Assembly (NCBI RefSeq): GCF_027322205.1
Contig: NZ_DAHVHY010000002.1
Location: 48,072 to 89,074, forward strand
DNA length: 41,003 bases
From: Acidithiobacillus sp.
GTDB lineage: Bacteria; Pseudomonadota; Gammaproteobacteria; Acidithiobacillales; Acidithiobacillaceae
Reading direction: 5' to 3'
Shown: positions 1 to 41,003 of the stretch, one piece after another
Layout: every line of letters starts with the position of its first letter
Position numbering within the stretch: the first letter of the stretch is position 1
The notes under the pieces: generated by a model
Seen by the model: only the letters and a program-made list of their open reading frames with translations
Told to the model about the DNA's origin: nothing
Database searches by the model: none
Position numbers and translations under genes: made by a program

Positions 1-1324
1 CCAGGTGCTGTCCCGCCATGTCGGCGTCATGTATGGCACCAGAGATTTCCTGCAAGGCGGAAAGCATTTTGAGCAGGGTTTTACTGTCTTTGCTGGGCCA
101 CATATCGCCAAGTGCCAGAATCACATAGCGCCAGTTCTTAATGCGTATGCGCAAGGCGTGAAAACTGGCGGCGGTTTTGACTGCATCTCCCGCAGCCATT
201 AATTGGCGATCCTGACGCCGCAAATGCATTTCCGCGTAGTGTTGTAGATCCTGATCACTGTATAGCGCTGCACGCAGCAGCAGTGCCCAAAGCTTCAGGA
301 TCGCGGCGGCGAACTGGCCAAGATGTGCATGCGTTGCTTCAGCCTGTACCATCAGCCAACTATGCAGCGGGGCCACTTCGGTGCCTGTATCCGTGGCCAA
401 CGCCTCCCAATAAGTGGCGAGTACTTCATGGTCACGCCGTATATTTTGCTGGTGAAACCAGTCCGCCAATTCCCGACGGGCACCGCCGAGGCGGTTATCA
501 GCATCCAGAGCCCGGCAGAAACGCAGTAGGGCGCGCAGGCTGCGAACAGTTTTGCGCAACTGATGAAAGGTCTTCGTACTATTAGCGGCCCAATGCTGCC
601 TGGCTTCGCCAGTCGCCTGTTGACTTTGCTGGATCAGCAGGCGGCTAAGTGCCGTTCCGGCGTTTTCGTGGCGGCGGAGCGGTGGTGTTTTGTCTCGCAT
701 CGTACTGGTATCGGCCGGTATCAGCCCGGCGAGGCGCAAACCCCGGAACAGCTTGCTTTCCCCATCGGGCAACAGCGGCAGATCGTGGCACAGCTCCGCG
801 CCCATCTCCAATACCGCGGCAGGCTCCCCTGTTGCCAGTTCCAGTTCTACTTCGAGAATAGGTTCACGCAAGCCGTTGGCAACGATTTCTCCGCGATCCA
901 GTGCGACCAGAATCTGGCTGCCATCCGCGCGATCCACCCGACTCTCCAGCCGTTCAAAACGGGTTTCAAGAATGACTTGCAACGCTAAATCCAAAAAGGG
1001 TGCCAGTAACGCTGCAGCATTCGCGTCAGTAAACACCCGAAGATCCGCTCTGGCGGAGGAAACAGCGACGTTCCATTCGGGGCGCTGATGCAACCCGCCA
1101 GCGGATTGACCTTCGGCCTTGAGAGTGGCTACCCACTCTTTCCCTTCCCGACGCACACGGTAGGCCAGCCTGGCGCGCTGCAAGGCACCATCGCGACTAT
1201 CGTAGTATAGAGCGTGAAGCGGCAAAGGAGGTGTTGTGCCCAGTGCCAGCAGAGGATGTTGATAAATCTTTTCCCAGGCGCAGGGGGAAGGATCGAGTAC
1301 CTGTAGTTTAAGCTCTTGCTCCAT
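1..1324 (-). CDS. CYTH and CHAD domain protein, C-terminus cut by the window edge
   Basis: About 441 residues are visible and the frame runs off the left edge. The N-terminus reads MEQELKLQVL, which carries the ExExK signature (E2, E4, K6) of the CYTH triphosphate-tunnel fold. That domain covers roughly residues 1-200. From about residue 230 onward there is a helical, His/Arg-rich CHAD domain (for example FHQLRKTVRSLRALLRF, and later SFHALRIRIKNWRYV). Known family roles: CYTH domains hydrolyse inorganic triphosphate or bind polyphosphate, and CHAD domains bind polyphosphate and locate proteins to polyphosphate granules. The ATG start overlaps the end of the upstream ParA-like gene by 17 bases, so the two are probably translationally coupled. 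Together with ppk1 two genes upstream, this points to polyphosphate metabolism or granule biology. Enzyme activity is inferred, not shown. Confidence 0.9.
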   Translation of the reverse strand, partial: MEQELKLQVLDPSPCAWEKIYQHPLLALGTTPPLPLHALYYDSRDGALQRARLAYRVRREGKEWVATLKAEGQSAGGLHQRPEWNVAVSSARADLRVFTDANAAALLAPFLDLALQVILETRFERLESRVDRADGSQILVALDRGEIVANGLREPILEVELELATGEPAAVLEMGAELCHDLPLLPDGESKLFRGLRLAGLIPADTSTMRDKTPPLRRHENAGTALSRLLIQQSQQATGEARQHWAANSTKTFHQLRKTVRSLRALLRFCRALDADNRLGGARRELADWFHQQNIRRDHEVLATYWEALATDTGTEVAPLHSWLMVQAEATHAHLGQFAAAILKLWALLLRAALYSDQDLQHYAEMHLRRQDRQLMAAGDAVKTAASFHALRIRIKNWRYVILALGDMWPSKDSKTLLKMLSALQEISGAIHDADMAGQHL

Positions 1325-1946
1325 GTCCCCCCTCCATTACAAAGCGCAGAATCTGCGCCCATTGCGGTAACTCCGCACGGGTTTCTGTCGTCCGCAAATC
1401 CGCTATGCCCGCGCCCTGTTGCGCGGCCCGCACATAGAGCTGGCTATCGCGCAGGGTGGCCACCACCGGCAACTGCAAATCTGCCAGAAACATTTGCAGT
1501 TGTTGTCCGCCCTTGGTACGCGCATTCACGCGGTTGGCAATAACACCCATGCGCACCTTACCCTTGCGAAAGCGTTTAATCTCATCCAGTTTTTCCAGGA
1601 AAAGACGGCTGGCATCCATATCGAAAGAAGAGGGGCCGATGGGTACCAGCAGCGCCCCCACCTCATCCAGCATGTCTTCCAGGCGCCTTTTTTTCAGACC
1701 AGCAGGGGCATCAAAGACGACGAAATCACTCGGCGGATAATCGCGGAAATCCCGATCAGCATCGACCATGACGGACAGCTTTGGTAAGTGCTCCGACCGC
1801 CGCTCGACCCAGGTGCTGGACGAATGCTGCGGATCCAGGTCAGCGAGAAGTACCGAGCCGCGCAGTGCCAGCAAACTGGCGAGGTTGGTGGCGACTGTCG
1901 TTTTTCCGGAACCTCCTTTACTGTTGAGCACCAGCACCCGGATCAC
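1308..1946 (-). CDS. ParA/MinD-family ATPase, orphan (no parB nearby)
   Basis: A 212-residue protein beginning MIRVLVLNSKGGSGKTTVA. It has the deviant Walker A motif KGGSGKTT at residues 10-17, a switch-I-like DLDPQHSSSTW segment near residues 36-46 and a Walker-B-like VVFDAPAG near 75-82. This is the compact ParA/McdA type with no N-terminal DNA-binding extension. The start is a GTG 12 bases after the ppk1 stop. An in-frame TGA (the ppk1 stop) lies just upstream, so no longer start is possible. ParA-type ATPases distribute cargo such as plasmids, carboxysomes or chemoreceptor clusters by patterning the nucleoid. Here no ParB, replication gene or carboxysome gene is next to it. The neighbours are polyphosphate kinase and a CHAD protein, so a role in placing polyphosphate granules is inferred. 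Confidence 0.88.
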   Translation of the reverse strand: MIRVLVLNSKGGSGKTTVATNLASLLALRGSVLLADLDPQHSSSTWVERRSEHLPKLSVMVDADRDFRDYPPSDFVVFDAPAGLKKRRLEDMLDEVGALLVPIGPSSFDMDASRLFLEKLDEIKRFRKGKVRMGVIANRVNARTKGGQQLQMFLADLQLPVVATLRDSQLYVRAAQQGAGIADLRTTETRAELPQWAQILRFVMEGGHGARA

Positions 1947-1958
1947 GACGAAACCCTG

Positions 1959-4064
1959 TCACGCATGGTGGTTACTCCTGTCGTAGTGTTCCAGTAAGCG
2001 GTCCTGAGCCGATTTACAGGCGGCGTCCGGGGTTTTGCGCAGAAAATCATAAGCACCATCGGCACGCATGGCCCAGGCGTTACAGTCATCTTCCAGGTAC
2101 AGCTGAAGGGTTTCTCTGAGTACGCGGGCGCGCAAGTCAGGGTCGAGAATAGGTACCGCCACTTCCAGGCGGCGAAAGAAATTGCGCCCCATCCAGTCGG
2201 CACTTGACATCCAAAGCTTGGGAGATCCGTCATTCCCGAAGTAATAGACGCGGCTGTGTTCGAGAAAACGACCGACAATGGAACGTACCCGGATATGCTC
2301 AGAGACGCCCGGTATGCCGGGGCGTAAGGCACAGGCGCCGCGTACCACCAGGTCGATTTCTACCCCAGCCTGGGAGGCTCGGTACAGGGTGCGAATCAGG
2401 TCTGGTTCGACCAGCGCGTTCACCCGCGCGATGATGCGGCCTTTCACGCCGTGCTGGGTCTCCGCCTCGATGGCATCACGTATTCCGCTGAACATCGTAA
2501 AGGGGCTTTGCAACAGGCAACGCAGTTGCGGCGCCTTGCCCATGCCAGTGATGTGCATGAACAGATCATTCATATCCGCCGTGATGTCAGGATTTGCGGT
2601 GAGCAGGCTGAGATCGGTATAAATCCGCGCATTGCGGGGATGATAATTGCCAGTACCCAGATGCCCGTAGAGGCGAATCCCATCCTCCTCACGGCGCAAG
2701 ACCAATATCATTTTGGCATGCACTTTGTGATTGACCACGCCGTATACCACCTGCACACCCACCTCTTCCAGGCGCTCCGCCATCTGGATGTTATTTGCTT
2801 CGTCAAAGCGGGCCTTGAGCTCGACCACGGCAGTGACCTGTTTGCCAGCCATCGCCGCTTCTATCAGCGCATCAATGATGGGAGAGTCCGGGGTGGTGCG
2901 GTACAACGTCTGCTTGATACCGATGATCTGCGGATCATTGGCCGCCTGGCGGAGAAAATCCAGTACTGGGTTGAAGCTCTGGTATGGGTGATGGAGGAGA
3001 ATGGGTGCCTCGCGGAGTTGCGCGAATATATTTTCCGGGCGCGTACAGACGGATGGCAGACCGGGTACAAAGGGCGGGAAGAGCAGGTCGGGGCGGGGAA
3101 CCATGTCGATAATGGCTGCCAGCCGTGACAGATTCACGGGCCCCAGCAGCGCATAAAGATGATCCTCGCCAAGCTCAAAATGTTTCAAGAGGTAGTCGAT
3201 TACCTCGCGCGGACAGTTGTTGGCGACTTCCAGCCGTACCGCCTCACCAAAAGGGCGCATCGGCAATTCATCAGCGAGCGCATCAAGGAGGTTGTCCACC
3301 TCTTCTTCGTCCACGAAGAGTTCACTGTTGCGGGTTACCCGGAACTGATAAAAGCCCTGAATAGTCAGGCCCGGAAAGAGGGTTTGCACATGCTCGTGAA
3401 TGATAGAAGAAAGAAACACGAAATCATGCGGGCCGGCCAGATGTGCTGGAATCTGGATGATACGCGATAGTATCCGCGGCGCCTGCACGATGGCGATGGG
3501 ACTGTGCCGCCCATAGGCGTCCTGACCCTCCAGGACGATGGCGAAATTCAACCCCTTATTCTGTACCTTGGGAAAGGGATGGGCCGGGTCAAGGCTCAGG
3601 GGCGTGAGCAGAGGTAGGACTTCACTCTGAAAATAACTGCTGATCCAACGTCTTTGCGCGACCCGCCACTCGCGTCGGCGCAACAGACGGATATTCTCTT
3701 TGGCCAGGGCGGGTAGCAGTCGTTGGTTCAGGCAGCGATACTGTGCAGAGATAATTTCGTGGGCCATTTTGGCCACTGCTTCAATTTCGATATTAGGTCC
3801 GAGCATATCCGGCCCCGAGGGGCCAGCGCCGAATTTGCGTCGCTGCAGAAGCCCTGCCATGCGTACTTCAAAAAATTCGTCCAGATTGTTGGAAACAATG
3901 GTCAGATAACGTAAACGCTCCAGCAGGGGCACATGTGGATCATCCGCCAAAGCAAGTACCCGCCGGTTAAATGCGAGGATGCTGAGATCGCGGTTAAAAT
4001 AGAGATCGGGATTATCCAGAGATGGCGCCGCACCAGATTTTTGCGGGACAGGTGTCCCATTCAT
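1959..4064 (-). CDS. ppk1: Polyphosphate kinase 1
   Basis: A 701-residue protein, close to the 688 of E. coli Ppk. It makes long-chain inorganic polyphosphate reversibly from ATP. The N-terminal [17 protein letters not shown] block is typical. The phospholipase-D-like catalytic half carries NHKVHAKM with the predicted phosphorylated histidine H449 and K451, and a second motif [12 protein letters not shown] with H603. The frame is open 33 codons further upstream, but that stretch lies inside folD. The ATG at 4064 overlaps the folD stop as ATGA, which decides the start. Polyphosphate is an energy, phosphate and metal-resistance store in acidophiles. The gene sits between folD and the ParA-like and CHAD genes in one operon. 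Confidence 0.97.
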
Positions 4065-4924
4065 GAGCTTATCCCCATGCGTTGCTCTGCCGCAATCAGG
4101 GTATTCTGCAAGAGTGTGGCTACCGTCATGGGTCCGACTCCACCGGGGACCGGCGTGATCCACGCCGCACGTTGCTCCGCGCCAGCAAAGTCCACATCGC
4201 CGGTCAGACGCCCGTCCGGAAGACGATTGATTCCCACATCGATGACCACTGCTCCCTCACGAATCCACTCACCGGGTATCAGTCCCGGTTTGCCTGCCGC
4301 CGCGACGAGCAACTCGGCGCGTCCCACATGGGCCGCGAGATCGCGGGTGAAGCGGTGGCAGACAGTCACCGTCGCCCCGGCCAGGAGCAGTTCCAGTGCC
4401 ATGGGCCGCCCGACAATATTGGATGCGCCGACAATCACCGCTTCTTTCCCCCTGACCTCTATACCGGTTTCCTGAAGCAAGGTCATGATACCGGCGGGTG
4501 TACAGGAGCGCAGCAGTGGCGCGCGCAGCGCAAGACGGCCGACATTATAGGGGTGAAAACCATCGACATCCTTGTCGACAGCAATAGCCTCGATGATTTC
4601 TTCAGGATCAAAATGCGGGGGCAGGGGCAACTGCACCAAGATGCCATCCACGGCATTATTAGCGTTTAGTTCGGAAATATGAGACAGGAGTTGTTGTGGC
4701 GTGCTGTCTGCGGGAAGATTGGCAGAAAAAGAGCGGATGCCCACTGAAGCACAGGTATCCCGCTTTTTCTGCACATAGACCTGAGACGCGGAATCGGCCC
4801 CGACCAGCACTACCGCAAGACCAGGGGAGCGTCCATAACGCTGGAGAAAAGCCTGACTGCGATGGGTGACATCCGCCTGTATTTTTTTGGCGATGGCTTT
4901 GCCATCAATGCGTTGTGCAGTCAC
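4061..4924 (-). CDS. folD: Bifunctional methylene-THF dehydrogenase / methenyl-THF cyclohydrolase
   Basis: A 287-residue cytosolic enzyme that interconverts 5,10-methylene-, methenyl- and 10-formyl-tetrahydrofolate with NADP. Visible family marks are YVQKKRDTC near residue 50, which contains the catalytic lysine, [13 protein letters not shown] in the middle, the nucleotide-binding [11 protein letters not shown], and the C-terminal PGGVGPMT signature. The start is GTG at 4924, preceded by an AGAGGT ribosome-binding sequence. It is the first gene of the minus-strand operon folD-ppk1-parA-CYTH/CHAD. It is a housekeeping enzyme whose link to polyphosphate may be no more than shared transcription. 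Confidence 0.97.
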
Positions 4925-5041
4925 CAGGACCTCTTTGCTAAGGTCTCAATGCTCGGGAAGAATTCGTGACCCATGAAAATTTACCTGTGTGCGAACAGCG
5001 AACAGGCCAACCCGGCAAGGGCGGCGAAGCGGATGTTTCTC

Positions 5042-5075
5042 AAAAAAGACCAGCGAGAATACCCACCGGTATTCT
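5042..5075 (-). terminator. Possible second hairpin terminator after the efflux operon
   Basis: A perfect 8-bp inverted repeat (AGAATACC / GGTATTCT, 5056-5063 with 5068-5075, 4-base loop) is followed on the minus strand by six T residues at 5047-5042. The 8-base gap between stem and T-run makes it weaker than the hairpin at 5103-5135. It may back up that terminator before folD. Confidence 0.4.
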
Positions 5076-5102
5076 TCTGGCCACCCTCCGTCTTGTCAAG
5101 CG

Positions 5103-5135
5103 AAAAAGGCCGGGACCCTAATAAGCGTCCCGGCC
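5103..5135 (-). terminator. Rho-independent terminator of the RND efflux operon
   Basis: The perfect 9-bp GC-rich stem GGCCGGGAC / GTCCCGGCC (5108-5116 with 5127-5135, 10-base loop) is followed on the minus strand by TTTTT (5107-5103). It lies 30 bases beyond the stop of the efflux pump gene and separates that operon from folD. Confidence 0.9.
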
Positions 5136-5165
5136 GGATCCACCGAGCAAAGCAACAATCTCCTG

Positions 5166-8100
5166 TCAGGCTTCCTGGGGCTGGGACGCGCGCAAATCCT
5201 TGGCGAGTACCATATACATGGCTGGCACCACGAAAAGCGAGAAGAAAGCGCCAATACCCAAGCCGGTAAAGATTACCAGGCCCATCTGGAAGCGACTGAC
5301 CGAGCCGGGTCCGCCCGCTAACAGCAAGGGCAGAACGCCCAGTACCATCGCTCCCGTGGTCATGAGGATGGGACGCAAACGAATGCTGGAGGCTTTCTGC
5401 ACGGCTTCACGCTTGTTGAGTCCTTCTGTTTTCTGGATCTCGTTGGCGAACTGCACGATCAGAATACCCTGCTTGGCGATCAAACCAATCAGCGTGATCA
5501 GCCCCACTTCCGTGTAGATGTTGATGGAAGCCAGGCCCAGGCTGATGAAAATCAACGCCCCACTAATGGACATGGGTACCGTAATCAGCACGATCAGCGG
5601 ATCGCGAAAACTCTCGAACTGTGCGGCCAGTAGCAGGTATATCAGAATGATGGCCAGCGCAAAAGTGATCAGCAGTCCACCCCGCTCTTGCATATATTGA
5701 CGGGATTGGCTTGCATAGTTCAGAGAGAAATCTTTGGGCATGATTTTTCCCGCTGCAGTCTTAAAGAACCGTAAAGACTCGCCCATGGTAACGCCGGGTT
5801 TGGGCACCGCCTGGATGGTCGTCGAGTTGAGCTGCTGGAACTGTGGCAAGTATTGCGGCTCGACCTTGGTTTCAATAGAAACTACGGTAGATAAGGGCAC
5901 CATCTGGCCGCTGCCGGTCGCGATGTAATATTGCTTCAGGGCGGCCGGATCGAGGCGAAAATGATCCGGTACCTGGGGAATGACCTTGTAGCTGCGGCCT
6001 TCCATATCGAAGCGGTTGACATAGTTGCCGCCCAACAGGGGCTGCAGATCCTGGGCGATGTTCGCCATGGTCAGTCCGAGGGTGGCGGCCATGCTCCGAT
6101 GGATTTTCAGTACGATTTCGGGATTATCAATGCGCAAGTCTTTGGTCACATAGAAAAATAAGCCACTTTTCTCGGCTTCCGCGATCAGCCGCCGAGCCAC
6201 TTGGTCGATTTTGTTGTAGCTGCCCGGGCTCTGCAGCACAAATTGCACCGGCAGACCACCCGCCGAACCGGGCAGGGATGGCGGCAAGAATGAGGCGAGC
6301 TGGAGTCCCGGAACACTCTGCAGGGCCTGCTGGATCCGGGGTTGCAACTGCATCGCCGTCGTGGAGCGTTTGTCCCAATTGGTCAGATTCATGCCCGCGA
6401 ACAGACTGTTGGAGCCACCGCCGCTGCCCACCGATATGCCGGTGACCATGAAGGTTGCCTTTGTCTCGGGATATTTATTCAATACTTTCAAAACTTGCAT
6501 ACCATCATTGGCCAGTCGATCCGGTGTAATGGTTGGGCCACCCGTGCCCGCATTAAAAATAATGCCCTGATCTTCCGCTGGCGCCAATTCGGTCTTTGAG
6601 GTGCTAAACAGAAAATAGATACTCCCGAACACGACCGCGGCAAAGAGCATGGTGACCGGCACATAATTCAGGGTGCTACCCAAGACCCGGTCATAGAACT
6701 TACATAGACCAGCGAAGTTCTGCTCGATAAAATGTTCAAAGCCATGTTCCCTGGTCGGGCGTAATATCTTGCTGGAGAGCATCGGCGATAAGGTGAGCGC
6801 TACGATCATGGACACTAAAACCGTAGCCACCAGCGTAAACGCGAATTCACCAAACAGACTGCCCGTCAGCCCCCCCATAAATCCGATGGGAGCGAATACT
6901 GCGACGAGCGTGGTGGACATGACGATGATCGGTCCTCCCAGTTCCCGCCCGGTCATTAAGGCCGCTTCAACGGGTTTTTTCCCTTCATTGATATGCCGGT
7001 GTACATTCTCCACAATGATAATGGCATCATCCACCACCAGTCCGATGGCCAAAACCACGGCCAACAGGGTCAGCAGGTTGATGGTGAAGCCCATGAACCA
7101 GGTGATCAGGCCGGCGCCCACGATAGACAGGGGGATGGCGATCGCGGGTATGAGTACCGCACGGAAAGAACCCAGGAAGAGGAAAATGACCAATACCACC
7201 ACGGCAAGGGTGATTCCAATGGTCATGGCAACTTCATCGATAGAAGCCTGGATGAAGGTGCTGGCATCATAAGGAATCGCCACATGCATGCCGGGCGGCA
7301 GGCTTTTAGACAACTGTGCCAGCGATGCTTTTACCCCGGAAGCCACATTCAGAGAGTTAGCCGAAGGCGCTTCCTGAATACCGATAAACGCCGCCGGTTT
7401 ACCATCGAAAAAGGCCTGCGAAGTGTAATCCTGTGCACCGAGTTCTACTTTGGCCACATCTTTGAGACGGATCAGGGTGTTGCCAGACTGGCGCAGAACC
7501 AGATTGCGGAATTCACCCACATTATGCAGATTGGTGGTCGCGACAATGGTGTTTTGGACCGTCTTCCCACGGGTTTGTCCGACAGCGGAAATGAAATCGT
7601 TCGCGGCTAATGCTTGTGAAACCTGCGCGGCGGTAATGCCCAAGGCCGCCATTTTCTGAGGATTCAACCACACCCGCATCGCGTAGGTATTCCCGTTGCC
7701 GGCGCCCGGTGGCAGTATCTGCGCTTCGCCTACTCCCGGTACCGAGGCCAGTCGCGGTTGCGCCACACGCAGCAGATAGTCGGTAATTTGCTGCTGACTG
7801 AGTTCTTGGCTGTAGAAGGCGACATACAGCAGATCTGTCAGGTGACCATTTGTTACGCTGATGACCGGTAATTGACTGCCTGTAGGCAACTGATCCGTTA
7901 CCTGCTGCACTTTCGATTGGATGTTGGCGAGCGCCGCATTGGGGCTGTAATTCAACTTCATGTACACCGTGATGGTCGAAGAACCAGCCGAACTGTCGGA
8001 TGTCATGTAATCTATATCCGGTGCGCTGGCGATCACTTTTTCCAGGCGCGCGGTGATGAAGCCTTGTACGGTATCTGGGCTGGCGCCTGGATATGCGGTT

Positions 8101-8243
8101 TTTACGGAGATGACTGTGTTAACGATGGCCGGATACTCACGGACCGCCATCATCGAATAGGCGTGTAAACCCAGCAGAAAAATGACGAGGCTCAGAGCGG
8201 TAGACAGTACCGGGCGGCGAACAAAAATATCGGTAAAAGTCAT
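5166..8243 (-). CDS. RND efflux pump inner-membrane subunit (HAE1/AcrB type)
   Basis: A 1025-residue proton-driven transporter. The N-terminus MTFTDIFVRRPVLSTAL is typical of the hydrophobe/amphiphile efflux family. Two large periplasmic loops separate the first and second helix of each half, giving the usual 12 membrane segments. Proton-relay residues are visible: D405-D406 in GLVVDDAIIIVEN, and K924 in LIAKQGILIVQF (equivalent to AcrB K940). The frame opens 17 codons earlier, but that overlaps the adaptor gene. The ATG at 8243 lies 10 bases after the adaptor stop with a GAGG sequence ahead of it. It forms a tripartite system with the adaptor and outer-membrane genes upstream. Substrates (drugs, solvents, organic acids) cannot be read from the sequence. 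Confidence 0.95.
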   Translation of the reverse strand: MTFTDIFVRRPVLSTALSLVIFLLGLHAYSMMAVREYPAIVNTVISVKTAYPGASPDTVQGFITARLEKVIASAPDIDYMTSDSSAGSSTITVYMKLNYSPNAALANIQSKVQQVTDQLPTGSQLPVISVTNGHLTDLLYVAFYSQELSQQQITDYLLRVAQPRLASVPGVGEAQILPPGAGNGNTYAMRVWLNPQKMAALGITAAQVSQALAANDFISAVGQTRGKTVQNTIVATTNLHNVGEFRNLVLRQSGNTLIRLKDVAKVELGAQDYTSQAFFDGKPAAFIGIQEAPSANSLNVASGVKASLAQLSKSLPPGMHVAIPYDASTFIQASIDEVAMTIGITLAVVVLVIFLFLGSFRAVLIPAIAIPLSIVGAGLITWFMGFTINLLTLLAVVLAIGLVVDDAIIIVENVHRHINEGKKPVEAALMTGRELGGPIIVMSTTLVAVFAPIGFMGGLTGSLFGEFAFTLVATVLVSMIVALTLSPMLSSKILRPTREHGFEHFIEQNFAGLCKFYDRVLGSTLNYVPVTMLFAAVVFGSIYFLFSTSKTELAPAEDQGIIFNAGTGGPTITPDRLANDGMQVLKVLNKYPETKATFMVTGISVGSGGGSNSLFAGMNLTNWDKRSTTAMQLQPRIQQALQSVPGLQLASFLPPSLPGSAGGLPVQFVLQSPGSYNKIDQVARRLIAEAEKSGLFFYVTKDLRIDNPEIVLKIHRSMAATLGLTMANIAQDLQPLLGGNYVNRFDMEGRSYKVIPQVPDHFRLDPAALKQYYIATGSGQMVPLSTVVSIETKVEPQYLPQFQQLNSTTIQAVPKPGVTMGESLRFFKTAAGKIMPKDFSLNYASQSRQYMQERGGLLITFALAIILIYLLLAAQFESFRDPLIVLITVPMSISGALIFISLGLASINIYTEVGLITLIGLIAKQGILIVQFANEIQKTEGLNKREAVQKASSIRLRPILMTTGAMVLGVLPLLLAGGPGSVSRFQMGLVIFTGLGIGAFFSLFVVPAMYMVLAKDLRASQPQEA

Positions 8244-8253
8244 GTGCTGCGCC

Positions 8254-9345
8254 TCACGCATCTTTCTCGGTGCTGATCTTGACGAGACTGCCATTCACCA
8301 GTTTTACCTGCCCCGCAGTGATGACCATATCACCGGCCTTAAGGCCAGAGACTATGCTCACCTGTCCATTACGCTCCTTGCCGGTCTTGATGACTTGCTG
8401 ATGGGCGACCTCCACGATCTTGCCATTCTGCGTCGCCTTTTTAATCACGTAGACATAGTTGCCGAAGGTGTTATAAGAAAGAGCGGAGACGGGCACCGTC
8501 AACACCCTTTCTTCGATATTGCCGATTACCGTGAGCTCGCCAAAAAGTCCGGGGCGCAATACACTTTGCGGATTGGCAATGGTGGCCTGCACCTCAATTT
8601 GCCGTGTCGTACTGTTCACCGAAGCCCCCAATGCGGTCACTTTTCCGTTGAAAACCTGACCGGGGCGTGCATCAGTCTCGACTTGCACCGGCGTACCCAC
8701 ATGGATGTCGTGTAGCTCACTTTGCGGCAAGGTGAAATTCGCATACAGCGGATCCCAGGATTGCAGGTCGACAATCTTGTCACCGGGTGTCAGGTATTGC
8801 CCGAGATTCACCTGGCGGATCCCCAGATAGCCACTGAAGGGCGCGCGGATGGCCAACTTGTTCAACGTCGCATGAATATCTCTTAGCGCAGCCACGTTGC
8901 TTTGATACACGGCCACCGCGGAATCCAGTTGCGATTGGCTGGTGGCTTTGGTGGCGATCAGAACGCGGGTCCGGCGTAGATTGATCTGTGCCAGACGAAG
9001 TTGTGCTTCATCGCTCGCCATCTGAGCAAGCTGGTTGCTGTCGTCAATCTGTACCAGCATGGTACCTTTCCGGACATACTGACCAGAATGAAAATGAATG
9101 GCGGTCACATTACCGGCTATCTGCGGGGTGACTTCCACCCCTTGTACCGCTGCCAGAGAAGCTACGGCCTGCAGGTGTGGATGCCAAAGTTCTGTCCGTG
9201 CCGCTGTAGCGCTGACGGTTACGATGGGCTTTGGCATATGCGCCATGGCCTCGGAAATCTTCTTGTTGACGAAAGCCTTAAAGCCAAAAATACCGCCAAA
9301 AACAATGATCAAGACGACAATTACAATAATAAACGCTTTTTTCAT
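8254..9345 (-). CDS. RND efflux periplasmic adaptor (membrane fusion protein)
   Basis: A 363-residue protein with an N-terminal hydrophobic anchor (about residues 4-22) after MKK. It then has the paired lipoyl/barrel-sandwich segments (EVTPQIAGNVTAIHFHSGQYVRKG, split by a coiled hairpin, and IRAPFSGYLGIRQVNLGQYL), a beta-barrel and a membrane-proximal domain with GQVSIVSGLKAGD. It bridges the inner-membrane pump and the outer-membrane channel. It lies 43 bases after the channel gene and 10 bases before the pump gene, all on the minus strand. Confidence 0.95.
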   Translation of the reverse strand: MKKAFIIVIVVLIIVFGGIFGFKAFVNKKISEAMAHMPKPIVTVSATAARTELWHPHLQAVASLAAVQGVEVTPQIAGNVTAIHFHSGQYVRKGTMLVQIDDSNQLAQMASDEAQLRLAQINLRRTRVLIATKATSQSQLDSAVAVYQSNVAALRDIHATLNKLAIRAPFSGYLGIRQVNLGQYLTPGDKIVDLQSWDPLYANFTLPQSELHDIHVGTPVQVETDARPGQVFNGKVTALGASVNSTTRQIEVQATIANPQSVLRPGLFGELTVIGNIEERVLTVPVSALSYNTFGNYVYVIKKATQNGKIVEVAHQQVIKTGKERNGQVSIVSGLKAGDMVITAGQVKLVNGSLVKISTEKDA

Positions 9346-9388
9346 GACCAGTCTCCACGGCGGATGGCTGTACTGAATGCATAACGGC

Positions 9389-10939
9389 TCATGGGTTAGC
9401 CTGCGTTACCGGCAATGTGCCGGCATCTGAATGGGAATTTTGTGGCGCGCTGGCGGTGGGGGAGGCTCGGGACCCCGTTTTGTTCCACCAGCCACCACCC
9501 AGAGCAACGAGCAGCGCCGCGGTATCCTGATAGCGCTGCGACTCAGCCTTGATTTCAGCAATCCGGGCATGGTCATACTGTACTTCGGAGGTCAGCAGGG
9601 TGAGATAATCAGAGGCTCCCGCCCGGTAACTCGCCTGGGCCAGTTGCAATGCCTGCGCGGCTGCCTGGAGCGCCTCTCGTTGAGCTGCGAGAGTCTGTGC
9701 ATCATGCTCCACCGCGCGCAAAGCATTCGCTACCTGATCAAAGGCGCTGAGCACTGTGCTTCTGTAGGCGGCATACACTACGTCATAAGCGGCGTGCGCT
9801 TCGGCTTTCTGCGCCTCCAATTTGCCGCCCTCAAAGATCGGTTGCGACATGGCGCCCACCAGGCTCCAGATGCTGCTCACCGGGTTGAAAAACAGCCCCG
9901 GGTGAGTCGCTGTGGCGCCGAACGCGGCGCTGAGCTGGACGGTGGGATAAAACTGTGCGCGGGCTTCGCCGATCGCCGCATTCGCGGCTTGCATCTGCGC
10001 GCGTGCGGCGCGGATATCCGGACGCTGCTTCAACAACTGCGAGGGGAGGCTTACCGGCAATTGCTTCGGGAGTTGCAAGGCCGCGAGGGTAAAGGGTTGG
10101 CGCCTGGCGTTCGCAGGAAAGGTTCCCACCAGAATGGCGAGTTCATGACGATAGACGGCGAGTTGTTGCTCCAGGGGTGGCAAGGTCGCCATCTCCGTGG
10201 CCAGTTGACTACGCTGGTTCACCACGCTGACGTAGTCGATGGCCCCTGCCCGGTACTGGTTCTCCGTCAGTTGCAGAAGTTTCTTCTCCTGGGCAATGAT
10301 GGCCATGGTGGCGCGAATCTGACCTTCCGTCGCCGCCTCATTGATGGCGGTGGTGACAATGTTGCCAGTCAGAGCCAGTCGCGCCGCTTCCAGTTCCCAC
10401 CGTTGATACTCCACCAAGGCTTCGCCGTGGCTGTAGACTAGGCGATTCACGCCAAAAATATCCGGGTAGTAGGTAACGCCGACGCTGCCGGTGATCAGGG
10501 AGTAGCGAAAGCCGCCACTCCTGCCAAAGGCCGCCGCGCTGGCCTTGCTGCGATTCGCCTGGAGATTGCCCGTTACCTGTGGATAAAAGATGCTGCTATC
10601 CACTCTCGCGGCGGCTTGCGCTTCGCGCAATTGCGCTTGCGCCTGGGCGATGGTCGGGCTGTTTTTCAGACCTACGGCAATCAGGGTGTCCAGCGCCTTG
10701 GCGTGAAAAAGCTTCCACCACTCTTCGTGGAGTTCCTGGCCATATGCCATTTCCTGAGCGTGACCAGCAGGGCCGCCGGGTGTCACGGTTCGTTTGATCT
10801 GTGCGCCTGCCGTGTAGGGTGCTTTGTCCGACGGGGCCGGGGGCATGCGCAGCGGTGGTTCGAAGCTACAGGCCGCCAGGCTCCCTGCCAGCACGGCCGC
10901 CAGCACCGCAGCAATGGGTCTCGGCAATGGTTTTTGCAC
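9389..10939 (-). CDS. Outer-membrane efflux lipoprotein (TolC/NodT type)
   Basis: 516 residues from the GTG at 10939, which has AGAGG 8 bases ahead and gives a clean lipoprotein signal: VQKPLPRPIAAVL followed by the lipobox LAAC with Cys24. The open frame extends 45 codons further upstream, but that stretch crosses the promoter and operator, so the shorter start is preferred. Two outer-membrane-efflux repeats follow, with family-typical segments such as SLPSQLLKQRPDIRAARAQ and SYRAGASDYLTLLTSEVQ. It is the first gene of the efflux operon. The C-terminal tail is Ser/Thr/Pro-rich. Confidence 0.93.
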   Translation of the reverse strand: MQKPLPRPIAAVLAAVLAGSLAACSFEPPLRMPPAPSDKAPYTAGAQIKRTVTPGGPAGHAQEMAYGQELHEEWWKLFHAKALDTLIAVGLKNSPTIAQAQAQLREAQAAARVDSSIFYPQVTGNLQANRSKASAAAFGRSGGFRYSLITGSVGVTYYPDIFGVNRLVYSHGEALVEYQRWELEAARLALTGNIVTTAINEAATEGQIRATMAIIAQEKKLLQLTENQYRAGAIDYVSVVNQRSQLATEMATLPPLEQQLAVYRHELAILVGTFPANARRQPFTLAALQLPKQLPVSLPSQLLKQRPDIRAARAQMQAANAAIGEARAQFYPTVQLSAAFGATATHPGLFFNPVSSIWSLVGAMSQPIFEGGKLEAQKAEAHAAYDVVYAAYRSTVLSAFDQVANALRAVEHDAQTLAAQREALQAAAQALQLAQASYRAGASDYLTLLTSEVQYDHARIAEIKAESQRYQDTAALLVALGGGWWNKTGSRASPTASAPQNSHSDAGTLPVTQANP

Positions 10940-10961
10940 AACGATACCTCTCACGGGCCTG

Positions 10962-10977
10962 TACCGACCGGTCAGTA
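10962..10977. promoter_or_regulatory. TetR-type palindromic operator
   Basis: TACCGACCGGTCAGTA is a near-perfect 16-bp palindrome (two mismatched positions). It has the GACCGGTC core often seen upstream of efflux operons controlled by TetR-family repressors. It lies immediately downstream of, and touches, the predicted -10 region. No tetR-like gene is in the window, so the regulator would be encoded elsewhere. Confidence 0.6.
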
Positions 10978-11005
10978 TAATGGAGGCAATCCCCCCTGCT
11001 GTCAA
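10976..11005 (-). promoter_or_regulatory. Sigma-70 promoter of the efflux operon
   Basis: On the minus strand there is a consensus TTGACA (11005-11000). It is followed 17-18 bases later by CATTAT/ATTATA (about 10982-10976) as a -10 box. It sits about 40 bases ahead of the GTG of the outer-membrane gene and abuts the TetR-type palindrome, consistent with repression by steric block. Confidence 0.6.
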
Positions 11006-11125
11006 ACGGTTCCGGCGTTTCCCCCGCGCGAAAGCCAGGAACTGATTACCGGGCAATGTGCTCTTGATTTGCACAGGGTTTCACCGCATATTTCCAGTTA
11101 CGAGGTTTACTGTTTGGAGGAGCGT

Positions 11126-11911
11126 ATGCGGTTGAAAATCTTTGGAACCATCGCCATTGCCTTGATGCTGGCCGCGCCTACAGCGTGGGCCGAACCTAGT
11201 GTAGCGCAAGTCACGCAAGCGATACAGGCGGGTCGTTTGGATCAGGCGCAGAGCATGATGCGGGAGGTGCTGGTCGCGCACCCGCAGTCCGCGGAGGCGC
11301 AGTATGTCGAGGCGCGGATTCTGGCGCGTCAGGGCCACTGGACCGACGCGGCAGCGGCCTTGCAGAAATCCGAGCAACTTGCACCCGGCATGCCCTTTGT
11401 GAAAGCGCAGGTGCTGACCTCTTTTAAGAAGTCGTTGCAGAGTCATGTGAATAAACCGGTCGGTAAAATCAGCAAAGCAAGTCACTGGAGTACAGTGCTG
11501 GCGTTTTTCCTGGGTCTCGTCGCATTCATTGCGCTGATATCCATGTTCTTGCGCCGCCGCCGCCAGCAGGCGAGCATGATGTACCGTGGACAGCCTTCCG
11601 GGCCTTTCGGGGGGATGAACGGTTATGGTCCCATGAATCCCGGCGGTGCCATGGGCGGCATGCCGCAGCAGGGGGGTGGGCTGGGGTCCAGTCTGACCTC
11701 CGGGATTGCCACTGGTGTTGGGGTGGGCGCCGGACTGGCAGCCGGGCAGGCATTGGCCGGCAGTCTGTTTGGACACGGCAATGAATCGGGTAATGCCGCC
11801 GGTGATAGCAGCAACAATGATCTGGGTTTGACGGACGACTCCTGGGGCAATGACCAGTTGGCGTCCAATGACGACTTCGGACTGGATGACGGCGGCGACA
11901 GCTGGGGCTAA
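11126..11911 (+). CDS. Secreted/membrane TPR-like protein with Gly-rich acidic tail
   Basis: 261 residues from the ATG at 11126, with GGAGG 5 bases ahead. The order is: signal peptide (MRLKIFGTIAIALMLAAPTAWA, cleavage after about residue 22); a tetratricopeptide-like helical region (about 25-100, with DQAQSMMREVLVAHPQSAEA); one membrane helix near residues 117-137; an Arg-rich stop-transfer RRRRQQ; a Gly/Met/Pro-rich segment; and an acidic, Trp-containing C-terminus (DDSWG repeated as GDSWG). The topology suggests a periplasmic TPR domain and a cytoplasmic flexible tail. The function is unknown. It is divergent from the efflux operon with 186 bases between starts, and is monocistronic with its own terminator. 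Confidence 0.85.
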   Translation: MRLKIFGTIAIALMLAAPTAWAEPSVAQVTQAIQAGRLDQAQSMMREVLVAHPQSAEAQYVEARILARQGHWTDAAAALQKSEQLAPGMPFVKAQVLTSFKKSLQSHVNKPVGKISKASHWSTVLAFFLGLVAFIALISMFLRRRRQQASMMYRGQPSGPFGGMNGYGPMNPGGAMGGMPQQGGGLGSSLTSGIATGVGVGAGLAAGQALAGSLFGHGNESGNAAGDSSNNDLGLTDDSWGNDQLASNDDFGLDDGGDSWG

Positions 11912-11932
11912 GCCCGTTGCTTTGCGCAATCG

Positions 11933-11960
11933 AAGGGGCATCACTGCGATGCCCCTTTTT
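11933..11960 (+). terminator. Rho-independent terminator after the TPR gene
   Basis: The stem AAGGGGCATC / GATGCCCCTT (11933-11942 with 11948-11957, 5-base loop) is followed by a T-run to 11960. It is 21 bases after the TPR stop codon. The convergent maf gene ends 17 bases further on. Confidence 0.92.
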
Positions 11961-11977
11961 AATGCCTTTTCAGGGGG

Positions 11978-12556
11978 TTATGGTAGCGGGTAACCGAGTT
12001 TGCGCAACACCCGGCAGAGGGCAATCAGCGGCAAGCCCATCAATGCGTGGGGGTCTTCTCCTTCCATGCGCTTCACCAGACTGATGCCCAGTCCTTCGGA
12101 GCGAAAACTTCCGGCGCAATCCAGTGGCTGGTCTCGCGCCACATAGCGCTCAATCTCCATTCTCGTTAGCGCGCGTAGGACGATCCGATATGGCACCAGA
12201 AATATTTCGGTGCCGGATGCGGCGACGATGGCCATACCGTTGAGAAATTCGACAGCCTGACCCTGCATCCAGTCCAGTTGTTCCACGGCCCGTTCGGCAT
12301 TCCCCGGTTTGCCGAGAATGCGGGTACCGCAGACCGCCATCTGGTCGGCGCCGATGACCACTGCCTGGGGATTGCGGCGCGCCACGACCTGCGCCTTGGC
12401 TTCTGCCAGCCGACAGACGAGGGCCTCTGGCGCCTCCTCCGGTAACGGGGTTTCATCGACCGCTGAAGCTTCCACGCGGAACGGAATTTGCAGATGTTGC
12501 AACAATTCCTGGCGGTAAGGGCTGGTGGACGCGAGGATTAATTCTGGCAGAGACAC
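11978..12556 (-). CDS. Maf-like nucleotide pyrophosphatase, YceF type
   Basis: A 192-residue cytosolic house-cleaning nucleotide pyrophosphatase. It opens with LILASTSPYRQELL, has VDETP at about 33-37 and a catalytic-site IGADQM with D71. It also has CAGSFRSEGLGISL and GLPLIALCRVLRKLG near the end, which match the E. coli YceF branch (known to act on m7GTP) rather than the dTTP/UTP branch. It starts 12 bases after the ppc stop, so it is cotranscribed with ppc. Confidence 0.93.
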   Translation of the reverse strand: MSLPELILASTSPYRQELLQHLQIPFRVEASAVDETPLPEEAPEALVCRLAEAKAQVVARRNPQAVVIGADQMAVCGTRILGKPGNAERAVEQLDWMQGQAVEFLNGMAIVAASGTEIFLVPYRIVLRALTRMEIERYVARDQPLDCAGSFRSEGLGISLVKRMEGEDPHALMGLPLIALCRVLRKLGYPLP

Positions 12557-12568
12557 GCACCTTCCTCC

Positions 12569-15358
12569 TTACCCGGTGTTGCGCTGTCCGGCAGAAATAG
12601 CATTGATGGTGCGTAACAGAGGGTCCAGCCATATCTCGCGGAACTCGGGCGGTGCGTCATCATTGCGATAACGACGCAGCAAGGCGAGCTGAATATGGTT
12701 GAGTGGCTCCATGTACACGTTGCGCCGTTGCAGGGAAAATGCCAGAGCCGGATTGTCGGCGAGCAGTTGCTCTAATCCGGCCATGGCGAGCATTTCGGCC
12801 AGGCTGCGTTCAAACTCGGCGCGAATTTTCTGATATATCCCGGCGGCAATCTTCTGATCTTTGGGTAAACCGGCATATTCGCCGGCGATAGCCATATCTG
12901 TTTTGGCCATGGCCATGGCGATATTACTCATGAGCGCCCGAAAGAACGGCCACTGTTGGTACATGTCCCGCAAAGCCTGCAAACGCTCCGGCTTATCCCT
13001 CCGCCACTGGGCGAGTGCCGAACCCAGTCCATACCAGGCTGGCAGAATATGCCGCGATTGGGCCCAGGCGAAAATCCATGGGATAGCGCGGATAGAGGAC
13101 ATGGAACGGTCCCCCCGCTGGCGATGAGAGGGACGCGACCCGATGTTCATGTGGGCAATTTCGTTAAGCGGGGTGGCTTCGTAGAAATAATCCATGAAGC
13201 CCGGGGTGTTTTCGGTCAGGTCGCGGTAAGCTGCCTCTCCGGTGCGGGTCAACTCTGCCATAATCCGCAAGTGGTTCGGGTTATCACCAGATACGGACCG
13301 GACTAGCCCCATACTCGCCTTGATGAGACCGGCCGTGCCCACGGTCAGTTCATAAAGCGCCGTCTCCAGGTTGGCATATTTAAAGGAGAGCACCTCTCCC
13401 TGTTCAGTGGTTTTGATTTGTCCGCGTACCGTATCTGGCGGCTGGGCCAGAATGGCTTCGTAGGTGGGGCCGCCGCCGCGCCCCACGCTACCGCCGCGAC
13501 CATGGAAGACGCGCATCTGAATTCGTCGCTTGTCTGCCAGGGCGGCCAGTCGCATTTGCGCCTGGTACAGGGACCAACTGGAAGAGAGGATGCCGCCATC
13601 CTTGCAGGAGTCCGAATAGCCCAGCATGACCTCTTGGGTATCGTCCTGACTGCGGAGGATTTCGGTATAGACCGGGTTGTCCAGCAAGGTAGACATCACC
13701 GTGTCCATGCGTTCGAGATCGTGGATAGTTTCAAAGAGGGGCGTGACGGCGATCTCACTGTACAGCCCCTGCCGTGACCAACCGGCCAGGCCGAACTCTT
13801 TGGCGAGGACCAGCACTTCCATGATGTGGCTGGCCTCATGTGTCATAGAGATCACGTAGTTGCCGAAACCGGATGAACTCACTTCACGACGCAACTGGGC
13901 GATGCAGCGGAACATGGCGCAGGTCTCGGCGGCCATCGGTGACAGATCGGGCTGCTTTTCTACCAGCGGGCCGGGTCGGCGCAGGGCTTCGGAGAGCGTC
14001 AGCAGGCGCGTCTCTTCCGGTAGTTCCAGATAGTTGGCGAAGCCGGGCACTGCCGCAAAAAGCTCAGCGATGGTGCGGGAATGTACGGTGGATTCCTGAC
14101 GAATATCCAGGTTGGCCAGATGGAAACCAAAGGTCTGAACCAGCCAGATAATGTCCTGCACCTTGTGATCGGCGATGTAGTCATCGTTGTGGCCCCGCAA
14201 GGAGTCACGCACCAGCAAAAGATCGTCGAGGAAATCCTCTGCGGCCGCATAAGCCGGACCAGAGGATTCGTTGAGGATCTGACCGTTTTCCAGTTGCCGA
14301 AGTCGCAGATCAAGGCGCGTCATCATGTAGCGCAGCTTGCGCCGATAAGGTTCGCTGGGGAAACGTTGATCCACCCATTCGGCGAGTTCCGGGAAGTCAT
14401 CGGCATCTCGTTCCAGCGAGGCCAGCAGGATGGGAGAAATGGCGCAGAAGCGGCTGGAATGCCCAAGCAGTTGGTAGAGATCGCTTAAGCGTTGCTGGTA
14501 TTCTCGCAACACTTCGATGCTTTGGGTACGCAAGGCCCAACCGGTAATGGCCGCCGTCACATTGGGATTGCCATCGCGGTCACCACCGATCCAGGAGCCG
14601 AAGCGGATGAAAGCCGGGATGTCGATATCATCATTGCCAAAGACCCGTCGCGCTGCACGTCGCGCCGCCTGGTAGGTGCGTGGCACGGCCTCAAAGAGGC
14701 TGTCGCGGAAATAGAAAAGGCCATTCTCGACCTCATCCTGTACCTGTGGTCGGTTGGTCCGCACTTCCTCGGTTTCCCAGAGAATTTGGATTTGCGCCTT
14801 CAGATTGTCGATAACATCCTGTTCTTCCTCATCATTAAGAGATGGATCGTCGAGCATTTTGCTGGCCACAAAGATGCGGCGTAAACCATGAAGCACCGTC
14901 CGTCGCTTGGATTCGGTGGGGTGTGCTGTGAATACTGGTAGGTAACGCGTCTGATCCAGGAGAAATTGTATTTGACCGGAGTTGATGCCCTGGTTTTGCA
15001 GTTCGCGGAAGGTTTCTTCAAAAGAACCGATCCACAGCCCATCCCCCTTTTGCAACAGGCGGCGACGATGCAGATGTTGGAACTCTTCTTCCGCAATGTT
15101 GACCAAGCTGAAGTAGGTGTTGAATGCGCGTATCACCAGCACGAGATCATCCTGGGGCAGTGCGTCGATGAAGCGCGCGAGACGACCACGCAGGCGGAGA
15201 TCTTCTTTTTTGTGCAAACGGATATATCCCTGGCGAAGCTGCTCTACGGCATTGAATACCCGGGTTCCGGCTTGTTCGCGCAGGACCTCGCCCAGCAAAT
15301 TGCCAAGCAATTTGACACGAGCGCGGAGTGCTTTGTCATTGATGGTCGTCTTTTCCAC
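12569..15358 (-). CDS. ppc: Phosphoenolpyruvate carboxylase
   Basis: A 929-residue cytosolic enzyme that carboxylates phosphoenolpyruvate with bicarbonate to oxaloacetate, feeding the often incomplete TCA cycle of autotrophs. Catalytic motifs are visible: FTAHPTESKRRT with H146, the substrate loop FGSWIGGDRDGNPNV, and FHGRGGSVGRGGGPT around residue 615. The C-terminus ends RNTG as in the family. AAGGAGA lies 8 bases before the ATG. maf follows 12 bases downstream. Confidence 0.98.
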   Translation of the reverse strand: MEKTTINDKALRARVKLLGNLLGEVLREQAGTRVFNAVEQLRQGYIRLHKKEDLRLRGRLARFIDALPQDDLVLVIRAFNTYFSLVNIAEEEFQHLHRRRLLQKGDGLWIGSFEETFRELQNQGINSGQIQFLLDQTRYLPVFTAHPTESKRRTVLHGLRRIFVASKMLDDPSLNDEEEQDVIDNLKAQIQILWETEEVRTNRPQVQDEVENGLFYFRDSLFEAVPRTYQAARRAARRVFGNDDIDIPAFIRFGSWIGGDRDGNPNVTAAITGWALRTQSIEVLREYQQRLSDLYQLLGHSSRFCAISPILLASLERDADDFPELAEWVDQRFPSEPYRRKLRYMMTRLDLRLRQLENGQILNESSGPAYAAAEDFLDDLLLVRDSLRGHNDDYIADHKVQDIIWLVQTFGFHLANLDIRQESTVHSRTIAELFAAVPGFANYLELPEETRLLTLSEALRRPGPLVEKQPDLSPMAAETCAMFRCIAQLRREVSSSGFGNYVISMTHEASHIMEVLVLAKEFGLAGWSRQGLYSEIAVTPLFETIHDLERMDTVMSTLLDNPVYTEILRSQDDTQEVMLGYSDSCKDGGILSSSWSLYQAQMRLAALADKRRIQMRVFHGRGGSVGRGGGPTYEAILAQPPDTVRGQIKTTEQGEVLSFKYANLETALYELTVGTAGLIKASMGLVRSVSGDNPNHLRIMAELTRTGEAAYRDLTENTPGFMDYFYEATPLNEIAHMNIGSRPSHRQRGDRSMSSIRAIPWIFAWAQSRHILPAWYGLGSALAQWRRDKPERLQALRDMYQQWPFFRALMSNIAMAMAKTDMAIAGEYAGLPKDQKIAAGIYQKIRAEFERSLAEMLAMAGLEQLLADNPALAFSLQRRNVYMEPLNHIQLALLRRYRNDDAPPEFREIWLDPLLRTINAISAGQRNTG

Positions 15359-15731
15359 GGTTCCGTCTCCTTATTGCATTGATTCCACATTCAGGGGCGA
15401 TGACCACCGGGTCGTCCGCTGATACTGGGGTACCTGGGGCTGTCTGGGAAAAGTCGCTGTCGCGGTCTTCTGCTTCAGGCTGATGGAGCGGAATGGCCGA
15501 GACCACTTTTGCCGACTGGCTTTGCATCTAACGTAATGGGAAGCGTGCGACAGGTCAATTCATAATAAAAGCTGATTGCCGTTCCACCCCAGACAGAGGT
15601 GCTATCCGCGGCTGCACAAGCATGGCGTTCGCTTTGTTTTTGAGTTAGTCTAACCGGCATGCAGTGCAAGGAGTCCCGCAGGCTTTTTCACTACCCTAGA
15701 AGCGCCATGAAGCATAGTTAAGGAGATAAAA
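15359..15731. other. Intergenic region between divergent ppc and hfq
   Basis: No convincing gene is seen; the short minus-strand frames here lack ribosome-binding sites and family features. The region must hold the promoters for ppc (minus) and hfq (plus). An odd-length inverted repeat GTTAG-T-CTAAC at 15644-15654 lies about 80 bases ahead of hfq. AAGGAG about 7 bases ahead of the hfq ATG is the ribosome-binding site. Confidence 0.5.
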
Positions 15732-15992
15732 ATGGCCGGACAACAAAAAGGACAGATCCTACAGGATCCTTTTCTCAATCTGTTGCGTAAGGAGCATGTT
15801 CCTGTCGCCATCTATCTGGTGAATGGTATCAAGCTGCAAGGTTTTGTGGAGTCTTTTGACCAGTTCGTCGTATTGCTTCGCAACAATGTGAGTCAGATGA
15901 TTTACAAACATGCTATTTCTACGGTGGTTCCCGGTCGTGATGTGCGTTTGCCCTTGCCGGAAGGCGAAGGCGATGCGGAAGAAGGGGCCTGA
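15732..15992 (+). CDS. hfq: RNA chaperone Hfq
   Basis: An 86-residue Sm-like hexameric RNA chaperone that pairs small RNAs with mRNAs. Sm1 is visible ([27 protein letters not shown]) and Sm2 contains the YKHAIST motif. A short acidic tail ([10 protein letters not shown]) replaces the longer tail of enterobacteria. It is the first gene of the plus-strand operon hfq-hflX-hflK-hflC-hisZ-purA. Confidence 0.98.
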
Positions 15993-16039
15993 TTCTGGCA
16001 AATACCGAAGTTGCTGTAGCCTCGCCCCAGGAGAGGGTT

Positions 16040-17314
16040 TTGCTCGTCCATGTGGTATTGCATGGTGAGGCCGATCCTGACGATGGGGCGGAGTTTTTTC
16101 ATCTGGCCACGGATAGTGGTGCGTACGTATTAGAATTCCTTTCCGTACAGCGCGATCGTCCCGACCCGGCGACTTTTCTGGGGCGTGGCAAGGTGGCCGA
16201 ACTCGCGGAGCAGGTTTCCGACTTGTCTGTAGATCTTGTACTTTTTGATCGAGTCCTGAGCCCCGTGCAGGAGCGCAATCTGGAGCGCGCGCTCCAATGC
16301 CGGGTCGTCGACCGGGTGGGTCTTATCCTCGATATCTTCGCGCGACGAGCACGTACCCATGAAGGCAAATTGCAAGTGGAACTGGCGCAGTTGACACGCT
16401 TACGGACGCGCCTCATCCGCGGCTGGACTCATCTGGAACGCCAGCGCGGCGGCATCGGACTAAGGGGTCCAGGTGAAACCCAGCTGGAAACAGATCGGCG
16501 CCTCATTGGTGAACGTATTCGTTCTCTGCGCGGACGTCTGGTCAAAGTGGCTGCACATCGGGCAACACAGCGGCGGGCTCGTCAGCGGGCACCACTACCA
16601 ACGGTTGCTTTGGTCGGTTATACGAATGCCGGTAAATCTTCTCTCTTCAATACCCTCACAGAAAGTTCCAGTTACGCTGCTGATCACCTGTTTGCGACCC
16701 TCGATCCGGCAATACGGCGTTTGCAAGTCGCGGGGCACGAGGCCATTCTCCTGGCTGATACTGTCGGTTTTTTACGTGATTTGCCGACGGATTTGATTGC
16801 CGCTTTTCGTGCGACTTTGGAAGAGGTAAACCAGGCGCAGTTGCTTCTCCATGTAATAGATGGAAGCGCTCCCGACCGTGATGCCCAGATTGCCGCGGTA
16901 GACGCCGTTTTGAAAGAAATTGGCGCAGATGGGATCCCCCGCCTGTTGGTACTCAACAAGGTAGATTTGACAGGAGACGCACCAGGTAATGTATATGAAG
17001 GCTCTGGTAGCCTGATGGCGGTGCGTGTTAGTGCTTGCTCTGGTGCGGGTATGCCCGAGTTGCTGCAGGCTATGGCGCAGCGTGTAGGGCGATCCATGCT
17101 GCGTGCAGAATTGACGTTGACGCCTGAAGAGGGCGCCTTGCGTGCCCGATTGCACCGCATGGCTAGCATTGTTGAGGAAAATTTTGATGAGCTGGGCATG
17201 GCACATCTGATTTTTGACATTGATGATCTCACCTGGCGGCGCATGCGTGCGCAAATGCGCAATAGCGGTTGTCAGGCGATAGATACGCCCCCTACAATAC
17301 CGGCCGATGGCTGA
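16040..17314 (+). CDS. hflX: Ribosome-associated GTPase HflX
   Basis: A 424-residue GTPase that splits stalled or hibernating 70S ribosomes. The N-terminal HflX domain is followed by a coiled region with QRGGIGLRGPGETQLETDRR. The G domain has G1 GYTNAGKS (193-200), G3 DTVG (240-243), G4 NKVD (306-309) and G5 SA near 331. The coordinates use the TTG at 16040. However, the first beta-strand seems to begin slightly earlier (in-frame residues ERVLLVHVV), and an AGGAGAGGG sequence overlaps that stretch. The true start may be a non-ATG codon up to 16 codons upstream, just after hfq. Confidence 0.95.
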   Translation: MLVHVVLHGEADPDDGAEFFHLATDSGAYVLEFLSVQRDRPDPATFLGRGKVAELAEQVSDLSVDLVLFDRVLSPVQERNLERALQCRVVDRVGLILDIFARRARTHEGKLQVELAQLTRLRTRLIRGWTHLERQRGGIGLRGPGETQLETDRRLIGERIRSLRGRLVKVAAHRATQRRARQRAPLPTVALVGYTNAGKSSLFNTLTESSSYAADHLFATLDPAIRRLQVAGHEAILLADTVGFLRDLPTDLIAAFRATLEEVNQAQLLLHVIDGSAPDRDAQIAAVDAVLKEIGADGIPRLLVLNKVDLTGDAPGNVYEGSGSLMAVRVSACSGAGMPELLQAMAQRVGRSMLRAELTLTPEEGALRARLHRMASIVEENFDELGMAHLIFDIDDLTWRRMRAQMRNSGCQAIDTPPTIPADG

Positions 17315-17328
17315 GGAAGGAGAGCGGT

Positions 17329-18522
17329 ATGCCGTGGAGTGATCCGGGCGAAAACGGAAACAAAAACGATAATAACCCTTGGGGGCGGCGTCCCAATGCG
17401 CAAAAGCCGGTTTTTGATATCCAGAAAATCACCCAGGAGCTGAAAAAACTGGGTGGTGTTTTTGGCTCCGGCGGTGGCCGTGGCAGCGGGCCGAAGATGG
17501 ATCGCAAGTGGTTGCGCCTGCTACCTTTTCTGGTGATTATGGTACTGATCCTGTTCTGGGTTGCTTCTGGCATTTATGTCGTGGGACCGGATGAAGAGGG
17601 TGTGGTGCTGCGTTTCGGCAAAGAGGTTGGCATCAGCCAGCCCGGTTTACATTATCGGCTTCCTTTCCCTTTTGAGCGTGTATATCTGCCCAAAGTAGCG
17701 CAGAGCCGGCGTCTGGTTTTGGGTTATAGTGGCGCCGCTGATTCACTGAATCCCGGCATGATGCTGACTGCAGACGGAAACGTGGTTGATGTCCGTTTTT
17801 CCGTGCAGTATCGAATTACCAATGCCAGTCATTATCTGTTTGCCACCACGAATCCGGGTCAGTTGATTTCGTATTGTGCGGAGTCCGCCATGCGCGAGCT
17901 GGTGGGGCGTAGCAAAATTGACGATCTGCTTACATCCGGTAGAGGTGCGATTGAGCAGCAGGCACAGCAGCTCACCCAAAACCTGCTGAATCGTTACCAT
18001 GCGGGTGTCACCGTTGACGCTGTTCAACTGCTGCAGGTGGAATCCCCCAAGGCGGTCCAGCCAGCGTTTACGGAGGTGACGACTGCACGTGAGGATATGG
18101 AGCGGGCGCGTAACGAGGCGCAGGCCTATGCGAGCTCGGTGATTCCCAAAGCCAAGGGGGAAGCTGCCGCCATGGTGACGAATGCCGAGGGCTATAAGCA
18201 GCAGGTGGTGGATCGTGCCAAGGGGGATAGCGCACGTTTTACGGACATTCTTCAAGCCTATCGGAAAAATCCAAAGGTGGTGAGTGAGCGTATGTACTTA
18301 CACACCATGCAGGTTATTCTGAGTCATACCCAGAAAGTGATTATTGAAAGTAAGGGGCAGCCCGTGATCTATCTCCATATGCCCGCCAAAACTCCCGTGG
18401 CGGTCCATAGTCCGACGAGCTCCACAGCAGTCACGGCGCCAGCCCTGTCTGTAACTCCGCCGGTAGCATTAACGACCAGCCCGGCGGCTTTACGGATTCC
18501 GGTAGCGGGGGCCAGATCATGA
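17329..18522 (+). CDS. hflK: FtsH-modulating membrane protein HflK
   Basis: A 397-residue SPFH/prohibitin-family protein from the ATG at 17329 (GGAAGGAGAG ahead); an in-frame start 20 codons earlier lies inside hflX and is rejected. It has a Gly/Asn-rich N-terminal tail (MPWSDPGENGN), one membrane helix at about residues 62-82, then the SPFH domain starting YVVGPDEEGVVLRFGKEV. A helical coiled part (EVTTAREDMERARNEAQAYA) and a Pro/Ser/Thr-rich C-terminus follow. With HflC it forms a cage around the FtsH protease. The stop overlaps the hflC start (ATGA). Confidence 0.97.
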   Translation: MPWSDPGENGNKNDNNPWGRRPNAQKPVFDIQKITQELKKLGGVFGSGGGRGSGPKMDRKWLRLLPFLVIMVLILFWVASGIYVVGPDEEGVVLRFGKEVGISQPGLHYRLPFPFERVYLPKVAQSRRLVLGYSGAADSLNPGMMLTADGNVVDVRFSVQYRITNASHYLFATTNPGQLISYCAESAMRELVGRSKIDDLLTSGRGAIEQQAQQLTQNLLNRYHAGVTVDAVQLLQVESPKAVQPAFTEVTTAREDMERARNEAQAYASSVIPKAKGEAAAMVTNAEGYKQQVVDRAKGDSARFTDILQAYRKNPKVVSERMYLHTMQVILSHTQKVIIESKGQPVIYLHMPAKTPVAVHSPTSSTAVTAPALSVTPPVALTTSPAALRIPVAGARS

Positions 18523-19391
18523 AGAACTGGGCCTGGAGTTCGATTATTGTGGTACTCGCCTTACTATTGCTGGCTTCTGCGAGCTTCTATTCGGTGCGCA
18601 TGACCCAGACCGCGGTGGTATTGCAGTTTGGTAAAGCGGTACGGGTGGCGAAAACTCCGGGGCTCTATATGAAATGGCCCCTGATACAAAGTGTGGCGTT
18701 CATCGATAACCGTTTATCAAGCTATAGTACGCAGCCGGAATCATTTTTGACTGTCGCAAAAAAGCCGGTGCTCATCAGCTTTTTTGCCGAATGGCAAGTG
18801 GTCAATCCACTGGTTTTTTACACCCGCCTGCATAACGATGCGAGCGCACAGAGCCGGATCGGTGACATTGTGCGCTCTTCTTTGCGGAGTAAGATCGGTA
18901 AAATGACTTTGGAGTCGGTGATACAGGGTAACCGTCAGGAGATGATTGATCCGGTGCTGGCGGAGGCCAATCAGCGCCTGCAATCTCTTGGCGTGCATCT
19001 GGTCGATGTGCGCATTATGCAGGTGGGTTTGCCCCCGGAAGTGCTGCAGGCCGTCTACAAACGGATGGAGGCTGAGCGTACGCAGGAGGCCAATGCATAT
19101 CGCTCACGGGGTGCCGCCGATGCCGCCGAAATCCGCGCCAGCGCGGACAAGGAAAAGACCCAGATCATGGCGGATGCCTATCGGCAACAAGAAGAACTGA
19201 AAGGGCAGGGGGATGCTGAGGCGGCATCCATCTACGGTGCGGCATATGGCAAAGATCCGGCGTTTTTCTCTTTTTATCGCAGTCTGGAAGCTTATCGTCA
19301 CAGTCTGGGGGACAAGGATATTCTCGTGCTTAACCCGGATTCTCCATTCTTTAAATATTTTCGCCATTCGCTGGAGTCGGCAGGCAAATGA
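18519..19391 (+). CDS. hflC: FtsH-modulating membrane protein HflC
   Basis: A 290-residue SPFH-family partner of HflK. An N-terminal membrane anchor (WSSIIVVLALLLLASASFYSV) is followed by TQTAVVLQFGKAVRV and the typical RMEAERTQEANAYRSRG coiled segment. The C-terminal part has the conserved YRSLEAYRHSLGDKD. It overlaps hflK upstream and hisZ downstream by ATGA junctions, showing tight translational coupling. Confidence 0.97.
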   Translation: MKNWAWSSIIVVLALLLLASASFYSVRMTQTAVVLQFGKAVRVAKTPGLYMKWPLIQSVAFIDNRLSSYSTQPESFLTVAKKPVLISFFAEWQVVNPLVFYTRLHNDASAQSRIGDIVRSSLRSKIGKMTLESVIQGNRQEMIDPVLAEANQRLQSLGVHLVDVRIMQVGLPPEVLQAVYKRMEAERTQEANAYRSRGAADAAEIRASADKEKTQIMADAYRQQEELKGQGDAEAASIYGAAYGKDPAFFSFYRSLEAYRHSLGDKDILVLNPDSPFFKYFRHSLESAGK

Positions 19392-20590
19392 CGCGTCCTG
19401 AAACTCACCCAGCCTGGTTACTGCCGAGTGGTTTTGAAGATGTTCTCCCTGCACGTACGGAGGCACTGGAACAGTGTCGCCGGGCCTTGCTTGATCTCTA
19501 CGCACAGTGGGGCTATCGCCAGGTCATTCCACCCTTGGTGGAGCATCTGGAGAGCTTGTTGACTGGAAGTGCCGCAGACCTCGACTTACAGACCTGGAAG
19601 CTGTTGGATCAGGACAGCGGTCGGCTGGTGGGTCTGCGTTCAGATATGACGCCGCAGATGGCCCGTATAGACGCCCAGACATCCTCTGCGAAGGAGGTCC
19701 GCCGTCTGGCTTATGCTGGCACAGTGCTGCGCGCCCGGCCCGATTTGCTCGGTGGGAGCCGTGCCCCTTTTCAGATGGGCGCCGAACTCTTCGGGGTGGA
19801 CGGGCCGGCGGGTGATCTGGAGGTCCTTTCGCTGATGGTAGAGAGCCTTATCCACTGTGCGGTATCGAATCTGTTGCTGGATATCGGTCACGTGGGTATT
19901 TCCCAGGCACTGGCGGACGCGGCAGGTCTGGAAGGTGCGCTACGTGCAGACCTGTTGCAGCATGTCGAGCGCAAGGCTTGGCCGGATGTACGGGCATGGC
20001 TGCGGGAGCACCATTGCGGCATGGAGCTGAGCGCAGATTTTGATGCCCTGTCGCGTTTGCAGGGTGAATTCGACATCTTGGAGCAGGCTCGCCAGCGTCT
20101 CGGGCATCACCCGGCGGTTTGCACCGCCCTGGATGACCTGCGTTTCGTCTGGGGGGCATTGCGCCTGCGTTATCCTGATCTTGCGATTCAATGTGACCTC
20201 TCGGAGATTCACGGGCATCGGTATCATACCGGCTTGCTGTTTTCGCTGTTTGGTCCGCAGCGTGGTGAGGCGCTGGCCAGTGGTGGTCGCTATGATGATA
20301 TTGGTGCCGCTTTTGGCCGACGGAGGGCGGCGACGGGTTTCAGTCTGGATCTCAAGCCGCTGCTGCGTGAATTCCCGGAGGCAGAGAGAGCGCGGCGGAT
20401 TTGGGCTCCGGCTGGTACTGATGATCTTTTGTGGCAGTCGATGCAGGAACATCGCCGGGCTGGTTATGCGGTTTTACAGGACTTGCTGTGTCAGGACGTA
20501 CCGGACCAACAGATATTGTGGGCACAGGGCTTTGATGCTGTCCTGATCAAAGAACAGGCGAGCTGGAAGATGCGGCAGCTTGATTCGTGA
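19388..20590 (+). CDS. hisZ: ATP phosphoribosyltransferase regulatory subunit HisZ
   Basis: A 400-residue paralogue of histidyl-tRNA synthetase that lacks aminoacylation and activates the short form of HisG, the first enzyme of histidine synthesis. It starts WLLPSGFEDVLPARTEALE. Motif-2-like sequence LVGLRSDMTPQMARI is present, and the C-terminal part has YHTGLLFSLFG and GGRYDDIGAAFG. hisG is not in the window. The hflC-hisZ-purA order is a known arrangement in proteobacteria. Confidence 0.96.
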   Translation: MTRPETHPAWLLPSGFEDVLPARTEALEQCRRALLDLYAQWGYRQVIPPLVEHLESLLTGSAADLDLQTWKLLDQDSGRLVGLRSDMTPQMARIDAQTSSAKEVRRLAYAGTVLRARPDLLGGSRAPFQMGAELFGVDGPAGDLEVLSLMVESLIHCAVSNLLLDIGHVGISQALADAAGLEGALRADLLQHVERKAWPDVRAWLREHHCGMELSADFDALSRLQGEFDILEQARQRLGHHPAVCTALDDLRFVWGALRLRYPDLAIQCDLSEIHGHRYHTGLLFSLFGPQRGEALASGGRYDDIGAAFGRRRAATGFSLDLKPLLREFPEAERARRIWAPAGTDDLLWQSMQEHRRAGYAVLQDLLCQDVPDQQILWAQGFDAVLIKEQASWKMRQLDS

Positions 20591-20597
20591 ATTTTAA

Positions 20598-21923
<1,326 letters not shown>

Positions 21924-21937
21924 GCAGACGTCGGCGA

Positions 21938-22180
21938 TTAAAGTTCACGACCCTCAGCAAACGTATCCCATGCGCCGAAAATGATATGAACGATGACGTG
22001 GGCAGCAAACCAGAGCACCATAAAACGCAGAGTCTCCAAGCCGATAGGGATCCAGAAAGGGCTGCCACTACCTGATATTTCAGGGTTGGCGAGAAAATCG
22101 CCGCGGGTTGCAAGGATGGCCAAAACCCAAGTGATTGCCCAGGTTTTTATTTGGTCATTTTTTTTTGCTTCGCGCGCCAT
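21938..22180 (-). CDS. Small two-helix membrane protein, unknown
   Basis: 80 residues: a charged, soluble start (MAREAKKND), a hydrophobic segment around residues 13-25, a polar Gly/Ser/Pro linker, then a stronger membrane helix (FMVLWFAAHVIVHIIFG, about 53-69). No family is recognised. It lies 28 bases after the CZB receptor gene on the same strand and may be the last gene of the chemotaxis operon. The ribosome-binding site is weak (AGAGAAAG). It could instead be an independent small gene. Confidence 0.6.
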   Translation of the reverse strand: MAREAKKNDQIKTWAITWVLAILATRGDFLANPEISGSGSPFWIPIGLETLRFMVLWFAAHVIVHIIFGAWDTFAEGREL

Positions 22181-22208
22181 GGAGTGAATCTTTCTCTGGT
22201 TGTCCGGA

Positions 22209-23552
22209 TCAACGACTCATGATGCGGCCGCGCAGTTTGTCGAGTTGCTGCTGTATCATCGTACTAAGGCTCTTGAGTTGTCCGGCACCCTTGCGAACGG
22301 CATCTTCATCTCCTTTTTGTAGGGCGGCAATAATGGCGAGGCCAAGCTTATGGACCTGGGGATGCACTTGTTGTACGGCAACGAATTCCGGCAACTGCGC
22401 CAATTCATTCTGTGCCATGCCGTCCATCCATTTTCCAAGGCGACACTGATGATGGTCAGAGAGGGCCATCGGAGAGGTGGTGGTATTGTTGGCGCTGATC
22501 CTCTCTAAAATGTGGGCGACCCACTGGACGTGCTCCGCTTTGGCGATGGTCAGCCGAGTAGCCAGTGCCGCCTCTCCCTGCACGGCTGCTTCGCTGGCCT
22601 GAGCGAGTTGCTCCCGAACTGTATCCAGACCATTCTGAATTTCACCGAATTGGGCGGCGAAATGATCCATGGACCGTTGTAGGGCATTCATGTGACTGTC
22701 CATGGCGTCAGCAGCAGCGACCTCCTGAGCACCATCGTTAACGATGTTCTTAAGGTTGCTCCGTGTTTTTTGAGCGGATTGATTGGCCATGCCGAGTACT
22801 TCGGCAACGGTTTCCAGTGAGTCGCCACCGCGGCGGAGGTGGGTGATGCTGGCTGCCACTCCTGATTCGACCTGGCCGGCGCCCTCGTTGATGGTGATCG
22901 CTGAGTTACGGATGTCTGCAGCCGCGGCAGCAGAGCTTTGCGCGAGCTTTTTGACTTCATCGGCGACGACCGCGAAGCCGCGGCCGTGCTCCCCTGCGCG
23001 TGCTGCCTCAATGGCAGCATTCAAGGCCAACAAATTAGTTTGTTTGGCAATTTCCTGTACTTTGCCGGCGAGACTGGTGATGTTGCGAGTTTGTTGTAAA
23101 AAAGCCTGCACGGTTTTACCCATGGCGGTAACCGTCTGCTCGACGAGGTCTATTTCGCCAATCAATTCGGATAGCCGTTCATTGCCCATCTGCACCTCGC
23201 GCAGTGTGTTTTCAGCGAGATCCTGGTTTTCGGCGACGCTCTCGGCGGCGCTGCGGACTGCTACAACGACGGCATGCGCCTGGGCTTGGAGAGACTGGCT
23301 ATCTGCTTGCGCCACCTCAATGTTTTTACGGAAGTCAATGCCAAGCAGATGGCCCTCAGCAGCGTGTTCCAGCGCCGTGACCTGGTGGTCGAGGGCAAGA
23401 CAATCCTGCTGCAGGCGGTTTTTCTGCCAATTGCAGATGGGAGCGACGGTAGCTTGCAATTCTTCATCCTCGGCGATCAGATGCGCGGCATCCGCATCAC
23501 CATCCAGACAGGCGGAAAGCAAGGAAATCAAAGAGCTGGGATCGGTAGACAT
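22209..23552 (-). CDS. Soluble methyl-accepting chemotaxis protein with C-terminal CZB domain
   Basis: 447 residues with no membrane helix or signal peptide, so a cytoplasmic receptor. The N-terminal 100 residues are helical with an unclassified sensory part. The conserved CheA/CheW-binding hairpin spans about 167-203 ([20 protein letters not shown], then [17 protein letters not shown]). The C-terminal chemoreceptor zinc-binding domain shows H341, C370 (HHQCRLGKW), H397 and H401. Their spacing of 29, 27 and 4 residues is close to the zinc-ligand spacing known in DgcZ. CZB domains sense zinc, or oxidants through the zinc-bound cysteine. It starts 12 bases after cheV. Confidence 0.92.
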
Positions 23553-23564
23553 AGGGCTGTCCTC

Positions 23565-24521
23565 TTAATTGGGCTGAATGGCCTTGGCGACGGCGCGGGC
23601 CAGATCGTCTGGCAGGAATTTGGCGACGTAGCCATCGGCCCCGACGCTGTGGGCGTGGGATTCGTTGGCCGTGCCGGACAATGAGGAGTGGATGACCACT
23701 GGGATTTCACGCAGGGTCTCATGTTCTTTGATACGTCGGGTGAGGGTGAAGCCGTCCATCTCCGGCATTTCGAGGTCGGTGAGTACCATGGCTACTTTAT
23801 CGCGCAAAGGAATACCTGCTGCCTTGGCATCATGCGCTAACTGTTGCAGGCGATCCCAAGCCTCTTTCCCAGTCTTGGTACCGATGAAAGGAAGGCCAAG
23901 GCTGCGCAGCGTTTTTTCGATCTGATTGCGGGCGACGCCGGAATCATCCGCATAGAGAATGACAGCGCCTTGGGGAATGTTGACTACATGCTGCTGGACC
24001 AGTTCGCCGCCAGCCTTGAAGCGGGAGGGGAGTACTTGTCGCAGAATGTGCTCGACATCGAGGACGAGCGCCAAGCGGGCGGTTTCTTCATCTTCGTCGA
24101 GACGCGCTAGACTCGTGATCAGTCCGCCGACGGCAGCGCCTTCAGCGGAGAGTACCCGGCTCCATTCCAAACGGACGATTTCTTCAACTTCCTCTACGGC
24201 AAAGCCCTGAATGGATCGCTCATACTCCGTAACCAGCAGGATGTTGAGCCCATCGGCGTGGCAACCGACCACAGTGGGAAGATCAATCACAGGGATGATC
24301 TGCCCACGAATGTTGGCGACACCCATCACATGCTCTGGAGCACCAGGCATGGGAGTGATCTTTGGCATCACCAGTGCTTCGCGGACCTTGAAGACGTTGA
24401 TGCCGAAAAGCTCACGGCTGTTGAGCTGCTGATCTTTACCGAGGCGGAAGACCAGGAGTTCAAATTTGTTAGTGCCGGCGAGTTGGGCTCTTTCATCCAC
24501 TTCACGTAATAACTGGCTCAT
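23565..24521 (-). CDS. cheV: Chemotaxis coupling protein CheV (CheW-receiver fusion)
   Basis: 318 residues. A CheW-like domain (about 17-165, with LFGINVFKVREAL and MGVANIRGQIIPVIDL) couples receptors to CheA. A receiver domain follows (about 184-315) with acidic D192/D193, phosphorylatable D249 in VLTDLEMPEMDGF and K301. Known CheV proteins adapt the array through phosphorylation of the receiver. No separate cheW and no cheR/cheB are visible in this window, so CheV may be the main coupling and adaptation protein of this cluster. Confidence 0.95.
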   Translation of the reverse strand: MSQLLREVDERAQLAGTNKFELLVFRLGKDQQLNSRELFGINVFKVREALVMPKITPMPGAPEHVMGVANIRGQIIPVIDLPTVVGCHADGLNILLVTEYERSIQGFAVEEVEEIVRLEWSRVLSAEGAAVGGLITSLARLDEDEETARLALVLDVEHILRQVLPSRFKAGGELVQQHVVNIPQGAVILYADDSGVARNQIEKTLRSLGLPFIGTKTGKEAWDRLQQLAHDAKAAGIPLRDKVAMVLTDLEMPEMDGFTLTRRIKEHETLREIPVVIHSSLSGTANESHAHSVGADGYVAKFLPDDLARAVAKAIQPN

Positions 24522-24587
24522 AGGTTTGGTCCTTGGTGACTTTTCTGGGTGGCGGCAGACAGTGCGTCTAAATTCTGGAAAATCACA

Positions 24588-24761
24588 TCACGCAGCGCTA
24601 AATATCTTACGAATTCGTTCCAGACCTTTATGGAATTGGTGGATAGAACGTCCGAGCGCCTTCCGCACATCGGCTCCACGCAGAAGCGGGTTCAGTTGCC
24701 GGTGATAACGCTCCATGATCAGTCTGTCGGCAGGATTCATATAAAATATGGTATTTTCCAT
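24588..24761 (-). CDS. 57-residue basic small protein between the ODP gene and cheV
   Basis: ATG at 24761, stop at 24588. The sequence begins MENTIFYMNPADRLIMERY and ends IHQFHKGLERIRKIFSAA. It is rich in Arg, His and Lys, predicted helical, with no signal or membrane segment. GGAG lies about 10 bases upstream. It fills most of the 266-base gap between two chemotaxis genes, 26 bases after the ODP gene, on the same strand. No family is recognised. It may be a real small chemotaxis accessory protein, or the gap may instead be regulatory. Confidence 0.5.
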   Translation of the reverse strand: MENTIFYMNPADRLIMERYHRQLNPLLRGADVRKALGRSIHQFHKGLERIRKIFSAA

Positions 24762-24787
24762 AGTAGGTTGGCTCCATCTTTTCAGGC

Positions 24788-25540
24788 TTATTCATTGATG
24801 GCCGTACCGACATCCAGGCTATCAAACCAATTCAAAAAACGTTTCACATTATCGCCACTATAAATGGCGCCATGTTGTGGACAAAGGTAATCAATTTCCA
24901 GATTGCTCACGCGGTTGATCCAGTCTTTTTTGGCAGCATTTGATGGCATCCAGCGCTCATGAAAGTATTTGGCTTTGGTAATGTGCTCTTCGAAAGCGCG
25001 GCCGCTTTTATCGCGACGATCCACCCAGGCACCATGTCCTGGTGGTAAGAGCGCAGCGCCGACATCGCCGGAAAACAGCACCCTGGCCTCTGGATCATAA
25101 ACGTGGAAGTTTCCCGAAGAATGCAGGTAATGAGCAGGAATGAACTCCAGGCGATGGCCGCCAATCAGTATATCCCCACCTTCATCCGGAATGCCCTGCA
25201 GGGGAGCCTCCAACGCCCCGTAATGGCGAATGAAGCCCTCCCAAAGTTTGGGGGTATGCCACTGAATCTGCTCATTGCAGGCGTACCAGAGCGGCAGGCT
25301 GGAGGCAACATCCGGATCCTGATGGGAAACAAAAGCCGCCTTCAGACTGCTTGGCGGTATCACCTCGACAAGGGCAGCGAAAACCTGCGGGAAAATTTCA
25401 AATCCACCAGGATCGAGAATAAGGCTTTGTCCATTCGCTTCCATCACGTAGACATTGGAGTCGACGACGCGATGCTCATCCTGGTCATAGAGAATCCACC
25501 AGCGATGGCTGCCTGCTTCAAATATTGGTGCTGCTTTCAT
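24788..25540 (-). CDS. ODP-type diiron protein (flavodiiron-like metallo-beta-lactamase fold) in the chemotaxis operon
   Basis: A 250-residue stand-alone MBL-fold domain with no flavodoxin or rubredoxin part. Candidate metal ligands follow the flavodiiron pattern: H73-x-D75-x-D77 in SHQDPDVASS, H140 in YLHSSGNF, D159 in LFSGDVG and H223 in CPQHGAIYSG. The second histidine that normally follows the aspartate (HxExDH) is V78 here. In Treponema denticola, a related ODP is known to act as a chemotaxis sensor for Fe(II) and O2. The gene overlaps the receptor-like gene upstream by 23 bases and sits between it and cheV. A sensory rather than detoxifying role is therefore inferred; an NO or O2 reductase role is the alternative. 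Confidence 0.82.
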   Translation of the reverse strand: MKAAPIFEAGSHRWWILYDQDEHRVVDSNVYVMEANGQSLILDPGGFEIFPQVFAALVEVIPPSSLKAAFVSHQDPDVASSLPLWYACNEQIQWHTPKLWEGFIRHYGALEAPLQGIPDEGGDILIGGHRLEFIPAHYLHSSGNFHVYDPEARVLFSGDVGAALLPPGHGAWVDRRDKSGRAFEEHITKAKYFHERWMPSNAAKKDWINRVSNLEIDYLCPQHGAIYSGDNVKRFLNWFDSLDVGTAINE

Positions 25541-26138
25541 GCTCTAAGCTCTCCAGTTGGTGGCGATAAGTGCGGATGGCGTTGGATACGGTGCGCACCG
25601 CCTCTCCCATGTCGCGTGAGACGCGCATCAGCGGGGCACCCGTGCCTTCGGCTAAAGCCGCTTCGATACGGCCATTGGTCACCACGTATTCCTGTTCTTC
25701 AATGCCTTCTTGCAGGGCATCCACCGTGGCGATGAGGCGAAGCAATATTTTCCGTGCATCGGTTTCCTCCTGGGTGATAATTTTTTGATGTTGCACCTGG
25801 GTATTCTTGAGATTGGCGCAGTCCTGTTCATGGTGTGTCATGGCCTGGATCATGGTGCTAAACGATGCCGCGAAGCGCTGATGCTGGAGAATACGCATAT
25901 GCGCCTGAATCAAGGGTGCAATGGTTTCCTGTAGATGGGACGCGGATTCTTTGAGGCTGGCAGCGCGTTCGCGGAAAGCTTGGGCGACGACACCATATCC
26001 GGCTAATGCGTTGCCGTGGCGTTTGACCAGCACCATGGCATTCAAAGCCCGGCGATCAATCTCGCGCAGGGATTTTTCGATGCTCTGGCGGGCGGCAAAG
26101 GAAGCGTCGACGACCTGCATGATGCGCTGGATGTTCAT
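25518..26138 (-). CDS. Minimal soluble receptor-like coiled-coil protein
   Basis: 206 residues, all helical, no membrane segment. The part near residues 25-65 (EIDRRALNAMVLVKRHGNAL, then AGYGVVAQAFRERAASL) aligns by eye with the receptor hairpin tip ([20 protein letters not shown], then [17 protein letters not shown]). It keeps LNA, the turn glycine and GYGVVAQ, while the acidic and Glu positions have drifted. The remainder is a long helical region. It starts on the cheA stop (TGATG, one shared base) and overlaps the ODP gene by 23 bases. It is likely the signalling partner that connects ODP to CheA. This is an inference from position and resemblance. Confidence 0.75.
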   Translation of the reverse strand: MNIQRIMQVVDASFAARQSIEKSLREIDRRALNAMVLVKRHGNALAGYGVVAQAFRERAASLKESASHLQETIAPLIQAHMRILQHQRFAASFSTMIQAMTHHEQDCANLKNTQVQHQKIITQEETDARKILLRLIATVDALQEGIEEQEYVVTNGRIEAALAEGTGAPLMRVSRDMGEAVRTVSNAIRTYRHQLESLEHESSTNI

Positions 26139-28213
26139 CAGGCGGCACCGCGCTGATCAAGGGTCGTCCTATCCATACCGGAGTACTCCAAGGAGTGACC
26201 GATCAGTGCCACCGGATCAAGGATGAGGACGACATTACCCTTGCCGGAGATGGTCGCTCCCTGATACCAGGTCTGCTCGGCGAGAAAATCAATGGGTTTG
26301 ACTACCGAATCTTCATTGCCGAGCACCTCCGAAACCATGAAAAGGCCACGTTCGGTAAGAACCCCTTCGATGGGTTCCGAACCCAGACGCAAAGGGCGAT
26401 CATTGAGCAGGGCACCAAGGTCTACCATGGGGGTGATTTGAGTGCCATCTACGCGGTAAACGCTGCGGCCCCCCATACGATGAATACGGTTTTCCTGAAT
26501 ATCCAGCAGGCTTTCGATGCTGGAGATGGGCAGGGCGTAGATTTCCCGACGCAGGCGTAGGTAAAGTACGGGCAATACCGCCATGGTCAGCGGAAACTCC
26601 ATAGCAATCGTGGTGCCGAGACCGAGACGCGTCTGAATATCCAGATGCCCGCGCAGTTTGCGCACGGTTTCTTTGACCACATCCATGCCGACTCCGCGAC
26701 CGGAGAGATCGGTAGCCTGGTCTTTGGTGGAGAAACCGGGCCGAAAGATCAGTTCCAGCGCTTCCTGTTCCGAGAGCCGGGCCGCCTGATCTGTCGTAAT
26801 CACGCCTTTGTCGACGGCCTTCTGAGTGACAAACTGGCGGTCTATGCCACGGCCGTCGTCAGACACTTCGATGCGCACTTTGTCGCCAAGATGCACAGCG
26901 GCCACCCGTATCGTTGCGCTACGCGCTTTACCTCCTGCTTGGCGTACTTCGGGAGGCTCAATGCCGTGGTCGAGGCTGTTGCGGATCAGATGTGTCATGG
27001 GGCCGGAGAGGGCATCGACGACGGTTTTGTCGATTTCGACTTCCTCGCCGACAATGTCGAGTTTGACCTCTTTACCGAGCTGCCGGGAGGCGTCGCGTAC
27101 CACGCGGGGCAGTTGCTGGAAGAGCCGCTTACAGGGCTGCATCCGCAAACGCATGACCGTGCTCTGGATATCGTTGACGGTGAGGTCTACTTCACGGGCG
27201 ATGCGCGTCATATCCTCATTTTCTTCGCCTAGACTACTGACCGCCGAAGCCAGGCGATTGCGTAGGAGGACCAGCTCGCCGACCTGATTCATGACGGCAT
27301 CGAGGCGCAGCGCATCAACGCGGAGCGTGGTGTCGGCGGCCTCTGGCATACTCTGCGCGTGCGCACTGGCAGCGGGGTTCGCTATGGACGCCAGCATCGT
27401 GGGTAGCGACTGCTGCGCATCGAGGTTCTGGACCGGAAGATCAGTGTGGAATGCGGACGCGTCAAGCTCCGATGCAACGCTGGCAGGTTGCGTCTGCGTG
27501 GCGCGCTCCAGTACGTCATAGCCAGGCGCTTGACCGCCATAGAGTTGATCTAACACTCGCTCAAACTCTTCCGGGCTGATCTCGTCTCCGGTGAGGCAGA
27601 ATCGCTCCGGGGCATCAGCGAGACCGGGCGCCTGGTTGCCATAGAGGGAGTCGAGGGTGGCCTCAAACTCGGCCTCACTGATTTCATCATTGCTACCGGG
27701 TGCGGAGTGGCTGCTTACATCGGTACGCTCAACGTAAGTACCGCTGTGACCGTCGACTGTGGTCCGTTGACTGGCCAACAGCGTGGCATCGGTCGGCGGA
27801 CAATAGGGTGGTGTGCTCATGCCTGACTCGATTGTTTGACCAGCAGCGAGTTGCTGAATAACCTGGCCGAGATCCACAGGTCCAGGTGCCGGAATTTCGC
27901 CGTGCGCCAGTTGCTGTAGCATGTTATCGATAACGTCCAGACCTTTGAGGATGGCGTCGATCATGTTGGCAGAAACGGTCAGCGTATGAGAACGCAGTTT
28001 ATCCAGGAGGTCTTCCAGGTGATGCGTCCATCTGACGAGATGGTCTGCTTCCAGGAACCCCGCTCCGCCTTTCAGGGTATGAAAGGCTCGGAATACCGAT
28101 GCCAGAATTTCGTCATTGCCAGGGTCGGATTCCAGGAGGAGGGTGTCCTCCTGGGCTTTTTCGAGGAGCTCTCTGGCTTCGGGAAGGTAGTCCTGCAAAA
28201 TCTCCATATCCAT
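26138..28213 (-). CDS. cheA: Chemotaxis histidine kinase CheA
   Basis: 691 residues. P1/HPt domain with phosphorylated H45 (FRAFHTLKGG); a long linker; dimerisation domain (about 295-355); ATPase domain with N-box HLIRNSLDHGIE near 408, G1 DDGRGID and G2 GRGVGMDVV near 505; and a CheW-like domain from about 545. The linker carries a 22-residue repeat, at residues 176-197 and 210-231 (EISEAEFEATLDSLYG versus EISPEEFERVLDQLYG), in place of an ordinary P2 domain. It starts 2 bases after cheZ and shares one base with the next gene. Confidence 0.97.
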   Translation of the reverse strand: MDMEILQDYLPEARELLEKAQEDTLLLESDPGNDEILASVFRAFHTLKGGAGFLEADHLVRWTHHLEDLLDKLRSHTLTVSANMIDAILKGLDVIDNMLQQLAHGEIPAPGPVDLGQVIQQLAAGQTIESGMSTPPYCPPTDATLLASQRTTVDGHSGTYVERTDVSSHSAPGSNDEISEAEFEATLDSLYGNQAPGLADAPERFCLTGDEISPEEFERVLDQLYGGQAPGYDVLERATQTQPASVASELDASAFHTDLPVQNLDAQQSLPTMLASIANPAASAHAQSMPEAADTTLRVDALRLDAVMNQVGELVLLRNRLASAVSSLGEENEDMTRIAREVDLTVNDIQSTVMRLRMQPCKRLFQQLPRVVRDASRQLGKEVKLDIVGEEVEIDKTVVDALSGPMTHLIRNSLDHGIEPPEVRQAGGKARSATIRVAAVHLGDKVRIEVSDDGRGIDRQFVTQKAVDKGVITTDQAARLSEQEALELIFRPGFSTKDQATDLSGRGVGMDVVKETVRKLRGHLDIQTRLGLGTTIAMEFPLTMAVLPVLYLRLRREIYALPISSIESLLDIQENRIHRMGGRSVYRVDGTQITPMVDLGALLNDRPLRLGSEPIEGVLTERGLFMVSEVLGNEDSVVKPIDFLAEQTWYQGATISGKGNVVLILDPVALIGHSLEYSGMDRTTLDQRGAA

Positions 28214-28215
28214 GA

Positions 28216-28704
28216 TTAAATTCCCAATTCTGAGAGCAGGGCATCTACTTCGTCTTGATTGACGTGGGGATTGGAATCCACAAAATCATCCGTTTGGGGC
28301 GCGTAGTACGGGTTGGTTTTCATCCCGATTTCGACGAGTGTCAGACGGATGCGTTCTTCGACTGCTTGCAGAAGGGCGATGGCTTTTTTTAGCCGCTGAC
28401 CGGCAAGATCCTGCCCTTGTTGGCTGGTCAGAATGGTGAGCAGGGCACTGTCAATCTGGATGAGCGATTCGTCGATAAAACTGTTGTGGGCGCTACGGAT
28501 GTCATTTACGGCATCCTGGGCACGCTCAACGGCAGATAGCGTGGCCATGGTTTGTTCCTCGGTGAGGCGCAGAGCTTCTTCCAGTGGATTTTGCGCACCC
28601 GAAAGATTTTCTTCTGCCATATTGGCGATACGTTTCAGGCCTTCACGCAGGAGCAGTTCGGCCTCGCTGAGCAGACGCTCCGGGTTTAACACATGCTCGC
28701 TCAT
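28216..28704 (-). CDS. cheZ: CheY-P phosphatase CheZ
   Basis: 162 residues, shorter than the 214 of E. coli. The long helical hairpin ends in the catalytic segment [13 protein letters not shown], with D99 and Q103 matching the known D143 and Q147. The C-terminal CheY-binding tail [11 protein letters not shown] is conserved and attached by a linker containing YYAPQTDD. The start overlaps the cheY stop by ATGA. It dephosphorylates CheY-P. Confidence 0.93.
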
Positions 28705-29120
28705 GACTGACCTCCCTGGGCTGCTTGCAGACGTTTGAAAACAGCGTCGAGTTTTTCCTTGAGTGTTTCGGCAGTGAAGGGTTTGACAATATAGCCGTTC
28801 ACCCCCGCCTGGGCAGCATCAAGGATGTTCTCGCGTTTTGCCTCAGCAGTGACCATAAGGACCGGTATGTGTTTGAGTTGAGCGTCTGAACGAATGGCAC
28901 GGAGCAGGTCGATGCCCTGCATGTTGGGCATGTTCCAGTCGGAGACGACAAAATCGAAGGGGCGACTACGCAGTTTTTGCAGCGCCTGTACCCCATCTTC
29001 AGCTTCATCAAAATTGCTGAAGCCTAGTTCACGCAATAGATTTCGTACAATCCTGCGCATGGTGGAGAAATCGTCCACCACAAGGATGTGAATGCTTTTG
29101 TCGACCTGATCTATTCCCAT
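28701..29120 (-). CDS. cheY: Chemotaxis response regulator CheY
   Basis: A 139-residue single receiver domain with D16/D17, phosphorylatable D61 (FVVSDWNMP), T91, Y110 and K113 (IVKPF). Phosphorylated by CheA, it binds the flagellar switch. It is preceded by a strong GGAGGAG...AGGAG region and a sigma-54-type promoter about 90 bases upstream, so it probably starts the cheYZA-ODP-cheV transcription unit. Confidence 0.97.
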
Positions 29121-29222
29121 ATGCTCCTGTTCTCCTCCTTGAGTCGCAGGCCGCCCTGATCCGTTGCTGCGAGCGTGTTATCTGCAGCGCGAATTCTCCC
29201 CAATCTCTATAGATGGTTTATA

Positions 29223-29238
29223 AGCAAGCTCTATACCA
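29223..29238 (-). promoter_or_regulatory. Sigma-54-type promoter upstream of cheY
   Basis: On the minus strand TGGTATAGAGCTTGCT: -24 GG (29237-29236) and -12 GC (29225-29224) are exactly 10 bases apart, with TTGCT intact. The predicted start is near 29212, about 90 bases before the cheY ATG. An imperfect hairpin (CAGCA...TGCTG, 29237-29273) overlaps its upstream side. Confidence 0.55.
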
Positions 29239-29327
29239 GCAAGACAGCCCTGCGGGCAGTTGTCATCCTGCTGAAGAATAACGACACGCAGGCGCGGAAG
29301 CTGAAGGGGCCTCCACCGCCTGAATCA

Positions 29328-30020
29328 TCAGCGAACTGGTGACCAATATTGGGGATAACCTTGACGTTTGGTGAGATTGGCGATGCGCTGCGTGACGGTG
29401 TTGGCAGCTAGACGATTGGGTACGGGTCCTACTAAAACGCGGTAAAGAGCGTTCTGGGGCAAGGTGCCAATGCAAGTGCTGAAGCCCTTGCTTTCGATTT
29501 GATCAGCAAGGCCCTTAGCAATGCTTGCACGCCCGAATGCGCCCAGTTGTACATACCAGCCGACACTGCTGCAGGTGTTACCATGGGTCGAAACTGGTGG
29601 TGCTGGTGTTTTTTGAGTGGTCGGTGAGGACCTCTTCGTCTGAGCGGGAGCGGCAATTGTTTGCACGGGGGTAAGTGCCGGGGGTGGGTTCGGACTGCTG
29701 TGTGTGGCAATTTTTTGCGAAGGGAGGATAGATCCTCTGGCAACGACTTGGGGCGTGACAGATGGCATCTTCTTCGTTTCGACGATGGTTGCCGAAGCTG
29801 TTGAGATGGTCGTGGTGGTCTCTGTGACCAGGTGCGGCAGACTCAGAAAAACGCTGGATGGAAGGGCCCTTAGTGTATGTTCTTCACGCCGTTCAAAGCG
29901 ACTCCGATATATTTCTGCCGCTAATATAATCAATAAGATAAGAGCAATGGTGATAACGCGATTGAGGTGCTTTTGCTGTCTTTGCCATTTACGGATCTCG
30001 TCAGGTGTCATTGCTCTCAT
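29328..30020 (-). CDS. SPOR-domain membrane protein
   Basis: 230 residues. Short basic N-terminal cytoplasmic tail, one membrane helix (VITIALILLIILAAEIY, about 23-39), a long Thr/Ser/Pro-rich periplasmic linker, and a C-terminal SPOR domain (about 153-228, GWYVQLGAFGRASIAKGL, then YRVLVGPVPNRLAA). SPOR domains bind denuded glycan strands at division sites or poles. It follows motD by 16 bases, so it may help to place or stabilise the polar flagellar motor, which is an inference. A second in-frame ATG lies 3 codons in and cannot be excluded as the start. Confidence 0.88.
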   Translation of the reverse strand: MRAMTPDEIRKWQRQQKHLNRVITIALILLIILAAEIYRSRFERREEHTLRALPSSVFLSLPHLVTETTTTISTASATIVETKKMPSVTPQVVARGSILPSQKIATHSSPNPPPALTPVQTIAAPAQTKRSSPTTQKTPAPPVSTHGNTCSSVGWYVQLGAFGRASIAKGLADQIESKGFSTCIGTLPQNALYRVLVGPVPNRLAANTVTQRIANLTKRQGYPQYWSPVR

Positions 30021-30036
30021 CGTTCCTTAAAACTCA

Positions 30037-30885
30037 CTAACCACGCTGATCAATAGCGCCCGCCATGATTGGATCGGTCCCGGCCCTACTGGGGTTCTGC
30101 GGGGCGACTACTACGATGCTTACTCTCCGGTTCATAACCAGGCCTTTTGCCGTGTTATTAGAGGCAATGGGATGATACTTGCCATAACCCGCGGCGACCA
30201 GATGCTGTGGGTCCACACCATGCTGGATGAAAAGTTCCACCACGGAAACCGCACGTGCCGCAGATAAAGCCCAGTTAGAGGGAAACTGGGTCGTGCGGAT
30301 GGGTAGATCGTTGGTAAATCCGGCCACCTGGATCTGATAAGGCACCTGACTCAAGACCTTTGCAATAGACCCCAGGGTGTGGGTGGCATTGGGGCTGAGT
30401 TGCGTCTGTGCCGAGGGAAACAGAATTTTGGCGTTGAGATCAATGACGACACCGAGGTTGCTGCGGTGAATCGCGACACTCCCCTGCTTAATCAGGGGAC
30501 TAAGTAGGGATGCCATTTGTTTTTCTATGTCGCGCATGGCGACCTCGGGCGATGTCTGCGGCGCCATTTTTGCTCTGGGAGAAACCTGACCTTTTTGCAC
30601 ATGGGGCACAGAGACGATGTTGGCGATTTTGGGCAGCGGCGGCAGCTTTATGGGCATTTCACTGAGGGATGGGGTCGCGTCAGAGCGGATGGGTACTGGA
30701 GACCAGGGGTGTCCACTGAAGGCGGATACCAAAGTTCTCGACAGGACTCTGTATTTGCCTTCGTTCACCGAGGAAATGGCATACATCACCACAAAAAAGG
30801 CGAAGAGCAGGGTAATGAAGTCGGCATAAGACACCAGCCAACGTTCATGATTCTCCCATTCCTCTTCTTTCTTGCGACGTGCCAT
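30037..30885 (-). CDS. motD: Flagellar motor stator protein, MotB/MotD type
   Basis: 282 residues: basic N-terminus, single membrane helix with the proton-carrying aspartate D22 (VSYADFITLLFAFFVVMYA), a Pro-rich plug/linker, and a C-terminal OmpA-like peptidoglycan-binding domain (about 150-262, VAGFTNDLP, NWALSAARAVSVV, NRRVSIVV). The linkage to cheA/cheY/cheZ resembles the motC-motD placement of Pseudomonas, hence MotD rather than MotB. The expected motA/motC partner is not beside it: the upstream region is non-coding and leads to a divergent gene. Confidence 0.9.
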   Translation of the reverse strand: MARRKKEEEWENHERWLVSYADFITLLFAFFVVMYAISSVNEGKYRVLSRTLVSAFSGHPWSPVPIRSDATPSLSEMPIKLPPLPKIANIVSVPHVQKGQVSPRAKMAPQTSPEVAMRDIEKQMASLLSPLIKQGSVAIHRSNLGVVIDLNAKILFPSAQTQLSPNATHTLGSIAKVLSQVPYQIQVAGFTNDLPIRTTQFPSNWALSAARAVSVVELFIQHGVDPQHLVAAGYGKYHPIASNNTAKGLVMNRRVSIVVVAPQNPSRAGTDPIMAGAIDQRG

Positions 30886-30976
30886 GGCGATATTCCTTTT
30901 TTACGCAGATGCGCAGGGAAATAGACGAATTTTCCGATTCCGCAGCGGGCGTCCCCGGTAACGCGAAAATCGTGCC

Positions 30977-30991
30977 GCAAAGCGAGTGCCT
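30977..30991 (-). promoter_or_regulatory. Sigma-54-type promoter upstream of motD
   Basis: Minus strand AGGCACTCGCTTTGCG: GG (30990-30989), 10 bases, GC (30978-30977), with GGCAC and TTGC matching the consensus. The predicted start is near 30965, about 80 bases ahead of the motD ATG. Confidence 0.6.
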
Positions 30992-31059
30992 TAGTACCGG
31001 CATGATTCCTGCCTCTTTACCGTAAAATGACCAGAAAGTCCGGCATGGTCGCCCAGCGC

Positions 31060-31097
31060 TGACGATCTTCTGTCAGAATCGTCAAAATCTTGACGAT
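31060..31097. promoter_or_regulatory. Three TGACGAT half-sites, candidate operator
   Basis: TGACGAT at 31060-31066, its reverse ATCGTCA at 31078-31084, and TGACGAT again at 31091-31097. The last two form a perfect 8-bp palindrome ATCGTCAA-AATC-TTGACGAT. The cluster ends 23 bases ahead of the PilZ-gene ATG, where a regulator would contact polymerase. It does not match a site that I can name. Confidence 0.5.
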
Positions 31098-31120
31098 CAC
31101 AATTGAAAGGTGAGGATAAG

Positions 31121-31870
31121 ATGCGTTTGAATCAGTGCTTACTGGATCAACTGTTCACTGAAAAAAATCGGCAAACAGGGAGCGGCCCGATTGAGCGTGC
31201 CCTTACCGAACTGGTTGCCGACGGCGAAGTGTTGGCGGTGATGGTAGGACGTACGGGTGGCACCTTGGCGCAGGCCGCCCTTCTGCACACTGAAATCGAT
31301 GCTTCCACGTTGATTCTGGATGAACTTATGCCAGAGACAGCAAATGTTCGTCTGCTGTGTGGAGAAGATTTGCTTCTGTGGAGCCGTTTGACCATGCCCT
31401 TGGGGTTTCAGAGCAAGGTAATGGAGAGATTCCTGTGGCAGCGTTACGGGGCTGTGCGTATCCAATGGCCAGAGGCTATTTACCAGATGCAGCGGCGCAT
31501 GGCCCTGCGCGCGACGCTGGCTGAGCCCGCCGGGGGGATGGCGTTGTCACTGCAGCGCCACGGCGCCCGCAGTTGCGACGGATTCTGTGTGAATATTGGT
31601 GCTGGTGGCATGCGTGCAAGAATTAATGCACCTAATGACTACCCGATAACCACTGGCGAGATACTGGCCAGCGTGCAGTTCAGCTTTCAGGGCAAGGCAT
31701 ACTGGGTAGGGGCGCAGGTTCGTTATGTGGAACCGGTACGTTATCCCCGCGGTATGGCTGTGCAAGAAATCGGTTTTAGCTTTGTACAGGCCCCGGGAAG
31801 CCTGCAGGAACAGATTATTCAGTACACCCTGCGTTGTGATCGCGAACGCTTACGCAGCGCCAATCGCTAG
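31121..31870 (+). CDS. YcgR-like flagellar brake protein with PilZ domain
   Basis: 249 residues from the ATG at 31121 (AGGTGAGGA ahead); an earlier TTG lies 6 codons upstream and overlaps that ribosome-binding site. A YcgR-type N-terminal domain is followed by a PilZ domain from about residue 125. The cyclic-di-GMP motif RxxxR is present (QRRMALRATL). The second motif is degenerate: CVNIGAGGMRA instead of (D/N)xSxxG, with Gly in place of Ser. Such proteins bind c-di-GMP and slow the flagellar motor. It is divergent from motD and overlaps the 3' end of fliW by 21 bases on the opposite strand. Confidence 0.85.
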   Translation: MRLNQCLLDQLFTEKNRQTGSGPIERALTELVADGEVLAVMVGRTGGTLAQAALLHTEIDASTLILDELMPETANVRLLCGEDLLLWSRLTMPLGFQSKVMERFLWQRYGAVRIQWPEAIYQMQRRMALRATLAEPAGGMALSLQRHGARSCDGFCVNIGAGGMRARINAPNDYPITTGEILASVQFSFQGKAYWVGAQVRYVEPVRYPRGMAVQEIGFSFVQAPGSLQEQIIQYTLRCDRERLRSANR

Positions 31871-32347
31871 GGGGCTGGCAGCTAGTTTCTGCTGGGTGTG
31901 TTCGAGGTGGACGATCTGGGTATACAGGGTAAGCGGGGGGCTTTTGGCTTCGGAAATGACCGCTGAATCGGGATCGGGGTGTTCGACAATCCACTGACCG
32001 AATTGACGCGTGCCTGGCATGAAATACAGCGGTGCCAACGCATTGGCGTGCAAAGAATCCTTTGTTTGTTGCGGCAGGATCGCCATGACCATGCTAATCC
32101 CCTCCGCTTCCTGGAGTGCGAAGTGAGGCCGCTGTGGATAGCGCAGGCCAAAGTGTGCTGGCGCCACCAGCAGAAAAGTGATCAGCGGCTCATCCAGCGA
32201 TTGCAGCCAGACAAAAGGGCCATGTTCCTGAACGTGTAACAGAGCAAAACGCTGCAACTCCGTGAAACCAGGGAGCGGCGCGACACACTGCCAAACCTGC
32301 TCCTCGGAAATGGACAGGAGGCCAAAGCGGGTGGAGTATTGGGTCAT
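31850..32347 (-). CDS. fliW: Flagellar assembly factor FliW
   Basis: 165 residues. Typical FliW features are the early TRFGLLSISEEQVWQCVAPL segment (family: F-G-x-I...F..GLPGF), GFTELQRFALL, and PFVWLQSLDEPLITFLLVAP. FliW binds CsrA allosterically and flagellin, so that flagellin mRNA is freed when flagellin is exported. It starts by ATGA overlap on csrA, which supports a paired function. Some extra C-terminal residues are present compared with the usual 140-150. Confidence 0.9.
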   Translation of the reverse strand: MTQYSTRFGLLSISEEQVWQCVAPLPGFTELQRFALLHVQEHGPFVWLQSLDEPLITFLLVAPAHFGLRYPQRPHFALQEAEGISMVMAILPQQTKDSLHANALAPLYFMPGTRQFGQWIVEHPDPDSAVISEAKSPPLTLYTQIVHLEHTQQKLAASPLAIGAA

Positions 32348-32610
32348 TTTTGCTCTTCCTGAATGTTGGCCGCGTCCTGATCAGGCGGGCGGTGAGACTG
32401 TAGCCACTGGCCAAACTCGACGGGGGCTACGGCTTGTGCAGACCGATTGGCATGGCGCACCGACTCCAGTAATTCCTCGCGGAGGATGGTCACATGGTGA
32501 GCACTCTCAATCCCTAATCGGACTTGACCATCTTCTATGCGGGTGACAACGATACGAATATCATCGCCGATACAAATGGCCTGACCGCGGCGCCGGGTGA
32601 GAACGAGCAC
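32344..32610 (-). CDS. csrA: Translational regulator CsrA with extended C-terminus
   Basis: 88 residues; E. coli CsrA has 61. The core is clear: MLVLTRRRGQAICIGDD and the RNA-binding ILREEL with R44. About 27 additional residues (from roughly 62 onward, APVEFGQWLQSHRPP and an acidic end) form a C-terminal extension. Long CsrA forms paired with FliW are known from flagellar loci outside enterobacteria. The GTG start directly abuts the flgN stop (TGAGTG). It is followed by fliW with an ATGA overlap. It probably controls flagellin translation specifically. Confidence 0.95.
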   Translation of the reverse strand: MLVLTRRRGQAICIGDDIRIVVTRIEDGQVRLGIESAHHVTILREELLESVRHANRSAQAVAPVEFGQWLQSHRPPDQDAANIQEEQK

Positions 32611-33012
32611 TCAGGCGCTGCCGATCAGGTGCCGCTGCGCGGCATTCTGAGTGGTGCCAACATCAGTGTAGAGCGGGTGGTCAGTACCGAAAATAATCTG
32701 CCAGGCACCCTTATTGAAGCGTTCAAGGGCGCCAATAACCTGTCCGTTGAGTTGGTTATGCTGAACGATCTTTTGCAGAAGCGCTTTTCGCCGGGCGCGC
32801 AGATCCACGGGAGTGAGATTGGGAGCTTGAGTGCAGTGCCGGGACTCCAGAATGCTGATGTTCTGGTAGAGCCGTTCTTTTTCCGCAGCAATGGGTTCCA
32901 ACTCGGTTATGCTCCCGGACTGGAGGCAACGCGCTTCCTTAAGGAGCAACTGAAGCAAGGCTTCTAGGGCACTGATTTGTTGCTGGAGGGTAGCATCTGT
33001 CTGGCTGGTCAT
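32611..33012 (-). CDS. flgN: Flagellar export chaperone FlgN
   Basis: 133 residues from the ATG at 33012. The frame is open 55 codons further upstream but overlaps flgM, and the ATG lies 4 bases after the flgM stop. The protein is helical (LQQQISALEALLQLLLKEA, LEPIAAEKERLYQNI, and NQLNGQVIGALERFNKGAW near the end). FlgN keeps the hook-filament junction proteins FlgK and FlgL export-ready. Its identity rests on helical pattern and position between flgM and csrA. Confidence 0.85.
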   Translation of the reverse strand: MTSQTDATLQQQISALEALLQLLLKEARCLQSGSITELEPIAAEKERLYQNISILESRHCTQAPNLTPVDLRARRKALLQKIVQHNQLNGQVIGALERFNKGAWQIIFGTDHPLYTDVGTTQNAAQRHLIGSA

Positions 33013-33016
33013 GAGA

Positions 33017-33352
33017 TCAGGCCTTATTGCCGGGCACCAAGGGCAAGAACTGTTGTGCATCCTGGGTAAGGCCTTGGCCAATGCGTTGTGGCGAGATCTG
33101 GTAGGTGCCATTAGCGAGGGCTGATTTGATGCTCTGCACACGCCCGGAGTCTTTTGACGTGGAGTTATGGGTAGCAAGGAGACTGAGAGCGACGGGAGAA
33201 AGGGTCACATGGTCCTGGGCTATGGTTGGATTTTTGGCACTTTGCGCCGGGCTGGCTCCGGATGATGCAGGTTGACTTGCAGTAATCGCCGCATCGTTAC
33301 TTGTCTGCGTCTTCGTGCCGGGCACGCCCGAATAAGGGTTGATGGGGTTCAT
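33017..33352 (-). CDS. flgM: Anti-sigma-28 factor FlgM
   Basis: 111 residues from the ATG at 33352, with AGGAGA ahead. It starts MNPINPYSGVPGTK, has a disordered Ser/Ala/Pro middle, and ends with the sigma-binding part: VTLSPVALSLL, then RVQSIKSALANGTYQISPQRIGQGL. FlgM holds FliA inactive until it is exported through the finished hook-basal body. It lies between flgA and flgN as in many flagellar clusters. Confidence 0.92.
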   Translation of the reverse strand: MNPINPYSGVPGTKTQTSNDAAITASQPASSGASPAQSAKNPTIAQDHVTLSPVALSLLATHNSTSKDSGRVQSIKSALANGTYQISPQRIGQGLTQDAQQFLPLVPGNKA

Positions 33353-33444
33353 GGCTGATTCTCCTCTACACTTGAAATCGTGATACGGCACATTGGAGCA
33401 AGAACTGAAGGCCCGTTTGAAACTTATTGGCAACCGACCAGCCT

Positions 33445-34182
33445 TCAGAAGGGCACCACCACCGTACCATTGGCTGTAACGATACCGCGAATCACCCGGC
33501 CGGACTGCATGTTGCGTACCAGTATAGCCTGTCCGGGACGACCACTTTCAATGGCGTTGGCGATGGTAGCGATACGAATGCCATCTCCTTCCGCATACAA
33601 AGTAACCTGTTCGCCGGCATGAACGATCTCCGGTGCGTTGAGCATGGATGTGGTAACAGGTTGCCCTGCCAGAGTACCAAAGCGCAGAACCTGGCCGATG
33701 GCCTGTTGTGGGTTACTCAGTATGCTACCACCGAGCCCGGTAGTGTCACGCTTGACAACGCTGAGATCGGCGGCGCTCAGCACCATACCCGCACTGAGTG
33801 GGTGAGCGGCGACGACGACGACCTGATTCATGCTTAGTTGTACCGGTACATACAGGACCCATGGTGATGGACTGCTGCAGCGCACGGCGACGGTCTGGTT
33901 ACCGTAAGGATTGCCATAGCCGAAAAAGTTGAGTTGCAAGCGGGCGCAGGTGGGAAAATGCAGGCTCGGTGCCGGGCCGCTGATGTGGATTTCTGCAGTG
34001 CTGGCATTGGCAGGCAGGTGATTGCGCACGAAACGGACAACGGCAGCACGGATGGTTTCAGGGGTTTCTGCGCCAACGGCGCTGAGGGGCGGCGCTACCG
34101 TGCAGGCAAACAGGAGGAGCATCATTCCGCGCGAGAGCCAGATACTGCGCTTCCGGTGTTGTGCTGGATGGATATTGTTCAT
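33445..34182 (-). CDS. flgA: Flagellar P-ring chaperone FlgA
   Basis: 245 residues from the ATG at 34182, chosen because the sigma-54-type promoter at 34216-34230 would start transcription near 34204, after the earlier in-frame ATG at 34212. N-terminal signal peptide (RKRSIWLSRGMMLLLFACTVAPPLSAVGA), then the SAF/beta-clip domain with VVAAHPLSAGMVLSAADL and the C-terminal ESGRPGQAILVRNMQSGRVI. It works in the periplasm to help FlgI form the P ring. Confidence 0.93.
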   Translation of the reverse strand: MNNIHPAQHRKRSIWLSRGMMLLLFACTVAPPLSAVGAETPETIRAAVVRFVRNHLPANASTAEIHISGPAPSLHFPTCARLQLNFFGYGNPYGNQTVAVRCSSPSPWVLYVPVQLSMNQVVVVAAHPLSAGMVLSAADLSVVKRDTTGLGGSILSNPQQAIGQVLRFGTLAGQPVTTSMLNAPEIVHAGEQVTLYAEGDGIRIATIANAIESGRPGQAILVRNMQSGRVIRGIVTANGTVVVPF

Positions 34183-34215
34183 CGTCGTACCCGCGTGTGT
34201 CGTGTATGCCATGCA

Positions 34216-34230
34216 GCAAAAAATATGCCA
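34216..34230 (-). promoter_or_regulatory. Sigma-54-type promoter of flgA
   Basis: Minus strand TGGCATATTTTTTGCT: GG (34229-34228), 10 bases, GC (34217-34216). TGGCA and TTGCT both match the consensus. The predicted start near 34204 lies about 22 bases ahead of the flgA ATG at 34182. Confidence 0.75.
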
Positions 34231-34367
34231 TTCATTACTGGTACCCCAGAACGGTAAGCAGAAGCGGTTCGTCTTGGACAGGCGGATGTTCTGACAGAAC
34301 CCTATGTTCTCAACGGCAAATGATTGCCGCTTTGATTCCTGGGGTAGTGTTCCAATCGCCCTGTCGT

Positions 34368-34383
34368 TGGCGCCATAATTGCT
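34368..34383 (+). promoter_or_regulatory. Sigma-54-type promoter of the small ORF and GNAT pair
   Basis: Plus strand TTGGCGCCATAATTGCTT: GG (34369-34370), 10 bases, GC (34381-34382). The predicted start near 34394 is 40 bases ahead of the 55-residue ORF. It is divergent from the flgA promoter with about 140 bases between them, leaving room for a shared enhancer-binding activator such as FleQ. Confidence 0.7.
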
Positions 34384-34433
34384 TATGGCTGGGGCAGACC
34401 AGCAGCAATATCCTTTTGAGGAGAGTAGTTATT

Positions 34434-34601
34434 ATGTCCCTGTCATCAGTCACCCCCAGCCTCACGCCAAATACGCAGGCAACCCATCCATTTCACCAGA
34501 TAGGGCCATATTTCCAGCCTGTTGGTGTTTTGTTCCAGCCTGAAAACCGGTCCGGGGCATCGGTAATATCGTGCGGTCAGTATCGGGGCTTCAGGAAATG
34601 A
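34434..34601 (+). CDS. 55-residue peptide, first gene of a sigma-54-driven pair
   Basis: ATG at 34434 with GAGGAG 10 bases ahead. The sequence starts MSLSSVTPSLTPNTQ, contains a near-repeat YFQPVGV/LFQPENR, and ends CGQYRGFRK. No signal peptide, membrane helix or known family. It overlaps the GNAT gene start (AAATGA), so it is translated together with it. The sigma-54-type promoter and position opposite flgA place it in the motility regulon by inference. It could be a substrate or partner of the acetyltransferase, or a leader peptide. Confidence 0.6.
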   Translation: MSLSSVTPSLTPNTQATHPFHQIGPYFQPVGVLFQPENRSGASVISCGQYRGFRK

Positions 34602-35095
34602 CGCCCGCCAGTAGGCTCGCTATGGATAGCACCGTTGCAGAGGCCACTTATGTGGCGATGCCCACGGAATATATCCCGAAATTTACTGCCACCCTCGCGA
34701 CGCACCATAGTTTCCAGCTACGTCAGGCAATGCATTGTTCGCAAGAGATGGCAGAGGCGATAACGCTTCGCCAGATCCAAGAACTGCATCAGCATGAACA
34801 AGCTTCGGCGCACCAGTACCTCGTGGCTGTTCAATGGCAGAACGCCATTATCGGCGGCGCATGGTATTCGGCACCACCGCAACAGGTCGCCATACTACAG
34901 TGGCTCATGATCGAAGAAGATTTTCAGGGGCAGGGTCACGGCAAAAACCTTTTGGCCCATGTTGTCGGGCAATGTCGTTGCGCGGGTTCCGCAGGGCTGG
35001 CATTACATGTTTTCACTGCTAACCACAAATCGATTCATCTGTACGAAAGTATGGGATTCTCTGATGTGGGTAAAGAAATGTACCTGAAATGGTGA
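34598..35095 (+). CDS. GNAT-family N-acetyltransferase
   Basis: 165 residues from the ATG at 34598, which overlaps the stop of the 55-residue ORF. Frames open 9 codons earlier, but the ATGA junction is favoured. Acetyl-CoA-binding motif A is clear (LQWLMIEEDFQGQGHGKNLL, with QGQGHG), and motif B follows (ALHVFTANHKSIHLYESMGF). The acceptor is unknown. Transcription from a sigma-54-type promoter beside flagellar genes suggests modification of a flagellar or small-peptide target. No antitoxin of the usual GNAT-toxin type is next to it. Confidence 0.88.
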   Translation: MTPASRLAMDSTVAEATYVAMPTEYIPKFTATLATHHSFQLRQAMHCSQEMAEAITLRQIQELHQHEQASAHQYLVAVQWQNAIIGGAWYSAPPQQVAILQWLMIEEDFQGQGHGKNLLAHVVGQCRCAGSAGLALHVFTANHKSIHLYESMGFSDVGKEMYLKW

Positions 35096-35117
35096 TAGTA
35101 TAATACCGGATAGGGTT

Positions 35118-35414
35118 TTGTATGCAGAACGCCGCTTATTATCGCCCTCCTCGATGACCAGGGTAGCCATCACATCACCCTATGGCTACGCACTTGCCGA
35201 TGTTTATTCAAAACTGGTCATTCATCTGGAAGCCATTATTGATCATATATATCGTGACAATATTGAGCATATTCGATGCCAAGGTCGATATGTGCGATAC
35301 TCAGTGAGCCATGCCACAATCCAGAATTTTCGCGTGTGCGTGGAGGTGAAAAACGAAGTGACCATGCAAATCATTTTGTTCAGCGGCATGGTGCGCCATT
35401 ATGGCGGTTGTTGA
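35118..35414 (+). CDS. Doubtful 98-codon hypothetical ORF
   Basis: TTG start at 35118, or ATG at 35154. The product is a mix of hydrophobic and charged residues (YALADVYSKLVIHLEAIIDHIY is cut here: ALADVYSKLVIHLEA) with no recognised domain. Ribosome-binding sites are poor at both starts. It follows the GNAT gene by 22 bases on the same strand. It may be a decayed gene or chance frame. The 220 bases after it (35415-35635) show no convincing gene. Confidence 0.25.
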   Translation: MYAERRLLSPSSMTRVAITSPYGYALADVYSKLVIHLEAIIDHIYRDNIEHIRCQGRYVRYSVSHATIQNFRVCVEVKNEVTMQIILFSGMVRHYGGC

Positions 35415-35635
35415 TCGCTCTGTTGGGGGCATGCATACGATGCACCTTTCCGGGTTATCGTCAATGGCGACAGCGCCATGATCTCCGTCGACATCGCCAT
35501 ACACCGAGAAAGGGCAAAATCTGGCGTGGAGAAGAAGGGTGAACGAACCATACGTTCATTTAGGCAGCAATATGACGCATTGTGGGGTATGCTCAGGGTC
35601 CTATCATCTGGGCAAAGAAGCAAAGGCGGTGGTGA

Positions 35636-36205
35636 ATGACGGTATCGGCAGTTCTACTGTTGGCAGTGTTATCCTTATGGATATTGCTAGAGTTGTATCT
35701 GGAATATTTTTTCCGGTCCCCCATGAATGCGAATAAACAAGACGGTGGATCTTCAAAAATATTCAACGTCGTGATTTTTTCCAGTGTCGGAAGCTGGGCT
35801 TGTATGGTAGCGGCAGAAGTCCGCCATGAGCCACATATTGCCCTATATCTGCCGCGGGTGGGTTGTTCGTTGCTGATGGCGGGATTGCTGCTGAGATCGT
35901 ATGCGGTTATGACGTTAAGGAGATATTTCACTGTGGATCTGGCTATCCAGCCCGGACATCGACTGATCCGGCACGGACCGTACCGCATGGTGCGCCATCC
36001 TTCCTACACGGGAGCACTCCTGTGTTTTTCCGGGTTGGCATTGTCGTTTGGTTACTGGGCCACAGCGATCATGATCATTCTTCCCGTCATTTCGATCTAT
36101 CTCTGGAGAATCGCCAAAGAAGAACACATACTGACGGATGCGTTCGGACCCGCTTATCAAGAATACCGCTATCACACATACCGGCTCATTCCAGGGATCA
36201 TTTAA
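35636..36205 (+). CDS. Isoprenylcysteine carboxyl methyltransferase / phospholipid methyltransferase family membrane protein
   Basis: 189 residues, about four to five membrane helices. The first is right at the N-terminus (VSAVLLLAVLSLWILLELYL). The SAM-binding C-terminal signature of the ICMT/PEMT family is present: HRLIRHGPYRMVRHPSYTG, then EEHILTDAFGPAYQEYRYHT ending RLIPGI. In bacteria such proteins methylate lipids or unknown small substrates; no prenylated protein is expected. There is no operon partner close by. Confidence 0.85.
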   Translation: MTVSAVLLLAVLSLWILLELYLEYFFRSPMNANKQDGGSSKIFNVVIFSSVGSWACMVAAEVRHEPHIALYLPRVGCSLLMAGLLLRSYAVMTLRRYFTVDLAIQPGHRLIRHGPYRMVRHPSYTGALLCFSGLALSFGYWATAIMIILPVISIYLWRIAKEEHILTDAFGPAYQEYRYHTYRLIPGII

Positions 36206-36336
36206 CTGGTTCACCGGTTTGTCGCTGCAGACGAATCTCTGACCTCATAAGGAAGCAATACGCTTGTCCATTCCACGGATATACTTTCGGAGCGCCGCTA
36301 AGTGGCTCCCGAAAAACTCTGAGGCGTGCCAATTTT

Positions 36337-36771
36337 ATGGAACATGCCATTGACAACCAGGAGTACCATCATCACGTCGCCGTGCGGTGTATGTTGCTGG
36401 GCTTGCTCTTCTTCGCTTCGTCAGGGCTGGAAGCCGCCCCCATTTATCGTTGGATTTCCCCACGGGGTGTCGTCAACTACGGCGGGCATCCTCCTGCGCG
36501 TGGCAGCAGGATCACCGTTCTCCGTGCTTCAAACTCAACGCTTCCCGTGCCGCCGAGAGCCGTTCTTTCGCGTCCACCGATAACGCCTTCCTCAAGTCGT
36601 TCAACAGGACAACGGCGTAATCAGCAGCAGACTCAACGCTTGATTATGCGTCTAAACTTGCTTTCTGCCCTGCAAAATCAGCGAAACAGGAGTGTGGGGA
36701 GGAAACGCCCGCCCCACAGAGCTTTTGCGCTCCCGTACTCCGTGCGACGCAGGGCCGGGATGGCCCCGTAG
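36337..36771 (+). CDS. DUF4124-type secreted protein with odd C-terminus
   Basis: 144 residues from the ATG at 36337. A hydrophobic signal segment (MLLGLLFFASSGLEAAP, internal start possible at that Met) is followed by a short DUF4124 core: IYRWISPRGVVNYGGHPP, then ITVL. The rest is Ser/Pro/Arg/Gln-rich, and the last 30 residues (from RSVGRKRPPHR) are strongly basic and unlike a natural domain end. A hairpin (TGTGGGG/CCCCACA, 36693-36718) falls inside this tail. The C-terminus may be a fusion to unrelated DNA. Function unknown; periplasmic. Confidence 0.65.
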   Translation: MEHAIDNQEYHHHVAVRCMLLGLLFFASSGLEAAPIYRWISPRGVVNYGGHPPARGSRITVLRASNSTLPVPPRAVLSRPPITPSSSRSTGQRRNQQQTQRLIMRLNLLSALQNQRNRSVGRKRPPHRAFALPYSVRRRAGMAP

Positions 36772-37112
36772 GCTGGATCGCAAACAGATAGTGATTGTGG
36801 GCAAGACACCAACAAACAGGCTGATGCTGCCAATTCCCGGTGGTACGTGGCTGGATTGGTCAGGGCATAGAGCCCCTCCATCCCGACTGGATTTGGCGGC
36901 GGCTCTTGGAGTATGCGCATTACAAAAGTGGTATATCAAATCCAAGCAGTAATGAAGTTAAATATTTTGTTGCTGAGCAAAGAAAGCGCATTGCATGATG
37001 CCTTCTTGGTAGTCTGGAACCATTATCTTGTTGCGGTGTATGATTATTATTGCCTTCGCCAGTGATTTTCATTCAATGATAGGAGCGGCCTCCTTTACCC
37101 GAGAGAAAGATT
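36772..37112. other. Intergenic stretch with no supported gene
   Basis: From about 36690 to 36950 overlapping frames are open on both strands, which suggests unusual base composition or inserted DNA rather than a gene. None shows a domain or ribosome-binding site. The last 160 bases are AT-rich and presumably carry the promoter of the EamA gene. Confidence 0.4.
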
Positions 37113-37976
37113 ATGTCATTCCGAATCCTTGTTCTTACCATTTTGGTGTTAATCGGTATGGCTGGAAACAGTCTATTGGCTCGCGCAGCCCTTGGTGGGC
37201 ATTTGATAGGCCCTTTGCCATTTACTGTAATTCGCCTGGTTAGTGGTTTTATCATGCTGTTACTTCTGGCATTGATCGCCCGGGTGCGTCCACGCCTATC
37301 CCACATATTAATGCCAGTTATGCTGTTGCTCTATGCGCTTGCATTTGCATATGGATATTTACAGCTCGGGGCAGCTACTGGCACGCTATTCCTATTTTTT
37401 GCCATTCAGGCCACCATATTGTGTTGGGAGATTTTTAAGGGTTATCGACTCTCAGCCTGGCAATGGCTAGGGAGCGGCCTTTCCTTATGGGGCCTTTGGA
37501 TTTTAATTGGAGGAATCAGCAGGCTACCAGATATTATCGGAATAGTTCTGATGATTATTGCTGGTATATCTTGGGGATTATACTCAATGTTGGGTAAAAA
37601 CATAACTGACTCACTGGCCGTCACCACTGCAAATTTCATTTGGTCAGGCTTGGCTGTACTCATTATTTTCGTCGTCGTAGATATATTTGATCTTGGTGGT
37701 CGAGAATCAATATACATTAGCATGTCCGGTTTATACTATGCTTTAGTGGTCGGTGCAATCACTTCTGCGTTGGTGTACGTGGTTTGGTATATGCTGGTAC
37801 AAGAGCTTTCGGGGGTCACAAGTGCCTCCGTACAAATGGCTGTGCCCGTGGTGGTAATTCTGGGATCCGCTCCTTTGCTTGGTGAACAGGTTACCAATCA
37901 TTTGTTAATAGGCGGAGCAATTATGATATCTGGCTTCTTTTTTGTTACCCTGACGAAGCATTTGCGAAAGCGTTAA
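37113..37976 (+). CDS. EamA/DMT-family transporter
   Basis: 287 residues with about ten membrane helices in two EamA halves. The second half has the usual ISWGLYSMLGKN and the end SAPLLGEQVTNHLLIGGAIM. These are drug/metabolite exporters or importers with unknown substrate here. Codon use is AT-richer than in the rest of the window (many ATA, TTA, AAT codons), and both flanks are long non-coding stretches. That is consistent with acquisition by transfer. A weak GAGAG sequence precedes the ATG. Confidence 0.9.
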   Translation: MSFRILVLTILVLIGMAGNSLLARAALGGHLIGPLPFTVIRLVSGFIMLLLLALIARVRPRLSHILMPVMLLLYALAFAYGYLQLGAATGTLFLFFAIQATILCWEIFKGYRLSAWQWLGSGLSLWGLWILIGGISRLPDIIGIVLMIIAGISWGLYSMLGKNITDSLAVTTANFIWSGLAVLIIFVVVDIFDLGGRESIYISMSGLYYALVVGAITSALVYVVWYMLVQELSGVTSASVQMAVPVVVILGSAPLLGEQVTNHLLIGGAIMISGFFFVTLTKHLRKR

Positions 37977-38668
37977 CATGTGCCCATGATAGTAAGCCTG
38001 TTGTAGTGTTTTTACCGATCAATATGATGTTAAATTTTTTACAGAATACTTTAATCGGCCACCATTAAAATGGCCAGATACCCTACCTCCAATATTGCAG
38101 GGGCCAGCAACATGAGTCCCCTTTCGTTTCCTTGGTACGGTGGACCATAATAATAGTAGTGATATCGATCTATAATTGGTGGATCTGGTATGCCCGGCGG
38201 GCTTTCATGGAGTCCCAGCGGGAGGCTGTCACCAGTCGGCAGGTTCCATTCAGCACTTGGCGCGCCGAGCGGTGTTATATCTAACCCCCACGGGAATCTC
38301 TCTGGAGGTTGGGACGCATAACGCGTAGGTAGCGTATCGTATATGGGTGCATGGGTGCCAGCCCGTGCTTTTTCTTTACGATCATCCGAGCTAACATGAT
38401 TTTGACATTCGTGTTTGCCATGCCTCCTCTTGGATTTCCGACACTGAGACCGCGATCAAGTCGATCTTTGGACATCAGGTGGGTCACCATGCTGATCTCG
38501 TAGCCGTTGTTCCACACCTAAGTCTGCGAGCGTTTGCTTATGCTGCGATCTGTGGTATTTGGCACAGGAGAAATTAGTGCTACCATGTTGAGGCCGTTTG
38601 CGCTATACCATCTACGTCAGTTACTGACGCTGTCATCTCGTGAAACCTACGTAAGGAGAGTTTAAAAC
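37977..38668. other. Non-coding stretch with a degraded open frame
   Basis: A 692-base gap. It contains the startless minus-strand frame described at 38051-38455, and a competing minus-strand frame 38281-38517 (GTG start, 78 codons) with no recognised domain. Directly ahead of 38669 lie AAGGAGAG and the lipoprotein promoter region. No terminator or RNA gene is recognised. Confidence 0.4.
38051..38455 (-). pseudogene. Possible gene remnant: 134 open codons without a start
   Basis: After a TGA (38458-38456) the frame is open to TAA at 38053-38051. It has no ATG, GTG or TTG until 22 codons before the end. The product is Pro/Tyr-rich (APIYDTLPTRYASQPPERF, HESPPGIPDPPIIDRYHYY) and ends in a hydrophobic helix (LMLLAPAILEVGYLAILMV). 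Reading through the TGA extends it by 47 codons. This pattern fits a decayed exported protein, but chance cannot be excluded. Confidence 0.3.
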
Positions 38669-38944
38669 ATGTTGGATATTACCAAGATTAAGCCTGCTGC
38701 CCGGATCATCCTCGTTGCCAGTGCCATCGCGCTTGCCTCAGCGTGTGCCAAAAAGGAAGACACCACTGCTGCTTCTGACAGCAGTGCCACCACCACCACC
38801 GAATCTGCTGCCCCGGCGACGACCACCACGGACAGCAGCAGTGCTACTATGCCGATGGAATCTGCTGCGCCTGACGCCAGTACCGCCAGCGGCGATTCTT
38901 CTGATGCGGCTTCTGGTACGAGTTCGGATTCTTCTACTGACTAA
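38669..38944 (+). CDS. Small low-complexity lipoprotein
   Basis: 91 residues. Signal peptide MLDITKIKPAARIILVASAIA with lipobox ASAC (Cys26), then KKED and a Thr/Ser/Ala/Asp-rich acidic tail with two near-repeats (SSATTTTESAAPATTTTDSS, and MESAAPDAS). The mature protein is predicted disordered and anchored to a membrane by lipid. AAGGAGAG lies 8 bases ahead of the ATG. Function unknown; possibly an envelope stress or surface spacer lipoprotein. Confidence 0.8.
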   Translation: MLDITKIKPAARIILVASAIALASACAKKEDTTAASDSSATTTTESAAPATTTTDSSSATMPMESAAPDASTASGDSSDAASGTSSDSSTD

Positions 38945-39111
38945 ATTCACTACTTGGGTAGTTCAAAACTAGAACACTTTAGAAGTCATGACGAATGTCA
39001 GAAATTTTAGTCTAGTCATACGTCTTCTCGTGCTCGCCAGAGTCCACTACCGCGTCGAGTGACAGTTCGACTATGCGCAGTGGCCAGGGTTTTGGATCCA
39101 CCCAGAGTGAT

Positions 39112-39143
39112 GACGACACGGGAGCCACTACTACCGTGTCGTC
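39112..39143. repeat. Perfect 10-bp inverted repeat
   Basis: GACGACACGG (39112-39121) and CCGTGTCGTC (39134-39143) with a 12-base loop. No T-run on either side, so not a terminator. It sits in the 559-base gap between the lipoprotein and the MFS gene, and may be an operator or part of a structured transcript. Confidence 0.55.
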
Positions 39144-39368
39144 GGGTTTCGCTGTACAGGGGGACGTTTTGTTGAAGAAGTAGCAGCGACTACTACTGTC
39201 ACGATGAAACACCAGATTAGATGGCCGAAGCGGGGTTTTTGGCAGAGGCGGAGGGTTGTTTGCCTGCCAGCAAGTCACTGCCAGAATGAGTGGCAAAATG
39301 TTGAGCTACACTATCGAGCGCGGCATGTCTGGCATGTGGGAGTCTGTACCGCCGCAGCAGTGCTTACC

Positions 39369-39456
39369 CCGACGGAAACTGAAAAGTCGGTTTCATGGGT
39401 GTTGGTACAAAAAAAGCTCGTCACACCCCCAAAAACTGCTTAATGGGTTTTTTGGG
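39369..39456 (+). ncRNA. Candidate structured leader or small RNA upstream of the MFS gene
   Basis: A series of hairpins leads to a strong terminator: CCGAC/GTCGG (39369-39373 with 39386-39390), an alternative GAAAC/GTTTC (39375-39379 with 39390-39394), GGGTGT/ACACCC (39397-39402 with 39423-39428), and CCCAAAAA/TTTTTGGG (39428-39435 with 39449-39456). The first two overlap at one base and the last two at another, so they could switch. No known riboswitch class is recognised. Confidence 0.35.
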
Positions 39457-39464
39457 CCATTTAG

Positions 39465-39488
39465 ACCCCCGCGTTGCGGGGGTTTTTT
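39465..39488 (+). terminator. Strong rho-independent terminator 16 bases before the MFS start
   Basis: CCCCCGC-GTT-GCGGGGG (39466-39472 with 39476-39482) followed by TTTTTT (39483-39488), with A39465 pairing into the run. Reading on the plus strand it has no plus-strand gene within 500 bases upstream. It therefore either ends an unannotated transcript or acts as an attenuator for the MFS gene. Confidence 0.9.
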
Positions 39489-39503
39489 ATATCCGGATGA
39501 ATC

Positions 39504-40709
39504 TTGAGAGAAAAGTTTAAAACATTCAGATGGATTGTCAGCACCTATTACGCGGAAGGATTGCCATATTCGCTGGTGCAACAGGTCTCCGTGCAGTTTT
39601 TTACCTATGCCGGGGCCAGTTTGCAGGTCATTGGACTGCTCTCTTTTTTCGGTCTGCCCTGGAACATCAAGCTATTCTGGAGTCCGTTAATCGACCTTTT
39701 TGCCAACAAAAAGCGTTGGTTGGTGGTGATGGAAATCATCTTGGGTGCCGTGGCAGCTTTGTTGGTCTGGCCCGCGCAACACCTGGATCTGGATCTTGCT
39801 GCTAAAATCTTTGTGTTAATGGCCTTTATGTCTGCCACCCATGACATGTCCGTAGATGGTTATTATATTCAGATACTTAATTCGTCCGATCAAGCTGCAT
39901 TTTCCGGACTGCGGGTCGCCGCCTATCGGGTAGCCATGTTGGTAGGAAATGGTGCCCTCGTTATCCTCGCTGGATGGGCGTCCTGGACCATTTGTTTTTT
40001 AACCGCAGCAGCGATGATGTGGGGATTGGCAGCTTTTCATCAGCGCGTACTTCCACCACCAGTGGCTACGAGCCATCAGGGGCAACGCTGGCGCGCAGTG
40101 CGCGAAGCCCTTTCGACCTATATGCAGCAACCAGGAATCGTTTGGGCCCTGGCCTTTATCCTGCTTTTTCGTGCTGGTGACGCCATGATGTTTGCAATGG
40201 TGACACCATTCCTTAACCATTTGGGTTATGGCTTGGTAGCACGTGGCATTCTCACCGGCACGGTAGGTACCGTGACGGGTATTGGGGGTGCATTGCTGGG
40301 GGGTATCATCATATCTCGAGGAGGATTACGCCGCGCTCTATTTCCACTGACTTTTATCCAGTCTCTGGCGATACCTGCCTATGCGTGGCTAGCCTGGGCG
40401 ATGCCTTCTGTCTGGTGGGTCGGCATTACGGTGGCCTTTGAGCAGGTGGCGGCTGGTCTCGGCACCGCCGTTTTGATGGTTTTTCTTATGCAGCGCTGCC
40501 AGGGCGACTATCAGGCGATGCACTTCGCTATTGGCTCCGCCCTGATGTCTGTAGCAGCCACCGTCGTCGGTGGGTTTAGCGGCTTTCTTGCGGCACGGGT
40601 GGGATTTGTGGAATTCTTTTTACTGGCATTTGCTGCGGCACTGCCCAGTTTGTGGTTAGCGCTACGTATGCCCATGGCCTTGTTTAAAGATTACCAAGAA
40701 TCCCCATAG
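39504..40709 (+). CDS. AmpG-like major facilitator permease
   Basis: 401 residues, about twelve membrane helices, cytoplasmic membrane. The N-terminal part (STYYAEGLPYSLV, then FFGLPWNIKLFWSPLID) and ATHDMSVDGYYIQIL match the AmpG / PAT subgroup, which imports muropeptides or acetyl-CoA-type solutes. The later half has GYGLVARGILTGTVGTV. The start is TTG at 39504 with GGATG ahead; an ATG at 39498 is out of frame and soon stops. The substrate is not certain. It lies directly behind a terminator hairpin and so may be regulated by attenuation. Confidence 0.85.
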   Translation: MREKFKTFRWIVSTYYAEGLPYSLVQQVSVQFFTYAGASLQVIGLLSFFGLPWNIKLFWSPLIDLFANKKRWLVVMEIILGAVAALLVWPAQHLDLDLAAKIFVLMAFMSATHDMSVDGYYIQILNSSDQAAFSGLRVAAYRVAMLVGNGALVILAGWASWTICFLTAAAMMWGLAAFHQRVLPPPVATSHQGQRWRAVREALSTYMQQPGIVWALAFILLFRAGDAMMFAMVTPFLNHLGYGLVARGILTGTVGTVTGIGGALLGGIIISRGGLRRALFPLTFIQSLAIPAYAWLAWAMPSVWWVGITVAFEQVAAGLGTAVLMVFLMQRCQGDYQAMHFAIGSALMSVAATVVGGFSGFLAARVGFVEFFLLAFAAALPSLWLALRMPMALFKDYQESP

Positions 40710-40940
40710 AGGAGGGGTCAAACTGAGTATTGGCCTTTTTACCCAGACGGTTGACGGGCTAACAGCCGCTTTTCAGGTCATGAAACAGGAAGTGCAACTT
40801 ATATGTTGTGCACCCCCGAGTTCGACAGTTCATTGGCAAAAATCGTCAATTTCGTAATGCCGCCCCAGCATTCATAGGGGTTTCAGCGCCTGTTTTCTAA
40901 AACTTCTGTGGTGGCACGTGTTATCACTTATGCTCTTTTA
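40710..40940. other. Intergenic region before the insertion sequence
   Basis: No gene is seen. A weak hairpin GGGCT-AAC-AGCC followed by CTTTT (about 40756-40773) may end the MFS transcript. The left end of the insertion sequence probably lies between here and 40940, but its inverted repeat cannot be fixed without the other end. Confidence 0.35.
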
Positions 40941-40968
40941 TTGACATGCCTATGAACGCTGATAAAGT
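40941..40968 (+). promoter_or_regulatory. Promoter of the transposase gene
   Basis: TTGACA (40941-40946), 16-base spacer, TAAAGT (40963-40968). The transposase ATG lies only 6 bases beyond the -10 box, at the expected transcription start, and no ribosome-binding site is seen. A leaderless mRNA is therefore likely. Confidence 0.55.
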
Positions 40969-40974
40969 GGCGGC

Positions 40975-41003
40975 ATGCACGTGAAGATAACCACCTCCGG
41001 CAG
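40975..41003 (+). CDS. Transposase, IS1634-like, first nine codons only
   Basis: The window ends after MHVKITTSG. This start resembles the N-terminus of IS1634-family DDE transposases (M-x-V-R/K-I-T-T-S-G-S-R-R...). It is recognised from the short motif only, so the family is tentative. A consensus-like promoter immediately ahead supports a real gene start. Confidence 0.45.

Follow-up and report, generated by a model that had tools for sequence, protein, structure and literature searches.

A predicted single-chain receptor-tip protein paired with a diiron-type ODP in a chemotaxis operon of an Acidithiobacillus relative

Results

The window, that is, the whole 41,003-nt stretch of DNA that we analyzed, carries a genuine chemotaxis operon of the flagellar type, and its host is a relative of Acidithiobacillus. 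The features considered here are collected in Table 1. No TM-like stretch was observed in the 206-aa protein encoded next to cheA, in ODP, in the 57-aa ORF or in the CZB receptor (the highest 19-residue Kyte-Doolittle mean was 1.55). A sequence-only reading of this DNA had assigned three proteins of the chemotaxis operon as an ODP, a receptor-like partner without membrane segment and a soluble CZB receptor, and these assignments were borne out by Pfam, PDB and Kyte-Doolittle analyses.

Table 1. Positions of the operon features in the window
Feature	Position	Strand	Basis or content
cheY, same operon	28701..29120	-	Pfam and NCBIfam
cheZ, same operon	28216..28704	-	Pfam
cheA	26138..28213	-	Hpt, dimerisation, ATPase and CheW-like domains (Pfam)
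Two-tip protein gene, 206 aa	25518..26138	-	Family alignment, halves vs PDB, hhalign, AlphaFold2, VIA
Hairpin tip 1 of two-tip protein, residues 27-57	25968..26060	-	Residue counts, 39 family rows
Hairpin tip 2 of two-tip protein, residues 147-181	25596..25700	-	Residue counts, 39 family rows
Overlap of two-tip gene and ODP, 23 nt	25518..25540	-	Sequence
ODP, putative diiron-type MBL-fold protein, 250 aa	24788..25540	-	Pfam, PDB match, conservation, trees
Receptor-gene relic	24518..24787	-	Contains 57-aa ORF 24588-24761; comparison with relatives' loci
cheV	23565..24521	-	CheW-like domain and receiver (Pfam)
Soluble MCP with C-terminal CZB domain	22209..23552	-	Pfam and motif

We observed that ODP matched PF19583 with an E-value of 1e-66 (225 bits, against a curated cut-off of 27.2), and its best PDB matches were the ODPs of T. 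maritima and T. denticola. The HQDPDV and PQHG motifs, which are conserved at 95% or more in 68 ODPs, are both present. The diiron ligands expected are H73, D75, D77, H137, D159, Q222 and H223, where the positions beyond those of the published motif description are ones that we assigned, presumptively, from flavodiiron proteins. HxExDH is the motif of the flavodiiron proteins. With these proteins ODP has the MBL fold and most of the diiron ligands in common; it differs from them in lacking a C-terminal flavodoxin domain (MBL-fold matches alone were obtained along its 250 aa), in carrying HQDPDV in place of HxExDH, and in possessing the Gln of motif 5, which, according to the published description, replaces the third His of motif 2 (PMC7785958). 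PQHG with its Gln was found in the complete ODP rows and was absent from 3 flavodiiron rows of the same set. In a phylogeny with flavodiiron proteins, the comparison that the sequence-only reading had asked for, ODP did not group with NO/O2 reductases; it sat with the T. maritima and T. denticola ODPs, across a branch that separates them from four flavodiiron rows (97; long branches). On the strength of the missing flavodoxin domain, the PQHG Gln and the branch position, we rejected a flavodiiron reductase; to judge by its sequence, the protein is a diiron-type ODP. By analogy with the T. maritima and T. denticola ODPs, its ligand would be Fe/O2.

The 206-aa protein had been described as a minimal receptor-like coiled coil. 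It is indeed TM-less and receptor-related, but family alignment, comparison of its halves with the PDB, hhalign and AlphaFold2 identify it as two chemoreceptor-tip hairpins in one chain and not as an ordinary small receptor. The best PDB match of this two-tip family was a T. maritima soluble chemoreceptor (3g6b/3g67; E 1e-10), which we take to be Tm14. The two are similar in length (213 aa for Tm14), yet Tm14 has one tip, placed from the matches in mid-chain at about residues 99-113, whereas in the two-tip protein one tip lies around residues 33-46 and a second around residues 155-167. The profile of each half of the family matched chemoreceptors in the PDB, with a coiled-coil bias such that designed bundles matched the halves as well (8a3k at 7.5e-6 and 8qae at 1.4e-8). 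By profile, then, a signalling hairpin homologous to the MCP tip is present twice per chain, whereas each chain of an MCP has a single hairpin and the protein works as a homodimer. Against MCPsignal (PF00015) the protein scored 15.8 bits, under the Pfam cut-off of 34.6, and 18 of the 19 close members matched PF00015 only at E-values up to 1 (best 0.002).

The conserved tip residues are divided between the hairpins, with N and R in hairpin 1 and glutamate in hairpin 2; in the window's protein the Arg of tip 1 is R40 and the Glu of tip 2 is E159. Among 39 family rows, which include many near relatives and so do not yield independent counts, tip 1 has N in all 39, R or K in 36 and the tip Glu in none, and tip 2 has the tip Glu in 36 and Arg in 5. 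Tsr positions F373, I377 and E385, which we take to be the canonical trimer-contact positions of the receptor tip, are replaced in tip 1, and the two-tip protein may therefore not enter arrays. A tip HMM found tip 2 at E<0.1 in 7 of the 39 members; applied to the window's protein alone, it matched tip 1 only at E 0.2 and gave no match to tip 2.

AlphaFold2 modelled the two-tip protein as a single-chain four-helix bundle with both hairpin tips at one end, and the model looks like a covalent mimic of a chemoreceptor-tip dimer. In the model of the window's own protein, DSSP shows one unbroken helix from residue 3 to 101, tip 1 included; hairpin 1 is assigned here because of the structural match and the model of L066, not because of this protein's own model. 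The predicted helices end about 40-60 residues away from the tips and, measured against the usual distance from tip to receptor methylation region, the protein looks too short for an adaptation (methylation) region. A Foldseek comparison of the model with the PDB gave no match at E 1e-3 or better, and the VIA rows shown for it contained no receptor-tip structure; receptors are represented in them by the periplasmic parts of PilJ and McpS, matches that carry little weight for helical bundles. Our literature searches, from which subscription journals were mostly missing, were directed at receptor tips with two hairpins or in a single chain and at partners of ODP, and no description of this protein came up in them.

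The order cheA / 206-aa gene / ODP was also observed in Acidithiobacillus, Thiomonas, Acidihalobacter and two Acidobacteria-labelled MAGs. Because the order recurs in this way, we do not regard the arrangement as chance; alongside it, dN/dS was low for the 206-aa gene (0.10-0.21) and for ODP (0.07-0.20) over five comparisons per gene, a sixth (L037) being saturated and giving no value. The two-tip gene overlaps ODP by 23 nt in 6 of 6 Acidithiobacillus/Acidihalobacter loci checked and by 4 nt in Thiomonas loci, which suggests that the two are likely to be translationally coupled. ODP lies directly downstream of a strong two-tip-family match in all 28 sampled genomes having such a match, a number to be read as a lower bound, since the searches scored the first 7-8 candidates per genome and may have missed divergent pairs. 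An internal stop codon is marked in 3 of 7 phylum matches; an open two-tip frame is still present in 2 of these (G738 and G666), and none was found in the third (G667). ODPs downstream of two-tip genes form one clade (100/98), with the T. denticola and T. maritima ODPs outside it, in a tree that omitted 6 of 72 rows (the 4 flavodiiron rows and the divergent L158 and L160); the 72 rows had been picked from 173 matching frames after the partner labels were known, the labels come from a profile (A3) that itself holds many of these partners, and L167 (G667) was scored as partner-linked although its partner is broken. Residues D27, E48, W197 and K204 are specific to this clade.

Related pairs were found further afield, and several lie outside che operons: that of Methylomicrobium beside GGDEF-EAL and HDOD genes, that of Sneathiellales beside SpoIIE-receiver and ATPase genes, and that of Pseudoalteromonas xiamenensis on a plasmid among unrelated genes, where the two-tip homologue carries the annotation 'chemotaxis protein'. 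The output of the two-tip protein therefore need not be CheA everywhere. A 122-aa ORF after the second ODP had no Pfam match and is Roadblock-like by eye.

The 57-aa ORF, which the sequence-only reading had counted as a component, did not survive comparison with relatives' loci. These keep a soluble PAS-like/MCP/CZB receptor between ODP and cheV, and in L033-L035, where these receptors are 428-437 aa long, it is their N-terminal part that the ORF aligns to, with the receptor's C-terminal tail following in another frame (join at 24602/24601). We therefore rejected it as a gene; as the alignments indicate, it is the surviving N-terminal fragment of such a receptor, which two deletions, one of about 935 nt and one of about 83 nt, destroyed here. 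The fragment has a weak NCBIfam match to Aer2 (E 4e-4). Intact receptors gave weak, sub-cut-off matches to PAS_9 or PAS_4 (best E 2e-4 to 0.02; L034, L047, L064) or no PAS match (L048, L058), and that of L045 has a strong PAS match but a different N-terminus. In view of these weak matches, we call the lost receptor PAS-like and nothing more. We considered it as the partner of ODP. However, in the 28 loci having ODP and cheV, a receptor frame of at least 400 aa lies between them in 20, a shorter one in 3 (L037, L040, L043) and none in 5 (L032, L036, L044, L046, L062), whereas the two-tip gene is present in all 28. The receptor is therefore the more dispensable neighbor.

A steering of cells by Fe(II)/O2 tied to iron oxidation had also been proposed, and our results weaken the tie. 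Our search of this genome, which is 90% complete, found no rusticyanin; of the 17 genomes of the genus, 7 do have it. Two genomes with rusticyanin, G011 and G014, carry no che-type ODP. Within the family, 23 genomes have the che-type ODP together with the cheA homologue and 6 have neither, one of these 6 being 61% complete. The pair thus tracks CheA within the family, and related pairs are found also in Methylomicrobium and Pseudoalteromonas; the link to iron oxidation is weak, and one to rusticyanin-type iron oxidation is unsupported.

Discussion

We think it somewhat probable that ODP and the tip mimic form an Fe/O2 input module of two genes, which is coupled to CheA and does without adaptation by methylation. 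In the cytoplasm, ODP would bind a diiron center and O2. The 206-aa protein, as a signalling arm dedicated to ODP, would copy the receptor-tip dimer with four helices of a single chain and couple to CheA and CheV of this operon; its contacts with ODP and with CheA are ones that we infer. A switch in the state of ODP would change kinase activity through the two-tip protein, which might either take the place of a receptor dimer in the array or compete with receptor tips. Since the protein is seemingly too short for a methylation region, the output expected is an absolute, non-adapting report of Fe/O2 level. A T. denticola study describes a comparable pair, in which ODP (TDE2498) is genetically coupled to TDE2496, an MCP homologue without TM and sensing modules (PMC7666581); both systems join an ODP to a TM-less MCP-like partner. 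Unlike the window's ODP, that of T. denticola falls outside the partner-linked clade. The authors of that study found no clear array position for ODP and considered peripheral action possible (PMC7666581), which counts against the input module as we picture it.

To the broader proposition we give an even chance: that single-chain tip pseudo-dimers are a distinct, unrecognised chemosensory class, which one ODP lineage uses to connect intracellular Fe/O2 to kinase arrays, with the two subunit roles split between two hairpins. Chemoreceptors are understood as homodimers, so that mutations can hardly separate the roles of the two subunits (trimer contact as against contact with kinase or adaptor); a natural protein that has both tips, and different ones, in a single chain would, if real, allow each half to be tested separately. 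It would also suggest a route from a diiron protein free in the cytoplasm to the kinase, a question still open in T. denticola. The pair suggests a new way of plugging an intracellular sensor into the chemotaxis machinery, and the partner-linked ODP clade would be a genomic marker for such input in many Proteobacteria.

Other readings have to be weighed. The distant pairs outside che operons, together with canonical tip residues that are split or lost, would suit a general ODP effector or scaffold of receptor-tip descent, acting outside arrays on ODP and other partners, with the cheA neighborhood as one use of several. We consider this possible but unlikely, given the position of the two-tip gene between cheA and cheV, overlapping ODP, in Acidithiobacillus, Thiomonas and Acidihalobacter, the joint presence of che-type ODP and cheA homologue in 23 of 29 family genomes, and the chemotaxis annotation in P. 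xiamenensis. Less likely still is that the tip mimic poisons or caps the array, filling a receptor's place without being able to form trimers and loosening CheA packing once ODP releases it. The replaced trimer-contact positions and the missing tip Glu of tip 1 (39/39) agree with this, as does CheA that is more ordered upon loss of ODP in T. denticola (PMC7666581); however, both the array effect and a T. denticola partner of the two-tip type have to be presumed.

That ODP is a catalytic scavenger of O2 or NO, shielding the chemotaxis proteins, is very improbable: the fold and most ligands are those of flavodiiron proteins, but the missing flavodoxin domain, the PQHG Gln and the side of the branch taken by the flavodiiron rows all speak against it. 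Scarcely any credence is left for a version in which an ordinary minimal receptor, ODP and a working 57-aa protein are together tuned to Fe(II)/O2 in the service of iron oxidation, because, genuine as ODP and the operon are, the 57-aa ORF is a relic, the two tips contradict that receptor topology and rusticyanin was not found.

The soluble CZB receptor downstream of cheV is a separate input and not part of the ODP pair. It matched PF13682 with 41.1 bits (cut-off 29.4), and a 3His/1Cys spacing was matched at residues 341-402. A 3His/1Cys core and the motif CX(L/F)GXW(Y/L) are described for CZB domains (PMC8262984). The 3His/1Cys CZB domain is common to the window's receptor and to the chemoreceptors TlpD of H. 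pylori and McpA of Salmonella, whereas the motif here, CRLGKWM, has M where the described one has Y or L (PMC8262984).

Two receptor tips in one chain

The 206-residue protein encoded between cheA and ODP contains two receptor tips, an N-terminal (tip 1) and a C-terminal hairpin (tip 2); two conserved stretches are prominent in an alignment of 39 family members. In profile searches of the PDB, the N-terminal half matched T. maritima receptors at E = 4.7e-13 and the C-terminal half at 8.7e-9 (best single stretch, 9.7e-6), receptors occupying the top five places in both searches. Designed coiled coils matched too (8qae, 1.4e-8, N-terminal half; 8a3k, 7.5e-6, C-terminal half), so that a share of the half-profile score is coiled-coil bias. 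By hhalign, both halves hit the same receptor-tip columns (1.3e-10 and 8.7e-8), and matched each other at 8.9e-5. A tip profile built from 14 receptors was run on the 39 members and on 195 heptad-preserving shuffles; we observed a domain at E < 0.1 in 26 members, 7 of them at tip 2 too, and in 0 of the 195 shuffles. The window protein by itself reached 0.2 at best, at tip 1, and in a Rhodospirillales member each tip scored by itself (1e-4 and 3e-4).

At the tip positions that we take to be N381, E385 and R388 of E. coli Tsr, all 14 receptors carry N, E and R. Among the 39 family rows, which are not independent and whose counts are to be taken accordingly, tip 1 carries N in all 39, a basic residue (R or K) in 36 and, where E would stand, always one of L, I, V, A and M; tip 2 has E in 36 and R in 5. 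The tips would be complementary, one subunit's features being divided between the hairpins, as a fused asymmetric dimer would allow.

Pairing with ODP

Strong two-tip matches were observed in 22 of 369 genomes of the class sample (E at most 1.4e-20; next tier from 8.6e-14) and in 7 of 398 of the phylum sample (at most 2.4e-24; next, 1.1e-15). ODP directly followed the two-tip gene on the same strand in 22/22 of the former, and the two-tip gene preceded ODP in 7/7 of the latter. Both samples include the window's own genome, so that 28 of 28 genomes are paired, which is a lower bound on paired genomes. The converse fails: a two-tip neighbour was present at 16 of the best 59 ODP loci from two ODP family searches, within the stretch examined. 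A search for ODP relatives gave the pair at 40 of 41 loci, one of the 40 being cut by a contig start; at the sole locus without it, ODP is 22% identical over 132 residues (L072). In the single-contig genus genome G003, the two-tip frame still lies upstream of a split ODP, either a broken gene or a sequencing error. Two Acidobacteria-labelled bog MAGs (L048 and L049; labels Acidobacteriaceae and Bryobacterales) carry cheA, two-tip gene, ODP, receptor and cheV, with ODP 71% identical, by lateral transfer or mis-binning.

The ODP identity proposed by the sequence-only reading was borne out (PF19583, 225 bits; TmODP, 4e-60), and no flavodoxin domain was found in the window ODP. The iron ligands that we expect, taking flavodiiron proteins as the guide, are conserved in it, as is the ODP-specific Gln, whose motif is described in PMC7785958. 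Because of this match, the retained ligands and Gln, and the missing flavodoxin domain, the protein likely senses Fe/O2, as its family membership suggests. ODPs with a two-tip partner group in a single clade (SH-aLRT 95, quick tree, 72 rows; 100/98, careful tree, 66 rows), outside which fall TmODP, TdODP and the second ODP of the window's genome. D27, E48 and W197, invariant in the 39 clade rows and absent from the remaining 27, are candidate partner-interface positions. Upstream of the second ODP is a divergent purH-like gene; directly downstream of this ODP is a 122-aa ORF, Roadblock/LC7-like by eye and with no Pfam match.

Operon and receptor relic

The minus-strand order is motD, SPOR protein, cheY, cheZ, cheA, two-tip gene, ODP, 57-aa ORF, cheV and soluble CZB receptor. 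This layout stands as first described, save that the 57-aa ORF, then counted as an operon component, is by alignment to intact relatives a relic of a receptor gene. Among 28 relatives' loci having both ODP and cheV, the gap between them holds a receptor frame of at least 400 aa with a canonical tip in 20, a shorter receptor frame in 3 and no receptor frame in 5. Both intervening receptors tested with Pfam contained MCPsignal and CZB, and the N-terminal part of such receptors is weakly PAS-like. Relative to L033, a relative's locus, ~83 and ~935 nt are absent between the matched blocks and the reading frame is broken. L032, whose ODP is 98% identical, aligns gap-free over 344 nt across the relic; receptor loss is therefore older than the split of the two.

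Among named organisms, Acidithiobacillus species came closest to the own genome (2.28 Mb, 150 contigs, 90% complete) in the ODP search. This genome has a second, canonical chemosensory set elsewhere, on contigs C107 and C9, perhaps one operon broken by assembly.

Locations of relic blocks, the second chemosensory set and further ODP loci
Locus	Position	Feature	Detail
Window	24853-24769	Region around ODP end and receptor start	76% vs L033
Window	24761-24601	PAS-like part of receptor	78% vs L033
Window	24602-24500	C-terminal tail of receptor and cheV start	98% vs L033
C107 (L083)	contig end	MCP-type ORF, second cheA (cheA2), MCP, cheW	
C9 (L085)	contig start	cheR, cheD-like ORF, cheB-like ORF	last two assigned by eye
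L086 (on C71)	4744-5916	Second ODP of own genome	34% identical to window ODP; HEDPDI motif
G003 (L023)	C1:1098605-1099350	che-type ODP in two frames	residues 1-169 and 160-249
L066 (Methylomicrobium)	6343-12108	Two ODPs flanking GGDEF-EAL gene	HDOD gene after second ODP
L158	910-2715	ODP-GGDEF fusion	601 aa

Proposed input to CheA

The best explanation, to which we give somewhat better than an even chance, is that ODP and the two-tip protein form an Fe/O2 input module to CheA; the centre of the earlier interpretation, a cytoplasmic Fe/O2 and zinc/redox sensory branch, must shift to the two-tip protein. ODP would switch state with iron and oxygen and hand the signal to the two-tip protein, the tip end of which would contact the kinase baseplate. 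Its predicted helices extend only ~40-60 residues from the tips, and receptor methylation sites lie beyond that distance; as the helices look too short for that region, this input would not be expected to adapt via CheR/CheB. The nearest likeness is in T. denticola, where, according to PMC7666581, ODP has as its coupled partner an MCP homologue without TM and sensing modules that is able to modulate CheA, CheA is more ordered when ODP is lost, and no position for ODP could be seen in the array. The ODP lineage of the present pair, however, differs from that of T. denticola. Our confidence is slightly reduced by the window protein's tip score when taken alone and by the unplaced ODP in the T. 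denticola array. The CZB receptor nearby is a separate redox/zinc input; for a receptor of such type, a 2026 preprint reports attraction to oxygen-rich conditions. Our literature search found no paper describing the two-tip protein, and we claim no priority for it, since the primary ODP paper lies outside the coverage.

Selection and distribution

In five comparisons each, dN/dS was 0.10-0.21 for the two-tip gene and 0.07-0.20 for ODP; cheV is under tighter constraint (0.03-0.07). Of the 29 family genomes, 23 have a che-type ODP (E < 1e-60) together with a cheA homologue (E ≤ 1e-100), and the remaining 6, one of them 61% complete, have neither. Rusticyanin was not found in the 90% of the own genome that is assembled; among 17 genus genomes it occurs in 7, and of these 7, G011 and G014 are without che-type ODP. 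From these two distributions, the pair tracks chemotaxis over rusticyanin-type iron oxidation, and the tie to Fe(II) oxidation suggested by the sequence-only reading is weakened.

In distant genomes the pair also occurs away from che genes, adjoining GGDEF-EAL and HDOD genes or a SpoIIE-receiver gene, or lying ~1.4 kb from an MCP. A Pseudoalteromonas xiamenensis plasmid carries the bare two-gene pair, annotated 'chemotaxis protein' and 'MBL fold metallo-hydrolase'. At the Methylomicrobium locus, a two-tip partner lies upstream of the second ODP only. Besides the ODP-GGDEF fusion at L158, the phylum sample has many further ODP frames of ~600-850 aa or more, which may carry other output domains.
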